DNA of 64,000 bases from NCBI RefSeq assembly GCF_027497235.1, contig NZ_CP114902.1, positions 3,671,501 to 3,735,500 of the forward strand, in the 5' to 3' direction. Below are positions 1 through 64,000 of this stretch, piece after piece. The stretch's first letter is position 1, and every line of letters begins with the position of its first letter. The notes beneath the pieces were generated by a model, which saw nothing but the letters and a program-made list of their open reading frames with translations, was not told the origin of the DNA and made no database searches. The position numbers and the translations under genes are program-made. The DNA is from Micromonospora sp. WMMD1128. GTDB lineage: Bacteria > Actinomycetota > Actinomycetes > Mycobacteriales > Micromonosporaceae.

Positions 1-79
1 ACTCCGACAACCGCAACACCTTGATCATCAGATCGGTGCCGATGTTCCCCGACCCGATCACCGCCACACCCGTGCTCAC
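1..79 (-). CDS. Acetaldehyde dehydrogenase (acylating), N-terminal fragment at window edge
   Basis: Only the first 26 codons lie in the window. Reading leftward from a GTG at 79-77, the peptide begins V-S-T-G-V-A-V-I-G-S-G-N-I-G-T-D-L, the Rossmann NAD-binding start typical of MhpF/DmpF-type CoA-acylating acetaldehyde dehydrogenases. These turn the acetaldehyde released by 4-hydroxy-2-oxovalerate aldolase into acetyl-CoA. The GTG overlaps the stop of the preceding hydratase gene in a GTGA, so the two are probably translationally coupled. Hydratase followed by this enzyme is the usual order in meta-cleavage operons, where the aldolase gene normally comes next. The remainder lies beyond the left edge, so the call rests on a short but characteristic N-terminus. 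Confidence 0.8.
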   Translation of the reverse strand, partial: MSTGVAVIGSGNIGTDLMIKVLRLSE

Positions 80-870
80 TGCCCCACCCCCACACCGAAA
101 CAGACCCGGACCGAACCCAGACCGGAGATACGTGCCTCGTACGCCGCGCCGGCGGTGACCGGCACCATCGGCCCGAGCGCCCCGGACAGCACCACGTCAC
201 CGGCGACGAGCGGGGTGCCCGCGGCGGCCAGCTTCCGGGCCAACCACACGACCGCGTGCACGGGATGGCCGAGACAGGCCGCCCCGGCGCCGACCGACAC
301 CGGCTCCCCCGCGTGTTCGAGCACCATCCCGGCCAGCCGGAGGTCGACCTGCGACAGCGCGCGCGGCTGGTTGCCGAGGACGAACAGGCCCGAGGAGGCG
401 TTGTCGGCGACCGTGTCCACGATCGAGATGTCCCAGTCCGCGATCCGGGAGTCCACGACCTCGATCGCCGGCAGGACGTGGTCGGTCGCCCGGATCACGT
501 CAGCGGTGGTCGGCTGCTCGAAGGGCAGGTCCGCGCCGAGCACGAACGCCACCTCGGCCTCCACCCGGGGCTGCACCAGCCGGCCGAGGTCGATCTCGTC
601 GCCGTCCGGGACCGCCATGTCCGCGTACAGCACCCCGAAGTCCGGCTGGTGGACGCCGAACGCCTCCTGCACCGCCCGCGACGTCAGGCCGATCTTCGCG
701 CCGACCCGCCGCCGGCCGGCGGCCTCCCAGTCGGCGACCTGCGCCCGCTGCACCTGGTACGCCGCGTCGACGTCACCGACCGGCAGCAGGTCGCCGCGCA
801 GCGGCGCGACCGGCTGCCCGGTCTCGTGGGCGGCGCGGAGCAGCGCCGCGGCCCGAACCACGTCGCTCAT
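76..870 (-). CDS. mhpD: 2-oxopent-4-enoate (2-hydroxypentadienoate) hydratase
   Basis: A 264-residue member of the MhpD/fumarylacetoacetate-hydrolase-fold family, which adds water to 2-hydroxypenta-2,4-dienoate to give 4-hydroxy-2-oxovalerate in lower meta-cleavage pathways. Visible family features are GAKIGLTS (57-64), the acidic E-x-E pair within PRVEAEVAF (104, 106) expected at the metal site, and VDTVADNASSG (151-161). That last block fits hydratases better than the homologous 4-oxalocrotonate decarboxylases, though decarboxylase activity cannot be excluded. The ATG at 870 overlaps the stop of the aldehyde dehydrogenase gene (ATGA), and its own stop overlaps the acylating dehydrogenase start. 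It belongs to the operon that also encodes the microcompartment shell. Confidence 0.85.
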   Translation of the reverse strand: MSDVVRAAALLRAAHETGQPVAPLRGDLLPVGDVDAAYQVQRAQVADWEAAGRRRVGAKIGLTSRAVQEAFGVHQPDFGVLYADMAVPDGDEIDLGRLVQPRVEAEVAFVLGADLPFEQPTTADVIRATDHVLPAIEVVDSRIADWDISIVDTVADNASSGLFVLGNQPRALSQVDLRLAGMVLEHAGEPVSVGAGAACLGHPVHAVVWLARKLAAAGTPLVAGDVVLSGALGPMVPVTAGAAYEARISGLGSVRVCFGVGVGQ

Positions 871-2378
871 GACAGGTCCACGCAGACGTTCGTCAGTTCG
901 GAGTAGAAGTTCAGCGAGTGGACGCCGCCCTCCCGGCCGACACCTGACGCCTTCACCCCGCCGAACGGGGTGCGCAGATCCCGCAGGAACCACGTGTTCA
1001 CCCACACGATCCCGGCCTCCAGCCGGGCGCCGGCCCGGTGCGCCCGGCCCACGTCCCGGGTCCAGACGGTGCCGGCCAGCCCGTACTCGCTGTCGTTGGC
1101 CAGGGCGAACGCCTCGTCCTCGTCGTCGAACGGCGTCACGTGGCACACCGGGCCGAAGACCTCCTCCCGGTTGATCCGGGCGGTGGGGGCCAGACCGGTC
1201 AACACCGTCGGCTTGACGTAGGCGCCGCCGTCGCGGGCGTCGTCGAACCGGGGTACGCCGCCACCGGCGAGCACCGTCGCGCCGTCGGCGCGGGCCAGGT
1301 CGTAGTAGCCGAGCACCTTCTCCCGGTGCTGGTGCGAAATCAGCGGCATGTTCACCGTGGCCTCGTCGGCCGGCCAGCCGAACGTCAACTCGTCGGCCCG
1401 CTTCGCCAACCGCGCGGTGAACTCGTCGAACACCTGCCGTTGCACGAACAGCCGCTCGGTGCACAGGCAGACCTGACCGCCGTTGGTGAACGACGACCGG
1501 ACCGAGCCCTCGACCGCGGCGTCGAGGTCCGCGTCCGCGAAGACCAGGCCGGCGTTCTTGCCCCCCAGCTCGAACGACACGGCCTTCACCCCGTCGGCCG
1601 CAGCCCGCATGATCGCCCCGCCGGTGGCCGACTCGCCGGTGAACGTGATCGCGTCCACCCCCGGGTGCCGGGTGAGGAACTCCCCGGCCGAGCCCGGCCC
1701 GAACCCGTGCACCACGTTGAAGACACCGTCGGGCACGCCCGCCGCCGCCATCACCTCGGCCAGTAGCGTGGCCGACGACGGCGTCTCCTCCGACGGCTTC
1801 ACCACCACCGCGTTGCCGCAGGCGAGCGCCGGCGCGACCTTCCACGTCAGCAGCAGCAGCGGCAGGTTCCACGGCACGATCACCGCGACCACCCCGACCG
1901 GCTTGCGCACCGCGTAGTTGAGCGCCCGCCCGCCGGTCGGCGTGGCGGTGGTGAACGACTCCGTCGGCGCGGTCGCCACGATCTCGGCGAAGGCCCGGAA
2001 GTTGGCCGCGCCGCGCGGGATGTCGAGGGTCCGGGCCTGCGAGATCGACTTGCCGGTGTCACCGACCTCGGCCGCCACCAGGTCCTCGAACCGGCGCTCC
2101 AGTTCGTCGGCGACCCGGTACAGGACCGCGGCGCGGTCCCGCTCACCCATCCGGCCCCACGGCCCGCGCACCGCCGACCGCGCCGCGGCCACCGCCGCGT
2201 CCACGGTGGACTCGTCGGCCTCGGCGACGTGGCGGATGGTGTCGCCGGTGACCGGCGAGACCTTGGGGAAGCGCGCGCCGGACGTGTCGAACTCGCCGTC
2301 GACGAAGTTCGGCAGCACGGTCGGCTCGCCGGCCGGCCGGCCGGCGAGCAGGCTCGGGGACCAGAGCCCGTCGGTCAT
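867..2378 (-). CDS. 2-aminomuconate / 2-hydroxymuconate semialdehyde dehydrogenase-like ALDH
   Basis: A 503-residue NAD-dependent aldehyde dehydrogenase expected to oxidise the ring-cleavage semialdehyde to the dicarboxylate. Active-site elements are PWNLP (169-173), FELGGKN with base E270, and the catalytic cysteine C304 in GQVCLC. The end, about residues 490-503 (FYSELTNVCVDLS), is typical of XylG/DmpC/AmnC enzymes. ATG 2378 was chosen because the AGAGG ribosome site lies 8 bases before it. An in-frame GTG at 2387 abuts that site and is unlikely. Compared with remembered relatives the protein has about 24 extra residues at the N-terminus (M-T-D-G-L-W-S-P-S-L-L-A...), a possible microcompartment-targeting peptide. 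The gene lies directly downstream of the shell genes. Confidence 0.88.
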   Translation of the reverse strand: MTDGLWSPSLLAGRPAGEPTVLPNFVDGEFDTSGARFPKVSPVTGDTIRHVAEADESTVDAAVAAARSAVRGPWGRMGERDRAAVLYRVADELERRFEDLVAAEVGDTGKSISQARTLDIPRGAANFRAFAEIVATAPTESFTTATPTGGRALNYAVRKPVGVVAVIVPWNLPLLLLTWKVAPALACGNAVVVKPSEETPSSATLLAEVMAAAGVPDGVFNVVHGFGPGSAGEFLTRHPGVDAITFTGESATGGAIMRAAADGVKAVSFELGGKNAGLVFADADLDAAVEGSVRSSFTNGGQVCLCTERLFVQRQVFDEFTARLAKRADELTFGWPADEATVNMPLISHQHREKVLGYYDLARADGATVLAGGGVPRFDDARDGGAYVKPTVLTGLAPTARINREEVFGPVCHVTPFDDEDEAFALANDSEYGLAGTVWTRDVGRAHRAGARLEAGIVWVNTWFLRDLRTPFGGVKASGVGREGGVHSLNFYSELTNVCVDLS

Positions 2379-2393
2379 CAGGGGCACCTCTCG

Positions 2394-2660
2394 TCAGGCG
2401 GTGGTGGGCGCGGAGTCGGTGGCGTCGGGGTCGGCGATCAGGGCGACGACCGCGGCGTCGACAGTGGTCTCACCGGCCACCGCGGCGGCTGCCTCGTCGG
2501 TGACGACCAGGACGGTGGTGCCGACACCGACGTTCAGCGGATCGACGGCGACCAGGTCGGGGCCGTCGGGCCGGACCCGGACCAGGACGAGCCGCCGGCC
2601 CTGGAGCGGGGTCAGGATGCGGTCCGCCCACACCTTGCCGACGACCTCGCCGAGCACCAT
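2394..2660 (-). CDS. Bacterial microcompartment vertex protein (BMC-P, EutN/CcmL family)
   Basis: An 88-residue EutN/CcmL-type pentameric shell protein, the family that closes the vertices of bacterial microcompartments. It begins MVLGEVVGKVWADR, followed by RRLVLVRV, then VAVDPLNVGVGTTVLVV and VDAAVVALID-like elements. This is the small beta-barrel pattern of CcmL/EutN, in which the D-P-x-x-x-G-x-G-x-x-V-L segment is conserved. The ATG at 2660 overlaps the stop of the upstream BMC-H gene (ATGA), and the ALDH ribosome site follows 3 bases beyond its stop. A longer reading from 2891 is rejected because its N-terminal part is shadow sequence. The tail (DATDSAPTTA) is probably disordered. Confidence 0.88.
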   Translation of the reverse strand: MVLGEVVGKVWADRILTPLQGRRLVLVRVRPDGPDLVAVDPLNVGVGTTVLVVTDEAAAAVAGETTVDAAVVALIADPDATDSAPTTA

Positions 2661-2986
2661 CAGCCTTCTCCGCGCAGGGCGGCCATGACCTCGCGGATCC
2701 GGGCGGTCTCCGGGCCGTCCAGCAGCGCCGCGGTGGTCGGGTGCGGCTTGGGGTAGATCTGCGAGCTGCGCAGCTCGCCGTGGGCCTTGACGGCGGCCTC
2801 GCCGGCCGAGACGGCCTGCCGGACGGCGGCGAGGGTGCCACGTACGGCGGCGGCGAGGTAGCCGCTGGTGACCCGTTCGACGCCGACACACCTGACGTCG
2901 GCAGTCTTGATCATGGCTTCGATGCCCGCCGAAAGGGCCACGATGCCGCGGGTCTCGATGATTCCGATAGCGATGTCGGACGACAT
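2660..2986 (-). CDS. Bacterial microcompartment hexameric shell protein (BMC-H), copy 2
   Basis: A 108-residue protein with one BMC domain: MSSDIAIGIIETRGIVALS, then AGIEAMIKTADVRCVGVERV, a pore segment around TSGYLAAAVRG, and VRQAVSAGEAAV. These follow the PduA/EutM/CcmK pattern of hexamers that tile the shell facets. The start at 2986 has a good ribosome site (GGAG about 8 bases upstream). The C-terminal extension (about residues 76-108, with YPKPHPTTAALL) includes the I-x-x-P-H-type end seen in many BMC-H proteins. The pore sequence SGY differs from the GGG of the neighbouring paralogue, so the two hexamers may pass different metabolites. The gene is 22 bases from the upstream BMC-H gene and overlaps the vertex gene. 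Confidence 0.9.
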   Translation of the reverse strand: MSSDIAIGIIETRGIVALSAGIEAMIKTADVRCVGVERVTSGYLAAAVRGTLAAVRQAVSAGEAAVKAHGELRSSQIYPKPHPTTAALLDGPETARIREVMAALRGEG

Positions 2987-3008
2987 GTCTGGTTCTCCTG
3001 TCCGGGCG

Positions 3009-3299
3009 TCAGTTGCCGACGAGTTGGGGGTCGGCCGCCAGCGCGCTGACGGCGTCGCAGGGGCTCGCGAAGACGATCGATCGCACCGAGCGGCTCTTGG
3101 CCCGCGCGGTCTCCTCACCGATGTCGACGGCTTCCTCGACGGTCGCGAGGTCACCGCGTACGGCGACGGCGACGATGCCGCCGCCGAGCCGGACGACCTT
3201 GGTCACCTCGACCTCGGTGGCCTTCACCATCGCGTCGACGGCGTCGAAGACGGGGGTGAAGCCTTCGGCTTCGACGAAGCCCACGGCCATGTTCCGCAT
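3009..3299 (-). CDS. Bacterial microcompartment hexameric shell protein (BMC-H), copy 1
   Basis: A 96-residue single-domain BMC-H protein: MAVGFVEAEGFTPVFDAVDAM, then VKATEVEVTKVVRLGGG (pore loop), IVAVAVRGDLATVEEAV and a short C-terminus. The E-x-x-G-F and R-G-D-L-A-x-V-x-x-A-V elements are family hallmarks. The start at 3299 has GGAGAGACC just before ATG, whereas the alternative ATG at 3290 has no better site. It lies 10 bases after the stop of the AmnA-like dioxygenase subunit, so the shell is co-transcribed with the ring-cleavage enzyme. No trimeric (BMC-T) shell gene is visible. It may lie beyond the left edge or be absent. Confidence 0.9.
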   Translation of the reverse strand: MRNMAVGFVEAEGFTPVFDAVDAMVKATEVEVTKVVRLGGGIVAVAVRGDLATVEEAVDIGEETARAKSRSVRSIVFASPCDAVSALAADPQLVGN

Positions 3300-3309
3300 G
3301 GTCTCTCCT

Positions 3310-4146
3310 CTAGTGGTCGGTCAGGTTCCAGGACAGGACTGCGCCGCCGGTGCCCCAGATCGGGCCGTAGGCGTGCAGGTGAGCCGGGCCGGTGGCCGCG
3401 TTCGCGCCGGCGGCGAAGGCCAAGGCCCGGAACTGGCTGTCGGCCTGCGCCTGCCGGGCGAAGTCCTCCCGCACGGCGAGCGCCTCGTCGACCTTGCCGC
3501 TGGTGAGCAGGTCGATGATGCGGGTGTTCCACTGCTCGTGGCCGGGTTCGCCGATGCGGTCCTGGCCGGGCTCGATCCACTGTTGGAGGAGCCCGGAGGA
3601 CATCCCGGTCACCACGACGACGGCGGCGCGCAGGCCGGCGTCGCGCGCGGCGGCGGCGCCGGCCCGGCCCACCTCGGCGAGCGTCCCGGCGTCGGCGTAG
3701 AGGTTGCAGGAGACCTGCGCCCAGCGGAGCTTGCGCTCCGGGTCGAGCAGCGCGGAGGTGACGATGGTGCCGGCGTCGATCGGGAACCCCTCGTAGCGGG
3801 TCCGCCGGGCCTGCAACCCGCCGGCCTGGACCCGGTCGGCCCAGCGTTCGGTGAAGTCGACGTCGAACCGCAGGTCGTAGTCGAGCACGCCGTAGTCGTA
3901 GGCGTACCAGTTCTCGTCGACGTGCTGGCCGCGCGGGTTGGGGTCGCACTGGAACTGGTGGCCGAGGACGGTGAACCACTGGGTCGACAGCAGCAGCACC
4001 ACGTCGGGGTCGAGGCGGCGCAGCCGGGCGCCGACGTCGCGGGCCCCGTCGGCGAGCGCCGACCAGCTCGGCGCGGGGTCGTCGGCGAGCAGGTGCGGCA
4101 TGCCGGGCAGCAGCGCCCCGGCGACGATCCCGGTCCGGTCAGCCAT
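3310..4146 (-). CDS. amnA: 2-aminophenol 1,6-dioxygenase-like alpha subunit (class III extradiol)
   Basis: A 278-residue LigB-superfamily protein matching the non-catalytic alpha subunit of 2-aminophenol 1,6-dioxygenase. Recognisable blocks are VVLLLSTQWFTVLG (about 49-62), VDENWYAYD, EGFPIDAGTIV, VSCNLYAD, QDRIGEPGHEQWN and HAYGPIWGTGGAV near the C-terminus. It lacks the HPPH/HAPH metal-ligand pattern present in the partner, as expected for this subunit. It overlaps the partner gene by 8 bases (4139-4146), implying coupled synthesis of a heteromeric enzyme. The probable reaction is ring opening of 2-aminophenol or a substituted analogue to a 2-aminomuconate semialdehyde. The actual substrate is not proven. 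Confidence 0.82.
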   Translation of the reverse strand: MADRTGIVAGALLPGMPHLLADDPAPSWSALADGARDVGARLRRLDPDVVLLLSTQWFTVLGHQFQCDPNPRGQHVDENWYAYDYGVLDYDLRFDVDFTERWADRVQAGGLQARRTRYEGFPIDAGTIVTSALLDPERKLRWAQVSCNLYADAGTLAEVGRAGAAAARDAGLRAAVVVVTGMSSGLLQQWIEPGQDRIGEPGHEQWNTRIIDLLTSGKVDEALAVREDFARQAQADSQFRALAFAAGANAATGPAHLHAYGPIWGTGGAVLSWNLTDH

Positions 4147-5122
4147 GGTGGCTCCCCTCGGGCAGCCACTCCACCACCGCGTTGCCGGTGCCGATGATCG
4201 TGCCGTAGCCGAGCACGTCGCCGGCGACCTTCGGCCAGCCCATCGCGGCGAGCATCCAGGTGAGGCTGCCGGCCTTGGTCTCCGAGGCGGTCGCCTCGAT
4301 GTGTTCGACGATGAGTTCGCGCAGCGGCGCGGTCGGCCCGCGCCGGATCGCCTCCAGCAGCTTCATGTCCCACCGGTACTGGTGGTTGTTGTACGGGTGT
4401 TCCCGTTCCATGTCCTCGGGCAGTTCGGGTTCCTCGTGCCAGTGCAGGTGCGACAGCGAGTTGGAGGCGAGCAGCACGGCCCGCCGCCCGGTGGCCTCGA
4501 CGGCCCGCCGGGTGGCCTCGCCCAGCACCTCCATCTCCTCCAGCGACGCGTCGGAGTAGAAGTACGGGTTGTTGTTCGCCGACAGCGACACCACCGGGAT
4601 GTCCCAGGCCGGGTTCGCCAGGTGCAGGGCGCCGATGGTGGCGTAGTCGACGCGTACCCGGGGGTCCCGCATCGTGCGGGTGACCAGCCCGAGCCCGCTG
4701 GCCTCCGCGGCGATCGCCTCGCCGAGTTCGACGTCGCTGCGGAAGTCGTAACGGTAGCGGAACAGGTGCGGGAAGATCGGCTCGACGGAGATGCCGCGCG
4801 GGTTCGGCACGCAGTTGACGTGGTGGCCGACCATGGTGATCCAGTGCGGGGCGTGGACGATGAGCACGTCGGGCTTGTGCACCTCGCGGATGCGGGCCCG
4901 CAGTCGCTCGTACGCCCAGCGCAGCGTCTCCCACCCGCCGGTGGACCGGGGCTCGTTCTGCGGCGGGTTCTCGCCGTAGATCAGGTGTGGGGGGTGCGGG
5001 CTGAGGCAGCCGGCGACGATGCCGCACCGTGGCGGCGCGGTGGTGGTCGGCTGCGGGGCCCGGGGGGCGGTGGTGGCGCCGCCGCGGGCCGGTGCCAGCG
5101 GCACCCGGAATACCTTGCTCAT
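4139..5122 (-). CDS. amnB: 2-aminophenol 1,6-dioxygenase-like beta (catalytic) subunit with N-terminal extension
   Basis: A 327-residue class III extradiol dioxygenase. The AmnB signature is strong: SPHPPHLIYGENPPQNEP (41-58, Fe-ligand histidine region), TGGWETLRWAYER, VHAPHWITMVGHH (second histidine region near 93), NPRGISVEPIFPHLFRY, LSANNNPYF, LASNSLSHLHWHEEPE and GYGTIIGTGNAVVEW. These enzymes use a His-His-Glu Fe(II) site. Residues 1-32 form an extra segment of basic/hydrophobic start, then Ala/Pro/Thr-rich linker. I do not recall this in AmnB relatives, and it resembles the layout of microcompartment encapsulation peptides. The start overlaps the hyuB-like stop (ATGA). Confidence 0.85.
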   Translation of the reverse strand: MSKVFRVPLAPARGGATTAPRAPQPTTTAPPRCGIVAGCLSPHPPHLIYGENPPQNEPRSTGGWETLRWAYERLRARIREVHKPDVLIVHAPHWITMVGHHVNCVPNPRGISVEPIFPHLFRYRYDFRSDVELGEAIAAEASGLGLVTRTMRDPRVRVDYATIGALHLANPAWDIPVVSLSANNNPYFYSDASLEEMEVLGEATRRAVEATGRRAVLLASNSLSHLHWHEEPELPEDMEREHPYNNHQYRWDMKLLEAIRRGPTAPLRELIVEHIEATASETKAGSLTWMLAAMGWPKVAGDVLGYGTIIGTGNAVVEWLPEGSHHG

Positions 5123-7137
5123 GACCGTCCTCCCCCGGCGAGCACCCGCACGTAGGAACGGTCGTGCGGGGCGGTGCCGAGAATCTGGAGCCCGTCGTCG
5201 TCGAGGGCGAGTTCATCCGCGGCCAGGGCCGCGTCGTGCCGGATCCAGGCCCGCAGCGGGGCCGGATGTCCACCGTGGACCTCGACGAGGGTGTCCTCGG
5301 CGAGGCCGCTGCCGGGGGCCACGTACGCCAGCCGCCGCTGCCCGCGCCGACCGGTGTAGGCCGGGTGGGCGGTGACCGTGGTGCGCAGCCAGCGCCGTTC
5401 CTCGCGCAGCCGCGCCCGGCGGGCGGTGGTCGCGGTCGCGTCGACGTGGCCGGCCGGGTCGAGCACGACGCCGTAGCGCCGCTCGGCCTCGGCGGCGGTC
5501 AGGTATTCCTGGGCGACGTCCTCGGCCACGTCCTCGGGCAGCCGCTCCAGCGGGTCGCCCCAGCCCCCGCCGCCGGCCGACTCCATCACCAGCACGTCAC
5601 CGGCGCGCATCGGGAAACCGGCGACCTTGCCGGGGGTGGCGAAGTCGACGCGCTCGCCGTCGGGCCGCCGGATGTGGGTCACGGTGGGCGCGCCGGGCCC
5701 GCCGTGCCGCAGCCCGTACGGCGGGACCGTGGTCCGGTCGGTCTGCACCGAGTACGCGCCGCCGCTTGCGAGCAGGCGGGTCTCCCGGCGGCTGCCGAGC
5801 CCGCCGCGGCGTACCCCGTCGCCGCAGGAACCGACGCGCAGCTCGCACGCCTCGACGAGGATCGGGATCTCGGTCTCCAGCCGTTCGACGGACTGGATGG
5901 TGGAGATGTCGCCGAGGTCGACGGGGTTCATCGCGCTCGGTCCGTCGGATTCGAGGAACCCGCCGTTGCCACCCGCCGGGTAGTCGTAGTAAAGGTAGGG
6001 CCGTCCGGTGTGCTCGTCGACGCCGCCGATGAGGTTCTGGAAGGTGGTGCCGAACTGGTCGGCGGCGATGAGGTCGGGCGCGACCTGGCTGAGGGCGGCC
6101 ATGACGGCCGAGATGACCCGCTTGCGGACCTCGCTGTGCGCGTTGGCCGGGGCCGGATAGCTGACGTGCGCGACGGTGCCCGGCTCGGTGAGCACCCGCA
6201 GCGGCCGGAACGCGCCGTGGTTGACCAGGCCGCCGGGGTCCAGTGCCGACTTGACCGCGATGAAGACGCCCGCGACGGTCATCGCGCGGGAGGAGTTCAC
6301 CACGGCCGCCACCTGTTTCGACGAGCCGCGGAAGTCGGCCTCGATCTCGTCGCCGTCGACGGTGAGCCGGCACCGCACGATGGCGGCGTCGTAGTCCCCG
6401 TCGGTGTAGAGGTCGAGGTAGTCCTCGTAGTGGTAGGTGCCGTCGGGCAGGGCCCGGATCATGTCGCGCAGCCGCTGCTCGGTGCGGTCCATGTTGGCGG
6501 CGACGGATTCGCCGATCAAATCGGCGCCGTGGCGGGCGACGAGTTCGCGCAGCCGCCGTTCGGCGGTGTGGCAGGCGGCGATGCTGGATTCGAGGTCGCC
6601 GCGGCGTTCCTCGGCCATCCGCACGTTGGCGAAGACGATGTCGAACGCGGCCCGGTTGGGCCGGCCCTGTTCGATCAGCCTGATCGGCGGGATCCGCAGC
6701 CCCTCCTGGAGGATCTCGGTGGCCTGGCCGGAGACGCTGCCCGGGGTCATGCCGCCGATGTCCGCCCAGTGCATGCGCACGCAGGGGAAGAGGAAGAGCT
6801 TCCCGTCGACGAAGACCGGGCTGATCAGGGTCACGTCGTTGAGGTGGCTGCCGCCGCGGTAGGGGTCGTTGACGATGTAGAGGTCGCCGGGGCGCATCTC
6901 GTCGGCGAAGTCGGCGAAGATCTCGGCGACCGAGGCCGGCATGGCGATGACGTGACCGGGCATGTCCCGGCCCTGGGCGACCATCTGCCCCTGCGGGTCG
7001 AACAGCGCGCACGAGAAGTCCTGCGCGTCGGCGATCACCGGCGAGTGCGCCGTGCGGAAGATCGTCTGTCGCATCTCCCGGACGATCGAGATGAGACCTT
7101 CGGTGACGACTTCCAGGTCGATCGGGTTCACAGTCAT
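5119..7137 (-). CDS. hyuB: Hydantoinase B / oxoprolinase-family protein
   Basis: A 672-residue HyuB-type subunit, first gene of the shell/ring-cleavage operon. Family blocks include MTVNPIDLEVVTEGL, FRTAHSPVIADAQDFSCALFD, VNDPYRGGSHLNDVTL, HWADIGGMTPGSVSG, NSSRAMTVAG, PANAHSEVRKR and ESAGGGGWGDP. HyuB proteins act with HyuA in ATP-dependent lactam/hydantoin opening or in related carboxylation reactions. Here the HyuA partner is encoded 6 kb away in a separate operon (13408-15417), although the two are usually adjacent. The ring-opened or carboxylated substrate is unknown. Its upstream region carries the dyad shared with the transporter operon and a tandem GGACCA repeat array. Confidence 0.88.
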   Translation of the reverse strand: MTVNPIDLEVVTEGLISIVREMRQTIFRTAHSPVIADAQDFSCALFDPQGQMVAQGRDMPGHVIAMPASVAEIFADFADEMRPGDLYIVNDPYRGGSHLNDVTLISPVFVDGKLFLFPCVRMHWADIGGMTPGSVSGQATEILQEGLRIPPIRLIEQGRPNRAAFDIVFANVRMAEERRGDLESSIAACHTAERRLRELVARHGADLIGESVAANMDRTEQRLRDMIRALPDGTYHYEDYLDLYTDGDYDAAIVRCRLTVDGDEIEADFRGSSKQVAAVVNSSRAMTVAGVFIAVKSALDPGGLVNHGAFRPLRVLTEPGTVAHVSYPAPANAHSEVRKRVISAVMAALSQVAPDLIAADQFGTTFQNLIGGVDEHTGRPYLYYDYPAGGNGGFLESDGPSAMNPVDLGDISTIQSVERLETEIPILVEACELRVGSCGDGVRRGGLGSRRETRLLASGGAYSVQTDRTTVPPYGLRHGGPGAPTVTHIRRPDGERVDFATPGKVAGFPMRAGDVLVMESAGGGGWGDPLERLPEDVAEDVAQEYLTAAEAERRYGVVLDPAGHVDATATTARRARLREERRWLRTTVTAHPAYTGRRGQRRLAYVAPGSGLAEDTLVEVHGGHPAPLRAWIRHDAALAADELALDDDGLQILGTAPHDRSYVRVLAGGGRS

Positions 7138-7174
7138 GCGAATGCCTCACTGGTTCCGGTTCGCTGCCGGGCTG

Positions 7175-7217
7175 GGACCATCGGGCTGGACCATCGGGCT
7201 GGACCATAATGTGGTCC
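7175..7217. repeat. Tandem 13-bp GGACCATCGGGCT repeats ending in a GGACCA/TGGTCC palindrome
   Basis: GGACCA occurs at 7175, 7188 and 7201, exactly 13 bases apart. The first two are followed by TCGGGCT. The third begins the perfect inverted repeat GGACCA-N5-TGGTCC (7201-7217). The array lies in the hyuB/IclR divergent promoter, on the hyuB side, so it could be a multi-site operator or part of the hyuB leader. Regulator and function are inferred from position only. Confidence 0.55.
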
Positions 7218-7232
7218 TAGAGTTATATTATG
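7205..7232. promoter_or_regulatory. Candidate IclR operator, CATAAT-N16-ATTATG dyad
   Basis: A perfect 6-base dyad, CATAAT (7205-7210) and ATTATG (7227-7232), separated by 16 bases and containing TGTGGTC. The same architecture recurs at 18131-18158 upstream of the transporter operon, where 11 of the first 12 bases match and the spacer is identical. It lies between the divergent hyuB and IclR starts, an expected place for autoregulation and control of the catabolic operon. The AT-rich arms stand out against the very GC-rich surroundings. Confidence 0.6.
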
Positions 7233-7263
7233 AAACCTAGCAACCGAGAAGGTGGGAAGCAAG

Positions 7264-8088
7264 ATGTCGTACGCCACTGACGCCGGCCCGGACGCCGGGC
7301 CGCTCCCCCGCGAGTCCGGCACGCAGGCGCTGGACCGCGCGCTCAGCGTGCTGCTCGCCTTCCGCGGCACCGAGGCCGAACGCAAGGTCAGCGACGTCAG
7401 CCGGGAACTCGGCCTGCACAAGTCGACCGCCAGCCGGCTGTTCCGCGCGCTCGCCGACGCCGGTTTCCTGCACCGCAACGAGGAGAACGGGAACTACCGG
7501 CTCGGGGTCACCGTGTTCGAGCTCGGCGCGCGCTACCTCGCCGGCCTCGACCTGCACACCGTCGCCCGCCCGCTGGTGCACCGGCTGGCCGAGGAGGAGG
7601 GCGAGAGCGTCAACCTGTCGGTCCGGGAGGGCCTCGACGCGATCTCGCTGCACGTCGTGCAGGGCACCCGCAACCTCCAGCTCGTCTCCCGGCTCGGCCG
7701 GCGCATCCCGCTGTGGTGCAGCGCCGCCGGCAAGGCCCTGCTGATCGACTCCGACGAGGCGGCGCTGCGGGCCATGCTCGCCACCGCGCCGTTCACGGCC
7801 CTGACCGGCAACACCATCACCGACCTGGACACGTTCGTGGCCCGGATGGCGACCGTCCGGCAGCAGGGCTGGGCGCTCAACGACCAGGAGAGCGAGGAGG
7901 GGCTGCGGGTCGTGGCCGCCCCGGTCCGCGACCGCCACGGCCGGGTCACCGGCGCGATAAGCATCTCCGGCCCGATCTTCCGGCTCGACGAGACCCGGGT
8001 GGCGGAACTGGCCGCGGCGGCCCGCCGGACCGCCGACGAGCTGTCCCACCAGCTCGGCCACGGCTTCGGCGACGTCTGGGGCGACTGA
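7264..8088 (+). CDS. IclR-family transcriptional regulator
   Basis: A 274-residue IclR regulator. An N-terminal winged helix-turn-helix (about 22-80) contains KVSDVSRELGLHKSTASRLFRALADAGF, with the SKSTASR-like recognition helix. The C-terminal effector domain (about 90-265) includes VNLSVREGLDAISLHVVQG, IPLWCSAAGKALL and a GISISGP-like segment, the typical order. Such proteins commonly sense aromatic catabolites. ATG 7264 was chosen over an in-frame GTG at 7252, because that GTG lies inside the purine-rich GAGAAGGTGGGAAG ribosome-site region. It is transcribed away from hyuB and sits between two catabolic operons that share a dyad, so it is the likely local regulator of both. Confidence 0.9.
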   Translation: MSYATDAGPDAGPLPRESGTQALDRALSVLLAFRGTEAERKVSDVSRELGLHKSTASRLFRALADAGFLHRNEENGNYRLGVTVFELGARYLAGLDLHTVARPLVHRLAEEEGESVNLSVREGLDAISLHVVQGTRNLQLVSRLGRRIPLWCSAAGKALLIDSDEAALRAMLATAPFTALTGNTITDLDTFVARMATVRQQGWALNDQESEEGLRVVAAPVRDRHGRVTGAISISGPIFRLDETRVAELAAAARRTADELSHQLGHGFGDVWGD

Positions 8089-8114
8089 GACGGTCGCCGG
8101 GGCGGCTGGGGCGG

Positions 8115-9734
8115 TCAAAACTTCTCCTGCACCACGTCGGGGCGGATCCGCACGTGCAGCACCGCCGGCCCGGCCAGCGGCAGCACCTCGTCGAAGGCCG
8201 CCCGCGCGCCCGCCGGGTCGGTGACCGTCCACGCCGGCAGCCCGAGCGCGCGGGCCACCGCCGCGAGGTCCCGCGCGGGGAAACGGGCCAGCGCCGGGTC
8301 CACCCCGCGCGGGGCCAGCTTGCGCACCTCCGCGCCGTAAGCGGCGTCGTCGAGCAGCACCAGCAGCACCGGCGCGCCGACCCGGGCCAGGGTGTCCAGC
8401 TCGCCGAGCCCGGTGAGCAGGCTGCCGTCGCCCTCGAAGGCGACCACCGGCCGGTCGGGCCGGCCCACGGCGGCGCCCACCGCGAACGGCAGCCCCACGC
8501 CGATGCTGCCGAACTCCCACGGCGCGAGGAACGACCTGTCGGTCGCGGCCGAGTCGAGCAGCAGGTTGGGCCAGCCGCCGAAGTGACCGACGCCGACCAC
8601 TGTGGTCCGCTCGCGCGGCAGGCGCTCGGCGCAGATCCGGATGAATTCCCGGGGATCGATCCGGCCCGGCCGGGACCCGATGTCCAGGCCCGCGAACGGG
8701 TCGGCGACCGCCAGTTCGGCGGCCAGGTCCGGGCTGCGCCACTCCGGCCGCGCCACCGGCGTCAGCGCCGCCGACATCGCCCGGGCCGTCTCCCCCGCGT
8801 CGCCGACCACCCCGGCGGCCACCGGCCAGCGGGCCCCGATCGCCGCCGGATCGACGTCCACGCCGACCACCACCGCGTCCGGGAAGAGCGCGCCGTGGTC
8901 GGCGGTCCACCGGTTGAGCCCGGCGCCGAACGTCACCACCAGGTCCGCCCCGGCCAGGGTCCGCCGGGTCAGCGGCCGGGACAGCCCCCCGGCCACCCCG
9001 AGGTCGTACGGGTGCCCGGTGAACAGGCCGGCGGCCATCAGCGTGGTGGCGAGCAGGGCCCCACTGCGGTCGGCGAGTTCCCGGATCGCGGCGGCGGACG
9101 GTTCGGCGCCCCGGCCGGCGAGCAGCACCGGGCGGTGCGCCGACCGCAGCCGTCGCGCCAGCGCCTCGACGTCGGCCGGATCCGGCACGAGCGGGCGCGG
9201 CGCGCGGGGCGCCACCGGCGGCGCGAGCACCGGGCCGGGTGGCGCCGGCGCGTCGGCCAGGTCGATCGGCACGTTCAGCACGACCGGGCCGGGCCGCTCG
9301 CGGGCCGCCCGGAAGGCCAACCCGACGTCGCGTACGGCGGTCGGGGCGGCGGCCACCGGTACGAACGTGCCGGCGGTCGCCAGCGCGTACGGCTGCTGGT
9401 CGAAGTGCTGCACGTGCAGCGGGTCGCCGGGCGGGGTGTCGCCGGCGATCAGGACCAGCGGGGTGCGGGCCTGCCGGGCGATGGTCAACGCCGCGCCGGC
9501 CACCGCCAGCCCCGGCCCCTGGGTGACCGTGGCGACCGCGCACCGGCCGGTGCTGCGGGCGTACCCGTCGGCCATCATCACCGCGGCGTTCTCGTTGCGG
9601 GCCGCGACGAAGCGCACGCCGTGCCGCTGCACCAGGTCGGCGACGAGGAACATGTTGGCGTCGCCGAGCAGGCCGAACACGGTGTCGACGCCGTGCGCGA
9701 CGACGGCGTCGGCGATCGCCTCGAAGACCTTCAC
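8115..9734 (-). CDS. Thiamine diphosphate-dependent enzyme (acetolactate synthase / decarboxylase family)
   Basis: A 539-residue three-domain ThDP enzyme. The Pyr domain shows VDTVFGLLGDANMFL and the activating glutamate E48 in RNENAAVMMADGYAR. The PP domain shows GSIGVGLPFAVGAA and FEGDGSLL, followed by LLDDAAYG. Where most relatives have Asn in that last block, this one has Asp-Asp, which may still bind Mg2+. Homologues include acetolactate synthase-like, benzoylformate decarboxylase-like and aldehyde-lyase enzymes, so the substrate cannot be assigned. It is the last gene of the operon starting at 18107. The GTG start overlaps the enoyl-CoA hydratase stop (GTGA). It probably acts on a 2-oxoacid or acyl-CoA intermediate of the upper pathway, which is inference. 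Confidence 0.8.
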   Translation of the reverse strand: MKVFEAIADAVVAHGVDTVFGLLGDANMFLVADLVQRHGVRFVAARNENAAVMMADGYARSTGRCAVATVTQGPGLAVAGAALTIARQARTPLVLIAGDTPPGDPLHVQHFDQQPYALATAGTFVPVAAAPTAVRDVGLAFRAARERPGPVVLNVPIDLADAPAPPGPVLAPPVAPRAPRPLVPDPADVEALARRLRSAHRPVLLAGRGAEPSAAAIRELADRSGALLATTLMAAGLFTGHPYDLGVAGGLSRPLTRRTLAGADLVVTFGAGLNRWTADHGALFPDAVVVGVDVDPAAIGARWPVAAGVVGDAGETARAMSAALTPVARPEWRSPDLAAELAVADPFAGLDIGSRPGRIDPREFIRICAERLPRERTTVVGVGHFGGWPNLLLDSAATDRSFLAPWEFGSIGVGLPFAVGAAVGRPDRPVVAFEGDGSLLTGLGELDTLARVGAPVLLVLLDDAAYGAEVRKLAPRGVDPALARFPARDLAAVARALGLPAWTVTDPAGARAAFDEVLPLAGPAVLHVRIRPDVVQEKF

Positions 9735-10486
9735 CGCGCACCCCCGTCGAGGTAGTCGCCCGGCGGGCGCAGCGCCACGCTCAACGCGCCGAGGTAGGAG
9801 TCGTTCGCCACCGCGTCGAACCGCGGGCCGGCCAGCCGGGCGGCGCGTTTGGTCATCGACCGGCCGACCGGCGAGGTGGCGAGCAGCCGGTCCGTGATGC
9901 GGTCGACGGCGTCCGGCAGCCCGCCGGCGTCGACCACGCCGGTGACCAGGCGCAGGTCAAGCAGTTCGGCGGGTTCGACCCGCTCGCCGAGCAGCAGCCA
10001 GCGCTTGGCCAGGTCCGCGCCGACCAGGTCGGCGAGGATCGCCATGCCGCTCCAGGTCAACGGGATGCCGAAGGTCACCTCGGGGAAGGTGAAGAACGTG
10101 CTGTCGGCGGCCACCCGCAGGTCGGAGGCGAGCCCGAGCACGGCGCCCGAGCCGATCGCCGGCCCGTTGAAGGCGGCGACCGTGGTCTGCTCCAACCGAT
10201 ACCAGCGTTCGACGAGTTCGGCGGTGCGGCGCTGCACGTGCATGGTGGTCCCGGCGTCGAGCCCGGCCAACTCCCGCAGGTCGGTGCCGGCGCAGAACGC
10301 CGTCCCCGCGCCGGTCAGCACCACCACCTCGACGGTGCGGTCCCGGCCGAGGTCGTGCAGCACGTCCTCGAAACGGGCGAGCATGGCGAGGTCGAAGCTG
10401 TTGCGGCGGGACGGCCGGTTCAACGTCACCCGGGCCAGTCGCCCGGAGTGGTCCACCAGCACGGACTGGTCAGTGGTCATGGTCAT
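9731..10486 (-). CDS. Enoyl-CoA hydratase/isomerase (crotonase) family protein
   Basis: A 251-residue crotonase-fold protein. Features are VTLNRPSRRNSFD, the oxyanion-hole segment AFCAGTDLREL, FNGPAIGSGAVLGLASDLRVAA for the second oxyanion-hole and catalytic region, and FTFPEVTFGIPLTW. The family performs hydration, isomerisation, C-C cleavage or dehalogenation on CoA thioesters. Two ATG codons (10486 and 10480) are close. The outer one has GGAG five bases upstream and overlaps the lyase stop (ATGA), so it is preferred. Its position after an acyl-CoA ligase gene suggests it processes an aromatic or ring-opened acyl-CoA in this operon. Confidence 0.87.
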   Translation of the reverse strand: MTMTTDQSVLVDHSGRLARVTLNRPSRRNSFDLAMLARFEDVLHDLGRDRTVEVVVLTGAGTAFCAGTDLRELAGLDAGTTMHVQRRTAELVERWYRLEQTTVAAFNGPAIGSGAVLGLASDLRVAADSTFFTFPEVTFGIPLTWSGMAILADLVGADLAKRWLLLGERVEPAELLDLRLVTGVVDAGGLPDAVDRITDRLLATSPVGRSMTKRAARLAGPRFDAVANDSYLGALSVALRPPGDYLDGGAR

Positions 10487-11841
10487 GGTGACTCCGAGGT
10501 CAGAAGGGCCCGGTCGACGAGCGCGGCGGCGTGCCCGACGTACGACAGCGGGTCGAGCAGCCCGGCCAGGTCGGCGCCGGGCAGGGCGGCGGCCACCTGC
10601 GGGTCGGCGCGCAGCACGTCGGCGAACGGCCGGTTCTGTTCCAGGCTGTCGCGGACGATCCGCATCACCAGGTGGTGGGCCTGTTCCCGGCCGAGTGGCT
10701 CGGCGAGGCGGAGCATGACCGCCTCGGAGAGCACCAGCCCGCCGGTGAGGTCCAGGTTGGACCGCATCCGGTCCGGGTTGACGCCGAGGTCGCCGAAGAC
10801 CTCGACCAGCCGTTCCAGCGCGCCGCCGATGAGGATGAAGCACTCCGGCAGCAGCTTCCACAGCGTCATGCCGACGCCCATGTCGCGGTCGTCCTGGGCG
10901 ACCATGGTCTGCAACGCCAGCGGCACCTGCGCGCGCAGCGTGCCGGCGGCGGCGATCACCGCCTCGCACCGGATCGGGTTGCGCTTGTGCGGCATCGTGC
11001 TGCTGCCGACCTGGGTGGCGCGCTGCGGCTCGTACGCCTCACCGACCTCGGTGCGCCCGAGGAAGTAGACCTCCCGGGCCAGCTTCTCGGCGCTGGCGGC
11101 GACCAGCCCGAGGACCATCAGGCACTCGGCGAACCGGTCCGACGTGGCGTGCCACGGGGTGTCCGCGACGCCGAGGCCGAGTTCGTCGGCCACCGCGCGT
11201 TCCAGGGCGAACGCCTGCGGGCCGTAGCCGGCCATCGTGCCGGCGGCTCCGCCCATGCTCGTCACGAGCAGCCGGGCCCGCATCTGGGCCAGCCGCGCCC
11301 GGTGCCGTTGCAGCTCGCTCTGCCACACCGCGCAGCGCAGCCCGAACGTGGTCGGCAGCGCCTGCTGGCCGTGGGTGCGGGCCGGCATCGGGGTGGCCCG
11401 GTGCCGCAGCGCCAACCGGCGCAGGATGCGCACCAGCTCGTCGACCTGGCGCGCGACGATGTCCAGGCCGGCCCGGGCCCGCAGCACGAACCCGGTGTCC
11501 ATCACGTCCTGGGTGGTCGCGCCGAGGTGGACGTAACGGCCGGCGTCGTCGGAGCACGCGGCGGTCAGCGCCCGGACCAGCGGCACCAGCGGGTGCACGG
11601 TGTCCGCGGCGTCGGCGGCGAGCACCGCCGTGTCGAGCCGGTCGAGCCGGGCCGCGTCGGTGATGGCCCGGGCCGCGGTCGACGGGATGACGCCGAGGCC
11701 GGCCTGGGCGCGGGCCAGGGCCGCCTCGACGTCGAGCCAGGACTGCATGAGCTGACGGTCGTTGAAGACCCCCCGCATCTCGGCGTTGCCGAAGAAGCTG
11801 GTGACGGTCAACGAGTCCAGGAAACACGAGCCGAGTTGCAT
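10483..11841 (-). CDS. Adenylosuccinate lyase / 3-carboxymuconate cycloisomerase (PcaB)-like lyase
   Basis: A 452-residue member of the fumarase/aspartase superfamily. The signature GSSTMPHKRNP is at 279-289, THGQQALPTTFG (H157 region) supplies the second conserved patch, and HLGATTQDVMDT (105-116) the first. Family reactions are beta-eliminations (adenylosuccinate or argininosuccinate lyase) or the muconate cycloisomerisation of PcaB. Its place between a CoA ligase and a crotonase in a catabolic operon argues against a housekeeping purine role and for a lyase or cycloisomerase step on an aromatic-derived acid. The start overlaps the ligase stop by one base (TGATG). The substrate is unknown. 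Confidence 0.83.
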   Translation of the reverse strand: MQLGSCFLDSLTVTSFFGNAEMRGVFNDRQLMQSWLDVEAALARAQAGLGVIPSTAARAITDAARLDRLDTAVLAADAADTVHPLVPLVRALTAACSDDAGRYVHLGATTQDVMDTGFVLRARAGLDIVARQVDELVRILRRLALRHRATPMPARTHGQQALPTTFGLRCAVWQSELQRHRARLAQMRARLLVTSMGGAAGTMAGYGPQAFALERAVADELGLGVADTPWHATSDRFAECLMVLGLVAASAEKLAREVYFLGRTEVGEAYEPQRATQVGSSTMPHKRNPIRCEAVIAAAGTLRAQVPLALQTMVAQDDRDMGVGMTLWKLLPECFILIGGALERLVEVFGDLGVNPDRMRSNLDLTGGLVLSEAVMLRLAEPLGREQAHHLVMRIVRDSLEQNRPFADVLRADPQVAAALPGADLAGLLDPLSYVGHAAALVDRALLTSESP

Positions 11842-13403
11842 CAGCGCTCCTCCTCACCGGTGAGCAGGCCGAGCGCGGCGCGCCTGTCGACCTTGCCGGA
11901 CGGCAGCAACGGCAGGCCCGGCACCGTGCGGATCAGCGTCGGCACCTTGTGCCGGGCCAGTCGGGCGGCGGCGGTCGCGGCGAGCCGGTCGGGGTCGGCC
12001 TCGGCGCCCGCGGCGGCGACGACGAGCACGCCGACCTCCTCGCCCCACCGCGGCGACGGCACCCCGAGCACACACACCTGGGCGACCGTCGGGTCGTCGA
12101 GCAGCGCCGCCTCCACCTCGGCCGGGCTGACGTTCTCGCCGCCCCGGATGATCAGTTCCTTGACCCGGCCGGTGAGGGTGAGGACCCGGTCGCCGTCGAG
12201 CGCGCCCAGGTCACCGGTACGCAGCCACCCGTCGTCGGTGAGCGCGGCCCGGGTGGCGACCGGGTCGTCGAGGTAGCCGGCGGTCACCGACTCGCCGCGT
12301 ACCAGCAGCTCGCCGGGCTGGCCGGCGGGCAGTTCGGTCCGGGTGCCCGGCGCGACGACGACGGCGCACAGGTCCGGCACGATCCGGCCGACGGTGTCGC
12401 CGGGCGGGCCGCAGCTTCCGTCCCCGGGGTCGACGCTTATCGTCGGCCCGGCCTCGGTCTGCCCGTAGATCACCGCGATCCGGTCCAGCCCGAACACCCG
12501 CCGGGTCCGGGCGAGCAGCGCCGGCGCGCACGCGGCGCCGCCGAGGAAGCCGACCCGCAGCGAGGACAGGTCGAAGCGCTCGGGCGCGGGCTCGACGGTG
12601 TCGGCGAGCATCGTCGCCATCGTCGGCACGGCCTGGAGCACGGTGCACCGGTGCCGGGCGATCTGGGCCAGCACCGGCTCGGAGCGGAACCGGCGGACCG
12701 ACACCCACAGCGCCCCGGTGACAAGCGCCAGCACGGCGCCGCTGCCGAGGCCGGCCGCGTGCGCCAGGGGCAGCGGCGAGGCGATCCGGTCGTCAGCGCC
12801 GAGCCGGGCGGCGTCGGCCGTCCAGCGGGCGTTGGCGACCAGGTTGCGGGCGCTGAGCGCCACCATCTTGGCCGGGCCGGTCGAGCCCGAGGTGAACTGG
12901 ATGTTCAGGGTCGCGTCGGGGTGTCCGGCCGGGGCCGGCGCCGGGCCGGCCCAGCCGGGCAACCCGGACAGGTCGTCGCCGAACGTGTGCCAGCCGTCCG
13001 GGCGGGCGTCCGGCGGCAGGGCGGCGACCGCCCGCGCGGCGGTGGCCCCGCCGTCGCGGTCCCGCACCCGGTCGGCGACGAAGAGCCGGCGGGGGCGGCT
13101 GCGGGCCAGCGCCGCGGTGAGTTCCGCCGCGGTCAGGGCCGGATGCAGGGTCACCAGCGCGGCGCCCCGCCAGGCCGCGGCGGCCAGCAGGACCAGCCAG
13201 CCGAGGCCGTTCTCGGCCCACACCGCGACCCGGTCGCCGCGACCGACCCCGAGCGCGGCGAGCACCCCCGCGCCCCGACCGGCGAGGTCGGCGAACTCGC
13301 CGGCCGACACCGGTCGGTCCCAGTCGTCGAAGACGTACAACGGACGGTCCGGTGCCTGGGCGGCGCGGTCCAGGACGGTGGCGTCGAAGGCGGGCGGGAT
13401 CAC
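11841..13403 (-). CDS. AMP-dependent acyl-CoA ligase (ANL superfamily)
   Basis: A 520-residue adenylate-forming enzyme expected to activate a carboxylic acid as its CoA thioester. Core motifs in order are FTSGSTGPAKMVALS (P-loop-like A3, about 160-175), VIYGQTEAGP (A5), RTGDLGALDGDRVLTLTGRVKELIIRGGENVSP (A7-A8, hinge) and LPLLPSGKVDRRA, with the catalytic lysine of A10. The GTG start at 13403 is preceded by AAGGAG inside the end of hyuA, with only 4 bases between stop and start, so the genes are coupled. Context suggests an aromatic or ring-opened acid taken up by the upstream transporter. Specificity cannot be read from the sequence alone. Confidence 0.87.
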   Translation of the reverse strand: MIPPAFDATVLDRAAQAPDRPLYVFDDWDRPVSAGEFADLAGRGAGVLAALGVGRGDRVAVWAENGLGWLVLLAAAAWRGAALVTLHPALTAAELTAALARSRPRRLFVADRVRDRDGGATAARAVAALPPDARPDGWHTFGDDLSGLPGWAGPAPAPAGHPDATLNIQFTSGSTGPAKMVALSARNLVANARWTADAARLGADDRIASPLPLAHAAGLGSGAVLALVTGALWVSVRRFRSEPVLAQIARHRCTVLQAVPTMATMLADTVEPAPERFDLSSLRVGFLGGAACAPALLARTRRVFGLDRIAVIYGQTEAGPTISVDPGDGSCGPPGDTVGRIVPDLCAVVVAPGTRTELPAGQPGELLVRGESVTAGYLDDPVATRAALTDDGWLRTGDLGALDGDRVLTLTGRVKELIIRGGENVSPAEVEAALLDDPTVAQVCVLGVPSPRWGEEVGVLVVAAAGAEADPDRLAATAAARLARHKVPTLIRTVPGLPLLPSGKVDRRAALGLLTGEEER

Positions 13404-13407
13404 CGGA

Positions 13408-15417
13408 TCACTCCTTGACGAGCAGCAGGTTTCCGTGGTCGTCGACGGTCGCGGTCCACCCGGCGCCGACCACGGTCGTGCTGCCGTTCTCGCGGACCAC
13501 CGCCGGGCCGGGCACCGCGCAGCCGGGGGCCAGCTCGACGCGCCGCCGGACGGTGGCGTCGACCCAGCCGTCCGCGCCGTAGATCCGGGTGCGCCCCGGC
13601 TCCGACGACGCGCCCGCCGGGGGCGCGAAGCGTACGGCGGGTCGCGGGCCGAACGCGGTCAGCCGGCAGTTGACGATCTCGGCGGGGTGCCCGGACCGGG
13701 CGTACGCGTACCGCTCGGCGTAGGCGGCGTGGAACGCCTCCACCAGCTCCTCGGCGGTCGCCGGCACGTCGGGGACGGGCACGGCCAGGTCGAACGACTG
13801 GCCCCGGAACCGCATGCCGACCGACAGGCCGAACGTGACCTCGTCGGGTTCGACCCCGTCCTCGGCCTTGAGCTGGGCCCGCGCCGTGTCGCGCAGCTCG
13901 GCCACGGCGTCGCGGACGGCGGCCAGCCCGGTCTCGTCGGCCGGGACCAGCACCGTCCGCACGTAGTCGTGGCGGGCCTGGGCGGTGACGAAGCCGAGCG
14001 CGGAGAAGTTGCCCGGCACCGGCGGCACCAGCACCCGGCGGATGCCCAGCTCGTCGGCGAGCGCGGTGGCGTGCATCGGGCCCGCGCCGCCGAACGGCAT
14101 CAGCACGAAGTCGCGCGGGTCGTGGCCGCAGGCGACGGAGATCTCCTTGATCGCGCTCGTCATCTTGACGGTGGCGATGGTGAGGATGCCGTGCGCCAGC
14201 TCCAGGTCGTCGAGGCCGAACTCGCCGGCCAGCCGGCTCATCGCCGCGCGGGCGGCGGCGACGTCGAGGCGTACCTCGCCGCCGAGGCTCTCCTGCGGGT
14301 CGAGGTGACCGACGACCAGGTGCGCGTCGGTGGTCGTCGGCTCGGTGCCGCCCCGGCCGTACGCGGCCGGGCCGGGGGTCGAGCCGGCGCTGCGCGGCCC
14401 GATCCGCAGTTCCCCGCCGAGGTCGCGCCAGGCGATCGAGCCGCCGCCGGCGCCGATCGTGTTGATCTCGACCTGGAAGGTGCGGTTCGGGTAGCCGGCG
14501 ATCTTCCCGTCGTTGGTCATCAACGGGGCGCCGTTCTTGATCAGGCAGACGTCGGTGCTGGTGCCGCCGATGTCGCAGGTGATCACGTTCGGGTAGCCGG
14601 CCAGCCCGGCGACGTGGACGCTGGCGGCGACCCCGCCGGCCGGGCCGGACAGCGCCAGGTTGATCGGCAGCCGGCCGGCCTCGTCGGTGGAGACGACCCC
14701 GCCGCTGCTGGTCATGATCGACAGCGGCTGGGCGTAGCCGCCGTCCGCGAGCGCGGTGCCGAGCCCGCGCAGGTAGTCGGCGACCGTCGACCGGACGCTC
14801 GCGTTGAGCACGGTGGTCGCGAACCGCTCGTACTCGCCCTGCTCCGGCACCACGTCCGAGGAGATCGTGCAGACCAGGCCGGGGTGACGCTCGGCGAGCC
14901 GGGCGGCGGCGGCCCGTTCGTGCGCCGGGTTGCGGTAGGAGTGCAGCAGGCAGACGGCGACCGCCGTCGGGCCGGCGGCGGCCACCCGGTCCAGCACGGC
15001 GTCGAGGTCGGCGGGGTCGACCGGGCGGACGACGCTGCCGTCGGCGCCGATACGCTCCCGCAGCACGTGCCGCAGCCGGCGCGGGGCCAACGGCGGGCGC
15101 GCCGCCTCCTTGACGCTGTAGAGCTGCGGCCGGTGCCCCAGCCCCATCTCCAGGACGTCCCGGAAGCCCTCCGTGGCCACCACGCTCACCGGCTCGCCGG
15201 AGCCCTCCAGCAGCGCGTTTGTCACCCGGGTGGTGCCGTGGACGAAGCGGTCGACCTCGTCGAGGCGGACGCCGAGCTTGGCCAGGCCCTCGAAGATGGC
15301 CGCGGCCGGGTCGTCCGGCGTGGACAGGGTCTTGGCCTCGGCGAGCCGGGCGGTGGCCGGCTCGTACACGATGACGTCGGTGAAGGTGCCACCGATGTCG
15401 ACGCCGATGCACAGCAT
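13408..15417 (-). CDS. hyuA: Hydantoinase A / oxoprolinase-family ATPase subunit
   Basis: A 669-residue HyuA-type protein with the ASKHA ATPase pattern: CIGVDIGGTFTDVIVYEP (phosphate 1), FVHGTTRVTNALLEG, ALSGPAGGVAAS, CDIGGTSTDVCLI (phosphate 2 region) and MPFGGAGPMHA. HyuA uses ATP to activate the lactam/hydantoin carbonyl or substrate for its HyuB partner. The only HyuB in view is in the other operon (5119-7137), so the two subunits would be made from separate transcripts, probably co-regulated through the shared dyad. The start at 15417 has AAAGG upstream. About 70 bases including a hairpin separate it from the permease gene. Confidence 0.88.
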   Translation of the reverse strand: MLCIGVDIGGTFTDVIVYEPATARLAEAKTLSTPDDPAAAIFEGLAKLGVRLDEVDRFVHGTTRVTNALLEGSGEPVSVVATEGFRDVLEMGLGHRPQLYSVKEAARPPLAPRRLRHVLRERIGADGSVVRPVDPADLDAVLDRVAAAGPTAVAVCLLHSYRNPAHERAAAARLAERHPGLVCTISSDVVPEQGEYERFATTVLNASVRSTVADYLRGLGTALADGGYAQPLSIMTSSGGVVSTDEAGRLPINLALSGPAGGVAASVHVAGLAGYPNVITCDIGGTSTDVCLIKNGAPLMTNDGKIAGYPNRTFQVEINTIGAGGGSIAWRDLGGELRIGPRSAGSTPGPAAYGRGGTEPTTTDAHLVVGHLDPQESLGGEVRLDVAAARAAMSRLAGEFGLDDLELAHGILTIATVKMTSAIKEISVACGHDPRDFVLMPFGGAGPMHATALADELGIRRVLVPPVPGNFSALGFVTAQARHDYVRTVLVPADETGLAAVRDAVAELRDTARAQLKAEDGVEPDEVTFGLSVGMRFRGQSFDLAVPVPDVPATAEELVEAFHAAYAERYAYARSGHPAEIVNCRLTAFGPRPAVRFAPPAGASSEPGRTRIYGADGWVDATVRRRVELAPGCAVPGPAVVRENGSTTVVGAGWTATVDDHGNLLLVKE

Positions 15418-15453
15418 GGCGAGCCTTTCGCTAGTGGTGGGCGCGCGGACCCG

Positions 15454-15471
15454 GGCGGCCGTCGGGCCGCC
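15454..15471 (-). other. Intercistronic hairpin between permease and hyuA
   Basis: GGCGGCC (15454-15460) and GGCCGCC (15465-15471) form a 7-base perfect stem with a 4-base loop in the 70-base gap between the permease stop and hyuA. No T-tract follows. It could be a weak attenuator or an mRNA-stability element that sets different levels of transporter and enzyme. Confidence 0.35.
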
Positions 15472-15487
15472 GGCACGGTCGGTCGGA

Positions 15488-16318
15488 TCAGAAGGTGACG
15501 CCGTAGCGGCGCAGGGTCCTGCTGGTGACGGCCCGCAGGATCCAGTCGAAGAGGTAGCCGAGCAGGCCCAGGGCGATGATGCCGACGAAGACCCACTCCG
15601 TCTTGGCGTAGTTGCGGGCGGTCCAGATGAGCGAGCCGAGGCCGCTCTGCGCCGCCACGATCTCGGCGGAGACGATCGTCAGGAACGAGTTGCCCATGGC
15701 CAGCCGCGCGCCGGTGACGACGTGCGGGACGGTCGACGGCAGCACCACCGAGACCAGGGTGCGGGCCGGGTTGGCGCCGAGCGCCCGCGCGGCCCGCAGC
15801 CGCAGCTCGTCGACCGACAGGACCCCCGCGAGGGTGTTCAACGCGACGATGAAGACGGTGGTGTAGAAGATCAGCGCGATCTTCGACGCCTCGCCCGGGC
15901 CGAGCCAGATGATCGCCAGCGTGACGAAGGCGATCGGCGGCACGAACCGGAAGAACTGGATGTACGGGTCCACCATCAGCCGCAGCCACGGCACGCAGCC
16001 CATGAGCAGCCCGACCGGTACGCCGATCACCACACCGAGCGCCCAGCCGGTCAGGATCCGGGTGGACGAGGCGCTCACCGAGCTCCACAGCGTGCCGTCC
16101 TGGACCAGGTCGACCGCGCCCCGCCAGGTGAGCAGCGGCGACGGCAGGAAGAAGGCGGTGTAGTTGCGGCTGACCAGGTCCCAGACGACGACGCCGAGCA
16201 CCACCGACAGGACCGACAGCCCGACCCGGGTCAGCCGGGGCCCGGGCCGGCGCCGGCGGGCCGGACCGGGAGTGTCCCGACCGGTCCGCTCCGCCACCGT
16301 ACGTACGTCCACGCTCAT
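15488..16318 (-). CDS. ABC transporter permease, NitT/TauT (SsuC) family
   Basis: A 276-residue inner-membrane permease. After a basic cytoplasmic N-terminus (RRRRPGPR) come about six hydrophobic segments, beginning VGLSVLSVVLGVVVWDLVS. The coupling-loop (EAA-type) region is RAARALGANPARTLVSVVLPSTVPHVVTGARLAMG, which contains the A-x-x-x-G motif that contacts the ATPase. The family imports sulfonates, nitrate-like anions, aromatic acids and pyrimidine precursors. The ATG at 16318 lies 2 bases after the ATPase stop. The longer reading beginning at 16879 is a shadow N-terminus over the ATPase gene. With the substrate-binding lipoprotein and the ATPase it forms a complete importer feeding the catabolic operon. 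Confidence 0.88.
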   Translation of the reverse strand: MSVDVRTVAERTGRDTPGPARRRRPGPRLTRVGLSVLSVVLGVVVWDLVSRNYTAFFLPSPLLTWRGAVDLVQDGTLWSSVSASSTRILTGWALGVVIGVPVGLLMGCVPWLRLMVDPYIQFFRFVPPIAFVTLAIIWLGPGEASKIALIFYTTVFIVALNTLAGVLSVDELRLRAARALGANPARTLVSVVLPSTVPHVVTGARLAMGNSFLTIVSAEIVAAQSGLGSLIWTARNYAKTEWVFVGIIALGLLGYLFDWILRAVTSRTLRRYGVTF

Positions 16319-16320
16319 GG

Positions 16321-17148
16321 TCACGCCTCCCTGTCGCCGCCGGTGGGCCGGCCGTCGTGCCCGTCGTCCAGCCCCTGGGCCTGCAACGTCCGGGCCACCT
16401 CGGCGCCGATGTCCTCGCGCAGCAGGCGGAAGAGCGCGGCGCTCGCCGGGTCGGTCAGGTCGCGCGGGCGGGGCAGGTCGCACGGGTAGACGTTCTTGAT
16501 CGCCGCGGACGGGCCGGCGGTCATCGTGACGATCCGGTCGCCGAGCAGGATCGCCTCGCCGATGTCGTGGGTGACGAACACGATGGTGGCGCCGGTCTCC
16601 CGCCAGATCCGGTCGAGTTCGACCTGCATCACCAGCCGGGTCTGCGCGTCGAGCGCGCCGAACGGCTCGTCCATCAGCACCACCGACGGCTCGTTGGCGA
16701 GCACCCGGGCCAACTGCGCGCGCTGGCGCATGCCGCCGGAGAGTTGGCCGGGGAACCGGTCGGCGCTGTGGCTGAGTCCGACCATGGCCAGGTAACGGTC
16801 GACCGCGGTGGCCCGCTGCGCCTTGCCCACGCCCCGCATCCGCGGACCGAAGTCGACGTTCTGCCGCACGGTCAGCCACGGGAACAGGGCCTCGGCGCTC
16901 TGGAACACCACGCCCCGCGACACGTCGGGGCCGGTGACCTGCGCGTCCGCGCAGGTCACCGCCCCGCCGGCCGGCCGGACGAAGCCGGCGATCGCGTTGA
17001 GCAGCGTCGACTTGCCGCAGCCGCTGGGACCCAGCAGGCAGACGAACTCCCCACCGGCGATGTCGAGGTTCGCCTCGCGGACCGCCTCGAAGTCGCCGAA
17101 CCGGATGTCGACGTCGCGCACCGAGACCGGGGATCCGGAGCGGTTCAC
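16321..17148 (-). CDS. ABC transporter ATP-binding protein, NitT/TauT (SsuB) family
   Basis: A 275-residue ATPase with a complete motif set: Walker A GPSGCGKST, Q-loop VFQSAEALFPWLTV, ABC signature LSGGMRQRAQLARVL, Walker B VVLMDEPFGALD, and switch histidine in FVTHD. The C-terminal stretch after the nucleotide-binding domain is short, ending in a Gly/Asp-rich tail. GTG 17148 is preferred since it overlaps the substrate-binding protein stop in a GTGA. A longer reading up to 17376 runs over the preceding gene. It powers the SsuC-like permease encoded next. Confidence 0.9.
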   Translation of the reverse strand: MNRSGSPVSVRDVDIRFGDFEAVREANLDIAGGEFVCLLGPSGCGKSTLLNAIAGFVRPAGGAVTCADAQVTGPDVSRGVVFQSAEALFPWLTVRQNVDFGPRMRGVGKAQRATAVDRYLAMVGLSHSADRFPGQLSGGMRQRAQLARVLANEPSVVLMDEPFGALDAQTRLVMQVELDRIWRETGATIVFVTHDIGEAILLGDRIVTMTAGPSAAIKNVYPCDLPRPRDLTDPASAALFRLLREDIGAEVARTLQAQGLDDGHDGRPTGGDREA

Positions 17149-18107
17149 GCCACCCCCCGGACCATGACGTTCCCCGCCTCGACCTTCTCGTTCACGATCT
17201 TGTTGTCCAGCTGGAACTGGGCGATCTCGTTGTAGCGCTTGATGTCCTCGTCGGTGAAGTCCCGGACCTGGCACTGCACGCCCTTGAGCAGGTTCTGCGC
17301 CTCGGCCGCCGGCACCTTGATCGCCTTCTCGGTGACCGTGCCCGCCTTGGCCGGGTCGGCGGTGAGCTGCTCGCACGCCTTGCCGACGGTGTCGACGACC
17401 TTCTTGGCCGTCTCCTTGTTCGCCTCGTACCAGGCGCCGTCGACGCCGATCACCAGGTTGTAGACGTACCCGATGTCACCGCTGGTCAGCAGCACCTTGC
17501 CACCGTTGGCGACACCCCGCGAGGGCCACGGCTCCCACATGATGTAGCCGTCGATGTCGCCGCGCTGCAACAGCGCCGGCATCTCGGCGGGTGAGGCCTT
17601 GACGAACTCGACCGCGTCGCGGCTGATGCCCTTGTTGTCGAGGACCTTGTTGGTGGCGTACTCGTTCACGGTGCCCGGCACGACGCCGTACTTCTTGATG
17701 CCGGCGACGTCGGTGATGCCGGAACGGGCGACGAGCTTGATGAAGTCGGGGGACTGCGAGAACACCGCGAGTCCCTTGATGTCACCACGGGCGGACCGGT
17801 TGAGCAGGCTCGACTCGGTGCTGGCGGTGACCTGGCCCTGCTTCGCCAGGATCGCGTCGAGCCCGCCCGTGCCCTCCTGGTACTGGGTGACGGTCACGTC
17901 GAGGCCGGCCTCCTCGAAGAGCTTCTCCTGGTCGGCCAGGTAGATCGGCGAGTACGCCGGGTCGACTCCGACCCCGAAGTTCACGGCGGCTGCGGGCGCG
18001 CCGCTGTCGCCGCCGCCGGACTCCCCGGCGGACTGGTTCTCCGAACACGCCGACACGGCGACGGTCATCAGCAGGGCTGCGGCCGCGGCTTGCACTCGCA
18101 TTCTCAT
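17145..18107 (-). CDS. ABC transporter substrate-binding lipoprotein (NMT1/SsuA-like)
   Basis: A 320-residue lipoprotein, first gene of the transporter/upper-pathway operon. The N-terminus MRMRVQAAAAALLMTVAVSAC ends in a lipobox (V-S-A-C), followed by a Ser/Gly-rich linker. The mature domain starts VNFGVGVDPAYSPIYLADQEKLFEEAGLDV, the usual NMT1/TauA-type opening, and includes DGYIMWEPWPSRG, the ligand-cleft region. Two ATG codons (18107 and 18101) are possible. The first is used, with GGGG upstream. A candidate operator lies 24-51 bases ahead of it. The ligand is unknown, but the operon suggests a cyclic amide or aromatic acid. Confidence 0.88.
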   Translation of the reverse strand: MRMRVQAAAAALLMTVAVSACSENQSAGESGGGDSGAPAAAVNFGVGVDPAYSPIYLADQEKLFEEAGLDVTVTQYQEGTGGLDAILAKQGQVTASTESSLLNRSARGDIKGLAVFSQSPDFIKLVARSGITDVAGIKKYGVVPGTVNEYATNKVLDNKGISRDAVEFVKASPAEMPALLQRGDIDGYIMWEPWPSRGVANGGKVLLTSGDIGYVYNLVIGVDGAWYEANKETAKKVVDTVGKACEQLTADPAKAGTVTEKAIKVPAAEAQNLLKGVQCQVRDFTDEDIKRYNEIAQFQLDNKIVNEKVEAGNVMVRGVA

Positions 18108-18130
18108 GGCTACCCCAGACTTCAGCGGCT

Positions 18131-18158
18131 CATATTGTGGTCTTGGTTGCTTAATATG
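18131..18158. promoter_or_regulatory. Candidate IclR operator, CATATT-N16-AATATG dyad
   Basis: A perfect 6-base dyad (18131-18136 and 18153-18158) with a 16-base spacer beginning GTGGTC. It matches the dyad at 7205-7232 in 11 of the first 12 bases and 6 of the last 7, with identical spacing. It sits 24 bases upstream of the transporter operon start, and is also in the promoter region of the divergent MaoC-like gene. This supports joint control of both operons by the IclR protein, which is an inference. Confidence 0.6.
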
Positions 18159-18282
18159 GGACGCTACTGTGAGCCGCTTTACAACGTCAAGGTCTTCGTC
18201 CGACGGGCTTTCACCACAGAGAGTAGGCAAGCCCGGCCCGATTCCCCCATCCCACCGCCCGCGCATCGGGGAGGGAACACCC

Positions 18283-19209
18283 ATGGAGCACCTGAACAAC
18301 CCGCCTGGTACGGCGAATCCGAAATCTCGGCCGTTGATGAGCCAGCACAATCCGGTAACGGAACGTGTCGAGGGGTCCGCAGCTACCCGACTTTCTTCAC
18401 CCGGCTGTTACGCGCCGACGACCACCGAGCGGACGTGGACGACCTCCGACACCATCCGCTACGCCCTCGGCGTCGGCGCCGGACAGACCGACCCCGCCGA
18501 CGAACTGCGGTTCACCACGGAGAACTCCACCGGCCACCCGCACGCCGTCCTGCCGACCTTCGCCACCCTGCTCGCCGCCGACCCGCCGTACCTCGGCGAA
18601 CCGGCCGCCGTCCGGCACGCCGGCGAGACCCTGACCCTGCACCGGCCGCTCCCACCCGCCGGCCGGGCCCACGTCACCGCCGTCGTCACCGGCGTCCACG
18701 ACCGCCGCTCCGGGACCCTGGTCCACCACCGGTCGCAGATCCACGACCCCGACGGCACCCCCCTGGCCACCGTCGAGCGGACCATGTTCGTCATCGGCGC
18801 CGCCGCCGACGGCCGGCGCGCGTCGGCCCCGGCCCGGCCGCGCCCGGCCGGGCCGCCCGACCACACCGCCCGCCACCGCATCCGCCCCGACCAGGCCCTG
18901 CTCTACCGGCTCAACGGCGACCGCAACCCGCTGCACTCCGACCCGGCGGTGGCCACCGCCGCCGGTCTCCCCGGCCCGATCCTCCACGGCCTGTGCACGT
19001 ACGGCTTCGCCGCCCGGACGCTGCTCCACGCGGTGGCCGGCGGCGAGCCCGACCGGGTACGCCGGATCAGCGCCCGGTTCAGCGCACCGCTGTTCCCCGG
19101 TGACACCCTCACCGTGCTGATGTGGCTCCGGCCCGGTGGCGCGCTCTTCGCGGCGCTCGACGGCCGGGGTCGGCAGGTGCTCGACCGGGGCGTGCTCGAC
19201 CTGCGGTGA
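18283..19209 (+). CDS. MaoC-like (R)-specific enoyl-CoA hydratase / FAS1-type dehydratase
   Basis: A 308-residue double-hotdog protein. The C-terminal half has the hydratase-2 motif YRLNGDRNPLHSDPAVA (208-224, catalytic D213 and H218), then GLPGPILHGLCTYGF. The N-terminal half (about 45-180) includes FATLLAADPPY and a substrate-binding hotdog without the catalytic pair. This is typical of MaoC/FAS1-type dehydratases acting on acyl-CoA. ATG 18283 has GGGAGGG about 8 bases upstream. A longer reading from 18106 would start inside the transporter gene's promoter. The first 45 residues are low in homology and the true start could be internal. It diverges from the transporter operon, so it may be in the same regulon. 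Confidence 0.8.
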   Translation: MEHLNNPPGTANPKSRPLMSQHNPVTERVEGSAATRLSSPGCYAPTTTERTWTTSDTIRYALGVGAGQTDPADELRFTTENSTGHPHAVLPTFATLLAADPPYLGEPAAVRHAGETLTLHRPLPPAGRAHVTAVVTGVHDRRSGTLVHHRSQIHDPDGTPLATVERTMFVIGAAADGRRASAPARPRPAGPPDHTARHRIRPDQALLYRLNGDRNPLHSDPAVATAAGLPGPILHGLCTYGFAARTLLHAVAGGEPDRVRRISARFSAPLFPGDTLTVLMWLRPGGALFAALDGRGRQVLDRGVLDLR

Positions 19210-19214
19210 GGGCT

Positions 19215-20228
19215 TCAGGTCCGGCGCCAGGCGAGGACGCCGGCCGCCGTGCCGAGCACGCCGGCGGCCACCCCCACCCGGTGCCGGGAGAGCCACGCCT
19301 GCGGGCTGTGGCCGTACGCCCGGGAGGAGAAGTCGCCCCGCGCGCCGTAGTCGTGCCCGCCGGGCCCGTCGAGGGGGTGCCAGAGGTTGTTCGGCCGGTC
19401 GGGATCGGCCGGGCGGCCGGTCTGCTGGGACTTGTAGCCGGTGCGGGCCAGGTAGCGGTCCAGCAGCCCGGGGGCGACCCGGTTGCCGAGGATGGTCAGC
19501 GCGGTGGAGGCGCCGACCCAGTACTCGCGCCGGCCGGGCCGGTCGGCGGCGCCGACGATCGCGCGGGCGGCCACCTCCGGCTCGTAGATCGGCGGCACCG
19601 GCTCGGCGTGCCGGGGCAGCCGGGACAGCAGCCAGTCGAACTGCGGGGTGTTCACCGCCGGCAGGTGCACCATGGTCACCTTGACGTTGCTGCGCTCGTG
19701 CATCAGCTCGCAGCGCAAGGACTCGGTGAACCCGACGATGGCGTGCTTCGCCCCGCAGTAGGCCGCCTGCAGGGGGATGCCCCGGTAGGCAAGCGCGGAA
19801 CCGACCTGCACGATGGTGCCCCGGTCGCGGGGGGTCATGTGGGACAGCGCGACCCGGGTGCCGTGCACGTAGCCGAGGTAGGTGACCTCCATGGCCCGGC
19901 GGAACTCCTCCGGCCGGGTCTGCTGGAACGGCGCGAAGACGGAGCTGAAGGCGTCGTTGATCCACAGGTCGATCGGACCCAGTTCCGCCTCGATCCGCCG
20001 CCCGGCGTCGACGACCTGGTCGTAGTCGGCCGTGTCGACCTCGATCGGCAGGGCCCGGCTGCCCGCGGCGCGTACCTCCTCGGCGGCGGCGTCGAGCCCG
20101 ACCCGCCCGCGGGCCAGCAGCGCGATGGCGATGCCGCGCCGGGCCAGCAGCCGTACCGTGGCGCGGCCGACGCCCGCGCTGGCTCCGGTCACCACCGCCA
20201 CCTGGATGTCCTGCCGCCGCCTGCCCAT
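19215..20228 (-). CDS. Short-chain dehydrogenase/reductase with C-terminal membrane tail
   Basis: A 337-residue classical SDR: TGASAGVG (14-21), an N-N-A-G equivalent replaced by INDAF (90-94), catalytic S144 and YCGAK (Y157, K161). The NAD(P) half is followed by a long C-terminal extension (about 250-337), including RNNLWHPLD-like and hydrophobic VGVAAGVLGTAAGVLAWRR segments that could anchor it to the membrane. This layout resembles actinobacterial SDRs annotated only as oxidoreductases, with unknown substrate. It converges on the MaoC-like gene with 5 bases between stops, and its own promoter faces the GH15 gene. Confidence 0.82.
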   Translation of the reverse strand: MGRRRQDIQVAVVTGASAGVGRATVRLLARRGIAIALLARGRVGLDAAAEEVRAAGSRALPIEVDTADYDQVVDAGRRIEAELGPIDLWINDAFSSVFAPFQQTRPEEFRRAMEVTYLGYVHGTRVALSHMTPRDRGTIVQVGSALAYRGIPLQAAYCGAKHAIVGFTESLRCELMHERSNVKVTMVHLPAVNTPQFDWLLSRLPRHAEPVPPIYEPEVAARAIVGAADRPGRREYWVGASTALTILGNRVAPGLLDRYLARTGYKSQQTGRPADPDRPNNLWHPLDGPGGHDYGARGDFSSRAYGHSPQAWLSRHRVGVAAGVLGTAAGVLAWRRT

Positions 20229-20378
20229 CTCGTCTCCCGTCGTCGAGTCCTGCTGCCCGCACTACCCGTCGGCGCCCGGCCCAGTCATCCCGGCGGCGTC
20301 GATTCGGGTTGTCCGCGCGTGTCAGGGCGGGCCGGGCGGGTACCGCACGCCACGGACACCGACGAGAGGGGCGACACC

Positions 20379-22151
20379 ATGGCCGCAGCGGACGCCGACC
20401 AGCCGGCCGGCGGCACCACACCGGCGGTGCTGCGGGACTACGCGCTGCTCGGCGACGGGCACCGGGGTGCGCTCGTCGGCCCCGGCGGCGACGTCGCCTG
20501 GCTGTGCGCGCCCGGCTGGTCCGATCCGGCGGTGTTCAGCGCGCTGCTCGGCGGGGCGGGCCGGTACCTGGTCGCGCCGGCGGCGGACCGGTTCGTCTGG
20601 GGCGGGCACTACGAGCCGGGCTCGCTGATCTGGCGCAGCCGGTGGGTCACCGGGGACGGGATCGTCGAGTCCCGGGAGGCGCTGGTCTTCCCGGGGGAGG
20701 CGGGTCGCCTGGTGCTGCTGCGCCAGGTCCACGCGCTCGACCGGCCGGCGCGGGTGCGGGTGGTGCTGGACCCGCGGGCCGGCTTCGGCCGGGAGCCGGT
20801 GCGGGACGTGACCCGCGACGGCGAGCGGTGGCTCGCCCGCACCGGCGGGCTGCACCTGCGGTTGCAGGGCGGTGGCCGGCTGCACCCGGACCGGCACGGC
20901 TTCCTGGCCGGTGAGCTGACGGTCCCGGCGGGCGGCCGGCACGACCTGGTGCTGGAGCTGGCCGCCGACCCGCTCGACCGGCCGTGCGAGTCGCCCGGGG
21001 AGCTGTGGCGCGCCACCGAGCAGAACTGGGCGTCGGCGGTCCCGTCGCTGGACGGGCCGGCGGCCCGGGACGCCACGCTCGCCTACGCGGTGCTGCGCGG
21101 CATGACCCGCCCGGGCGGCGGCATGGTCGCCGCCACCACCACCGCCCTGCCGGAGCGGGCGATGGCGGGCCGCAACTACGACTACCGGTACGCCTGGATC
21201 CGCGACCAGTCCTTCGCCGGCCAGGCCGCCGCGCTGGTCGGGCGCTACGACCTGCTCGACGACGCGGTCGCGTTCCTCACCGATCGGGTGCTGGCCGACG
21301 GCGACCACCTCGCGCCGGCGTACACGGTCGGGGGTGGGCCGGTGCCGCCGGAGGAGGAGCTGGACGGCCTGCCCGGCTATCCGGGGGCGGGCGCCCGCAC
21401 CGGCAACTGGGTGCGCGGCCAGTTCCAGCTCGACGCGTTCGGCGAGGTGCTGATGGTGCTGGCCGCCGCGCAGCGCCGCGACCGGCTCGACAGCGACGGC
21501 CGGCGGGCGATGCGGGTGGCCGCCGAGGCGATCGAGCGGCGCTGGGCGCAGCCGGACGCCGGCATCTGGGAGTTGCCGCCGCGGCAGTGGACGCACTCGA
21601 AGCTGACCTGCGTGGCGGGGCTGCGGGCGGCGGCGCGTACCGCGACGGCGGGGCCGGACGCGCGCTGGTCGGCGCTTGCCGACCGGATTCTCGCCGACGC
21701 CGCCGCGCACGGGCTGGCCGCGGACGGGCGCTGGCGGCGCGCGTACGACGACGACCGGGTCGACGCCGCGTTGCTGCTGCCCGGCATCCGGGGGGCACTC
21801 CCGCCGCAGGATCCGCGCACCGACCGGACCCACCGGGCGGTCATCGCCGACCTGGCCCGGGACGGCTACCTCTACCGGTTCCGTCCGGACCGGCGACCGC
21901 TCGGCGACGCCGAGGGCGCGTTCCTGCTGTGCGGGTTCGCCGCCGCGCTGTCCGCGTGGCAGGCCGGCGACGCGGTGGGCGCCAACCGGTGGTTCGAACG
22001 CAACCGGGCCGCCTGCGGCCCGCCGGGCCTCTACACCGAGGAGTACGACGTGCGGCAGCGCCAACTGCGCGGCAACCTGCCCCAGGGGTTCGTGCACGCG
22101 CTGATGTTGGAGACCGCGGTGACGCTCGGCCAGGTGGAGCCCTGCCGCTGA
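20379..22151 (+). CDS. Glycoside hydrolase family 15 (glucoamylase/trehalase-like)
   Basis: A 590-residue cytoplasmic GH15 enzyme with no signal peptide. The N-terminal beta-domain (about 15-250) begins RDYALLGDGHRGALVGPGGDVAWLC. The (alpha/alpha)6 barrel follows: GRNYDYRYAWIRDQSF, NWVRGQFQLDAFGEVLM, WELPPRQWTHSKLTCVAGL (general-acid glutamate region) and YTEEYDVRQRQLRGNLPQGFVHA (general-base glutamate region). Actinobacterial members include trehalases and glucan hydrolases, so the substrate is probably trehalose or an alpha-glucan. ATG 20379 has GAGAGGGG upstream. The much longer upstream reading from 19122 is a shadow. It converges tightly on the PPC-domain gene. Confidence 0.88.
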   Translation: MAAADADQPAGGTTPAVLRDYALLGDGHRGALVGPGGDVAWLCAPGWSDPAVFSALLGGAGRYLVAPAADRFVWGGHYEPGSLIWRSRWVTGDGIVESREALVFPGEAGRLVLLRQVHALDRPARVRVVLDPRAGFGREPVRDVTRDGERWLARTGGLHLRLQGGGRLHPDRHGFLAGELTVPAGGRHDLVLELAADPLDRPCESPGELWRATEQNWASAVPSLDGPAARDATLAYAVLRGMTRPGGGMVAATTTALPERAMAGRNYDYRYAWIRDQSFAGQAAALVGRYDLLDDAVAFLTDRVLADGDHLAPAYTVGGGPVPPEEELDGLPGYPGAGARTGNWVRGQFQLDAFGEVLMVLAAAQRRDRLDSDGRRAMRVAAEAIERRWAQPDAGIWELPPRQWTHSKLTCVAGLRAAARTATAGPDARWSALADRILADAAAHGLAADGRWRRAYDDDRVDAALLLPGIRGALPPQDPRTDRTHRAVIADLARDGYLYRFRPDRRPLGDAEGAFLLCGFAAALSAWQAGDAVGANRWFERNRAACGPPGLYTEEYDVRQRQLRGNLPQGFVHALMLETAVTLGQVEPCR

Positions 22152-22156
22152 CCGCC

Positions 22157-22597
22157 CTACCGGCCGGGTCCGGCGATGAGCGCCAGCCCGGTCTCCGGGT
22201 CGACCCGCTTGGCCAGCTCGGGGGCGACCTCGGTGACGATCACCTCAAGCGTCGGCCACACCCGGGCCGAGAGCAGGTGACCGCCGACGGTGCTGCCGTC
22301 GGAGCGGCCGAGCACCGCGTGCACGTGCAGGGCCGGCGCGCCGTCGCGGGCGGCGACGTCCCCGACCAGCGACAGCACCTCCACCTGCTCGCGGACCGGG
22401 ATGGGCCGGTAGTCGCCCCGGTCCCGGTCGAACCAGCCGACCTCGGCCTCCTGGAAGCCGCCCACGGCGGTGACCCGGCCGGCGCGCAGGTCGTGCCGGC
22501 GCAGCGCGTCACCGATGGCGGTGACCGGCTCGTCGCCCTTGTCACAGACGACGACCAGCACCCGGCCGGTCGGCTGGTGCAGTTCCTCGGTCCTCAC
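22157..22597 (-). CDS. PPC/DUF296 domain protein
   Basis: A 146-residue single-domain PPC (DUF296) protein. The pattern is GRVLVVVCDKGDEPVTAIGDALRRHDLRAGRVTAVGGFQEAEVGWF, followed by LHVHAVLGRSDGSTVGGHLLSA. The conserved H-x-H-x-x-L-G and G-G-H-L are the metal/trimer-interface residues of this fold. The domain is found alone in bacteria and with AT-hooks in plants. The bacterial role is unsettled. It ends an operon with an enolase-superfamily dehydratase and a FAD/Fe-S oxidoreductase. Its GTG start overlaps the membrane-protein stop (GTGA). Confidence 0.85.
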   Translation of the reverse strand: MRTEELHQPTGRVLVVVCDKGDEPVTAIGDALRRHDLRAGRVTAVGGFQEAEVGWFDRDRGDYRPIPVREQVEVLSLVGDVAARDGAPALHVHAVLGRSDGSTVGGHLLSARVWPTLEVIVTEVAPELAKRVDPETGLALIAGPGR

Positions 22598-22959
22598 GGC
22601 TTCTCCTCTCGTACTACGGTCGCGCCGAGCGCCGCCCAGGCGGCGGCGACGGCCGCGTCGGCGAGCGCGGCGTGTCGCTGCCGCCGGTCGACCGCGGCGA
22701 GGGCGAGGGCGGTGAGCGCGTGGACGCCGTCGACCGCCGCGCCGGCGGCGAGCACGCCCGGCGCCGGCCAGCGCAGGACGACCGCGGTCTGGGCGAGGTG
22801 CCGGGCGCCCAGCACCCGCAGCGTCGTCGTCGCGGCGGTGGTGGCCGGGCCGACCGGCCGCAGCAGCGTGCCGGGGGCGAGCAGCAGCAGGGCGCCCCAG
22901 GCGAACCGGCCCGTCACCGCCGCGCCGCGCAGCGCCCGTCCCGGTCGTCGACGTCCCAC
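22594..22959 (-). CDS. Small hydrophobic protein of unknown function
   Basis: A 121-residue protein that I do not recognise. It has a basic start (GRRRPGR), then Ala/Leu-rich stretches GRFAWGALLLLAPGTLL, PGVLAAGAAVDGVHALTALALAAV and ADAAVAAAWAALGATVV, suggesting three membrane or membrane-associated helices. The GTG start lies one base after the enolase-type gene's stop, and the gene is coupled to the PPC gene downstream, so it is a real operon member. No catalytic motif is visible. Confidence 0.65.
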   Translation of the reverse strand: MGRRRPGRALRGAAVTGRFAWGALLLLAPGTLLRPVGPATTAATTTLRVLGARHLAQTAVVLRWPAPGVLAAGAAVDGVHALTALALAAVDRRQRHAALADAAVAAAWAALGATVVREEKP

Positions 22960-22960
22960 C

Positions 22961-24049
22961 TCAGGCCACCCGGTACGGCTGGGCCGGCTCGGCGCGGAAC
23001 TCCAGCCCGTTGCCCGGCCGGTCGGTCCGCACCGGCACCGCGCCGCCGGTGGCCGGCTGCGCGCCGTCGAAGAGCATCGCCTCGATCCGGACGTGGTCGT
23101 GGAACCACTCCAGGTGCCGCAGGTTGGGCGTGGCGGCGGCGACCGCGAGGTGCTGGTGCGGCGCGCAGTGCCCGGACACCTGGAGCCCGGCGGCGTCGGC
23201 CACCGCCGCCGCGCGGAGGAACTCGCTGATCCCGCCGCACCGGGTGACGTCGATCTGGAGGCAGTCGACGTACGGGGCCATCCGGTGGAAGTAGACCAGG
23301 TCGTAGCCGTACTCCCCGGCCGTGACGTCGGGCGCGACCCGGTCCCGGACCAGGCCGAGGCCGGGCAGGTCGTCGGAGCTGACCGGCTCCTCGTACCAGC
23401 GCACGTCGAGGTCCGCGGCGGCGTGCGCGACGCGGATCGCCTGCTTGCGCTGGTACGCGCCGTTGGCGTCGACGAACAACTCGACGTCGTCGCCGACGGT
23501 GCGGCGGGCGGCGGCCATCCGCTCCAGGTCGCGCCGCACCTCGGTGCCGCACGACTCGCCTATCTTGATCTTCACCCGGGGGATGCCCTGCTCGTGCGCC
23601 CAGCCGGCGAGCTGCCGGTCCTGCCGCTGGGCGTCGTAGGTGGTGAAGCCGCCGCTGCCGTAGACCGGCACCTCCCGGCGGGCGGCGCCGAGCAGCCGGG
23701 CCAGCGGCAGGTCGTGCCGGCGTGCCTTCAGGTCCCACAGGGCGCAGTCCGCGGCGGACAGGGCGAGCCCGGCGACGCCGGGGCGGCCGGCGTTGCGCAG
23801 CCGGCGTCGCATCCGATCCCAGGCGGCCGGCACGTCGTCCGGGTCGAGGTCGGCGAGCACCGGCGCGAGCAGGTCCGCCACCACGGCCACCACCGCGATC
23901 GGGCCGTAGGTCCAGCCGATGCCGGTGTGCCCGTCGGCCCGCGCCCGCACCAGGACCAGGGTGGTGGCGCTCCAGGCGAGGGTGCCGTCGCCCTCGGGGG
24001 CGTCGGTGGGGATCCGGTACGCCTCGGCGGCGAGGCCGACGCCGCTCAC
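22961..24049 (-). CDS. Enolase-superfamily (mandelate racemase/muconate lactonizing) dehydratase
   Basis: A 362-residue enolase-superfamily protein. The N-terminal capping domain is followed by a barrel with VKIKIG (K-x-K catalytic lysines, about 167-171), the metal ligands in FVDANGAY (Asp), WYEEPV (Glu) and TAGEYGYD (Glu), and a SGHCAPHQH segment supplying the opposite-face histidine. This set fits sugar-acid dehydratases such as mandelate racemase-subgroup enzymes. Substrate is not assignable. GTG 24049 overlaps the stop of the FAD/Fe-S oxidoreductase (GTGA) and has GGTGGG upstream. A GTG at 24058 is the alternative. Confidence 0.85.
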   Translation of the reverse strand: MSGVGLAAEAYRIPTDAPEGDGTLAWSATTLVLVRARADGHTGIGWTYGPIAVVAVVADLLAPVLADLDPDDVPAAWDRMRRRLRNAGRPGVAGLALSAADCALWDLKARRHDLPLARLLGAARREVPVYGSGGFTTYDAQRQDRQLAGWAHEQGIPRVKIKIGESCGTEVRRDLERMAAARRTVGDDVELFVDANGAYQRKQAIRVAHAAADLDVRWYEEPVSSDDLPGLGLVRDRVAPDVTAGEYGYDLVYFHRMAPYVDCLQIDVTRCGGISEFLRAAAVADAAGLQVSGHCAPHQHLAVAAATPNLRHLEWFHDHVRIEAMLFDGAQPATGGAVPVRTDRPGNGLEFRAEPAQPYRVA

Positions 24050-27000
24050 CGTGCCCACCGGCGGGCCAGCGCGGTCACCGCGGCCACCCCGGCGGTCGCG
24101 ACCAGGCCGGCCGCCGCCCAGCGGGTGACCGGGCCGGGCCGTCGGGGCCGGTCACCCCAGTCCTGTTCCGGCCGCCGGGGGACGGCGTCGTGGTGCAGCG
24201 CGGCGCGTAGCAGCTCGGCCAGGTGGAGCGCGGTACGGCCGCCGGCGGCGCTCTGCTCGACCTGGGTGCGGCAACTGAACCCGTCGGCGAGGATCACGTC
24301 GGTCTCGGCGGCGTCCCGCACGGCGGGCAGCAGCACCCGTTCCGCGCACGCCTCGGACACCTCGTGGTGGCCCTGTTCGAAGCCGAAGTTGCCGGCCAGG
24401 CCGCAGCAGCCGGAGTCGAGGAACTCGGCGTCGACGCCGGCCGCGGCGAGCACCGCCTGGTCGGCGGCGGTGCCGAGGATGGCGTGGTGGTGGCAGTGGG
24501 TCTGGATCAGCGCGTGCGCGTCCAGGTGGGGCGGCTGCCAGCCGGGGCTGTGGTCGTGCAGCAGTTCGGCGAGCGTGACGGTCTGCTCCCGCAGCCGGGT
24601 GACGTCGTCGTCGGCCGGGAACAGCTCGTGCGCGTCGCTGCGGAACACCGCCGTGCAGCTCGGCTCCAGCCCCACCACCCGGGTGCCGGCGCGCAGGTGC
24701 GGACGCAACGCGTCGACGCTGCGGCGCAGCACCCGTTTGGCGACGTCGAGTTGACCGGTGGAGATCCAGGTCAGGCCGCAGCACACCGGGCCGTCCGGTA
24801 CGCGTACCCGCCAGCCGGCGGCCTCCAGCACCTCGACCGCCGCGTGGGCCACCCCCGGGTGGAAGTGGTTGGTGAAGGTGTCCGGCCAGAGCACGACCTC
24901 GCCCCGGGAGCCGTCGCCGGTCGGGGCGCGGCGGGCGAACCAGTGTTGGAACGACTCCGCCGCGAACAGCGGGATGTCCCGGCGCCTGTCGATCCCACCG
25001 ACGATCTTGGCGAGGTGGCCGAGCCCGGGGGCGTGGGCGAGGGCGTTGACGGTGCGGGGCAGCCGGGCGGCGACGGTGGCCACCAGCGGCAGCCAGCCCA
25101 TCGAGTAGTGCGCGCGGGGGCGCAGCCGGCCGGCGTAGTGGTGGGACAGGAACTCGGCCTTGTAGGTGGCCATGTCCACGTTCACCGGGCAGTCGGCCTT
25201 GCAGCCCTTGCACGCCAGGCAGAGGTCGAGCGCGTCGCGGACCGCGTCGGAGCGCCAGCCGTCGCCGATGGCGCCGCCGCGGGCCGCGCCGTCGAGCATC
25301 TCGAACAGCAGCCGGGCCCGGCCCCGGGTCGAGTGCTCCTCCTCCCGGGTGACCATGTAGGAGGGGCACATCACCCCGCCGGAGTGGCGGCGGCACTTGC
25401 CCACGCCCACGCAGCGCAGCACCGCGTCGCCGAAGCTGCCGCCGTCGTCCGGGTAGGCGAAGGTGGTCGACACGCCGCCGTGGTCGTAGTCGACGCCGAG
25501 GCGCAGGTGGCTGTCGAGCGGGTAGGGCGGCATCACCTTGCCCGGGTTCATCCGGTCGTCCGGGTCGAAGATCGCCTTGACCTGGCCGAACGCCCGGATC
25601 AGGCGCTCGCCGTACATCTTCGGCAGCAGCTCGCCGCGGGCCTGCCCGTCGCCGTGCTCGCCGGAGAACGACCCGCCGTAGGACACCACCAGGTCGGCGG
25701 CGCGTTCGAGGAAGGAGCGGAAGTCGCGGACCCCGTCGGCGGTGCGCAGCCGGAACGGGATCCGGGTGTGCACGCAGCCCTGCCCGAAGTGCCCGTACAG
25801 CGACGCCTGCTGGTAGCCGTACTCGCGGTAGAGCGCCTGGAGGTCGCGCAGGTAGTCGCCGAGCCGGTCCGGGGCGACCGCCGAGTCCTCCCAGCCGGGC
25901 CAGGTGTTCTCGGCGTCGGGCACGTGGGCGGTGGCGCCGAGTGCGGACTCCCGGACCCCCCACATGCGTTTCTCGTCGGCCGGGTCGGCGAACTCGTGCA
26001 CGCGCGGCCCGCCGTCGCGGCGTACCGCGTCGATCAGCCGGTCGGCGGCGGCCCGGGCCTGCTCGGGGGTGTCACCGCCGAGCTGCACCATCAGCCAGGC
26101 GCCGCCCTCGGGCAGCTCGTGCAGCGCGTGCGGGTGCAGGCTCTTGCGCCGCTCGAAGCTGACCAGCTTGTCGTCGATGCCCTCCAGCGCGATCGGCTGG
26201 TGTGCCAGCACCCGCGGCACGTCGTCGCCGGCCGACGCGACGTCCGGGTAGCTGAGGAACACCATCGCGTCGGCCTTGACCCGGGGGATCAGCTTCAGCC
26301 GGGCGCGCAGCACGGTGACGAGCGTGCCCTCGGAGCCGACCAGGGCCTGGGCGACGTGGAAGTTCTTCTCCGGCAGCAGGCTGTCCAGGTTGTAGCCGGA
26401 CACCCGGCGGGGGATGTGCGGGTAGCGGGTGCGCAGGTCGGCCAGGTACTCGTCGCGCAGCGCCCGCAACTGCCGGTAGATCTCGGCCTGGCGTCCGCCG
26501 TCGCGCTGGATGCGGGCGTACTCGTCGTCGCTTGTCTCCCCCACCCACATCCGGGTGCCGTCGTACAGCAGCACCTCCAGTTCGACGATGTTGTCGACCA
26601 CCTTGCCGGCGCGCTGGGCGGTGGCGCCGCAGGAGTTGTTGCCGATCATGCCGCCGAGCGTGCAGTGGTTGTGGGTGGCCGGCTTCGGGCCGTATTCCAG
26701 CCCGGTCCGTTCGAGTTGGGCGTTCAGCTCGTCCAGCACGATGCCGGGTTCGACCAGGCAGGTGCCGGCCCGCTCGTCGACCTCCAGCAGGCGGTGGCAG
26801 TACTTGGACCAGTCGATGATCACGGCGGTGTTGGTGCACTCGCCGGCCAGGCTGGTGCCGCCGCCGCGGGAGGTCAGCGGCGCGCCGTGGCGGCGGCAGA
26901 CGGCCACCGCGGCGACCGCCGCCTCCACCGTGCGGGGCACCACCACGCCGAGCGGCACCTGCCGGTAGTTGGACGCGTCGGTGGAGTACGCGGCGCGGGA

Positions 27001-27123
27001 GCCGGCGTCGAAACGGACCTCGCCGTCGACCTCCGCCCGCAGGTCGGCGGCGAGCGCGGTCAGGTCGACGGCGTCGGTCGGCTCGGGTGGGCGCAGGACC
27101 GGGTCGGGCAGCACCGCGGTCAT
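24046..27123 (-). CDS. FAD-linked oxidase fused to Fe-S (GlcF-like) domain, D-2-hydroxyacid dehydrogenase type
   Basis: A 1025-residue fused flavoprotein. The GlcD/VAO-type FAD domain (about 30-300) includes PLTSRGGGTSLAGE and GGMIGNNSCGATAQRAG. The oxidase C-terminal domain (about 300-560) includes SFSGEHGDGQARGELLPKMYG. Next come 4Fe-4S cysteines in CVGVGKCRR / GVMCPSY and CLACKGCKADCPVNV (about 680-690), then cysteine-rich CCG domains (GPVCCGLTW; DSGCCGLAGNFG), as in GlcF and heterodisulfide-reductase subunits. The last 25 residues form one hydrophobic helix (WAAAGLVATAGVAAVTALA), perhaps a tail anchor. It likely oxidises a D-2-hydroxyacid to the oxoacid and passes electrons to the respiratory chain. 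It is coupled to the pyruvate-oxidase-like gene (ATGA). Confidence 0.87.
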   Translation of the reverse strand: MTAVLPDPVLRPPEPTDAVDLTALAADLRAEVDGEVRFDAGSRAAYSTDASNYRQVPLGVVVPRTVEAAVAAVAVCRRHGAPLTSRGGGTSLAGECTNTAVIIDWSKYCHRLLEVDERAGTCLVEPGIVLDELNAQLERTGLEYGPKPATHNHCTLGGMIGNNSCGATAQRAGKVVDNIVELEVLLYDGTRMWVGETSDDEYARIQRDGGRQAEIYRQLRALRDEYLADLRTRYPHIPRRVSGYNLDSLLPEKNFHVAQALVGSEGTLVTVLRARLKLIPRVKADAMVFLSYPDVASAGDDVPRVLAHQPIALEGIDDKLVSFERRKSLHPHALHELPEGGAWLMVQLGGDTPEQARAAADRLIDAVRRDGGPRVHEFADPADEKRMWGVRESALGATAHVPDAENTWPGWEDSAVAPDRLGDYLRDLQALYREYGYQQASLYGHFGQGCVHTRIPFRLRTADGVRDFRSFLERAADLVVSYGGSFSGEHGDGQARGELLPKMYGERLIRAFGQVKAIFDPDDRMNPGKVMPPYPLDSHLRLGVDYDHGGVSTTFAYPDDGGSFGDAVLRCVGVGKCRRHSGGVMCPSYMVTREEEHSTRGRARLLFEMLDGAARGGAIGDGWRSDAVRDALDLCLACKGCKADCPVNVDMATYKAEFLSHHYAGRLRPRAHYSMGWLPLVATVAARLPRTVNALAHAPGLGHLAKIVGGIDRRRDIPLFAAESFQHWFARRAPTGDGSRGEVVLWPDTFTNHFHPGVAHAAVEVLEAAGWRVRVPDGPVCCGLTWISTGQLDVAKRVLRRSVDALRPHLRAGTRVVGLEPSCTAVFRSDAHELFPADDDVTRLREQTVTLAELLHDHSPGWQPPHLDAHALIQTHCHHHAILGTAADQAVLAAAGVDAEFLDSGCCGLAGNFGFEQGHHEVSEACAERVLLPAVRDAAETDVILADGFSCRTQVEQSAAGGRTALHLAELLRAALHHDAVPRRPEQDWGDRPRRPGPVTRWAAAGLVATAGVAAVTALARRWAR

Positions 27124-28886
27124 GAGCGCAGCTCGTTGATCTTGTCGCGGGCGACGGACGCCACGGTGGCGACCTTGTGCGGCTGCCCGCGCAGGAACGC
27201 CTCGGTGAAGTGTTTCGCCTGGTCATATTTGATCTTGCCGGGCATCGGTGGCTCGTTCGGGTTGACGTCGCAGTCGACGAGCGCCGGACCGGGGTGGGCG
27301 AGCGCCTCCCGGATCGCGCCCGGCAGCGCCTTCGCGTCGGTCACCTTGACGCCGAACGCGCCGCAGCCGCGCGCCCAGGTGGAGAAGTCGGCCTCCGGCT
27401 GGCGGTGCCGCACCGCGTACTCGGGGTAACCGAGGATGATCTGCTCCCACAGGATCTGGCCGTACGAGTTGTTGTTGTTGATCACCACCTTGACCGGCAG
27501 GTCGTGCCGGACCGCGGTGAGGAACTCGGCCATCAGCATGGCGAAGCCGCCGTCGCCGACGAACGCGATCACCTGCCGGTCCGGGTACGCGTGCTGCATG
27601 GCGATGGCGTACGGCAGGCCCGGCGCCATCGTGGCCAGGTTGCCCGACAGGTAGAACTCCCGGTCCCCGCGGATCGTCCAGTGCCGCGCCGACCAGGTGG
27701 CGATGGTGCCGGAGTCACAGGTCAGGATGGCGTCGTCGGCGGCGGCGTCGTCGACGCAGCCCATCAGGTACTGCGGCGCGATCGGCGACCGCTCCGGGTC
27801 CACCAGGCTGGTCATCTCCGACCGCCAGGTGTTCATCTTGCCCTGGTACTTCTCCAGGAACGACCGGTCCGGGCCGTGGTCGAGCATCGGCAGCAGGTCC
27901 CGCAGCGCCAGCCGGGCGTCCGCGCAGACCGGGGCCTCGACCGGCAGCCGCATCCCGATCAGGCTCGGGTCGGCGTCGATCTGCACCACCTTCGCCTGCC
28001 CCGGACCGGGCAGATACTTCCCGTACGGGAACGACGTGCCCACCATCAGCAGGGTGTCGCACTCCTCCATCAGTTCCTCGCTCGGCGCGGTGCCGAGCAG
28101 GCCGAGCCCGCCGGTGGTCAGCGGGTGGTCGTCCGGCACCACCAGCTTGCCGGGCAACGTCTTGACGATCGGGCTGGCCAGGGCCTCGGCCACCGCAAGC
28201 ACCTCGTCGCGGGCGCCGCGCGCGCCCACGCCGACGAGCATGGCCACCTTCCGCCCGGCCCGGAGCACCTCGGCCGCCTTCGCCAACTCCCGCGGGTCCG
28301 GCGGCAGTTGCGGATACGACATCACCGCCGCGCTCATCGGCGGCTTGCCCGGGCTGACGTGCCGGTACGGGTCGTCGGAGGCCGGGGCCACCTGCACGTC
28401 GTTGGGGAACGTCAGGTGCGCCACGGTCCGCTTGCTCATCGCGTCGCGGATCGCCAGGTCGACCACCGCCGGCATCTGCTGCGGGTTGGTGACCATCAGG
28501 TTGTAGGCGGCGACATCCTGGTAGAGCTGGGTGGTGTGCACCTCCTGCTGGTAGTGCGCGCCCAGCACCGAGGTCTCCTGCATGCCGGTGATGGCCAGCA
28601 CCGGCACGTGGTCGAGCTTGGCGTCGTAGAGCCCGTTGAGCAGGTGGATCGCCCCCGGGCCGGAGGTGGCGCAGCAGACGCCGAGCCGGCCGGTGGCCTT
28701 GGCGTAGCCGGTGGCCATGAACGCCGCCGCCTCCTCGTGGTGCACCAGCACGAACCGCAGCTTCTCCCGCTGCCGGCGGAAGCCCTCCATCAGGCCGTTG
28801 ATGCCGTCGCCGGGCAGGCCGAACACGGTGTCGACCCCCCACTCCACCAGGCGTCGGGCCAGGCTCTCGCCCACGATCTCCTGCAC
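27120..28886 (-). CDS. Pyruvate oxidase/dehydrogenase-like ThDP enzyme (PoxB family)
   Basis: A 588-residue ThDP enzyme. Key elements are VDTVFGLPGDGINGLMEG, the glutamate in HHEEAAAFMATGYAKATG (about 50), the FAD-domain block LVGVGARGARDEV, and the ThDP motif FVGDGGFAMLMAEFLTAVRH followed by INNNNSYG. Similarity in arrangement is to pyruvate:quinone oxidoreductase (PoxB) and other pyruvate oxidases, rather than to acetolactate synthase. The GTG start at 28886 has AGGAGG six bases upstream, one of the best ribosome sites here. It heads the five-gene operon running down to the PPC gene. With the FAD/Fe-S protein downstream, it suggests quinone-linked oxidation of 2-oxo and 2-hydroxy acids. Confidence 0.83.
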   Translation of the reverse strand: MQEIVGESLARRLVEWGVDTVFGLPGDGINGLMEGFRRQREKLRFVLVHHEEAAAFMATGYAKATGRLGVCCATSGPGAIHLLNGLYDAKLDHVPVLAITGMQETSVLGAHYQQEVHTTQLYQDVAAYNLMVTNPQQMPAVVDLAIRDAMSKRTVAHLTFPNDVQVAPASDDPYRHVSPGKPPMSAAVMSYPQLPPDPRELAKAAEVLRAGRKVAMLVGVGARGARDEVLAVAEALASPIVKTLPGKLVVPDDHPLTTGGLGLLGTAPSEELMEECDTLLMVGTSFPYGKYLPGPGQAKVVQIDADPSLIGMRLPVEAPVCADARLALRDLLPMLDHGPDRSFLEKYQGKMNTWRSEMTSLVDPERSPIAPQYLMGCVDDAAADDAILTCDSGTIATWSARHWTIRGDREFYLSGNLATMAPGLPYAIAMQHAYPDRQVIAFVGDGGFAMLMAEFLTAVRHDLPVKVVINNNNSYGQILWEQIILGYPEYAVRHRQPEADFSTWARGCGAFGVKVTDAKALPGAIREALAHPGPALVDCDVNPNEPPMPGKIKYDQAKHFTEAFLRGQPHKVATVASVARDKINELRS

Positions 28887-29040
28887 GTCGTCCTCCTCTT
28901 CCGGGGTTCACCCGTCCTCGTCCGCGTCAGCGGGCTTTCACCTGTCCCACCGGAAACCGCGCACGAAGGACGGACGGGGCGGCGGCTACCCGGCCTCCCC
29001 GGCCGCAAACCCACCGGGGCGGTCGAACTTCGGACCGCCG

Positions 29041-29526
29041 TCACCCGTCCCCGGGCAGCACGGAGAGCTGTCCCCGCCCCTCCAGCACCGCGAGATGCAC
29101 GGTGCGCACCTCAGCCGTGCCGTGCTCGCGCAGCAGGGCGTCCAGGTCGGCGCGGGTCAGGCCGGCGCGGTGCAGGTTGCCGGTGAGCACCCGGCCCCGG
29201 GCGACCACCACCACCGGCCCCTTCTCGATCAGCCGGCGCCCCGCGGGCCGCAGGCGTACCCAGGTGATAAGCGCGTGGGCGGCCAGGATGGCCACCAGGG
29301 TCACCGCGCCGGACAGATAGCTGGCATCCGGGGCGCTGGGTAGCCGCCCGACGACCGCGCCCACCGCGACGGCGGCCACGAAGTCGTACGCGGACAGCTC
29401 GGCAAGCGTCCGGCGACCGCCGAGGCGCATCGCCAGCACGGCGGTCAGGTAGAGCAGGAACGCCTTCACCGCCACCCAGACCAGCCAGCCCGGATGACCG
29501 ACGAGAGCGGTGACGGCGTCCACCAC
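29041..29526 (-). CDS. DUF421 (YetF-like) membrane protein
   Basis: A 161-residue protein with three N-terminal hydrophobic segments (GWLVWVAVKAFLLYLTAVLAMRL, FVAAVAVGAVVG, LSGAVTLVAILAAHALI) and a soluble C-terminal DUF421 domain (VVVVARGRVLTGNLHRAGLTRADLDALLREHG, then VHLAVLEGRGQLSV). It has the shared GGRRTLAELSAYDF block of the family. YetF-type proteins are small membrane proteins of uncertain role, linked to germination in spore formers. The start is GTG 29526 or 29523, and no strong ribosome site distinguishes them. It is 12 bases downstream of the small membrane protein gene. Confidence 0.85.
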   Translation of the reverse strand: MVDAVTALVGHPGWLVWVAVKAFLLYLTAVLAMRLGGRRTLAELSAYDFVAAVAVGAVVGRLPSAPDASYLSGAVTLVAILAAHALITWVRLRPAGRRLIEKGPVVVVARGRVLTGNLHRAGLTRADLDALLREHGTAEVRTVHLAVLEGRGQLSVLPGDG

Positions 29527-29538
29527 CGGCCGCCGGGC

Positions 29539-29724
29539 TCAGGACCGTCGTATCGACCGCGCCGCGAAGTAGCCGAGGAGCGCACCCGCGGTCAGCGTCA
29601 CCAGCCCGCGCGCGGTGACCACGGAGCGTAACCTGCCCAGGCCCGCCTTCGGGTCCACCACGCTGCCGGCCACGTCGCCGGCCGCCCCCACCACCACGTC
29701 ACCGAACCTGCCGCGTTCCACCAC
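29539..29724 (-). CDS. Small membrane protein of unknown function
   Basis: A 61-residue reading from GTG 29724, beginning VVERGRFGDVVVGAAGDVAG and ending in one hydrophobic helix with a basic C-terminus (LVTLTAGALLGYFAARSIRRS). The start is set by GGAGAGG six bases upstream. A longer frame from TTG 29772 overlaps that site and is less likely. It is not recognised as a family member. It follows nuoN by about 50 bases and precedes the DUF421 gene on the same strand. Confidence 0.5.
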   Translation of the reverse strand: MVERGRFGDVVVGAAGDVAGSVVDPKAGLGRLRSVVTARGLVTLTAGALLGYFAARSIRRS

Positions 29725-29775
29725 CCACCACCTCTCCGCAGGCCGCGGGCTACCCGGTCGACCGTCGGCCAAACC

Positions 29776-31185
29776 TCAGCGCGCCAGGGCCTGGGCCATC
29801 AGCGGATACCAGGGCACGGCCACCGCCGCGCCGAGCAACGCCGCCCCGGCCGCCACCGCACCGGCCGCCGCCACCGTCCGGTTCCGGCCGCCGGTGGTCG
29901 GCCACCGGCCACCCCCGGTGTACGCGGGCGCCAGCCACCTCAGGTAGTAGAAGAGGCTGGCCACGGTGTTGACCGCGGCGACCACCACCAGCCAGGCCAG
30001 CCCGCCGTCCCACGCGGCGGTGAACACGGTCAGCTTGCCGGCGAAGACCGCCGTCGGCGGCGTGCCGACGAGCCCCAGCAGGCAGATCGCCAGCGCACCG
30101 GCGAGCCACGGCCGGCGGCGGGCCAGCCCGCGGTAGTCGTCGAGGGCGTCGTGCGGCTCGGCGGCCAGCACCGCGAACGCGCCCAGGTTCGTCACCGCGT
30201 ACCCGGCGAGGTAGACCAGCAGGGCGGGCAGCGCGCGCTCCGCGCGGCCGGCGACCGCGACGGCCATCAGGAGGTAGCCCACCTGCGCCACGGTGGAGTA
30301 CGCGAGCAGCCGGCGCGGGTCGGCCTGACCGAACGCGGCGAAGTTGCCGAGCGTCATGGTGACCGCGGCGAGCACCGCGACCAGCAGCGGCCAGCCCACC
30401 ACGTCGGCGGGCACCGCGACGGCGAACAGCCGGTACGCCGCGAGCAGGCCGCCGAGCTTCGGCACGGTGGTCAGCAGCGCGCCGGCCGGGATCGAGGCGC
30501 CCTGCACCGCGTCGGGCACCCAGAAGTGGCCCGGCACCGCGCCGATCTTGAACAGCAGGCCGGCCAGCACCCCGACCACCCCGACCGCGACGGCGGCGGA
30601 CGGCGCCCCCGCCAGGCCGGTGGCCAGCCGGTCGTAGTCGCTCGCCCCGCCGCCGACCGCGGTCAGCAGCGCCGCGCCGGCCAGCAGGCCCACCCCGGCC
30701 AGCGCCCCGATCAGATAGACCTTCAGCGCCGCCTCGGCGCCCCGCCGGTCCCGCCCCCAGCCGGCCAGCCCGACCAGCGGCACCGACGACAACAGGTACG
30801 CCACGGCCAGCAGCAGCAGGTCCGACGCGCCGGCGAGCAGCACCGCGCCGAGCACGGCGAGCAGCGTCAGCACGGAGAACTCGGTCTCCCGCCGGTTGCC
30901 GGCGACCCGGCCGGCGGCGATCCCGACCACCAGCAGCCCGGCCAGCGGGATCAGCAGCCGGGCGGCGGTGGTGCCCGCGTCGAGGGCGTAGCTGTGCGCG
31001 TACACGGTGGCGCGCTCGCCCACGGCGGGCAGGGTGGCGACCATGGCCGCGAACATCGCCCCGGCGGCGACCAGCCGGGCCACCCACTGCCGGTCCCGGG
31101 GCAGGAACGCGCCGGTGAGCAGCGTGGTGACCGCGCCGGCCAGCAGGAGCAGCTCCGGCAGCAGGGCGAGCGGACGCTCGTTCAC
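29776..31185 (-). CDS. nuoN: NADH-quinone oxidoreductase-like subunit N
   Basis: A 469-residue antiporter-like membrane subunit with about 12-14 hydrophobic helices. The proton_antipo_M pattern is visible: EAALKVYLIGALAGVGLLAG, FKIGAVPGHFWVPDAVQGAS (TM7/8 broken-helix lysine and lid region), LLAYSTVAQVGYLL and GLVGTPPTAVFAGK. Subunits L, M and N each form a proton channel in complex I. The GTG start overlaps the nuoM stop (GTGA). It is the last nuo gene of a compact operon that lacks recognisable electron-input genes. A 1598-codon frame over this region is a shadow and only this part is real. Confidence 0.88.
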   Translation of the reverse strand: MNERPLALLPELLLLAGAVTTLLTGAFLPRDRQWVARLVAAGAMFAAMVATLPAVGERATVYAHSYALDAGTTAARLLIPLAGLLVVGIAAGRVAGNRRETEFSVLTLLAVLGAVLLAGASDLLLLAVAYLLSSVPLVGLAGWGRDRRGAEAALKVYLIGALAGVGLLAGAALLTAVGGGASDYDRLATGLAGAPSAAVAVGVVGVLAGLLFKIGAVPGHFWVPDAVQGASIPAGALLTTVPKLGGLLAAYRLFAVAVPADVVGWPLLVAVLAAVTMTLGNFAAFGQADPRRLLAYSTVAQVGYLLMAVAVAGRAERALPALLVYLAGYAVTNLGAFAVLAAEPHDALDDYRGLARRRPWLAGALAICLLGLVGTPPTAVFAGKLTVFTAAWDGGLAWLVVVAAVNTVASLFYYLRWLAPAYTGGGRWPTTGGRNRTVAAAGAVAAGAALLGAAVAVPWYPLMAQALAR

Positions 31186-32663
31186 CGGGCCACCAGGTCG
31201 GTGACCGCCCGGGCGGTGGGTTCCACCACGTCCAGCAGCAGCCGGGGGAACACGCCGAGGAGCAGCGAGAGCGCGAGCAGCGGCAGCACCGCGGCGGTCT
31301 CGGCGGCGGTCACGTCGGCGGTCGCGGACAGGCGGTGCCGGGTCGGGCCGAGGAAGACCCGGTGCAACGCCCACAGGAACAGGGCGGCGGTGACGAGGAT
31401 GCCGGGCAGCGCGAACGCCACCGCCACCGGCGCGGAGCCCAGACTGCCGGCGAAGATCTGGAACTCGGCGACGAACCCGGAGAAGCCGGGCAGGCCGAGG
31501 CTGGCGAACGCCGCCACCGCGGTCAGCGCGGCGAACCGGGGGGTGTCGCCGGCCAACCCGCCGTAGGCGTCCATCCGGTAGGTGCCGCCCCGGTCGTGGA
31601 GGACGCCGGCGAGCAGGAACAGCGCGGACGTGATGAGCCCGTGGCTGACCATCTGGGTGACCGCGCCGGTCACCGCGACCGCGCGGGCCTGCGCGTCCGA
31701 GCCGGCGACCAGCCCGGCCGCGCCGACGGCGAGCACCACGTACCCCATGTGGTTGACCGACGTGTACGCGACCATCCGCTTGAAGTTGGTCTGGGCGAGC
31801 GCCACCAGCGCCCCGTAGAGGACGCTCACCACGCCGACCACGACGACCACCCAGGCGTAGCGCCGCCAGGCGTCCGGCAGCATCGGCATGGCGATCCGGA
31901 CGAAGCCGTAGGTGCCCATCTTCAGCAGGATCCCGGCCAGCACCGCCGAACCGGCGGCCGGGGCGTCGGTGTGCGCCGGCGGCAGCCAGGTGTGGAACGG
32001 GAACGTCGGCGTCTTGATCGCCAGCCCCAGCAGCACCGCCAGCAGCACCAGCGCGCCGGCCACGCCCTGCGTCGGCGGAGGACGGGTCAACGCCACCATG
32101 TCGAAGGTGTGCGGCGCGGCGGCGACGTAGAGGCCGATGAAGCCCAGCAGCAGCGCCAGCGAGCCGAGGAACGTGTAGAGGAAGAACGTCAACGCCGAGC
32201 GGCGGGCCTGCGGGCCGTGCCCCCAGCCGACGATCACCGCGTACATGCCCACGATGGACAGGTCGAAGAAGACGAAGAACAGGATCAGGTCGAGCGAGAC
32301 GAACAGCCCGAGGCAGGTGGTCTGGAGGGCGAGGAAGAGCGCGGCGAACTGCCGCGGCCGGGGCTGGCGACGCAGCGAGTACACCGCGCAGGCGGCGAAG
32401 ACGACTGTGGTGAGCGCCAGCAGCGGCAGCGACAGCCCGTCCACCCCGACGTGGTAGCCGGCACCGGCGCCCGGGATCCACGGCCGGTCCACCTCGTACC
32501 CGAAGCCCTCCCCCGGGTACGCCCACCACACGCCCAGCACCGCCGCGACCTCGACGACGGTGACCGCGATCCAGAGCCACGACACCGCCCGCGCCGGCAG
32601 GCCACGCCAGCACAGCAGGACCACGGCCACGGCCAGCGGCGTGAAGACGATCAGGGACAGCAC
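31182..32663 (-). CDS. nuoM: NADH-quinone oxidoreductase-like subunit M
   Basis: A 493-residue polytopic subunit. The typical NuoM landmarks are VGVDGLSLPLLALTT, FFDLSIVGMYAVIVGWG (glutamate/aspartate position in the first channel helix), AIKTPTFPFHTWLPPAHTDAPAAGS (TM7-8 lysine and broken helix), RMVAYTSVNHMGYVVLA and GLPGFSGFVAEF. The canonical TM5 motif often contains a glutamate, whereas this sequence has FFDLS (Asp). The GTG start lies 3 bases after the nuoL stop. It functions as one of the three proton-pumping antiporter-like subunits of the complex. Confidence 0.9.
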   Translation of the reverse strand: MLSLIVFTPLAVAVVLLCWRGLPARAVSWLWIAVTVVEVAAVLGVWWAYPGEGFGYEVDRPWIPGAGAGYHVGVDGLSLPLLALTTVVFAACAVYSLRRQPRPRQFAALFLALQTTCLGLFVSLDLILFFVFFDLSIVGMYAVIVGWGHGPQARRSALTFFLYTFLGSLALLLGFIGLYVAAAPHTFDMVALTRPPPTQGVAGALVLLAVLLGLAIKTPTFPFHTWLPPAHTDAPAAGSAVLAGILLKMGTYGFVRIAMPMLPDAWRRYAWVVVVVGVVSVLYGALVALAQTNFKRMVAYTSVNHMGYVVLAVGAAGLVAGSDAQARAVAVTGAVTQMVSHGLITSALFLLAGVLHDRGGTYRMDAYGGLAGDTPRFAALTAVAAFASLGLPGFSGFVAEFQIFAGSLGSAPVAVAFALPGILVTAALFLWALHRVFLGPTRHRLSATADVTAAETAAVLPLLALSLLLGVFPRLLLDVVEPTARAVTDLVAR

Positions 32664-32666
32664 GGG

Positions 32667-34586
32667 TCACCTCGCCAGCAGCAGGATCAGCACGGCGGCG
32701 CCCAGCACGAGCACCACCTGGACGTAGTACTCGTGGACCAGGCCGGTCTGCGGCCGGCGGGCCAGCACGCCGAGCCGGCGGGCGGCCCGGGCGAGCCGGC
32801 GCACCAGGGCGTCCACCCCGTGGTCGTCCACCCGGGCCAGGGCGTCCGCGGCCCACCGGGTCAGCGCCGGCACGGCGGCGACCCCACGGTCGAGCCCCGC
32901 GTCGTCGAACCGGGCCAGCCCTCGGGCGACGCCGCGAACCGCGCCCGGCGCGGCGTGCACGGCCCGGTCGAGCACGCGGTCGTCGAACCGGGCCAGCCCC
33001 CGGGCCAGCGCCAGCGTCGGCCGGACCACGAGCAGCCGGGCGGCCCGGTCGAGCCCCAGCCAGGCCCGCGCCCAGCCCGGGGCCGGCAGCCGGCCCGGCG
33101 CGGCGACCGCAAGCGTCACACCGGCGACCGCCAGCAGGCCGGACAGGACCAGTTCGGCGACCCGGGTCGGCGGGGCCGGACCCGACCCGACCGCGTCGGC
33201 CACCGCCCCGGACAGCGGTGGCAGCGCCAGCACGCCGAGCACCGCCGCCCCGACCGCCAGCGGCACCAGCGGGCCCCGCTGCCCGGCGGTCACCTCGCGG
33301 GTGCCGGCGCGCTCGGTGTCGTACCCGGACGCGACGCCGGGCGGCACCGGGCGCAGGACCACCGCCAGCGCCCGACCGGCGTAGAGGGCGGCGAGCAGCG
33401 CGCCGGCCAGGCCGACCAGGTACAGCGCCGGGGACCGCTCGCGGGCGCCGGCGAGCACCTCGTCCTTGGTGGCCCACAGCGCCAACGGCGGCACCCCGGC
33501 CAGCGCCAGCGCGCCGACCGCGAAGACGGCCCCCACCAGCGGGTGGCGGCGGCCCGCGCCGCGCAGCGCGGACAGCCGGCGGGTGCCGAGCGCGGTCAGC
33601 CACGCCCCGGCGGCGAGGAACAGCAGCGCCTTGGTGGCCGCGTGGCCGATCAGGTGCGCGACCGCGCCGGCCGGGGCGACGGCGGCGCCCAGCACGACGT
33701 ACCCGAGCTGGGCGCTTGTGGAGGCGGCAAGCAGTTGCTTCAGGTCGGTCTGGGCCAGCGCCACCGCGCCGAGCGCCAGGGCGGTCAGCGCGCCGACCCA
33801 GGCGGCCACGTCCACCGCCCAGCCGGTCGCGACGAGCAGTGGGTGCGCGCGGACGAGCAGGTAGCCGCCCATCGCCACCATCGCGGCGGAGTGCAGCAGC
33901 GCGCTGACCGGGCTCGGGCCGAGCATGGCCCGGGACAGCCAGAACGAGAACGGCAGTTGGGCCGCCTTGCCGAAGCCGGCGGCCAGCACCCCGGCGGCGG
34001 CCAGGTCCCGCCAGCCGGGCGGCAGGCCGGCGAGCCCGGTCAGGTCGAGCGTGCCGCCGGCCAGTCCGGCCCCGGCCGCCAGGTAGAGCCCGAGGTCGCC
34101 GACGCGGGTGGTGAGGAACGCGGTGCCGCCCGCGGCGACGGCGTCGTCGCGCCGCCAGTGGTACGCGATCAGCGCGTACGACATCGCGCCCATGATCTCC
34201 CAGCCCAGCAGCAGCACGGGCAGCGTCGTCGCGGTGGCGGTGAGCAGCACGGCGGCGAGGAAGACGAGCATCAGCCCGTGGAACCGGGACCGGTCGGAGT
34301 GGATCTCGGTGGCGGCGTACGCGAGCACCAGCAGCGCCACCGCGGCCACCGCCGGTACGACGAGCGCGGCGAGCCCGTCGACGGACAGCCCCCACCGCGC
34401 GCCGGCCAGGAACGGCGCGTCGGCGGACGGCCGGGTCAGCGCCACCGTCGCGGCCAGGGCGGTGACAAGCGCGGCCACGCCCAGCGCCAGCGCCGGCGCG
34501 ACCCGGTCGGCCCGTCGCCCGCCGAGCAGCAGCGTCCCTCCGGCGGCGGCCGGGAGGACGACCAGGGCCCACAACGCGGCGCTCAT
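32667..34586 (-). CDS. nuoL: NADH-quinone oxidoreductase-like subunit L
   Basis: A 639-residue subunit with about 15 membrane helices. NuoL landmarks are LSVDGLAALVVPAVA, LLLGWEIMGAMSYALIAYHW (the conserved glutamate of TM5), GFGKAAQLPFSFWLSRAMLGPSPVSALLHSA, ATKALLFLAAGAWL and GVPPLALWATKDEVL. The C-terminal region (about 510-605) is soluble and Arg/Asp-rich with two similar ARGLARFDD segments, then a final helix (VVLVLGAAVLILLLA). It thus differs from the lateral amphipathic helix of E. coli NuoL. ATG 34586 overlaps the nuoK stop (ATGA). Confidence 0.9.
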   Translation of the reverse strand: MSAALWALVVLPAAAGGTLLLGGRRADRVAPALALGVAALVTALAATVALTRPSADAPFLAGARWGLSVDGLAALVVPAVAAVALLVLAYAATEIHSDRSRFHGLMLVFLAAVLLTATATTLPVLLLGWEIMGAMSYALIAYHWRRDDAVAAGGTAFLTTRVGDLGLYLAAGAGLAGGTLDLTGLAGLPPGWRDLAAAGVLAAGFGKAAQLPFSFWLSRAMLGPSPVSALLHSAAMVAMGGYLLVRAHPLLVATGWAVDVAAWVGALTALALGAVALAQTDLKQLLAASTSAQLGYVVLGAAVAPAGAVAHLIGHAATKALLFLAAGAWLTALGTRRLSALRGAGRRHPLVGAVFAVGALALAGVPPLALWATKDEVLAGARERSPALYLVGLAGALLAALYAGRALAVVLRPVPPGVASGYDTERAGTREVTAGQRGPLVPLAVGAAVLGVLALPPLSGAVADAVGSGPAPPTRVAELVLSGLLAVAGVTLAVAAPGRLPAPGWARAWLGLDRAARLLVVRPTLALARGLARFDDRVLDRAVHAAPGAVRGVARGLARFDDAGLDRGVAAVPALTRWAADALARVDDHGVDALVRRLARAARRLGVLARRPQTGLVHEYYVQVVLVLGAAVLILLLAR

Positions 34587-34888
34587 CCGCGCAGCTCCCC
34601 CGCCATGTCGGTCATGTCCGCGTCGCCCGACCGGAACAGCAGGGTCACCACGGCGAAGCCCATCGCCATCTCCACCGTCATCGCGGCGATCACCACAAGC
34701 ACCAGCACCTGCCCGTCCGGCTGCTGCGGGGCCAGGAACCACCAGAGGGCCGCGGCGGCCACGATCACCCCGTTGATCATGAGTTCGAGGCCCATCATCA
34801 CCATCACGACCGCCTGCTGGCTCAACGCGCCGTACAGGCCGACGCTGAACAGCGCGGAGGCGAGCAGCAGGAACATCGGCAGCGTCAC
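34583..34888 (-). CDS. nuoK: NADH-quinone oxidoreductase-like subunit K
   Basis: A 101-residue, three-helix subunit: LPMFLLLASALFSVGLYGALSQQAVVMVMMGLELMINGVIVAAAALW, then VLVLVVIAAMTVEMAMGFAVVTLLF. The two membrane glutamates essential in NuoK are seen in GLELMIN and TVEMAMG. The GTG start at 34888 overlaps the nuoJ stop (GTGA). The short polar tail (RSGDADMTDMAGELRG) is not conserved. Confidence 0.92.
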   Translation of the reverse strand: MTLPMFLLLASALFSVGLYGALSQQAVVMVMMGLELMINGVIVAAAALWWFLAPQQPDGQVLVLVVIAAMTVEMAMGFAVVTLLFRSGDADMTDMAGELRG

Positions 34889-35406
34889 GGGCGCTCCGGG
34901 GAGTCCGCGCGGTCGTACCGGCCCCGGGCGGTGGCGAGCACCAACGCGGCGACCATGGTGGCGAACAGCACCGCCGAGACCGCCATCATGACCAGCATCT
35001 TCGAACCCATGATCGCCTCGCCCAGGGCCCGGGTCGGATCGGCGGGCGGCTCGCCCCGGCGGGTGGGCCACGGCACGAGCACCGAGCCGGCCGCCAGCAC
35101 GACGAAGACGCCCACCGAGACCGCCAGCGCGCCGCGCCGGTTGTGCAGCATCGACATCGGCATCAGACCGGCCGGGTTCATCATGAACATCACCATGAAG
35201 ACCGCCATGATGGCCATCTCCATGACCATCATCAGGACGGTCACCACGCCCAGATAACCCAGGTCGAGCAGGAGCAGCTCGCCACCGACCGCGACGAACG
35301 ACAGCGCCAGCGCGAACGTCGCCCGGGCCATCGAGTCCACGGTGAACACCGCGACACCGGACGCCACGGCGACAAGCGCCAGCACGACGAAGGCGACGAC
35401 CGCCAC
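34885..35406 (-). CDS. nuoJ: NADH-quinone oxidoreductase-like subunit J
   Basis: A 173-residue subunit with five hydrophobic segments, including MAVVAFVVLALVAVASGVAVFT, GVVTVLMMVMEMAIMAVFMVMFMM and MLVMMAVSAVLFATMVAALVL. The order (after H, before K) and the pattern of helices match NuoJ. The typical Y-V-G-A-I motif is replaced by GYLGVVTVLMMV, so this is a divergent member. GTG start, one base from the nuoH stop. Confidence 0.82.
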   Translation of the reverse strand: MAVVAFVVLALVAVASGVAVFTVDSMARATFALALSFVAVGGELLLLDLGYLGVVTVLMMVMEMAIMAVFMVMFMMNPAGLMPMSMLHNRRGALAVSVGVFVVLAAGSVLVPWPTRRGEPPADPTRALGEAIMGSKMLVMMAVSAVLFATMVAALVLATARGRYDRADSPERP

Positions 35407-35407
35407 C

Positions 35408-36331
35408 TCAACCCCTCCCCACCACGAGCACGGCCACCACGAGCACCTGCGCCAGCGTGGCGGGCAGCACCACCAGCCAGGCCACCCGCATCAGCCGGTC
35501 CGCCCGCAGCACCGGCACCCGGCCGCGCAGCGCCACCAGGGCGGCCAGCACGGCGCCCGTCTTCACCACGCTCCACAGCCACGCCGGCAGCAGCGGCCCC
35601 GACCCGCCGCCGAGGAACAGCGCCACCGCCGTCGCCGCACCCGCCGCCAGCAGCGCGTACCGGCCGGCGAGCAGGACCAGCCGGTCCACGCCGGACGGTT
35701 CGGCCAGCACGCCGCCGGCCACGTCCCGCCCGTCCGGGTAGGCGAACGGCCCGGACATGCTGAACGCGAGCACCGCGCCGAGCATGACCAGGAACGCCAC
35801 CGGCATCCACACCACGAACCACAGCCCCCGCTGGGCCGCCACCACGTCGGCGATCCGCAGACTGCCGGCCGCCACCGCCGGGGCGGTCAGCGCGAACATC
35901 AGCGGCAACTCGTAGCCGAGCGCCTGGGCCAGGAACCGGTAGCCCCCGACCAGGCCGTACCCGCTGTTGCTGCCCCACCCGGCGAGCCACACCGCCGCCC
36001 AGAGCAGCACGTCCATCGCGTTGAACCAGACCACCCCGACCGGCAGGTCGGCCACCACCCGGTCGCCCAGCGGCACCACCACGACCATCAGCAGCGCCAC
36101 CACCAGCGGCCCGGCCAGCCCGAGCCGCCACAGCAGCAGGTCCGCCGCCACCACACGCCGACGGCGCTGCCGCAGCAGCCGGGCCGTCTCCCACAGCGGC
36201 CGTCCGGCCCGGTACGCGACCGTCGGGCCGCCGGCCGGGTCCAGCAGCCCCGCCAGCACCGCGGCGGCCAGCGCGAGACCGAGCAGCACCCCGGCGGCCG
36301 GTAGCACACCCCACCACGGACCGGCGGTCAC
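35408..36331 (-). CDS. nuoH: NADH-quinone oxidoreductase-like subunit H
   Basis: A 307-residue subunit with about eight hydrophobic segments. The quinone-site loop region GWGSNSGYGLVGGYRFLAQALGYELPLMFAL retains the G-x-x-R and Y-E-L-P-L features of NuoH and HycD, the subunit that connects the membrane arm to the quinone chamber. In ordinary complex I, nuoI follows nuoH. Here nuoJ follows directly and no nuoI is present. The GTG start overlaps the NuoB/D-like gene (GTGA). Confidence 0.85.
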   Translation of the reverse strand: MTAGPWWGVLPAAGVLLGLALAAAVLAGLLDPAGGPTVAYRAGRPLWETARLLRQRRRRVVAADLLLWRLGLAGPLVVALLMVVVVPLGDRVVADLPVGVVWFNAMDVLLWAAVWLAGWGSNSGYGLVGGYRFLAQALGYELPLMFALTAPAVAAGSLRIADVVAAQRGLWFVVWMPVAFLVMLGAVLAFSMSGPFAYPDGRDVAGGVLAEPSGVDRLVLLAGRYALLAAGAATAVALFLGGGSGPLLPAWLWSVVKTGAVLAALVALRGRVPVLRADRLMRVAWLVVLPATLAQVLVVAVLVVGRG

Positions 36332-37407
36332 GACCGCACCCCCGCGGCCACCACCGCGTCCGGGTCGGGGTCGAACGAGGCCAGCACCACCCGGGCCGCG
36401 GCCAGGTCGAGCCCGACCGTCAGCCGGGCGGCCACCGCCAGCACCGCCGCCGCGTCCGGCTCCGGCGCGGCCGGGTCACCGCCGGCCAGCAGCCGGTCCG
36501 TCTCGGCCAGCCGGCGCCGCCACCGGTCGGTCGCGTCGCCGCAGACCGCCGCCGGACCGGCCAGCCCCGCACGCGCCGCCGTCACCTCGGGCAGCACGCC
36601 CAGGCCGTCGGTGGCGCGGCGCAACGCACGCGAGCGCCGGGCCCGCCGGTCCAGCGGCCGGAAACCGGCGTACGCCGTGGCGAATGACACGTTGTCGACG
36701 AGCGCGTCGCGCAGCCGCCGCGCGGTGGCCGCGCCCGCCGGCCAGCCCGCCACCGCCCAGAGCCGGCCGAGCGCGTCGAGGTGGGCCACCGCCTGCCGGC
36801 GTCGGCGCAGCTCAGGATGGTCCACGTCCGGGTACGGCCGCACCGCCGCCGGATCGGCCGGGGGCAGCACCCGGGCGTCCGCCGACTGCACCACGTCGCC
36901 CTGCACGGCCAGCTCCACGACCAGGCCGGCGGGCCAGTCCGCGAGCACCGGACCGAGCGCCAGGCGCAGCACGTCCAGTTTCAGCCCGTCGCGGTCCTCG
37001 GCCCGCTCGGCCATCATCAGGCCGCCCGGCATGGACATCCCGTCGTGGTCGCCGTGTCCGGACGGTCCCGGCCCGCCGCCGTGCGGCTCGTCGTCGGTCC
37101 CGGTCAGCCGGGCGACGGCCGCGTGCAGCGCGGACGCTGCACCGGCCCGGTCGGTGACCCGTACCCGCGCCCGGGGCCCCGGGAACTGCGCCCACACCCG
37201 CTCGATCGCCGCCGCCAGCTCCGGTCCCGGTTCGCCGGCGACCACAAGCAGGTCGGCGTCCGCCGGGGACGCCGCGAGCGGCCACCCGGCCCGATCGGCG
37301 TGCGCCTCCACGGCCAGGCGGGCGACGGTGGCGCCGGGCACGGCGGCGACCAGCAGGTGCGGCCGGCGGCCCGCCCAGCGGGCCAGGAGGTCACCGGTCA
37401 GGCCCAC
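36328..37407 (-). CDS. NuoB/NuoD-like fusion-type protein lacking Fe-S cysteines
   Basis: A 359-residue protein between nuoA and nuoH, the position where nuoB, C and D normally lie. Residues about 10-85 resemble NuoB: SPADADLLVVAGEPGPELAAAIERVWAQFPGPRARVRV aligns by eye with the SPRQADLLIVAG...PALRRLYDQMPEP region. However, none of the four N2-cluster cysteines is present, and the only cysteine is near residue 317. From about residue 135 it has HGDHDGMSMPG and DGLKLDVLRLALGP, WPAGLVVELAVQGDVVQSADARVL, which recalls the beginning of NuoD/HycE proteins. This homology is read by eye. GTG 37407 gives a 10-base overlap with nuoA. A longer frame to 37836 is a shadow. Confidence 0.5.
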   Translation of the reverse strand: MGLTGDLLARWAGRRPHLLVAAVPGATVARLAVEAHADRAGWPLAASPADADLLVVAGEPGPELAAAIERVWAQFPGPRARVRVTDRAGAASALHAAVARLTGTDDEPHGGGPGPSGHGDHDGMSMPGGLMMAERAEDRDGLKLDVLRLALGPVLADWPAGLVVELAVQGDVVQSADARVLPPADPAAVRPYPDVDHPELRRRRQAVAHLDALGRLWAVAGWPAGAATARRLRDALVDNVSFATAYAGFRPLDRRARRSRALRRATDGLGVLPEVTAARAGLAGPAAVCGDATDRWRRRLAETDRLLAGGDPAAPEPDAAAVLAVAARLTVGLDLAAARVVLASFDPDPDAVVAAGVRS

Positions 37408-37748
37408 CGCAACGCGCCCTCCCGCCAGGCGTAGACGACGCCGGCCATCAGCAGACCGAGGAAGACGAACATCTCCACCACGGCGGGCGTGCCGACGTCG
37501 GCGACCACCACCGCCCACGGGTACATGAACAGCATCTCCACGTCGAAGGCGAGGAAGAGCAGGCTGACCGCGTACCAGCGGACGTGGAACCGGGAGACGG
37601 CGTGCTCGCGGGGCGGCATCCCGGACCGGAACGCGGCGGCGGTCGACGGCGCGACGGCCACCGCCGTGCGCAGGTGCGCCAGGTACAGCGTGCCCACTCC
37701 GGCGACGGCCAGCCCGAGCATGGCTAGCACCGGCGCGTACCGTTCCAT
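37398..37748 (-). CDS. nuoA: NADH-quinone oxidoreductase-like subunit A
   Basis: A 116-residue subunit with three membrane helices. The central segment HVRWYAVSLLFLAFDVEMLFMYPWAVV is the strongly conserved F-D-x-E-x-x-x-x-x-P-W motif of NuoA/NDH-3. The start at 37748 has a purine-rich GGAACAGGACGG upstream. It opens an eight-gene operon of complex-I membrane subunits with a degenerate NuoB/D-like protein. The promoter lies in the 97-base gap to the antiporter gene or further upstream. Confidence 0.9.
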   Translation of the reverse strand: MERYAPVLAMLGLAVAGVGTLYLAHLRTAVAVAPSTAAAFRSGMPPREHAVSRFHVRWYAVSLLFLAFDVEMLFMYPWAVVVADVGTPAVVEMFVFLGLLMAGVVYAWREGALRWA

Positions 37749-37845
37749 CCGTCCTGTTCCTTCCCGAATCGGTGCCTCCACCCTGCCAGCCCCCGGGCGT
37801 TCCCGCCCGGCGACGCGGAGGGTGTACCTCGACCATGCGGTCCAG

Positions 37846-39060
37846 CTACCGCTTCGAGATCTCGTGGTGCCCGGCGGCGTACCAGCGGCGGCCCGGCATC
37901 GCGGTGGCGCCGTGCACCACCACGCTGAGCGCGACGACGAGGCTGCCGGCGGTCCAGAGCAGCGGGTCCCGCGCGCCCTCGTCGGCGCTGAAGGCCAGGT
38001 AGAACAGCGCGGACACACCGATCGGGCCGAACCAGCCGAGGAAGACCAGATCCCGCCAGTTCATCCCGAGCGGCTTCCGGAGCGCCAGCACCACCGGCAG
38101 CCGCCGCAGCAGCAGGACCGCAACGGCGAACAGCGGCAGCCGCCAGCCGGCATCGAGCCAGTCACGCCACGGCAGCTCGACGCCGAGCAGGAAGAACAGT
38201 GGCAGCACCAGGTAGCGGGTGAGCGTGTCGTCAAGCTTCTGCTCGGCGATCCGGGGCTGGTCGCCGATGACCCGGTTGTAGGCCAGCCCGGTGACGAACG
38301 CGGCGAGGATGCCGTCGGTGTCCAGCACCCGCGCGACCCCGAGCGCGGCGATGCCGAGCAGCATCGCGAAGACCAGAAGCGAACCCTGGTCGAGGGTCTC
38401 CCGGCGGCTCGCCGCGCGCACGGCGTGACCGGCCAGCCAACCGAGCAGGACACCGACGGCCACCGCGCCGAGCACGCCCCACACCGCTGCGGTCACCTGG
38501 TCGGCCCACGGCTGCGCACCGATGCCGGCCAGGGCGAGGACGACGAGCGGAAACGCGAGCCCGTCGTTGCCGCCGGACTCGCCGCTGATCACCTGCCGGA
38601 GCCGGGCGGGCAGTTGCCGCTCGGCCGGGCCGCCGGAGACGATGCCCGAGGCCAGCACCGGGTCGGTGGGGGTCAGGCAGGTGCCGAGCAGCGCGGCCAG
38701 GCCCAGGGGCGTGCCGAGCACCAGCCAGGACAGTCCGGTGCTGAGCAGCGCCATCCCGATCATGCCGGCGGAGAGCAGCACGAGCACCGGCCGCAGCACG
38801 GCCCGGTAGCCGGCGAGCGGAAAACGCAGCGCGACCGCCATCAGCGACACCGCCAGCAGGGCCCGGCTCACCTCACGGTTCAGCTCGGCGCCCAGCCGGT
38901 CGCCGACGTCGACCAGGCCGAACACCGGGCCCGCCAGCACCCCCAGGGCAAGCGCCAGCAGCGGCTCGGACAGCACGGTCCGGCGGATGGCGCTCGACCA
39001 GAACGCCAGCAGGACACCGAGACCCCCGACCAGGGCGTACGCGAGCAGCAGCGGACTCAT
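37846..39060 (-). CDS. Na+/H+ antiporter, CPA1 (NhaP-like) family
   Basis: A 404-residue protein with about 12 hydrophobic segments. CPA1 landmarks are CLTPTDPVLASGIVSGG (ion-site T-D region), ISGESGGNDGLAFPLV (the E-S-x-x-N-D-G motif) and FGPIGVSALFYLAFSA. The family exchanges Na+ or K+ for H+. It is on the same strand immediately upstream of the nuo-like operon (97 bases), so it may form part of a cation/proton-energetics unit with it. The link is only positional. Confidence 0.87.
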   Translation of the reverse strand: MSPLLLAYALVGGLGVLLAFWSSAIRRTVLSEPLLALALGVLAGPVFGLVDVGDRLGAELNREVSRALLAVSLMAVALRFPLAGYRAVLRPVLVLLSAGMIGMALLSTGLSWLVLGTPLGLAALLGTCLTPTDPVLASGIVSGGPAERQLPARLRQVISGESGGNDGLAFPLVVLALAGIGAQPWADQVTAAVWGVLGAVAVGVLLGWLAGHAVRAASRRETLDQGSLLVFAMLLGIAALGVARVLDTDGILAAFVTGLAYNRVIGDQPRIAEQKLDDTLTRYLVLPLFFLLGVELPWRDWLDAGWRLPLFAVAVLLLRRLPVVLALRKPLGMNWRDLVFLGWFGPIGVSALFYLAFSADEGARDPLLWTAGSLVVALSVVVHGATAMPGRRWYAAGHHEISKR

Positions 39061-39125
39061 ACCGGCCCGCTACCCGTCGTGCCCCCCGGCCACACCCGCT
39101 TCGCGGCGTCCGCCTAGGTGAGCGC

Positions 39126-39989
39126 TCAGTACACCCAGACCCGGGTCTTCTTCGGCAGGACGTCCTGCGCCCACAGCCAGTCCATCGCCGGCAGTGTCAC
39201 CCGGACGCATCCGTGCGACGCCGGGTACGGCGGGACGCTTGTGTAGCCGTGGATCGCGATCCCCTGCTCCTGGAAGTACTTCGGCCGGTACAACCGACCG
39301 AGCGGGCCGTCGCGCCAACCGTCGACCTGCCAGTCGATCGTCCATTTGCCGCGCGGGGTGTCCGCCAGGTAGGTCTCACCCTGGTAGGTGTAGTTCTCGA
39401 ACGTGCCGGTCGAGGTGTTGAAGATCCGGCTCACCTCGCCGTCGTCGACGATCATGAGCAGTTGCCGGTCCAGGTCCACCTCGGCGAGGTGACCGTCGGT
39501 GCTGCGGGCGTCCGGGCGTTTCCCGTCGTCGAGCGCGGCCCGGGTCTTCGCGCCGACGATCCCGTCGGGCCGGAGACCGGCGGCCTTCTGTACCGCGTAG
39601 ACGGCCTGCTCGGTGAGCAGGCCGAAGGTGCCGTCCGACTCGCCCACCCAGTATCCGAGCCGGTCCAGCCGCTCCTGCAGCGCCCGGACCGCGTCGCCGG
39701 TGTCGCCACGACGCAGGGCGTCGCGCGCCCCGGCGTCGGGCGGGCTCGACGGCGACGGGCTCGACGACGCCGAGGGCGACGCCGACGGGGGTGACGCCGA
39801 CGTGGGCGACGCCGCCGAGGGCGAGGCCATGGTCGGCGCGGGCGCCGCACCTGTCGACGGGGCCGTCGAGGTCGCCGACGGCGGTGTCGCCCGGCTCGCG
39901 CCGGGCTGGTCCGGGCCCTCGCCGCAGCCGGCGGCCAGCACCAGCAGGGCGGCCGAGGTGACGGTTGCCGTGATGTGTCGACTCTTCAT
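39126..39989 (-). CDS. L,D-transpeptidase lipoprotein with peptidoglycan-binding domain
   Basis: A 287-residue exported protein. A lipoprotein signal ends in LVLAAGC. A Ser/Ala/Pro linker (about 35-80) of repeated SPSAS-like units follows, then PG_binding_1 (DTGDAVRALQERLDRLGYW ... GLRPDGIVGAKTRAAL, about 85-145) and YkuD (about 160-287), with the catalytic block IHGYTSVPPYPASHGCVRV containing the H-x-x-x-x... and S-H-G-C-V-R signature. It would form or modify L,D cross-links in cell-wall peptidoglycan. ATG 39989 is chosen because the signal peptide begins there. A longer frame to 40016 adds 9 poorly placed residues. Confidence 0.88.
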   Translation of the reverse strand: MKSRHITATVTSAALLVLAAGCGEGPDQPGASRATPPSATSTAPSTGAAPAPTMASPSAASPTSASPPSASPSASSSPSPSSPPDAGARDALRRGDTGDAVRALQERLDRLGYWVGESDGTFGLLTEQAVYAVQKAAGLRPDGIVGAKTRAALDDGKRPDARSTDGHLAEVDLDRQLLMIVDDGEVSRIFNTSTGTFENYTYQGETYLADTPRGKWTIDWQVDGWRDGPLGRLYRPKYFQEQGIAIHGYTSVPPYPASHGCVRVTLPAMDWLWAQDVLPKKTRVWVY

Positions 39990-40108
39990 GATCAGCGTGC
40001 CGGGGTCCCGGCCCACCCCCTTCGCGAATCCGATCGGAGTCTCCCCCCACCAGGTAAACAGACCCTTCGGCAGGTATGCAAAGGGCCACCAGTGGGGACT
40101 ACGGCGGG

Positions 40109-41311
40109 ATGAACCCCGCCCCGCGTACCCTTCGTGCCCGGCTGACCGCGGCCTGGTCCGGATTCTGGTTGGTGCCGGCGGCGTTCGCCGCGGGTGCGGT
40201 GCTGCTGGCGCTCGGGCTGTCGGTGGCCGAGTTGCGGCTGGGCCTGCCGACCGGCGGTTTCCTGCCCAGCAGCGTGGCCGGCGCCCGATCGCTGCTGTCG
40301 TCGATCATCACCGCGATGATCTCGTTCACCGCGCTGGTCTTCTCCATCACGGTGGTGGCCGTGCAACTGGCCAGCAGCCAGTACTCGCCCCGGGTGCTCC
40401 GGACCTTCCTGCAGGACCGGATCACGCAGGCGGCGTTGGGCACCTTCCTGGCGACCGCGCTGTTCGCCATGGTGGTGCTGGCCGCGCTGCCGGCCGGCTC
40501 CGACGCCCGGCTGCCGGAGCTGTCGCTCGCGGTGACGATGGTCCTCGTGCTCGCCAGCAGCGGGCTGTTCGTCTACTACCTGCACCACGTCACGACGGTC
40601 ATGCGGGTCTCGCACATCATCGTGGCGGTCGGCGCGCAGACCCGCCGGGTCATCGAGGAACAGTATCCGGTCGGCCCGCCGCCCGGACCCGTCGCGCCGC
40701 TGGCCCCACCGGTGCAGGTGATCACCGCCACCGCGCCCGGGATGGTCGACCACGTCGACCTCGACCGGCTCGCCGCGCTGGCCCGGGGGCACGACTGCGC
40801 CCTGTCGGTCCTGCCCGCGCCGGGCGACTTCGTCGTGGCCGGGCAACCGCTGATCGCGGTTCACCCGCTGCCGGGCAGATCCTCCCCCACGCCGGTGCCG
40901 GACGCACGGGCGTGCGTCGCGGTGAGCCTGGGCGTCGAACGGACCCTCGGACAGGACGTCGGGTTCGGGTTCCGGCAGCTGACCGACATCGCCGAGCGTG
41001 CCCTCTCCCCCGGGATCAACGACACCACCACCGCTGTCCGCAGCGTGCAGGAGATGCACGACCTACTGCGCCGCCTCGCCGGCCGACCCGGTCAGCGCAT
41101 GCTCGTCGACGACCCCGACGGCACCCCACGCGTCCGGGCCCGGACACAGGTCTTCGACGGCTTCCTCGCCGTCGCGATCGACGACATCCGGCGGGCCGGG
41201 CAGGATCAGCCGCGGATCACCCGGCTCCTGGACGCCGTGCTCGCCGACCTGCGCACCGTGGCGCGGCCGGAACACCTGCCCGACATCGTCCGACGGATCC
41301 GGGCGACGTAG
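40109..41311 (+). CDS. DUF2254 membrane protein
   Basis: A 400-residue protein of the DUF2254 family. Four N-terminal hydrophobic segments (FWLVPAAFAAGAVLLALGL, LLSSIITAMISFTALVFSITVVAVQLAS, AALGTFLATALFAMVVLAALP, LAVTMVLVLASSGLFVYYLHHV) are followed by a large soluble domain. This contains SSQYSPRVLRTFLQD, the family's hallmark block, and later FGFRQLTDIAERALSPGINDTTTAV. Function is unknown. ATG 40109 is used, but an ATG at 40076 in frame is also possible since neither has a clear ribosome site. It is divergent from the L,D-transpeptidase gene across about 120 bases. Confidence 0.85.
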   Translation: MNPAPRTLRARLTAAWSGFWLVPAAFAAGAVLLALGLSVAELRLGLPTGGFLPSSVAGARSLLSSIITAMISFTALVFSITVVAVQLASSQYSPRVLRTFLQDRITQAALGTFLATALFAMVVLAALPAGSDARLPELSLAVTMVLVLASSGLFVYYLHHVTTVMRVSHIIVAVGAQTRRVIEEQYPVGPPPGPVAPLAPPVQVITATAPGMVDHVDLDRLAALARGHDCALSVLPAPGDFVVAGQPLIAVHPLPGRSSPTPVPDARACVAVSLGVERTLGQDVGFGFRQLTDIAERALSPGINDTTTAVRSVQEMHDLLRRLAGRPGQRMLVDDPDGTPRVRARTQVFDGFLAVAIDDIRRAGQDQPRITRLLDAVLADLRTVARPEHLPDIVRRIRAT

Positions 41312-41317
41312 CCCGCG

Positions 41318-41749
41318 TCAGTCCCAGGCCGTGACCTCGTCCGCGGCGAGCGCCCGCCCACCCTCGAAGGCACGGTACGGCCCGGAGTCACCGAGCCGGT
41401 ACCGCCCGTCGAGTTCGCGATGGGAGAAGTCGACCACGGTGCCGCGCACGGTCACCAACTGCGGTGGCTCCGGGGCCGGCGCGGCCGTCGACAGCACGAG
41501 CAACGTGCCCTCGGTCAGGTCCACGTCGTGCACCACGAAGGCGGTGTCGCTGATGACCCGCTCGACGGTGGCGGTCATGGTGAGCCGCGCGCCCACGTCG
41601 GCCCGGGCGACCGTGCCCAACCGGACCGTGGACGTCGGCTCCGGGCTGGGCTGCGGCGCCGCCGGCCGGCTCGTGCAACCCGCCACGAGCAGGATGCCCA
41701 CCGGCACCGCCGCCAGCGCCCACCGCGTACGGTGCCGTCGCCTGTCCAT
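41318..41749 (-). CDS. Putative lipoprotein of unknown function
   Basis: A 143-residue protein. MDRRRHRTRWALAAVPVGILLVAGC is a lipoprotein signal with an LVAGC lipobox, followed by a Pro/Ser/Thr linker. The mature domain is about 90 residues: RLTMTATVERVISDTAFVVHDVDL and LVTVRGTVVDFSHRELDGRY, an OB-fold-like alternation of beta strands. This resembles small OB-fold lipoproteins. The start has GGAGGG about 7 bases upstream. It lies 112 bases after the sensor-kinase gene on the same strand. It could be a target or a sensory partner, but nothing shows this. Confidence 0.7.
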   Translation of the reverse strand: MDRRRHRTRWALAAVPVGILLVAGCTSRPAAPQPSPEPTSTVRLGTVARADVGARLTMTATVERVISDTAFVVHDVDLTEGTLLVLSTAAPAPEPPQLVTVRGTVVDFSHRELDGRYRLGDSGPYRAFEGGRALAADEVTAWD

Positions 41750-41818
41750 CCGTGGCCCTCCTCCGCCTCGTCGCGCCGGTAGGTACATTTCCCCGGCAGG
41801 TGACGGCACCGGCGCGAA

Positions 41819-41840
41819 ATCGTCACGATCACATGACGAT
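41819..41840. promoter_or_regulatory. Inverted repeat between lipoprotein and sensor-kinase genes
   Basis: ATCGTCA (41819-41825) and TGACGAT (41834-41840) form a perfect 7-base dyad with an 8-base centre. It lies downstream of the kinase gene and upstream of the lipoprotein gene. It may be an operator for the lipoprotein or a weak terminator-like hairpin. No T-tract is present. Confidence 0.35.
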
Positions 41841-41860
41841 CGGGGTGCGGCGCCGACCCG

Positions 41861-43117
41861 TCACGACGGGTTCCTGATCCGCGCGGCCCTACCCGCGGTG
41901 ATCGGCGACCGCGGCATGGGCAGGCGCACCGTGAAGCGGGCTCCCCGGCCCGGATGGCCCTCGGCCACGATCGTGCCGTGGTGGCTCGTGACGACCTCCT
42001 GGAGCAGGGCCAGACCCAGGCCGAAGCGGCGGTCTCCGGCGCCCGCGCCGCGGTGGAACCGGTCGAAGATCCGCCGGGCGTCCGCCTGGTCGAACCCGTC
42101 CCCGGTGTCAGCGATCACGAACTCGGCGCGGCTGTCGACGGCCCGGAGCGTCACGGTGATCCGACCTCCCGCCGGGGTGTGGGCCAGCGCGTTCGCGAGC
42201 AGTTCGCCGACGACCCGCCGCAGGGCCGACTCGACACCCGGCACCCGCAGTGCGTCGCCCGGGGTGTCCAGGGTGAGGGTGACCTGCCGCTCGGCGGCGC
42301 GTTCGGTCTCGGCGGCGACAGTCGTCCCGATCAGCGCGGTCAGGTCGACGGGTGGGTCCGGTGTCCGGTCGGCGGGAGCGGCGGCGAGCCGGGCCGAGAG
42401 CAGCAGGTCGTCGACGATCTCGCCGAGTCGCCGGGTGGTGCCGATCAGTCGGTCCAGGTCGTCCAGGTTCGCGGCGGTGCCGTCGCGGCGCGCCCGCCGG
42501 GCGATCAACTGGGCCCGGGTGTGCACCTGGGCGATCGGGGTGCGCAGTTCGTGGCTGGCGTCGGCGACGAAGCGGCGCTGCCGGGTCAGCGCCTCCGCGA
42601 GTGGTGCGACGGCCCGACGGCCGACGAGCACGCCGGTCAGCATGGCGGCGAGCAGCCCGACCGCCGCCGCGAGGCTGAACGCGAGCAGGAGGTGCCGGCG
42701 GTCGGACAGCTGGAAACGGGCGTCGAACACCGCCTGGACCACGGTGTCGCCGCGGGCCTCGGTGCGCACATGGTAGGTCGTGCCGTCACCCGCGACCGTG
42801 GTGATCTCGGTGGTCCGGGTGCGCGCCACGGTGTCCAGCGCATCCCGCAGCGGGAAGCCCGGTGGCGGCGGGTTCGTGCCGGTGTGCACGGTGGTGCCGT
42901 CGTACTGGAAGATCCAACTGCAGGCGGGCGGGCCGGCGATCGTGCCGTGCGCCGTGCCCCACGCCAGCTCACGCTGGATCTGCGCCTGCTGGCCGTGGAC
43001 CAGGACCGCGTAGGAGATGCCGCCGGCCAACAGCAGCAGGGCACCGATGGTCAGGCCGACGAGCAGGCCGATCCGTAGTCGGGTCCGTCGGACGATCGCG
43101 CGCTCGGCGGTCTCCAT
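41861..43117 (-). CDS. Two-component sensor histidine kinase
   Basis: A 418-residue membrane kinase. TM1 is RIGLLVGLTIGALLLLAGGISYAVL (about 14-38). The extracytoplasmic sensor spans about 40-145. TM2 is LLLAFSLAAAVGLLAAMLTGVLVG, followed by a HAMP-like linker. HisKA has the phosphoacceptor in FVADASHELRTPIAQVH. HATPase shows N-box GELLANALAHTP, G1 IADTGDGF, F-box RIFDRFHRG and G2 RRFGLGLALL. It shares a one-base stop/start overlap with the response regulator. The signal is unknown. The gene pair follows the antiporter of the neighbouring cluster, on the same strand, by 52 bases. Confidence 0.9.
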   Translation of the reverse strand: METAERAIVRRTRLRIGLLVGLTIGALLLLAGGISYAVLVHGQQAQIQRELAWGTAHGTIAGPPACSWIFQYDGTTVHTGTNPPPPGFPLRDALDTVARTRTTEITTVAGDGTTYHVRTEARGDTVVQAVFDARFQLSDRRHLLLAFSLAAAVGLLAAMLTGVLVGRRAVAPLAEALTRQRRFVADASHELRTPIAQVHTRAQLIARRARRDGTAANLDDLDRLIGTTRRLGEIVDDLLLSARLAAAPADRTPDPPVDLTALIGTTVAAETERAAERQVTLTLDTPGDALRVPGVESALRRVVGELLANALAHTPAGGRITVTLRAVDSRAEFVIADTGDGFDQADARRIFDRFHRGAGAGDRRFGLGLALLQEVVTSHHGTIVAEGHPGRGARFTVRLPMPRSPITAGRAARIRNPS

Positions 43118-43788
43118 CAGAGCGTGCCGAGACGGTAGCCGAGCCCGTGCACGGTGCGTACCACCGCACGGCCGAGTTTGCGTCGGAGGTAGTAGACGTA
43201 GGTGTCCACGATGGACGCGGCGGCGGCCTCCTCGAAGACCTTACGGCGCAGCACGGCCCGTGGATGTACGGCGTTCGGCCGGGCCGCCAGCACCCGCAAC
43301 AGCTCGAACTCGCGGGTGGACAGCGCCACCCGGGTGCCGTCGGCAAGCACCGCGTCGCGTGGCGCCAGGTCGAGCAGCCCGGCCCCGATGCGGAGCACGC
43401 GGGTCGACTCGGACGTACGCCGGCACAGCGCCCGAACCCGGGCGCTCAGCTCGTCGAGGTCGAAGGGTTTGACCAGATAGTCGTCGGCGCCGGCGTCCAG
43501 CCCGGCGATCCGGTCGTCGACCGTGCCGAGCGCGGTGAGCATCAGGGTCCGGGCCGGGACGGCCCGGGCGCGTAGCCGGGTGACCAGGTCGAGCCCGTCG
43601 AGTGCCGGCAGCATCCGGTCGATGACCATCACGTCGTAGGATCGGGTCAGTCCGAGATGCAGCCCGCGCTGACCGTCGGAGGCCCGGTCGACGAGATAGC
43701 CCTCGTGACCGAGCGCCTCGGTGAGTAGCTCCGTCAGGTCCGCGTCGTCCTCGACCAGCAGCAGCCGGTTCGATCCTCCACCCCGCAT
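43117..43788 (-). CDS. OmpR-family response regulator
   Basis: A 223-residue regulator. The receiver has the acidic pair LLLVEDDADL, phosphoacceptor Asp in VMVIDRMLPALDG, Thr in LMLTALG and Lys in DDYLVKPFDL. The C-terminal winged helix has VALSTREFELLRVLAARPNAVHPRAVLRRKVF and SIVDTYVYYLRRKLGRAVVRTVHGLGYRLG, a standard DNA-binding domain of the PhoB/OmpR class. ATG 43788 is used. It overlaps the kinase start by one base. It may regulate the antiporter/P450 cluster just upstream, but this is only positional. Confidence 0.92.
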   Translation of the reverse strand: MRGGGSNRLLLVEDDADLTELLTEALGHEGYLVDRASDGQRGLHLGLTRSYDVMVIDRMLPALDGLDLVTRLRARAVPARTLMLTALGTVDDRIAGLDAGADDYLVKPFDLDELSARVRALCRRTSESTRVLRIGAGLLDLAPRDAVLADGTRVALSTREFELLRVLAARPNAVHPRAVLRRKVFEEAAAASIVDTYVYYLRRKLGRAVVRTVHGLGYRLGTL

Positions 43789-43840
43789 CGGTCCACAATC
43801 TCATAGATAGTTGACGATGAAAGCACCGGTGGTTGTCTCT

Positions 43841-45109
43841 TCAATAATCTGAAACCGCCAGCGCGGGCGTGCGTACGGCTTCCGGTCGCCGGGCCTCCCG
43901 GCGCTCGATCCAGCTCAGCGTCGGCGTCGTCATCAGCGTGGTGACGAGCGCGACAAGCACCAACACGGTGAACAGGGACGGGCTCACGATGCCCGCCTCC
44001 AACCCGACGTTCAGCGCGATGAGCTGCATCAGGCCGCGGGCGTTCATCAGCGCGCCGACCCGCAGCGCGACCCCCGACGGCTCGCCGCGGAGCCGGGCCG
44101 CCGCCCAGCAGGCGCCGAACTTGCCGACGATCGCCGCCGTCACGCAGGCCAGCGCGAAGAGCAGCACCGGCACGGAACCGAGCAGCCCGAACTCCGTGCG
44201 CAGGCCCGAGTAGGTGAAGAACAACGGCAGGAAGAGCGTCGCGGCGACCGGGGTGAGGGTGCCCACCACCTTGTCGGTGTTCCCGGTGCGGGGCATCACC
44301 ACGCCGACCGCGAACGCGCCGAAGACCGCGTACAGCCCGATCTCGTCGGTGTACCAGGCGACCAGGAAGAGCAGGGCGACCGTGCCCAGCAGCCGGGCGC
44401 GGTCGTCGAGGCCACGGCGGGTCATCAGCGCGGCGGCGATCCCCCGTCCGCCGAGCCAGAGCAGCAGGCCGAAGAGAACCGCTCCGCCCGCGGTGACGAT
44501 CGCGGGACCGGCCCGGCCGGAGGCGAACGCCAGGACGGCGGCCAGCATGATCCAGGCGGTCACGTCGTCGATCGCGCCACTGGCCAGGGAGAGGGTGCCG
44601 TGCCGGGTGCCGGCGTGCCCGTGTTCGGTGATGATCCGGGCCAGCATCGGGAACGCGGTGATCGCCAGGGCGACGCCGACGAACGCGGCCGACACGCCCA
44701 GTGACGTCCCGTCCGCCCGGATCGGCACGGCGTCGGCCGTCACCAGGACCAGCAGCACCCCCAGCAGGAGCGGCCCGGTGACCCCGGCCAGCGAGACCAC
44801 TCCGGCGGTGCCGGCGAGCCCGGTGACCCGGTGGGCGCTGAAGGCGTACCCGGCCTGGAACATGAACAGCACCAGGCCGACCTGGCCCACGACGTAGAGG
44901 ATCGGAAGCAGGGGAGCCGGGAACAGGGCGTTCTGCACGTCCGGCAGGAGGAGCCCGAGCAGCGACGGGCCGAGCAGGACACCGGCGAGCATCTCGCTGA
45001 CCACGGCCGGCTGGCCCGCCCGGCCCAACAGCCAGGCGACGCCCTTGCAGAAGATCAGGATCACCGTCACCGCGATGAAGAACCGTGGCGCCAGCTCCGT
45101 TGGGGTCAT
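43841..45109 (-). CDS. Cation:proton antiporter, CPA2 (KefB-like) family
   Basis: A 422-residue protein with about 12 hydrophobic segments. Landmarks are VVSEMLAGVLLGPSLLG, VGLVLFMFQAGYAF, FVGVALAITAFPMLARII, SLASGAIDDVTAWIMLA (the D-D ion site) and VGALMNARGLMQLIALNVGL. The CPA2 family exchanges K+ or Na+ for H+. The start at 45109 overlaps the P450 stop (ATGA), so it is part of the tailoring-gene operon. Such antiporters are found in some enediyne and other biosynthetic clusters, but the role here is unknown. Confidence 0.85.
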   Translation of the reverse strand: MTPTELAPRFFIAVTVILIFCKGVAWLLGRAGQPAVVSEMLAGVLLGPSLLGLLLPDVQNALFPAPLLPILYVVGQVGLVLFMFQAGYAFSAHRVTGLAGTAGVVSLAGVTGPLLLGVLLVLVTADAVPIRADGTSLGVSAAFVGVALAITAFPMLARIITEHGHAGTRHGTLSLASGAIDDVTAWIMLAAVLAFASGRAGPAIVTAGGAVLFGLLLWLGGRGIAAALMTRRGLDDRARLLGTVALLFLVAWYTDEIGLYAVFGAFAVGVVMPRTGNTDKVVGTLTPVAATLFLPLFFTYSGLRTEFGLLGSVPVLLFALACVTAAIVGKFGACWAAARLRGEPSGVALRVGALMNARGLMQLIALNVGLEAGIVSPSLFTVLVLVALVTTLMTTPTLSWIERREARRPEAVRTPALAVSDY

Positions 45110-46437
45110 CGGACCGCCCTCTCGAAGTAGGTGGTGCACAGACGCTTGCGACGGGCGTCGATCACCATCCAGGTGCCGAACACCAGTTGCCGGACACTGC
45201 GCCCCACGTCGGCCCACCGGTCCCGCACCCGCATCGCGGCCAGCCGTGGCCGCCCCGGGCCGGTGCGCCCGACCGGTGTCAGATAGGCCGGACCCCGGCT
45301 GGGCAGCGACCGGGTGTGGGAGGCCGAGGAGGCCAGGACGTACCGGCGCAACACCTCGCGGGTCGCGGCGCGCATCATCACCGGCGCGACCCCACGGGCC
45401 GGACAGGCCCGGTTCGCGGTGACCCCGTAGGGAATGAAGTGCGCGTCGCCGCGCTTGAGCGTCAGCCACCGGTCCGGGGCGAACCGGTCGTCGCCGGCCG
45501 CCCCGCCGCGGTGGAACGCCAGGTAGTTGAAGAGCAGTACCGTCCCGGCCGGCAGCGACACCCCGGTGGGCAGGGTGATCGGCGCCGACGTGATCCGGTG
45601 CGCGACGCCGAAGAGCGGGTGCACCCGCAGCGTCTCGTCGATCACCCGGTCCAGCGCGTCGTCGTCGTCGAGTCCCGCCTGGACGTCGGGATGCGTGGCG
45701 AGGGCGAGCAGCACATGCGCCATCGCCTCGGACATCTGCACGACCGCGGTGTTGAAGAACGCGCCCTGGAGGTACCAGGCCGTCTCCTGGGCGGTGAACG
45801 GCGGCGGCAGCGTCACCGGGCAGGTGCCCGCCCGGATCCGGTCGGACAGATATCCGGTCAACCGGTTCCGCCGGCGCATGTGCCGCAGACCGGTGCACTT
45901 CAGCCCGCTGACCACGTCGTCGGCGTTGGCGACGATCAACGCCCGCGCGTCCGGGGGACACGCCTCGCCGAAGACGAGTTCGTAGTAGACCTCGGCCCAG
46001 ACCGGCATCATCAGATCGCGCAGCCGGACGTGGCTGATCCGGTCGGCCGGCAACCGGTCGAGCACCCGCCGGGTGGCGGCGGTCGCGAGGTCGTCGCAGC
46101 GCCGGCCGCGTACCGCGAGCACCCGCCGGGTCGTGGCGGCCACGGTCCGGTAGCGCTCGCCCGGCTCCAGGTGTTCCTGGTGCATCTGCGGTCCGGGCGC
46201 CAGCCAGTACCAGAACAGGTCCGACAGCCCGGCCCCCCGGCTGCGTCCGTCCGCCGCCGGATCCGCGTACACCCGCTCGAAATGTTCCATGCCGACCGTG
46301 GGACCCGGCACCGGCACGCCCTCGGCGCCGTTGACCGTGACGAACACCCACTCCCGCAGCCGGACCACCGTCCGAGGCAGCCAATAGGGGACGGACCACA
46401 GCGCGCCGAATCCCGCCAGGATGATCAGGACGTTCAT
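45106..46437 (-). CDS. Cytochrome P450, atypical, membrane-anchored
   Basis: A 443-residue P450-like protein. It starts with a hydrophobic helix (VLIILAGFGALWSVPYWLP), unusual for actinobacterial P450s, which are usually soluble. The K-helix E-T-L-R is in DETLRVHPLFGVAHR, and the haem loop is FIPYGVTANRACPARGVA. Spacing around the cysteine (F-x3-G-x4-R-x-C) is longer than the usual F-x2-G-x-R/H-x-C. The I-helix reads GAFFNTAVVQ, with Asn where Asp or Glu normally precedes the conserved Thr. Reaction and substrate are unknown. ATG 46437 forms an ATGA overlap with the oxidase gene. ATG 46443 is the alternative. Confidence 0.8.
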   Translation of the reverse strand: MNVLIILAGFGALWSVPYWLPRTVVRLREWVFVTVNGAEGVPVPGPTVGMEHFERVYADPAADGRSRGAGLSDLFWYWLAPGPQMHQEHLEPGERYRTVAATTRRVLAVRGRRCDDLATAATRRVLDRLPADRISHVRLRDLMMPVWAEVYYELVFGEACPPDARALIVANADDVVSGLKCTGLRHMRRRNRLTGYLSDRIRAGTCPVTLPPPFTAQETAWYLQGAFFNTAVVQMSEAMAHVLLALATHPDVQAGLDDDDALDRVIDETLRVHPLFGVAHRITSAPITLPTGVSLPAGTVLLFNYLAFHRGGAAGDDRFAPDRWLTLKRGDAHFIPYGVTANRACPARGVAPVMMRAATREVLRRYVLASSASHTRSLPSRGPAYLTPVGRTGPGRPRLAAMRVRDRWADVGRSVRQLVFGTWMVIDARRKRLCTTYFERAVR

Positions 46438-47525
46438 CCGCATGCCACCGTGGCGACCAGGTCACCGCGCAGGTCCGCCGGCCCGGCAGCGCCGGCCAGC
46501 GCCAGCGCCCGGTCCAGGTCGGCGTGGAGCAGGTCGAGCACGTGGCGTACCCCGGCGGCGCCGCCCACCGCGAGCCCCCACAGCACCGGGCGGCCGACCA
46601 ACACCGCGCTCGCGCCGAGCGCCAGCGCCACCAGGACGTCGGTCCCCCGGCGGACGCCGCCGTCGAGCAGCACCGGCAGCCGCCCACCGACGGCCTCGAC
46701 CACCGCGGGCAACGCGTCCAGGGTGGCGAGCGCGCCGTCGAGCTGCCGGCCCCCGTGGTTGGAGACCAGCACACCGTCGACACCGTACGAGACGGCGAGC
46801 GCCGCGTCCGCCGGATGCAGCACCCCCTTCAGCAGGATCGGCAGCGTGGTGACCTCGCGCAGCCAGGCGATCCGGGCCCAGTCCAGCCCGGCGTCCATCC
46901 CGATGGCGCGCACCCGACCGTCGGCGTCGCGCATGTTCTCGCAGACCATCCCGGGCGGCAGGTCGACGAAGCCGTGCCGCAGGTCGCGTTCCCGCCGACC
47001 GAACACGGGCGAGTCGACCGTGACCACCAGGGCGGTGCAGCCGGCGGCCTCCGCCCGCCGGACCACGGACGCGGTGAAGTCGAGGTCCGGCTGCGGGTAG
47101 AGCTGGAACCACAGCGGTCCGCCGGCGGCGGCGATCTCCTCGACCGGGCGGGTGGCCGCCATGCTGACCACCATGATCGTGCCCGCCTCGGCGGCGGCGC
47201 GCGCCGTGGCCACCTCCCCCGCCGGGTGGGCCAGCCGGTGGAACGCGGTCGGCGCGATCAGCACCGGCATCGAGAGCCGGCTGCCGAACAACGAGATCCG
47301 CAGGTCCCGCCGGCGCACCCCGCGCAGCACACGGGGCACCAGGTAGCGCCGGCCGAAGGCCGCCTCGTTGGCGCGGACCGTCCGTTCCGCGCCGGCCCCA
47401 CCGGCGAAGAAGTCCCAGTGCACCGGGTCCAGCCGACGCCGCGCGTCGGCGGCCAGCTCGGCCAGGCTCAGCGCCGCGCCGTCCCACGCCGGGCCGTCCG
47501 ACGCCGCGCCGTCCACCTGGCGCAT
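46434..47525 (-). CDS. FMN-dependent alpha-hydroxyacid oxidase
   Basis: A 363-residue FMN_dh-family barrel. Features include WDFFAGGAGAERTVRANE, PVLIAPTAFHRLAHPAGE, PLWFQLYPQPD, VTVDSPVFGRRERDLRHGF, ILLKGVLHP (K233) and the catalytic SNHGGRQLDGA (H257, R260). The family oxidises 2-hydroxyacids such as lactate, glycolate, mandelate or 4-hydroxymandelate. With a tyrosine-ammonia-lyase-like gene nearby, an aromatic hydroxyacid is a reasonable guess, not proven. ATG 47525 lies 1 base after the flavoprotein stop and has CGAGGG upstream. GTG 47540 is an alternative. Confidence 0.88.
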   Translation of the reverse strand: MRQVDGAASDGPAWDGAALSLAELAADARRRLDPVHWDFFAGGAGAERTVRANEAAFGRRYLVPRVLRGVRRRDLRISLFGSRLSMPVLIAPTAFHRLAHPAGEVATARAAAEAGTIMVVSMAATRPVEEIAAAGGPLWFQLYPQPDLDFTASVVRRAEAAGCTALVVTVDSPVFGRRERDLRHGFVDLPPGMVCENMRDADGRVRAIGMDAGLDWARIAWLREVTTLPILLKGVLHPADAALAVSYGVDGVLVSNHGGRQLDGALATLDALPAVVEAVGGRLPVLLDGGVRRGTDVLVALALGASAVLVGRPVLWGLAVGGAAGVRHVLDLLHADLDRALALAGAAGPADLRGDLVATVACG

Positions 47526-47526
47526 C

Positions 47527-49092
47527 TCAACCCTCGACACGGCTCAGGCAGCGGTCGAGGAACGCGGCCAGCGGCGCGACGTGGACGTCCGGCCGGTCCC
47601 ACCGGTTCTCCAGGTTCTCCGCCAGGTGGTGGGTGGCGAGGACCCGGCCCGCCCGGTGGTGGCGGACGACCGGATGCAGGTAGGCGGCGTCGTGGGCCTG
47701 GCCGACCGCGTCCTGGGCCACCCGGCTGACCGTGACGTCGAACGGATCCACCTGGTCGTGCTCGGGGCCGTATTCAAGGGTGACGACGAAGGCGTCCGCG
47801 TAGTCGTGGTCCGCGGTGCGCAGGCCGGTGCGGGCGAAGTACTCGACCGGCACCTCGTCGTGGTAGCGCGCCTCCGATCCGGCCACCGTGACCACGTCAC
47901 CGAGGAAGCCGAACTGCTGCCACAGGGCGGAGGTGCGGTTGATCCGCGCGACGACGGCGTCCGCGATCAGCTCCGGGGTGGCGTCCACCTTCTCCGCCGG
48001 CCAGGGCGCGTCCCCGTACCGTCGCTCCAGGATCCGGTGCAGCGCCTTGACGCAGTAGCGGAACCCGTGGATGAACCCGCTCGTCGAACGCCGGAAGTCC
48101 CGCTCCTGGGAGATCGTGCCGGCGAAGAAGAGGTCGGGTACGTTCACCGACTCCCACTCCGGGGTCTGCGCCGGAAAGCGGTCCCGGATCGCGAGCGCCG
48201 GACGACAGGTCTCATCGAAGATCGACGCGTCGAAGGCGAACCCGGTGCAGGCGAGCACCCGGTCGTAGCGCAGTTCCTTGACCACCTCGTCCGCCCGGGA
48301 GAACGAGAACGTGACGGTGAAACCGGTGTCGTCGCGCTCGATGCGCTTGACGGTGCCGTCCAGGATCGCGTTCGCCGACTTCAGTTGATAGGTGTCCAGG
48401 AAGTTGTTGTTCACCGCGCGCAGGTGCCCCACGTAGTGCGTACGCCAGGCCAGCCGGACCGAACTCGGCCCGGCGACGTGGATCAGCGTGGTGGTCTCCA
48501 TCAGGCTGTCCGCGGTCTCGAACGCGGAGTTCCCCTTGCCGATGATCAGCACCTTCTGGTCGAGGTAGTCGCGCGGGTCGACGGACATCTCCGCGTACTG
48601 TTCGGCAAGCTCCAGCCCCGGGATCTCCGGCCGGTACGGCCGGGAGACGCCGGTGGCGACGATCACCCGCCGGGCCCGGAAGACCTCCTCCCCGGCCCGG
48701 ACCTCGAACATCCCGTCCACCTTGCGGACCGACGTCACCCGGGAGTTGTACCGGACCCGCGCCCCCGTCTTCGCGGCGAAGTCCGCCAGATAGCGGACCA
48801 TCACGTCGGCGTCGGGGAAGTACCGTTCCGTGTAGCCGGTGAACCGCAGCGCCGGATCGTCGTTGAGCAGTGAGTTCCAGTCCAGCCGCAGGTTCAGCTC
48901 CGGATCGTCCGTGCCGGTGTGCGGCTTGTTGATGGAGATCAGTTGCCGGTGGCGGGGAAAGGTGGCGAAGAACGCCCCGGGTATGTCCGCCTGTTCCAGG
49001 ACCAGATAGTCGCGCTTGCCGTCGGCCTCCAGCAGAGCGGCGAGTTGCAGGCCGGCCGGTCCGGCCCCGACGATCAGATAGTCAAGCGTCAT
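47527..49092 (-). CDS. FOXRED2-like FAD-dependent oxidoreductase, copy 1
   Basis: A 521-residue two-dinucleotide-domain flavoprotein. The FAD GXGXXG is in DYLIVGAGPAGLQLA, and the NAD(P) GXGXXS/A is in VLIIGKGNSAFETAD (about 180). FATFPRHRQLISINKPHTG and RRSTSGFIHGFRY are blocks I recall from eukaryotic FOXRED2 relatives. It is strongly similar to the protein encoded at 50656-52200, sharing for instance THYVGHLRAVNNNFLDTYQL. The substrate is unknown. ATG 49092 is chosen since AGGGG lies 8 bases upstream. The gene is 12 bases downstream of the ammonia-lyase gene. Confidence 0.8.
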   Translation of the reverse strand: MTLDYLIVGAGPAGLQLAALLEADGKRDYLVLEQADIPGAFFATFPRHRQLISINKPHTGTDDPELNLRLDWNSLLNDDPALRFTGYTERYFPDADVMVRYLADFAAKTGARVRYNSRVTSVRKVDGMFEVRAGEEVFRARRVIVATGVSRPYRPEIPGLELAEQYAEMSVDPRDYLDQKVLIIGKGNSAFETADSLMETTTLIHVAGPSSVRLAWRTHYVGHLRAVNNNFLDTYQLKSANAILDGTVKRIERDDTGFTVTFSFSRADEVVKELRYDRVLACTGFAFDASIFDETCRPALAIRDRFPAQTPEWESVNVPDLFFAGTISQERDFRRSTSGFIHGFRYCVKALHRILERRYGDAPWPAEKVDATPELIADAVVARINRTSALWQQFGFLGDVVTVAGSEARYHDEVPVEYFARTGLRTADHDYADAFVVTLEYGPEHDQVDPFDVTVSRVAQDAVGQAHDAAYLHPVVRHHRAGRVLATHHLAENLENRWDRPDVHVAPLAAFLDRCLSRVEG

Positions 49093-49104
49093 TGCGCTCA
49101 CCCC

Positions 49105-50592
49105 TCACGAAAGAGAAACGGAGAAATTCGCGATCGCCTCGGCCGCGCGCCGCACGTCACCGTCGAGCGGCCGGTCCGGGTCCACCGGCGGTACGACCGC
49201 GGCCACCGCGGCGAGCGCCTCGGCGCAACCGGACGCGGTCGGCGTACGCGCGCCGACGTGGGCGGCCTGGCGCAGCCCCACCGCGAGCGACCCGACGATG
49301 AGGCACAACAGCCGGGCCTGGTCCAGCGCCCGCAGGGCGGCCTGGGTGCCGAGCGGGATGACGTCCTGGTTGTGCAGGTTCGTCGGCACGCTCTGCATGC
49401 TCGCGGGCATGGTGTCCCGGCGGATCTCGGTGATCAGGGCGGTCGCCGCCAGTTGCACGCCCTGCAACCCGTGCTGCTGTCCCGGGCCGGCGGCGAGCAT
49501 CGGCGGCAGGCCACCGTTGCGGTTCGGGTCGACGAGCAGGTCCAGTTGCCGTTCGGCGAGGTTGCCGACCTGCGCCACCACCATCGACAGCAGATCGGCG
49601 GCGAACGCGGCCGGCTGCCCGAAGAAGTTGCCGCCGTGCACCACGAGGTCGTCGTCGGGAAAGAACAGCGGGTTGTCGGTGACGCTCGCCAGGTCGGCCG
49701 CGACGACGGCGTCGACGTGCCGCAGGGCGTCCTCGGCCGCGCCGAGCAGTTGCGGCGCGCACCGCAGGCTGTACGGCTCCTGCAACGGACGTCTGCCGGA
49801 CGCGACGAGTCCGTCGCTGACCCGGCGCATCCGCGCGCCCACGTCGATCGCGCCCGGATGGCCGTACGCGGCCAGCAGCCGGGCGTCGAGGAACTGTGGG
49901 TCGCTGCCGAACAGATCGGCGAGCAGGCAGGTGAGCACCTGGACCGCCAGGTGCGCGGCGCGGACCTCGGCCAGTGCCAGCGCCGTCGCCGCGGTGGTCA
50001 GCGACGTGCCGTTGACCAGGGCGAGGGCGTCCCGACCGTCGAGTGGCAGCGGTTCGAGGCCGGCCCGCTCCAGCGCCTCCGCCGCGGGCAGCCGAGCCCC
50101 GCCCAGATAGGCGTGGCCCCGGCCCCGCAACGCCTGGGCAGCCGCGCCCAGCGGGATCAGGTCGCCACTGGCGCCCACCGAACCCAGCCGGGGCACCGCG
50201 GGGACGAACGTGGTCGCGAGCATCGCCACGAGCGCGTCGATGACATGCGGGGAGACCCCCGACGCGCCCCGGGCCAGCGACGCGGCCCGCAGCAACAGCG
50301 TCGCGCGGACCACCTCCGGCGCGAGGTCCGGTCCCTGACCCGCGCCGAGGTGGGCGAGCGTGTTGTCGGCCTGGTCCCGCAGGTCGGCGCGGCCCGCGTA
50401 CCCCACCAGGGCGCCGAAGCCGGTGGTGGCGCCGTACACCGCGCGGTTGTCGCCGAGCACCTCGGACAGGAAGGCACGGGCGGCCGTGACCCGGTCCCGG
50501 ACCTGCGGTCCGACCACGACCTTGATCGGATCACGGGCGGCGCGGAGATCGGCGATCCGCAGTGGGACATCGAGGTCCACCTCTGTCGTCAT
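49105..50592 (-). CDS. Aromatic amino acid ammonia-lyase (MIO family), tyrosine-lyase-like
   Basis: A 495-residue member of the HAL/PAL/TAL family. The MIO-forming triad Ala-Ser-Gly is at 141-143 in GSVGASGDLIPLG, the catalytic tyrosine is Y53 in YGATTGFG, and conserved blocks are SVTDNPLFF, GGNFFGQP and QSVPTNLHNQDVIPLG. The substrate-selectivity pair is His81-Leu82 (LAHLGAGQG). Aligned by eye with Rhodobacter TAL (HL), plant PAL (FL) and HAL (SH), this fits tyrosine, giving p-coumarate. Histidine and aminomutase functions cannot be fully excluded. ATG 50592 leaves a 63-base divergent promoter with the second flavoprotein gene. Confidence 0.83.
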   Translation of the reverse strand: MTTEVDLDVPLRIADLRAARDPIKVVVGPQVRDRVTAARAFLSEVLGDNRAVYGATTGFGALVGYAGRADLRDQADNTLAHLGAGQGPDLAPEVVRATLLLRAASLARGASGVSPHVIDALVAMLATTFVPAVPRLGSVGASGDLIPLGAAAQALRGRGHAYLGGARLPAAEALERAGLEPLPLDGRDALALVNGTSLTTAATALALAEVRAAHLAVQVLTCLLADLFGSDPQFLDARLLAAYGHPGAIDVGARMRRVSDGLVASGRRPLQEPYSLRCAPQLLGAAEDALRHVDAVVAADLASVTDNPLFFPDDDLVVHGGNFFGQPAAFAADLLSMVVAQVGNLAERQLDLLVDPNRNGGLPPMLAAGPGQQHGLQGVQLAATALITEIRRDTMPASMQSVPTNLHNQDVIPLGTQAALRALDQARLLCLIVGSLAVGLRQAAHVGARTPTASGCAEALAAVAAVVPPVDPDRPLDGDVRRAAEAIANFSVSLS

Positions 50593-50615
50593 GCGATCGC
50601 ACCCTAGAGACGAAT

Positions 50616-50633
50616 TCTCAGAACGCTCTGAGA
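50616..50633. promoter_or_regulatory. Palindromic operator candidate in divergent promoter (TCTCAGA-N4-TCTGAGA)
   Basis: A perfect 7-base inverted repeat with a 4-base centre (50616-50622, 50627-50633), within the 63-base gap between the divergent ammonia-lyase and flavoprotein genes. It is well placed to control both directions. No TetR or MarR gene is adjacent. The nearest regulators are the two-component system at 41861-43788 and the XRE protein at 55314-57719. Confidence 0.6.
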
Positions 50634-50655
50634 TCGGGTCGCTAGATTGCGCCGC

Positions 50656-52200
50656 ATGACGCTCGACTATCTGATCATCGGAGCCGGACCGGCCGGGCTG
50701 CAGCTCGCTCACCTGCTCGAGCGCGACGGCCGCGACTATCTGGTCCTGGAGGCCGGCTCAGCGCCGGGCACGTTCTTCGCCACCTATCCCCGGCACCGGC
50801 AACTCATCTCGATCAACAAGGTCTGGACCGGCTCCGACGACCCGGAGTTCAACCTGCGCGCGGACTGGAACTCGCTGCTCACCGACGATCCGGCCCTGCT
50901 GTTCAAGAACTACAGCAAGCGCTACTTCCCGGACGCCGCGGACCTGGTGCGCTACCTCGCCGACGTCGCCCGCGGCCTGCGGATCAGGTACGACACCCGG
51001 GTCACCCGGATCGCGCGCGACGGCGAACTGTTCGCCGTCCGCACGGGCGACGACACCGTCACCGCCCGCCGGGTGGTCGTCGCCACCGGCCTGTCCCAGT
51101 TGTACGTCCCGCCGATCGAGGGCGCCGAACTCGCCGAACGCTACGACACCGTCAGCGTGGACCCGGACGACTTCACCAACCAGCGCGTCCTCATCATCGG
51201 CAAGGGCAACTCGGCGTTCGAGACCGCGGACGCGCTCGTCGGGACGGCGGCGGTCATCCACGTCGCCGGCCCGCACTCGGTCAAGCTGGCGTGGCAGACG
51301 CACTACGTCGGGCACCTGCGCGCGGTGAACAACAACTTCCTCGACACCTATCAGCTCAAGTCGCAGAACGCGGTCCTCGACGGCACCGTGGAACGGATCG
51401 TCCGGCGGGACGGCGGCGGCTACCGGATCGACTTCCGGTACGCCCGCAGCGTCGAGGCGATCCGGCGGATCGACTACGACCGGGTCATCCTCTGCACCGG
51501 ATTCCGGTTCGACGCGAGCATCTTCGACCCGTCCGCCCGGCCCCGGCTCGTCATCAACGACCGCTTCCCCGAGCAGACCTCGGCGTACGAGGCGGTGAAC
51601 GTGCCCGACCTGCACTTCGTCGGGACCCTCACCCAGCAGCGCGACTTCAAGCGCTCGACGAGTGGGTTCATCCACGGTTTCCGGTACGGCGTGCGGGCCC
51701 TGCACCGGATCCTCAACGCCCGTCACCACGACACGCCGTGGCCGGCCACGCCACTGGAGCCCACCCCGGAGGCGATCGCCGGGGCGATCATCGCCCGGAT
51801 CAACCGCACCTCGGCCCTGTGGCAGCAGTTCGCCGTCCTCGGCGATGTCGTCGTCGTCTCCGGCGCCACCGCGCTCTACCACGAGGAGGTGCCGGTCGCG
51901 TACCTGCACGACGGCGGCCTGGGTCCGGAGCCGTTCGCGTTCGTGGTCACCCTGGAGTACGGGCCGGACCACGACCAGGTCGATCCCTTCGACATCACGG
52001 TGCCCCGGATCGCCGAGAACGACGCCGCGCACGCACACGACGCCAGCTACCTGCACCCGGTCGTCCGGGTCCACCGCGGTGGCCGGGTCGTCGCGGTGCA
52101 CCACCTCGCGGAGAACCTGGAGAACGACTGGAACCTGCCGGACGTGCACCACCAGCCGCTCGTGCTCTTCGTCAAGGGCGTGCTCTCCGATGCCGGCTGA
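50656..52200 (+). CDS. FOXRED2-like FAD-dependent oxidoreductase, copy 2
   Basis: A 514-residue flavoprotein and a paralogue of the one at 47527-49092. FAD motif DYLIIGAGPAGLQLA, FATYPRHRQLISINKVWTG, NAD(P) motif VLIIGKGNSAFETAD, and the shared THYVGHLRAVNNNFLDTYQL and RSTSGFIHGFRYG blocks are clear. Two dinucleotide domains suggest an NAD(P)H-dependent monooxygenase or oxidoreductase. Substrate is unknown. ATG 50656 is used (an upstream TTG is unlikely). Its stop overlaps the ligase start by 11 bases, so the two are co-translated. Confidence 0.8.
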   Translation: MTLDYLIIGAGPAGLQLAHLLERDGRDYLVLEAGSAPGTFFATYPRHRQLISINKVWTGSDDPEFNLRADWNSLLTDDPALLFKNYSKRYFPDAADLVRYLADVARGLRIRYDTRVTRIARDGELFAVRTGDDTVTARRVVVATGLSQLYVPPIEGAELAERYDTVSVDPDDFTNQRVLIIGKGNSAFETADALVGTAAVIHVAGPHSVKLAWQTHYVGHLRAVNNNFLDTYQLKSQNAVLDGTVERIVRRDGGGYRIDFRYARSVEAIRRIDYDRVILCTGFRFDASIFDPSARPRLVINDRFPEQTSAYEAVNVPDLHFVGTLTQQRDFKRSTSGFIHGFRYGVRALHRILNARHHDTPWPATPLEPTPEAIAGAIIARINRTSALWQQFAVLGDVVVVSGATALYHEEVPVAYLHDGGLGPEPFAFVVTLEYGPDHDQVDPFDITVPRIAENDAAHAHDASYLHPVVRVHRGGRVVAVHHLAENLENDWNLPDVHHQPLVLFVKGVLSDAG

Positions 52201-53641
52201 GATCTGGCCGCAGCCCGTGCTGGACCTGCTCGCCGCCGGCGACGACCGGCCGGTCTTCGAGGAGGGCGACCGGACCGTCACCACCGCCCAGATGTCCCGG
52301 CTGGTCCGTCGCGTCGCCGCCGGGCTCCGCGACGCCGGGGCCGGCCCCGGCGTCGGGGTGGCCCTGCGGCTGGGCGTCACCGCGGAGGCGTTCGCGACGG
52401 TCATCGCGGCGTTCGCGGTCGGCGCGCGGGTGTCCGGGATCCGCCCCGACCTGACGCCGGCCCACCGCACCCGGCAACCCGACGAGCACACGCTGCTCGT
52501 CGACGACGCCCGGGCCGCCGAACTCGCGGGCACCCCCGACGACGGACGGACGCTCATCGCCGCCGGACGCCCGGACGACATCGCCCGGATCACCTGGACC
52601 AGCGGCAGCACCGGCCGCCCGAAGGGTTGCGCGCAGACGTACGCGGCGATGAGCGCGGCCTGGGCGCCGTACCCGGATCGCTGGCCCCCGGCGATCGCCG
52701 ACCTCGCCACCCGACTCCAGCGTTATCTCGTCTTCGGTTCGCTGAGCAGCCAGGTCATGCTGGAGTACGGCATCCTCACCCTGGCCGCCGGCGGCACCCT
52801 GGTCGCGGCCCGGCCTCCGGGTTTCCCCGGCATGATCGCCCGCCACCGGGCGACCGCGAGCGTGATCACCGTGGGCAAGCTGCACCAACTCGTGCACGAC
52901 CAACGCGCCGATCCGGTCGACCTGAGCAGTCTGCGGGCCCTGCTGGTCTCCGGCTCGCCGCTCGCGCCGGGCCGGCTCGCCGAGGCGCTCGACGTGCTCG
53001 GCCCGGTGATCTTCCACGGCTACGGACAGACCGAAACCGGCATGATCACGATGGTGACGCCGGCCGAGATGCTGGCATCCCCGGCGACGCTCGCCTCGGT
53101 CGGCCGGCCACCAGCGGTCACCGAGCTGTCCATCCGGGACGCCGACGGCCGGCCCGCCACCGAGGGTGAGCTGTTCGTGCGCACACCGGCGCAGGCCGCC
53201 TCCTACTGGAACGATCCGGCCGAGACCGCCGGCGTCTTCGTCGACGGCTGGGTCCGCACCCGTGACCTGGCCCGGCTCGACGGCGACGGCTACCTGCACC
53301 TGCTCGGCCGGACCCGGGACGTCATCATCGTGCAGGCCAACCTGGTGTACGCCGGCCCGATCGAGCGGGTCCTCGCCACGGACCCCACCGTCGCCGAGGC
53401 GTACGTCGTCGGCCGTCCCGACGACGTCACCGGGGAGGCGGTGCACGCGTACGTGGTGCCGGCTGCCGGTCGCACACCGGATGCCGGACGGCTGCGCGCC
53501 CTGGTGAAGGAGGCGCTCGGGGAACCGTCGACCCCGCAGACCATCCGGTCGATCGACCGGGTTCCGGTGGGGCCGACCGGCAAGCCGGACAAGCGCGCCC
53601 TGACGCGCGTGACGACGGGCGACGACGTCACGGCGGCCTAG
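52190..53641 (+). CDS. AMP-dependent acyl ligase (4-coumarate-CoA-ligase-like)
   Basis: A 483-residue ANL enzyme, rather short in the N-terminal part. Motifs are ITWTSGSTGRPKGCAQT, FHGYGQTETGM, RTRDLARLDGDGYLHLLGRTRDVIIVQANLVYAG (note T-R-D in place of T-G-D) and VPVGPTGKPDKRAL, with the A10 lysine. There is no carrier-protein domain. Context suggests it activates an aromatic acid such as the coumarate expected from the ammonia-lyase. The start at 52190 overlaps the flavoprotein stop. An earlier reading from 51662 is shadow sequence. Confidence 0.85.
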   Translation: MPAEIWPQPVLDLLAAGDDRPVFEEGDRTVTTAQMSRLVRRVAAGLRDAGAGPGVGVALRLGVTAEAFATVIAAFAVGARVSGIRPDLTPAHRTRQPDEHTLLVDDARAAELAGTPDDGRTLIAAGRPDDIARITWTSGSTGRPKGCAQTYAAMSAAWAPYPDRWPPAIADLATRLQRYLVFGSLSSQVMLEYGILTLAAGGTLVAARPPGFPGMIARHRATASVITVGKLHQLVHDQRADPVDLSSLRALLVSGSPLAPGRLAEALDVLGPVIFHGYGQTETGMITMVTPAEMLASPATLASVGRPPAVTELSIRDADGRPATEGELFVRTPAQAASYWNDPAETAGVFVDGWVRTRDLARLDGDGYLHLLGRTRDVIIVQANLVYAGPIERVLATDPTVAEAYVVGRPDDVTGEAVHAYVVPAAGRTPDAGRLRALVKEALGEPSTPQTIRSIDRVPVGPTGKPDKRALTRVTTGDDVTAA

Positions 53642-53742
53642 GGTCTGCGGGCCGCGACCGCACCGGCCGATCCGCCGGCAGGTCCACTCTTGCCGGGCGT
53701 CCTGCCTGTCCCCCGACATCGACCGTTGCTTGACTCAACGTC

Positions 53743-55257
53743 ATGACAGACATTCGGAAAGTGATCGCCCGGGCGGTGATCGCCGGGACGGTGATCGGGG
53801 CCACGGCGCTCACCGGTCCCTCGGCCGTGCACGCGGGCTCCGGTCAGCCGGAGGCGGCCGGATCCGCTGAGTCCATCCTCGACCTCGTCCCGGCCCCGAC
53901 GCTGGCCCGGATGGTCGCCCAGGCCCCGCTCGTGGACGCGGCCAACGTCATCCGCACCGCGGTGGACCGCGCCCCGGCGCGCGGCTACGCCGGCATCGGT
54001 CTGGTCGACGACCATGTCACCCTGTGGTGGAAGGGCGCGCCGCCCACCGACGTCGCCGCGGCCGTCACCGCCGCCCGCCGCACCGCGCCCGTCGAGGTGG
54101 CCGCGGCCACCTATTCCCGCGCCGAACTACGCACGGCCGCCGCCAGACTCACCCCGGCGGTGAAGGCCGGCCCGGCGGGCGCACGCCGTTCGGTCCGGCT
54201 GCGCACCGACGGCGGCGGCATCGAGATCGCCGTGGACCGCACCCCCGGCGCCGGCCTGCCGAAGCTGCCGGCCACCGGCGTCCGCACCCGCGTCGTCGAA
54301 CGCGACCGGATGGTCGAACGGTCGCGGGCCGACGACGCCGCGCCGTTCGACGGTGGGGCGGGCATCGGGTTCACCACGCCCGGATGCACCGCCGGCTTCG
54401 GCGTACGCGACGCGGACACCGACGCCGGCTACATCCTCACGGCCGAGCACTGCGGAGCGATCGGCTCGCCCTGGCACGTCGGCTGGAACACCACCACCGG
54501 CACCGGCACGCTCGTCGGCTACGCGGTCGACAGCAACGACGACCACGACACGATGATCATTTCGACGTCGGCGCCCGGTGGCCACATCTACGTCGGCGGC
54601 CAACACGACGAGGTCCGCGCCCGGGTGACCGGCTGGACCGAGGTCTTCCCCGGCCAACTGCTGTGCCAGTCCGGCTACACCTCCGCCGGCGTGCTCGGCG
54701 GTCCCGTCTGCAACCTGCGGGTCGACTACCACTACGACGACATCGAGGACCTCGTCGAGGCCACCCAGCTCGACGGCGACGAGGCCGCCCGGGGCGGCGA
54801 CAGCGGCGGCCCGGTCTACGCCGTCAACGCCGACGGCACCGTACTCGCCGCCGGCACCACCACCCGGTCGGCGGGCCCGGGCTTCGGATTCCAGGACTTC
54901 GCCACCGCCCGCGACGACTACGGCGACCTCGTACCGGCGACGGACGTCGCCAGCACCTGCCGGGTCTCCTTCGTCGTCACCAACTCGTGGAGCACCGGCT
55001 ACGCCGCAAGCGTCACCGTCTACAACGACGGCCCGGCCGTCACCGGCTGGTCGCTGGGCTGGAGCTTCCCCGGCGGGCAGGTCGTCCAGGGCCACTGGAA
55101 CGGCGTCTTCCAGCAGACCGGCCCGCAGGTGACAGTCACCAACGAGAGCCACAACGTCAGCATCCCGACCGGTGGCGCCGTGAATGTCGGCTTCACCGCG
55201 GACGGCACCCCCGCCAACCCGGCGCCGTTCACCCTCAACGGCACCACCTGCAACTGA
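53743..55257 (+). CDS. Secreted trypsin-like serine protease with CBM2 domain
   Basis: A 504-residue exported protein. The signal peptide (about 1-31) ends in AVHA. A pro-region (about 32-190) resembles streptogrisin-type propeptides (YAGIGLVDDHVTLWWKG; PVEVAAATYSRAEL). The mature chymotrypsin-fold domain has catalytic His in LTAEHCG, Asp in NDDHDTMII and Ser in GGDSGGPV. Residues about 405-504 form a CBM2 (CRVSFVVTNSWSTGYAASVTVYN ... GWSLGWSFPGG ... LNGTTC, with framing cysteines). The protease would thus be localised to cellulose, chitin or cell-wall material. No neighbouring gene suggests a specific substrate. A hairpin follows the stop. Confidence 0.9.
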   Translation: MTDIRKVIARAVIAGTVIGATALTGPSAVHAGSGQPEAAGSAESILDLVPAPTLARMVAQAPLVDAANVIRTAVDRAPARGYAGIGLVDDHVTLWWKGAPPTDVAAAVTAARRTAPVEVAAATYSRAELRTAAARLTPAVKAGPAGARRSVRLRTDGGGIEIAVDRTPGAGLPKLPATGVRTRVVERDRMVERSRADDAAPFDGGAGIGFTTPGCTAGFGVRDADTDAGYILTAEHCGAIGSPWHVGWNTTTGTGTLVGYAVDSNDDHDTMIISTSAPGGHIYVGGQHDEVRARVTGWTEVFPGQLLCQSGYTSAGVLGGPVCNLRVDYHYDDIEDLVEATQLDGDEAARGGDSGGPVYAVNADGTVLAAGTTTRSAGPGFGFQDFATARDDYGDLVPATDVASTCRVSFVVTNSWSTGYAASVTVYNDGPAVTGWSLGWSFPGGQVVQGHWNGVFQQTGPQVTVTNESHNVSIPTGGAVNVGFTADGTPANPAPFTLNGTTCN

Positions 55258-55271
55258 CCTGTCCACCAGCA

Positions 55272-55303
55272 CCGGGCCCCGCCGCATCGCCGGCGGGGCC
55301 CGG
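55272..55303. terminator. Bidirectional GC-rich terminator hairpin
   Basis: A perfect 13-base stem, CCGGGCCCCGCCG (55272-55284) and CGGCGGGGCCCGG (55291-55303), with a 6-base loop. It lies between the converging protease and regulator genes, 14 bases after one stop and 10 after the other. There is no T-tract, as is common for actinobacterial hairpins. Confidence 0.8.
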
Positions 55304-55313
55304 CGTCGTCCGG

Positions 55314-57719
55314 TCAGGACTCGGCCAGTTCGCCTCGCAGCGTGGCGCGCAGCGTCCGCACCTCGGGCGCGTCCAGTTCGCCGCACCGCTCAAGCGCCCG
55401 CCGACGCAGCCGGCGGGCGTCGGCGGACCGGTCCGGAGTCGCGCCGGCCAACGCGGCGAGCGCGTGCAGGGTCTGCGCCTCCCACCACGGGCAGGACAGC
55501 GCGGCATACAGCGCCAGCGCCGACCCCAGCGCCTCGGCCGCCGCGTCGGCCTCACCCAACGCGCGGAGCGCCAGCCCGTACCGGTGGACGGCGTTGGCCT
55601 CGCTGAACGTCGCGCCGCTGCGGTGGAACACCCACCGGGCGCGGTTGTACTCGGCGGCGGCCTCCCACCACCGGCCCAGCCCGGCCAGATCCGCACCGAG
55701 GCTCATCATCGCGCCGGCACGGGCCACCGCCGCACCGGTACGGCTGAGACCGTTGTCCCGGCCGTAGAACGCCAGCACCTCGCGGTGCAGGCCGGCCGCC
55801 TCGGTGAACCGGCCGAGGGAGGCCAGCGCCGCGCCCTGCACGCTGGCCGCGCTGTGCTCGCCGAGGGCGTACCCGATCTCGCGGAACAGCTCCACGGCCC
55901 GCCGGCCGTGGTCGACGGCGGACCCACCGCGGCCGGTCCGGACCTGGATCGCGGCGGTGTAGGTCAGCGCCCACGCCTCCTCCCGGCGGTCACCGATCCG
56001 CCGGGCCAGCTCCAGCGCCCGGGCCAGCGCCGCCAGCCCGTCGGTGTTGCGGTCCCGGCAGAAGTACCGGGCCCAGCCCAGGAAGTTGAGCAGGACGGCT
56101 TCGTCGTGCGGGCTGCCGGCGGCCCGGGCCGCGGCCACTCCCAGCGAGAAGATCTCGTCCCAGGCGTGCCGGTGACTGTTGGCGTCGGAATACCAGTGCA
56201 GCGCCCTGGCGACCGCGACCACGTCGGCGTGCCGGCCGCGCCGGGCCGCGTCGCGCAGCGCCGCCAGCCAGCTTCCGGACTCCTGGTCGAGCCAGCGCGC
56301 CGCCGCCCGGTCGTCGTCGAACTCCGAGTCGGCCCGACAGGCGCCCGGTTCGAACATCGCACCGGCCTGTCGGGTACGCCGCAGCAGCCAGTCGACCATC
56401 TGATCATGCGCCCTCGTGCGGCAGGACTGGGACTCCTCGACGTCGAGGCGTTCGGCGGCGTAGAGCCGGACCAGGTCGTGGAACCGGTACCGGTTCCACG
56501 TGTCCAGCAGGACACCGGCCTCGACCAGCTCGTCCAGGGCGGCCGCCGCGGTGTCCTCGTCGGTGCCGGCCACGGCGGCGGCCAGTGCGGGGTCGAAGTC
56601 GGCGCCGGGAATCAGCGAGGCCCGCCGGAACACTCGCGCGGCCGTCGGGTCCAACTGCCGGTGCGAGACCTCGAACGCGGACCGGACGCCCAGATCACCG
56701 GCGGTCAGCAGGGTCAACCGCCGGCGCTGGTCGTGGAGCAGGTCCACCAGCCGACCGACCGACCACTGCGGTCGGCTGGCCAGGCGGTTGCCGACGATCC
56801 GGAGGGCCAACGGCAGCCGGCCGCAGAGCGTGACCAGCTGGTCGGCGGCGGCCGGCTCCGCGGCGATCCGGTCGGCGCCGACGATCGCCGCGAGCAGCAG
56901 TCGCCCGTCCGCCGGGGCGAGCACGTCGAGCGGCTGACGGACCGCACCGGCGAGACCGGCCAACGGGCGCCGACAGGTGATCAGCACGAGGCACCCCGGC
57001 CCGGCCGGCAGCAGCGGCCGCACCTGTGCCTCGTCCGCGGCATCGTCCAGAACCACAAGCAGCGACCGGTCCCGGGTGAGGGTGCGGAACAGGCCACCCC
57101 GTTCGGCCGGTGACACCGGCACCCGACTGTCCGGCACGCCGAGCGACCGCAGCAACCCGGCCAGTGCCTCACCCGGGTCGACGGATCCGTCCGGCGAGAC
57201 ACCATGCAGGTCGACGAAGAGCTGTCCACCGGCGAAGCTCGGGCCCAGCCGATGGCCGGCCGTGACGGCGAGGCTGGTCTTGCCGATGCCCGGCGGACCG
57301 TGCAGCACCACCACCGAGGCGGTGCCCGGCTGCCCGGCGACGACGTCGGCGGCCAGCGTCGAGAGTCGTTCCAGGATCTCCGCCCGGCCGGCCAGGTCCG
57401 GCACGGCGACGGGCAGTTCCCCGGGTACGACCGCCACCGGGCGGTCGGGCGGCACCGCCGGGCGCTCGGCCGGCCGGCGCTGGGCCCGGGCCAGGGCGAC
57501 GAAGCGGTCGCGGTCCGCCCCGGCCAGCCGCAGGGCGTCCGCGAGCAACGCGACCGTCCGTCGTTGCGGGCTGCGCACCCGGCCGCGTTCCATGTCCCGG
57601 ATCCCGCGGACGCTGGAGCCGGCCGCCTCGGCAAGCTCCTCCTGGGTCAGTCCCCGCTCCAGGCGGAGGGTCCTGAGCACATCTCCGAACCGGTCGCGCT
57701 GCATCTGACTCGTGGGCAT
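55314..57719 (-). CDS. XRE-HTH / NB-ARC / TPR regulator (STAND-type)
   Basis: An 801-residue regulator. An N-terminal XRE helix-turn-helix (about 10-70) contains RLERGLTQEELAEAAGSSVRGIRDMERG. NB-ARC P-loop is GPPGIGKTS (141-149), Walker B LLVVLDDAADE, GLPL-equivalent CGRLPLALRIVGNRLA, and an AfsR-like MHD-type region FHDLVRLYAAERL. TPR-like helices (about 500-800) complete it. Such proteins resemble AfsR without the SARP domain. They sense unknown signals and may act on nearby cluster genes. ATG 57719 is used; GGGGGAG lies very close to it, so ATG 57704 remains possible. The frame upstream to 57959 is not supported. Confidence 0.87.
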   Translation of the reverse strand: MPTSQMQRDRFGDVLRTLRLERGLTQEELAEAAGSSVRGIRDMERGRVRSPQRRTVALLADALRLAGADRDRFVALARAQRRPAERPAVPPDRPVAVVPGELPVAVPDLAGRAEILERLSTLAADVVAGQPGTASVVVLHGPPGIGKTSLAVTAGHRLGPSFAGGQLFVDLHGVSPDGSVDPGEALAGLLRSLGVPDSRVPVSPAERGGLFRTLTRDRSLLVVLDDAADEAQVRPLLPAGPGCLVLITCRRPLAGLAGAVRQPLDVLAPADGRLLLAAIVGADRIAAEPAAADQLVTLCGRLPLALRIVGNRLASRPQWSVGRLVDLLHDQRRRLTLLTAGDLGVRSAFEVSHRQLDPTAARVFRRASLIPGADFDPALAAAVAGTDEDTAAAALDELVEAGVLLDTWNRYRFHDLVRLYAAERLDVEESQSCRTRAHDQMVDWLLRRTRQAGAMFEPGACRADSEFDDDRAAARWLDQESGSWLAALRDAARRGRHADVVAVARALHWYSDANSHRHAWDEIFSLGVAAARAAGSPHDEAVLLNFLGWARYFCRDRNTDGLAALARALELARRIGDRREEAWALTYTAAIQVRTGRGGSAVDHGRRAVELFREIGYALGEHSAASVQGAALASLGRFTEAAGLHREVLAFYGRDNGLSRTGAAVARAGAMMSLGADLAGLGRWWEAAAEYNRARWVFHRSGATFSEANAVHRYGLALRALGEADAAAEALGSALALYAALSCPWWEAQTLHALAALAGATPDRSADARRLRRRALERCGELDAPEVRTLRATLRGELAES

Positions 57720-57736
57720 GCTCCCCCAACCACCCG

Positions 57737-57752
57737 ACGTCCGCAGGGACGT
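57737..57752. promoter_or_regulatory. Inverted repeat upstream of the XRE/NB-ARC regulator
   Basis: ACGTCC (57737-57742) and GGACGT (57747-57752) flank a 4-base centre. The element is 17 bases before the regulator's start, so it could be an autoregulatory operator. It is short, and in this GC-rich DNA chance occurrence is quite possible. Confidence 0.3.
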
Positions 57753-57873
57753 GACGCGGGTCGATGATCGCATGCGTGTGACGTACAGCGAGGCTATGTG
57801 GACGGACTGTGAGCATTGCCATGCCGGATCGACGCCGGTCGGCAGCCCGGCTTGTCGCCCCGGACGTACGTCG

Positions 57874-59838
57874 TCAGAAGACGCGCGTTCGGCGCGCCCC
57901 GGACCGAAGGCCCGCGATCGGGCCGACGGCGCCGTCCCGTCCCGGTTGCCGGGTCGCACCCGGCAGGTCGACGTCCATGACGGCGGGGCTGCCGTCCGCC
58001 TCCTCGAACTCCGCGTCGGCGCACCGGACCCGGTCCAGATCCCGGCCGGTGACCACGCCGACCCGGGCCTCGTCGAACGCCTCGGGGAGATCGGTGACGA
58101 GCCAGACCGCGTCGTCCTCGGCGACGACTGTGGCGGTCGCGGCGCCCAGCACCCACGGCTCGCGCTCCCCCGCGAACGGCCGTGCGCCAGCGGCGTAGGC
58201 GTTCGCCCGGGCGTACACCGGTTGTTTCACGTCGACGTATTTCTGCTGGTCGCTGGGGGGCTGGTCGGCGAGGCGGGCCAGGTACTCCGCGAACGACGCG
58301 GGATGGCCGTCGTATCCGGCGGTGCCGGCCCGCACCGGCCCCTCGCTCTCCGCGCCCGCCCCGTAGGCCGCGCCCGGGTCACCACCCAGGAAGAGGTTCC
58401 CCACATACCTGTCGTCGCCGCCGTAGATCACCGCGTACCCGGCGACCTGCGTGCTGTGCGGCAGGTGGTACGGCGTGGCGCGGTCCAGCACCGGCTCCAG
58501 CCGCACCGTGCCACAGATCAGGTTGTGCACGAAGGCGCCGCCCTGGCTGAACAGCTCCAGCGCGGCGGGCGAGCCGAAGATGTTGTGTTCCAACAGGTAG
58601 GGGCCGTGGCTGACCTCGACGAAGAGGTCCCGACAGTTGTCGTGGTAGACGTTGCGGGAGAGCCGGGTGCCCTGCGCCTGCCAGTCCAGCCAGGTGCCGA
58701 GCGAGCAGCCGTGGATCCGGTTGCGCCGGATCACCACGTCGATGGCGGCGTGCAGCTTGATGCCGGCGATCTCGTACCCGTAGAACTCGCGCTTCACCCC
58801 GATGCGGTGGATGTGGTTGTCCTCGATGGTGGAGAACGCGCATCCGAGGTGACCCACGATCGCGTTCTGGCCGCAGTCGTAGATCGTGTTGCGCCGGATC
58901 ACGTGCGAGCCGATGTGCTCCCGGTCCCACCCGATCCGGCGGGCCGCGAACACCGACTCCACCTGGTACTGGTAGCCCGGCTTGTCACCGCGGAGGGACG
59001 AGTGGTTCCGCCCGGTCGAGCCCTCCTTCCCGATCGAGATCGCCGCGCACTTGGCGTCATGGATCACGTTGTCCTCGATGATCCACCCCTTCGCCCAGTT
59101 GGGCCCGATCAGGCCCGGCTGGTCGGCGGTCGGCGGCGCCCACGGGCTGGCCGCGTGCGCCAACTCGAAGCCACGGACCGTGATGTGGTCCAGGTGCGGC
59201 TGATCCGGGTAGAAGACGCTCCGCCGTACATTGATCTCCACCAGCTCCGTGTTCGGGTCGGCGCCCTGGAAGTTGGCCCAGATCGTCGTCTGCTCGCCGA
59301 CCTCGGCATACCAGACGAGTCGGGTCTGGTCGGGATCGCCGACCGGATGGGTCACCCGGGTCCAGGCATCGAGGATCTCGGTGCGCCGGGGCGGATCGTC
59401 GACCTCCGCCCGGCTCGCCACCTCGAAAAAGCTCAGGCCGTTGAGATAGACGTCGCCGAGGTGCCGACGTGGCGCGCCCTCGCCGGACACGAGCCAGTCG
59501 CCGGCCACCTCCTCGGCGAACGGGTTGAACGAGCCGAACAGCGCGTTGTCGACGACCGCCCGCCACACCGTCCCGCCGCACGGCACCCAGCCCGTGACGC
59601 GCTCCGATCCCTTGATCACCACGTGCTCGCCGGGCGCCGCCTCGTAGGTGATGCGGCGGAGGTCGCTGAGGCCGCCGTGGCGTGGCTTCACCCACTCGCG
59701 GTACTCCCCCGCGTGCACCACCACCGTGTCACCGGGCTGCGCGACGCCGGCCGCCCGGTTGATCGTCCGGAACGGACGCTCGGCGCAGCCGTCGGCACGG
59801 TCCGAACCGCTTGTCGCCACATGGAACACGGATGTCAT
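57874..59838 (-). CDS. GH120 beta-xylosidase-like right-handed beta-helix protein
   Basis: A 654-residue right-handed parallel beta-helix protein without signal peptide. Its sequence closely follows my recollection of the Thermoanaerobacterium GH120 beta-xylosidase XylC: VHAGEYREWVKPRHGGLSD, DWLVSGEG, NFQGADPNTELVEINVRRS, SPWAPPTADQPGLIGPNWAK, GDKPGYQYQVESVFAARRIG, CGQNAIVGHLG and HGPYLLEHNI. The two expected catalytic acids are D385 (TWLDWQAQG) and E408 (LFVEVSHG). The role is probably release of xylose from xylo-oligosaccharides in the cytoplasm. ATG 59838 is preferred, with AGGAGG about 9 bases upstream. A longer frame to 59868 is unlikely. Confidence 0.85.
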   Translation of the reverse strand: MTSVFHVATSGSDRADGCAERPFRTINRAAGVAQPGDTVVVHAGEYREWVKPRHGGLSDLRRITYEAAPGEHVVIKGSERVTGWVPCGGTVWRAVVDNALFGSFNPFAEEVAGDWLVSGEGAPRRHLGDVYLNGLSFFEVASRAEVDDPPRRTEILDAWTRVTHPVGDPDQTRLVWYAEVGEQTTIWANFQGADPNTELVEINVRRSVFYPDQPHLDHITVRGFELAHAASPWAPPTADQPGLIGPNWAKGWIIEDNVIHDAKCAAISIGKEGSTGRNHSSLRGDKPGYQYQVESVFAARRIGWDREHIGSHVIRRNTIYDCGQNAIVGHLGCAFSTIEDNHIHRIGVKREFYGYEIAGIKLHAAIDVVIRRNRIHGCSLGTWLDWQAQGTRLSRNVYHDNCRDLFVEVSHGPYLLEHNIFGSPAALELFSQGGAFVHNLICGTVRLEPVLDRATPYHLPHSTQVAGYAVIYGGDDRYVGNLFLGGDPGAAYGAGAESEGPVRAGTAGYDGHPASFAEYLARLADQPPSDQQKYVDVKQPVYARANAYAAGARPFAGEREPWVLGAATATVVAEDDAVWLVTDLPEAFDEARVGVVTGRDLDRVRCADAEFEEADGSPAVMDVDLPGATRQPGRDGAVGPIAGLRSGARRTRVF

Positions 59839-59884
59839 CCGGGGAGCCCTCCTGGTCGAGTGGTGCACGTAGCCGCCGACCCGT

Positions 59885-61465
59885 TCACGTCCACACCGGC
59901 AGGTCGAGCCGGGACGGGTGGGCGCCGCCGTGGGAAATCTCCTGATGCGCCAGTACCGTGGTGGCCGCGGTGGCGGCCGGCGCGCCGCTGCCGGGATTGC
60001 GGGCGTAGCGCGGATGCGCGCCGGAGCTGACCTGCACGCCGACGCGGTGGCCGGCGGCGAAGCGGTGGAACGCCGGCCACAGCGGCACCTCCAGCTCGAC
60101 GAAACCGTCCGCGTCGGGCCGCGGGTCGGTGGCCGCGGTGCCGACCCCGCCGACGCGGCGGATGCCGTCGCACACGCTCATGGAACGGCCGTCGGGGTGC
60201 ACGTCGCAGATCCGGACGAACACGTCCGCGCTGGCCGCCGTCGAGCGGAACCGGACCCGGGCGATCGGCTCCCCGGCGAGGACGACCGCGCGGTCGAGCG
60301 GTGGACCGCGGAAGACGGCCACGTCCGCCCGGCGTTCGTGGGCGCGGTTGTCGACCGGTCCGGGACCACCGAGCGCGGGTGTGGGCCGGTCCGGATCGTA
60401 GGTGTAGCCGGTGCTGCCGCCGTCGGGGACGGCCGGGTCGAGCCGCCCGTGCGGATGCAGGTGCCACCGCTGCGCGGCGGTGCCCGGCGGTGGCCACGCC
60501 GGTAGGTCCTGCCACCGTTCCGCGCCGGTGAGGAAGGCGCGCACGGGCGCCGGCCGGGTCGCGGGCGCGCCGGCGAAGTGTTCCTTGAGGAACGCGATCG
60601 ACTCGGCGAGAAACGGGCTCTGCTCGCTGCCGTGGCCCCACGGTCCGATGGTGAGCCGCGGCGGGCGACCGGCCGCGACGAGCTGCGCATAGTTGCGCAA
60701 CTGCCAGGGCAGGAAGATGTCGTACCAGCCGGTGGCCATGTACACGGGTGCGGTGACGTCGGGCACCGACGCGGTGTGCGACTGCCGGGTCCAGTAGTCG
60801 TCGGTGAGCCGCTCGTGGGCCAGCCAGTCCTGGTACCAGCCGATCGGGTGGCCGGCGACGGCGGTGTCGCCGCGGGACAGGGGCAACACGTCGAACGCTT
60901 CGGCGAGCTTCCGGTCCGGCCGACGCGCGAGCCACGCCCGGACCAGGGCGCCGCGCATTCCGCGCAGCGCCATCCGGCGCGACCAGCCGAGCGAGCCGGC
61001 AAGCGAGAAGGCGCCCCGGTGCCAGGTGACCGCGCCGAAGTCGGCCATCGTGACGTTCAGGCACAGGGCGTCCGGGGCATTCTCCGGATCGTCGCGGCAC
61101 ATCCGTCCCGCCACCGCCCACTGGGTGTAGCCGAGGTAACTCTCCCCGTACGTCGCGACCGTGCCGGTGAACCAGGGCTGGCGGCGTACCCACCTGTGGG
61201 TGGCCATACCGTCCCGCTGCTCGTCGAGCTGCGGCCGGAAGCGGCCACCGGAGCCGCCCGTGCCGCGACAGCTCTGCACCAGGACCGTGAACCCCGCGCC
61301 CGCGAGCGCCGGCGCGTGGGTGAGGGAGCCGTGCCGGCCGTACGGCGAGCGGACGACGACCGTGGGCAGGCGCGGTTCCGCCGCGCCGACCGGCAGGTGG
61401 AGGTCGGCGAGCAGCTCCACGCCGTCGTCCATCGGCACGCGCAGCCCGCGCCGCACGTGCCTCAC
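59885..61465 (-). CDS. CocE/NonD-family (S15) hydrolase
   Basis: A 526-residue alpha/beta-hydrolase of the CocE/X-Pro dipeptidyl peptidase family. An N-terminal barrel-like start (VPMDDGVELLADLHLP) is followed by SPYGRHGS, the nucleophile elbow GESYLGY (S109), ATGWYDIFLPWQLRN and IGPWGHGSEQSPF (His), and a C-terminal jelly-roll (about 370-526). The family contains esterases and acyl hydrolases. In this sugar operon, removal of acetyl or feruloyl groups is a possible function, but is not demonstrable. The GTG start overlaps the permease stop (GTGA), placing it in the transporter operon. Confidence 0.83.
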   Translation of the reverse strand: MRHVRRGLRVPMDDGVELLADLHLPVGAAEPRLPTVVVRSPYGRHGSLTHAPALAGAGFTVLVQSCRGTGGSGGRFRPQLDEQRDGMATHRWVRRQPWFTGTVATYGESYLGYTQWAVAGRMCRDDPENAPDALCLNVTMADFGAVTWHRGAFSLAGSLGWSRRMALRGMRGALVRAWLARRPDRKLAEAFDVLPLSRGDTAVAGHPIGWYQDWLAHERLTDDYWTRQSHTASVPDVTAPVYMATGWYDIFLPWQLRNYAQLVAAGRPPRLTIGPWGHGSEQSPFLAESIAFLKEHFAGAPATRPAPVRAFLTGAERWQDLPAWPPPGTAAQRWHLHPHGRLDPAVPDGGSTGYTYDPDRPTPALGGPGPVDNRAHERRADVAVFRGPPLDRAVVLAGEPIARVRFRSTAASADVFVRICDVHPDGRSMSVCDGIRRVGGVGTAATDPRPDADGFVELEVPLWPAFHRFAAGHRVGVQVSSGAHPRYARNPGSGAPAATAATTVLAHQEISHGGAHPSRLDLPVWT

Positions 61466-62331
61466 CCCTTGAACGCGCCTTCCATGATGCCCTGCACCAG
61501 CCGGCGCCCGACGAAGACGAACAACACCAGCAGCGGGATGGTGGCCAGGAAGGAGCCGGACATCGCCAGGCCCAGATCGATGTCACGGTTCTGTTGCAGG
61601 GCCTTGATGGCGATCTGGACGGTGTAGTTCTCCGGCGACTTCAGGACGATGAACGGCCACAGGAAGTCGTTCCACGCGTAGACGAACGTGAACAGGCCCA
61701 GCACGTACGCCGCCGGGCGGACGATCGGGAACGCGATCCGCCAGAAGATCTGCCCGGTGGTCGCGCCGTCCACCCGCGCCGCCTGCATCAGCTCGTCGTT
61801 GATGGTGGCGCCGATGTGCTGGCGCATCCAGAAGATGCCGAACGCGCTGACCAGCCCCGGCACGATCACCGCCTGAAGGCTGTCCACCCAGTTCAACTGG
61901 GAGATGATCAGGTACTGCGGTACCACGGCCAACTGCGCCGGCACCGTCATGGTCAGCACGACGATGAGGAACAGCGTGTTGCGGCCGGGGAAGGACAGCT
62001 TGGCGAAGGCGAACCCGGCCAACGCGCAGAGCACCGCCTGGCCCACGGCGATCGTGGTGGCGACGATGAGGCTGTTGAGCAGGGACTGCACGAACGGCAC
62101 GATGGTGAAGACCAGATCCGCCAGGTGCAGGAAGTTGCCGCCGGGGGTGATCGTCGGCGGGAGGGTCGTCGCGGTGGCGGAGTCCGTCGTCGCCACCACG
62201 AACATCCAGTAGAGCGGGAAGACGCTGCCCAGCGCCATGAGGGTGAGCAGCGCGTACACCAGGGTCGGGACGCGGTTGGCCGAGCGCCGCCGGGTCCGCG
62301 TGGGTGCGGGGTTCGAGGGTACGGGCTTCAC
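61462..62331 (-). CDS. Carbohydrate ABC transporter permease, MalG-type
   Basis: A 289-residue permease of the CUT1 sugar family with six hydrophobic segments, starting VPTLVYALLTLMALGSVFPLYWMFV. The EAA loop is DELMQAARVDGATTGQIFWRIAFPIVRPA, ending with the G-x-x-x-x-x-x-x-x-P pattern. VYAWNDFLWPFIVL is typical of MalG-type subunits. GTG 62331 overlaps the partner permease stop. A longer frame to 62769 runs over that gene. Confidence 0.88.
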   Translation of the reverse strand: MKPVPSNPAPTRTRRRSANRVPTLVYALLTLMALGSVFPLYWMFVVATTDSATATTLPPTITPGGNFLHLADLVFTIVPFVQSLLNSLIVATTIAVGQAVLCALAGFAFAKLSFPGRNTLFLIVVLTMTVPAQLAVVPQYLIISQLNWVDSLQAVIVPGLVSAFGIFWMRQHIGATINDELMQAARVDGATTGQIFWRIAFPIVRPAAYVLGLFTFVYAWNDFLWPFIVLKSPENYTVQIAIKALQQNRDIDLGLAMSGSFLATIPLLVLFVFVGRRLVQGIMEGAFKG

Positions 62332-63290
62332 GGGCGCTCCGAACGGATGCGGGTGGCCAGCAGATAGTTGAGTCCGGAGAAGGCCACCACGATGACGAAG
62401 AGCGCGACGCCGACCGCCGCGCCGTAGCCGAAGTGGAACTGACCGAAGGACTGCTCGTAGAGGTAGAGGGTGACGGTCTGGCACTGCCGCGCCGCCCCGC
62501 ACGTGAGTCCGCCCACCGGGTTGGCCAGCAGCGGCTCGGTGAAGACCTGCAACCCGCCGATGGTCGACGTCACGACGGTGAACAGAATGATCGGCCGTAA
62601 CGAGGGGATGCTGATGTGGGTGAACTGTTTCCAGCCGCCCGCGCCGTCGGCGGCGGCAGCCTCGTACAGTTCCCGGGGAACCGCCTGCAGCGCGGCGAGG
62701 TACAGCAGGGTGTTGTATCCGGTCCAGCGCCAGGCGATCATCGTGGCGATCATGAGGTGGCTGCCCCACAGCGACGCGGTGAAGTCGATGTGCGCGAAGC
62801 CCAGCAGCCCGAGGAACCAGTTGATCATGCCGTAGTCGCGGTCGAACATCTGGGCGAAGACGATGGTCGTGGCCGCCACCGAGGTGACGTAGGGCACGAG
62901 CACCGACATCCGGAACAACGCGGCCAGCCGCAGCCGCGCGTGGTTGAGCAGGTGCGCCAGGCCGAGCGCCAGGAGCAACTGCGGCACGGTCGACAGCACC
63001 CAGATGCTGAACGTGTTGCGCAGCGCCCCCCAGAAGCGCGGGTCGTGCAGGAGTTCGGTGAAGTTGTCCAGCCCCACGAAACGGTGCTCGCCGATGGGAT
63101 CCCAGTCGAACAGGGAGATGTAGAAGGTGAACAGCAACGGGAAGAGGCCGAAGATCAGGAAGAGCACGAAGAACGGCGAGATGTACGCGTACGGCGTCAG
63201 GAACTCCCGTACGCCCTGCCGGATCCGCCGCCTGCGATCGGGGCGCCGGACGTCAGGTGTGGCCGTGGCCGGGGTGAGCATGGTGGTCAA
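62328..63290 (-). CDS. Carbohydrate ABC transporter permease, MalF-type
   Basis: A 320-residue CUT1 permease with six hydrophobic segments (YAYISPFFVLFLIFGLFPLLFTFYISLFDW ... ALFVIVVAFSGLNYLLA). The EAA loop is RELYEAAAADGAGGWKQFTHISIPSLRP. TTG 63290 has an AAGG ribosome site about 7 bases upstream. The ATG at 63281 is an alternative but lies far from this site. It pairs with the MalG-type subunit. No ATPase gene is visible, as is common for sugar ABC systems that use a shared MsiK-type ATPase. Confidence 0.87.
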   Translation of the reverse strand: MTTMLTPATATPDVRRPDRRRRIRQGVREFLTPYAYISPFFVLFLIFGLFPLLFTFYISLFDWDPIGEHRFVGLDNFTELLHDPRFWGALRNTFSIWVLSTVPQLLLALGLAHLLNHARLRLAALFRMSVLVPYVTSVAATTIVFAQMFDRDYGMINWFLGLLGFAHIDFTASLWGSHLMIATMIAWRWTGYNTLLYLAALQAVPRELYEAAAADGAGGWKQFTHISIPSLRPIILFTVVTSTIGGLQVFTEPLLANPVGGLTCGAARQCQTVTLYLYEQSFGQFHFGYGAAVGVALFVIVVAFSGLNYLLATRIRSERP

Positions 63291-63352
63291 AGCGTCACCT
63301 TCCCGAGGTGCGGCGGCCGGACCGGATCCGGCCGCCGCGCCTCAGCCCTCCG

Positions 63353-64000
63353 TCATTCGCGTACGGCGTTCTTGACATTCGTCAGCGCGGTGTTCCAGGC
63401 GTTGGCCGGATCCACCTTGCCCTGCTCGACGCTGGTGAGCGTGTTGAGCAACTCGGTGCCGATGGGGCCGTCCTGCGGGCCGAAGTAGAAGGGCTTGATC
63501 CCCACCACCGACTGGGTGTAGATCTTGCCGATCGGCGCGTTGCTGAAGAACGGGTCGGTCTTTCCGACCAGCTGCGGGTCGGTGTAGACCGACGGCGTGG
63601 TGGGCAGCGATCCCTGCAACAGGAAGTGGTCGAGCTGGCCCTTCGGCGACTGCATCTCGGAGATGTAGTTCCACGCCGCCTTCGCGTTCTTGGCGCGCTT
63701 GGGGATGGCGAGGAAGCTCCCGCCCCAGTTCCCCGAGCCACCGGGGATGGTGGCGATGTCCCACTTGCCGTCCGTCTCGGGGGCGTTCGTCTTCATCTGG
63801 CTGAGCATCCAGGACGGTGAGCACACCACCGCGTAGTCGCCCTTCTTCATGGCCGCGGTCCAGCCGGACGAGAACGACGTCTGTTTGGCGGAGATGCCCG
63901 CGGCGAAGGCCCGCAACGTCACGTCGAACGCCGCCTTGACCTGGTCGTTGTCGTAGTCAATCTTGCGGTCGGCGCTGTAGTAGCGCTGGCTGCCCTGGTT
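63353..64000 (-). CDS. Extracellular sugar-binding protein (ABC transporter), C-terminal part
   Basis: At least 215 codons of the C-terminal part, running off the right edge. The frame stays open to base 64000, where it reads ...NQGSQRYYSADRKIDYDNDQ. Features include SFSSGWTAAMKKGDYAVVCSPSWML, WDIATIPGGSGNWGGSFLAIPKRAKN and AAWNYISEM, typical of CUT1 extracellular solute-binding proteins (SBP_bac family). The first part, with its signal and lipobox, is outside the window. It is 62 bases upstream of the MalF-type permease. With the GH120 enzyme, xylo-oligosaccharide is a plausible ligand. Confidence 0.83.
   Translation of the reverse strand, partial: NQGSQRYYSADRKIDYDNDQVKAAFDVTLRAFAAGISAKQTSFSSGWTAAMKKGDYAVVCSPSWMLSQMKTNAPETDGKWDIATIPGGSGNWGGSFLAIPKRAKNAKAAWNYISEMQSPKGQLDHFLLQGSLPTTPSVYTDPQLVGKTDPFFSNAPIGKIYTQSVVGIKPFYFGPQDGPIGTELLNTLTSVEQGKVDPANAWNTALTNVKNAVRE

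Follow-up and report, generated by a model that had tools for sequence, protein, structure and literature searches.

In classical metabolosomes, unrelated cargo enzymes carry encapsulation peptides, short terminal elements that form amphipathic helices and are joined to the enzyme by a flexible linker. The ARO microcompartment, described in Sutter 2021 (PMC8217296) and Doron 2023 (PMC10470539), may, according to the latter, be the first of its class to break down an aromatic substrate. Doron 2023 reports that its dioxygenase and dehydrogenase are active in vitro, that the dehydrogenase lies outside the CoA-dependent family, and that Micromonospora rosaria does not grow on 2-aminophenol; the amn/cnb pathways are drawn there without shell genes. 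The present analysis bears on two questions from that paper, how the enzymes enter the shell and what molecule is really consumed.

We analyzed a 64,000-nucleotide stretch of the genome of Micromonospora sp. WMMD1128 (the window), which, judged by its genes, holds an ARO microcompartment locus of the 2-aminophenol subtype. Comparison with related bacteria suggests a short address label that would send enzymes into the compartment and gives a pointer to the substrate.

The shell operon and its downstream genes

Positions 2394 to 5122 encode, on the minus strand, one BMC-P protein, two BMC-H proteins, and both subunits of a 2-aminophenol 1,6-dioxygenase. These genes are contiguous, overlapping or separated by no more than 22 bases, and lie in a presumed 12-gene operon that extends to the left of the window (locus L005). 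Its genes, other than the first, are as follows (cut-offs in parentheses).

L005 12957-15180, after the acetaldehyde dehydrogenase: aldolase (TIGR03217, above cut-off), DmpH-like decarboxylase (192 bits, cut-off 351), and, at the operon end (12957-13394), a RidA-family protein (71 bits, TIGR00004 cut-off 106)
1..79, minus strand, remainder at L005 15144-16079: acylating acetaldehyde dehydrogenase (AmnH-like), 5' part in the window; TIGR03215, 465 bits (282)
76..882, minus strand: 2-keto-4-pentenoate hydratase (AmnF-like); NF008461, 309 bits (350), the top NCBIfam matches all being under their cut-offs
867..2387, minus strand: 2-aminomuconate/2-hydroxymuconate semialdehyde dehydrogenase (AmnC-like); TIGR03216, 806.9 bits (693)
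2394..2660, minus strand: BMC-P (EutN/CcmL) pentamer shell protein; PF03319, 55.1 bits (25), searched with nine extra upstream bases
2660..2986, minus strand: BMC-H shell protein with a PKPH motif; PF00936, 70.9 bits (24.5)
3009..3299, minus strand: BMC-H shell protein without a P(R/K)PH motif; PF00936, 64.3 bits (24.5)
3310..4146, minus strand: dioxygenase alpha subunit (AmnA-like); PF02900 (LigB), 37.1 bits (26.3)
4139..5122, minus strand: dioxygenase beta subunit (AmnB-like); PF02900 (LigB), 83.6 bits (26.3)
5024..5122, minus strand, within the AmnB gene: MSKVFRVPL and the Pro/Ala-rich linker, a proposed encapsulation peptide

An earlier reading of the window from its letters alone (the sequence-only reading) had recognized two BMC-H proteins and a EutN/CcmL-type vertex protein within an aminophenol ring-cleavage operon of overlapping or closely spaced genes, and both the profile scores and the contiguity of the shell and dioxygenase genes bear this out. 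It had also named the neighbors correctly (semialdehyde dehydrogenase, hydratase, and acetaldehyde dehydrogenase), with hydratase matches that stay under cut-off. To the left it expected an aldolase, a deaminase or decarboxylase, and perhaps a BMC-T gene. The aldolase is there, as are the decarboxylase and the RidA-family protein with their subthreshold matches. No BMC-T gene was found: at E <= 0.001 the genome gives four PF00936 matches, none of them in tandem, and the idea of such a gene to the left was rejected. The suspicion that the locus type was already known was right: it is the ARO type (PMC8217296, PMC10470539).

Nearly every testable ARO feature is present, with a deaminase match under the family cut-off. 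The host is an actinobacterium (Micromonospora). The shell set consists of two BMC-H types and one BMC-P, whose ATG at 2660 overlaps the stop codon of the neighboring BMC-H gene, and lacks BMC-T. In the translations, one BMC-H protein has the P(R/K)PH motif, as PKPH, and the other does not; going by the description in Doron 2023, the former (2660-2986) is H_cerulean-like and the latter (3009-3299) H_lipstickred-like. Two PF02900 ring-opening dioxygenase subunits adjoin the shell genes, and the beta subunit scores 711.7 bits against chain B of PDB 7txy, the crystal structure of the M. rosaria enzyme, with which it is 94% identical (locus L017). The semialdehyde dehydrogenase scores 702 bits against PDB 4i1w, and the solved structures nearest to it are those of 2-aminomuconate semialdehyde dehydrogenases. 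An IclR-type regulator adjoins the locus.

The upper cassette

The shell operon begins with a hyuB gene, and a set of further genes lies upstream.

5119..7137, minus strand: HyuB subunit, at the head of the shell operon; PF02538, 547.7 bits
7252..8088, plus strand: IclR-family regulator; PF01614, 165 bits, and PF09339, 43 bits
8115..9734, minus strand: ThDP-dependent enzyme; TPP_enzyme N, M, and C domains
9731..10510, minus strand: crotonase (enoyl-CoA hydratase family); the top NCBIfam hits fall in enoyl-CoA hydratase families, each one shown scoring under cut-off
10483..11841, minus strand: fumarase-superfamily lyase; TIGR00928 purB, 340 bits (326), and PRK09053 pcaB, 443 bits, under cut-off
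11841..13403, minus strand: acyl-CoA ligase; the top NCBIfam hits fall in acyl-CoA ligase families, each one shown scoring under cut-off
13408..15417, minus strand: HyuA subunit; PDB N-methylhydantoinase 7hk5, 440 bits, and 5-oxoprolinase, 353 bits
15488..18350, minus strand: ABC importer with permease (PF00528, 97.7 bits), ATPase (PF00005, 107 bits), and NMT1-like substrate-binding protein (PF13379, 63.7 bits), in overlapping reading frames whose exact starts are not settled

Orthologues of HyuA and the ThDP enzyme occurred in all 22 of the ARO-positive (AmnB+) genomes checked and in none of the 20 ARO-negative (AmnB-) ones. The HyuA-to-ThDP stretch recurs in every one of the 24 other loci with a beta subunit of the window's group, and part of the permease adjoins HyuA wherever the flank is long enough (14/14). 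By this distribution the upper cassette is tied to the compartment, a linkage that seems to be new.

The lyase could belong to the PcaB, CreD, or adenylosuccinate-lyase branch; it scores 327 bits against PcaB (PDB 1re5), 256 against CreD, and 209 against adenylosuccinate lyase. Assignment of the ThDP enzyme by its best-scoring solved structures failed, since BbmA (158 bits), acetolactate synthase (157), and 2-hydroxyacyl-CoA lyase (142) do not discriminate; a literature search brought up nothing on BbmA. No single reaction sequence convincingly employs all of the upper-cassette enzymes.

For HyuAB, Doron 2023 suggested a decarboxylase or carboxylase with an aromatic acid as its substrate and 2-aminophenol or catechol as its product, and noted 20 to 30% similarity to acetophenone carboxylase, and the family does include acetophenone and acetone carboxylases. 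Both subunits are nevertheless nearer to N-methylhydantoinase and 5-oxoprolinase/hydantoinase entries: the HyuA scores given above compare with 266 bits for the carboxylases, and HyuB, whose best solved relative is again 7hk5, scores 251 and 230 bits against such entries and 106 against acetophenone carboxylase. We therefore consider the carboxylase reading doubtful. HyuAB falls below the curated equivalog cut-off, with 473 and 288 bits against caprolactamase models whose cut-offs are 1000. Our best guess is that an ATP-dependent step may open a benzoxazolinone-like ring to 2-aminophenol.

Other ARO lineages have a phenylphosphate-synthase-like pair in place of the Hyu cassette, and the two occurred together in no locus examined. 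The pair, found in Pseudonocardiales-type ARO loci and not in the window, consists of clusters c7 (ATP-binding domain) and c5 (PEP-utilizer mobile domain), which we take to resemble PpsA in particular; no UbiD-type carboxylase gene was noticed among its annotated neighbors. Phenylphosphate and phenylphosphoamidate synthases (PMC7500099) have the same two-subunit, PEP-synthase-like makeup. The idea that Hyu and the phosphotransferase pair mark the 2-aminophenol and catechol subtypes, respectively, was ruled out by L031, L034, and L039, which have the pair together with RidA.

The N-terminal tag of AmnB

AmnB starts with a tag of the consensus M-x-x-[VI]-F-[RHQK], followed by a Pro/Ala-rich linker. 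Such a tag is present on all 45 complete AmnB genes of 48 loci, three with an incomplete 5' end (L026, L029, and L042) being left out of the count, and is missing from 10 of 109 AmnB relatives in the predicted sequence. Non-ARO AmnB of known structure lacks it and aligns from residue 35 on. A search of a plasmid collection gave no ARO loci and only five AmnB records, all proteobacterial and untagged. In Doron 2023, the first 29 residues of the beta subunit are invisible in the crystal and the extension is not predicted to be helical.

We built a score matrix from 18 AmnB N termini and scanned the loci with it at 29,434 start codons. The only starts above 9 bits belonged to AmnB, two M24 proteins, and one metallo-beta-lactamase (MBL) protein, the next score being 8.8, so that three unrelated folds carry the tag across the sister loci. 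M24 relatives with a long N terminus were tagged in 7 of 7 cases (the query counted) and the others in 0 of 113, among the matches listed in the protein database. As is expected of an encapsulation peptide, the element is thus common to unrelated co-encoded proteins and, for AmnB and M24, missing in noncompartment homologues. The MBL protein of L032, at 8.1 bits, is within the background of look-alike starts, and three close MBL relatives (58 to 79% identity) have no tag in the predicted sequence. In the genome of the window, tag and linker together were found only on AmnB, so that sharing is a property of the sister loci and not of this one.

Other genes also start with the bare motif. A 654-residue gene in the window begins MTSVFHVA at 59838 (8.1 bits) without the linker; it was found by the start-codon scan and is absent from the listed pattern matches. 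Whole-genome searches gave two further clear look-alike starts, MDAVFQVPEP in the M. rosaria genome and MAVFKLPDLGEG in Amycolatopsis, likewise without the linker. Three tag patterns were run on the genome of the window: the first (40 matches) missed AmnB because of codon choice, the strict one matched AmnB only, and the wider one gave five matches, AmnB included. The other four were discarded, namely, two identical matches toward the two ends of the chromosome in a short, noncoding-looking frame, one match in a frame whose codon composition is wrong, and one in the interior of a LacI-like frame. The strict pattern matched 53 times across 17 ARO genomes, on 13 AmnB, 2 M24, and 38 other sequences. 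Among the 38, two clearly open a gene but lack the linker (MDAVFQVPEPHNEPV, presumably the N terminus of a proline-catabolism dehydrogenase, and the lipoyl-enzyme-like MAVFKLPDLGEG), that of L085 is ambiguous, and the rest are frame internal or noncoding looking. The wider pattern gave 49 matches in 17 of 18 genomes, and in the contexts viewed (one set of 33 and one of 9) no start had such a linker, AmnB and M24 aside.

Alternatively, the segment could serve to dock one enzyme on another, with AmnA or the dehydrogenase as possible partners, or be left over from a fusion among neighboring genes. M24 and MBL genes lie in or beside the same operons, so that sequence exchange is possible, and the bare motif begins a few unrelated genes. 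Against this, the segment is kept on three unrelated folds despite a variable linker, and none of the 113 other M24 relatives listed has it; moreover, it is unseen in the AmnAB crystal of Doron 2023 although AmnA is present, so that it does not dock on AmnA there. We judge docking or a relic unlikely and prefer a shell address.

Among the operon enzymes, the tag is on the dioxygenase beta subunit only; it was not found on the semialdehyde dehydrogenase. Before the catalytic domain, dehydrogenases of the window type carry a short stretch, variable in sequence and resembling LWSPxLLxGRP; a similar stretch occurs in L031.

The sequence-only reading had placed 2-aminomuconate semialdehyde inside the organelle, in agreement with the model of Doron 2023, and had added acetaldehyde, with NAD and CoA recycled internally, which would put the hydratase, aldolase, and acetaldehyde dehydrogenase in the lumen as well. 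The three genes do share one presumed operon, and their order is kept in most window-type loci. The extension is not supported, since none of these enzymes is tagged, the aldolase/acetaldehyde dehydrogenase pair is divergent from the dioxygenase and shell genes in eight Actinomycetospora loci, and late genes are elsewhere or divergent in many ARO loci, as in Doron 2023 too. The main dehydrogenase, not being CoA dependent according to that paper, leaves no CoA cycle to close with it. We regard a lumen of this kind as improbable.

Catechol as the compartment substrate, in place of 2-aminophenol, would fit the TIGR03216 (2-hydroxymuconic semialdehyde) match of the dehydrogenase and the cleavage of catechol as well by the M. 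rosaria dioxygenase (Doron 2023), and is very improbable given the RidA-family gene, which ends the operon here (match under cut-off), is present in 14 of 14 later-collected window-type loci, and marks the 2-aminophenol subtype of that paper.

Proposed mechanism and relation to known systems

As a whole, we think it probable from the genes that this is a tag-addressed ARO compartment that opens 2-aminophenol and is fed by the Hyu upper cassette. The AmnB tag, followed by its disordered Pro/Ala-rich linker, would draw AmnA and AmnB into a shell of two BMC-H proteins and one BMC-P. Inside, the dioxygenase would open the 2-aminophenol ring and the semialdehyde dehydrogenase would oxidize 2-aminomuconate semialdehyde before it cyclizes to picolinate. 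We infer that the deaminase, decarboxylase, hydratase, aldolase, and acetaldehyde dehydrogenase then yield pyruvate and acetyl-CoA, probably in the cytosol. The supply of 2-aminophenol would come from the ABC importer, HyuAB as an ATP-dependent cyclic-amide hydrolase, the CoA ligase, the lyase, the crotonase, and the ThDP enzyme, under the putative control of the divergent IclR regulator.

More tentatively, the tag on three unrelated enzymes may be a new, nonclassical one, and the tagged M24 and MBL proteins might act in the shell lumen as hydrolases that free 2-aminophenol from a lactam or cyclic carbamate, plant-derived 2-benzoxazolinone being one example. An ATP-dependent activating module, either HyuAB or the phenylphosphate-synthase-like pair according to lineage, would feed them. 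There is a precedent in Fusarium, where an MBL-family enzyme converts benzoxazolinone to 2-aminophenol (PMC4726666); together with the linked cassette, it makes for a testable substrate candidate. If this proposal is true, the natural substrate of the compartment is a benzoxazinoid breakdown product. The shared tag offers a direct handle on targeting and names M24 and MBL proteins as cargo candidates, and a short portable tag with a simple three-protein shell could serve engineering.

Sharing of the tag with M24 and MBL proteins, a test of cassette linkage, and the phenylphosphate-synthase-like pair were not found in the main text of Doron 2023. The locus agrees with the ARO microcompartment in its two BMC-H proteins and one BMC-P, dioxygenase, dehydrogenase, putative RidA-type deaminase, late meta-cleavage enzymes, IclR regulator, upstream HyuA, HyuB within the operon, and phylum; no departure was seen in the window. 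With the amn/cnb operons of Comamonas and Pseudomonas it shares the reactions, and its beta subunit is 57 to 59% identical to those of the five plasmid records, which lack the N-terminal tag and align only from residue 35. Classical encapsulation peptides are amphipathic helices, whereas the ARO tag is a V-F motif of 6 to 9 residues.

A packed, presumed operon around three shell genes

The leftmost genes of the window form a closely packed minus-strand run.

Genes of the minus-strand run
5119-7137, minus strand, HyuB, in the packed run
4139-5122, minus strand, dioxygenase beta subunit (AmnB), in the packed run
3310-4146, minus strand, dioxygenase alpha subunit (AmnA), in the packed run
3009-3299, minus strand, BMC-H, above the Pfam cut-off
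2660-2986, minus strand, BMC-H, above the Pfam cut-off
2394-2660, minus strand, BMC-P, above the Pfam cut-off
867-2387, minus strand, semialdehyde dehydrogenase
76-882, minus strand, hydratase
79, minus strand, start of the acetaldehyde dehydrogenase gene, remainder in the left flank

Within the window, adjacent genes overlap or lie no more than 22 bases apart, which suggests a single operon. The sequence-only reading had placed two BMC-H proteins and one EutN/CcmL-type vertex protein between the dioxygenase and the semialdehyde dehydrogenase, hydratase, and acetaldehyde dehydrogenase, with overlaps or short gaps; the gene order agrees, and all three shell proteins score well over their Pfam cut-offs. 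It had also pointed leftward for further enzymes, and the left flank indeed carries the rest of the acetaldehyde dehydrogenase gene, followed by an aldolase, a decarboxylase, and a RidA-family protein, and then by an unrelated arabinanase. A short, variable LWSPxLLxGRP-like stretch precedes the catalytic domain of the dehydrogenase (2334-2366) in window-type loci, those with a beta subunit that clusters with the window's, and, in similar form, in L031.

Elsewhere in the genome, two additional PF00936 matches and one additional PF03319 match lie at 5.735 to 5.739 Mb. This second BMC locus (two PF00936, one EutN; G000:C1:5735385-5742988, and 4862-6328 of the fetched stretch L007) has as neighbors a second gene of the HyuA type and one for a dihydropyrimidinase/D-hydantoinase (568 bits; cut-off, 393).

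The window's locus is of the ARO compartment type, described below. Scanning genome contigs for its beta subunit turned up 33 loci (L010 to L042), and 14 further neighborhoods (L140 to L153) were selected from whole-genome matches, making 48 loci with the window. The beta subunit was present in 22 of 350 sampled Micromonosporaceae genomes, the window's included, and in 4/345, 4/397, and 1/391 genomes when three other orders were sampled; among these last matches, some are in genomes of the contig scan and one is a fragment. By its kinship with the M. marina genome, the host of the window is a Micromonospora. In L042 (Actinomadura montaniterrae), the dioxygenase genes survive around position 10000 only as a fragment (beta residues 75 to 179), with no shell-gene match within the fetched 20 kb.

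A shared N-terminal segment on three protein folds

All 45 complete beta subunits of the 48 loci open with M-x-x-[VI]-F-[RHQK], followed by a Pro-, Ala-, and Arg-rich linker of variable sequence and length. We built a score matrix from residues 2 to 8 of 18 beta N termini and scanned 29,434 start codons (frames of at least 100 codons; 49 sources). The top 45 scores were beta subunits without exception, and only three other starts exceeded 9 bits, the next scoring 8.8. These were an M24-family protein (Pfam domains: M24 and creatinase N-terminal) in L037 (Microtetraspora glauca; 16.1 bits), its relative in L038 (Nocardioides soli; 15.0 bits), and a metallo-beta-lactamase-fold (MBL) protein in L033 (Amycolatopsis jejuensis; 13.9 bits), whose start, MPKVFHAPVGDRTRTRR, is identical at 13 of 17 positions to that of a database beta subunit, P0290. 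An MBL relative in L032 (Streptomyces sp. SID8352), 74% identical to that of L033 and sharing its VGDRT..RR continuation, scored 8.1 bits, inside the background tail. The three kinds of protein have different Pfam folds.

In L033 the MBL gene comes ahead of the shell genes, and in L032 it lies downstream of the dehydrogenase; in L037 the genes for the shell, dehydrogenase, decarboxylase, and deaminase all come before the M24 gene. Two genes, for a flavin monooxygenase and an alpha/beta hydrolase (14222-17183), separate the dehydrogenase from the MBL gene in L032. The dioxygenase genes of L037 are followed by a long frame (11822-13588) that may encode an NCS1-family permease, the frame as called having no Pfam match.

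Among the best 120 of 2,570 beta relatives, [VIT]F[RHQKN] preceded the core in 96 of the 109 with at least 14 residues on that side. Of the 13 exceptions, two have an over-long predicted start with the pattern behind it, one reads VFL, and 10 have no such pattern in their sequence as predicted. Among these 10, P0256 matches the protein of L020, in which the tag sits ahead of the predicted start. Among the matches listed, the pattern occurred in 7/7 M24 relatives with a long N terminus (one being the query) and 0/113 others, and in 1/4 close MBL relatives and 0/116 further ones. In Actinocorallia sp. A-T 12471, a tagged M24 protein and a beta subunit are each reported on a contig of 311,298 bases.

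The bare motif also occurs outside these proteins. A strict DNA pattern gave 53 matches in 17 ARO genomes: 13 AmnB, 2 M24, and 38 others, comprising two clear gene starts that lack the linker, a single unclear case, and the rest internal or noncoding in appearance. A wider pattern gave 49 matches in 18 genomes; among the contexts listed, the only starts followed by such a linker were those of AmnB and M24. It is thus motif, linker, and position in an ARO locus together that mark the tag. A 654-amino-acid gene in the window (57874-59838, minus strand) starts MTSVFHVA with no such linker after it and is probably a chance look-alike. Non-ARO beta subunits lack the segment, their alignments starting at residue 35. 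From these sequence patterns, we propose that the segment would serve to direct proteins into the ARO shell as an encapsulation tag.

The linked upper cassette and its alternative

Upstream, beyond the IclR gene, lie genes for a ThDP enzyme, a crotonase, a fumarase-superfamily lyase, an acyl-CoA ligase, HyuA, and an ABC importer. The HyuA-to-ThDP stretch recurs in all 24 other loci that group with the window's beta subunit in a quick tree, two of them from the order of Microtetraspora. Part of the importer permease was found in 14 of the 14 loci whose flank reaches it; the other 10, from the contig scan, have flanks that stop within HyuA. A ThDP-enzyme orthologue (identity of 69% or more) and a HyuA orthologue (75% or more) occurred in 22/22 beta-positive Micromonosporaceae genomes but in 0/20 genomes of the same genus that lack the beta gene (the ones listed, from 328 lacking it in the whole sample), where there were only paralogues (ThDP, 41 to 42% in three genomes; HyuA, 39 to 43% in five). 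The cassette is therefore associated with the compartment.

HyuAB was found in the fetched flanks of 28 of the 48 loci (25 window-type, plus L032, L037, and L038), and a PEP-utilizer protein, c5, in 16, several on short contigs where genes further out could be missed; no locus had both within these flanks. Four had neither: L022 and L025 (short contigs), L033, and the fragment L042. The c5 protein of L036 matched NCBIfam PRK08296 at 735 bits (cut-off, 578). In 15 of the 16 c5 loci it is accompanied by a HAD-family hydrolase and by the PPDK_N ATP-binding protein c7, near the shell and dioxygenase genes (L019, L020, L021, L023, L024, L026 to L031, L034, L036, L039, and L041); the pair lies downstream of the shell genes in all but L019, which has it on the upstream side. 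None of these 15 loci shows HyuAB within its flanks as fetched. We take the c5/c7 pair to resemble phenylphosphate synthase. PMC7500099 describes a two-subunit pair of this kind that uses ATP to convert phenol or aniline.

Between the three groups of HyuAB loci, the HyuA proteins are 38 to 41% alike, barely above their likeness to a further paralogue of the window's genome (36 to 39%), and so look like separate recruitments. In a beta-subunit tree (quick FastTree, midpoint-rooted, read without branch support), some c5 loci neighbor the L032/L033/L037/L038 group and others lie elsewhere; repeated replacement of an ancestral phosphotransferase by HyuAB would fit this distribution. Since few lineages are involved, the mutual exclusion may partly reflect descent.

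Possible substrate and the known ARO type

HyuA and HyuB both resemble N-methylhydantoinase and 5-oxoprolinase entries more than they do carboxylases, although HyuAB reached no curated equivalog cut-off. This closeness speaks more for a cyclic amide being opened with ATP than for the decarboxylation idea of Doron 2023. A Fusarium MBL-family enzyme hydrolyzes 2-benzoxazolinone to 2-aminophenol (PMC4726666). By analogy, we hypothesize that the tagged MBL enzyme would carry out this reaction in the lumen and that the tagged M24 enzyme might perform a similar hydrolysis. We saw no MBL or M24 genes of the tagged kind in the window's locus.

The suggestion that the locus type might already be described proved right: it is the ARO type, named in Sutter 2021 (PMC8217296). 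A literature search for "ARO BMC" returned only Doron 2023 (PMC10470539), whose dioxygenase structure (PDB 7txy_B) the window's beta subunit matches at 711.7 bits. That paper describes two BMC-H, one BMC-P, a dioxygenase, a dehydrogenase, and an IclR regulator, with HyuB within the operon and HyuA upstream, named in a common region upstream of the regulator; 2-aminophenol and catechol subtypes; and, besides the solved structure, demonstrated dioxygenase and dehydrogenase activities. It notes the beta-subunit N-terminal extension as a possible encapsulation determinant and reports that no encapsulation peptide was found on the dehydrogenase and no upper-pathway enzymes could be identified, the substrate being left open. 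The finding is a good observation of an already known kind; what is added to the published ARO system comes from the tag and from the upper module linked to the compartment, through which two open questions of the field become directly testable.
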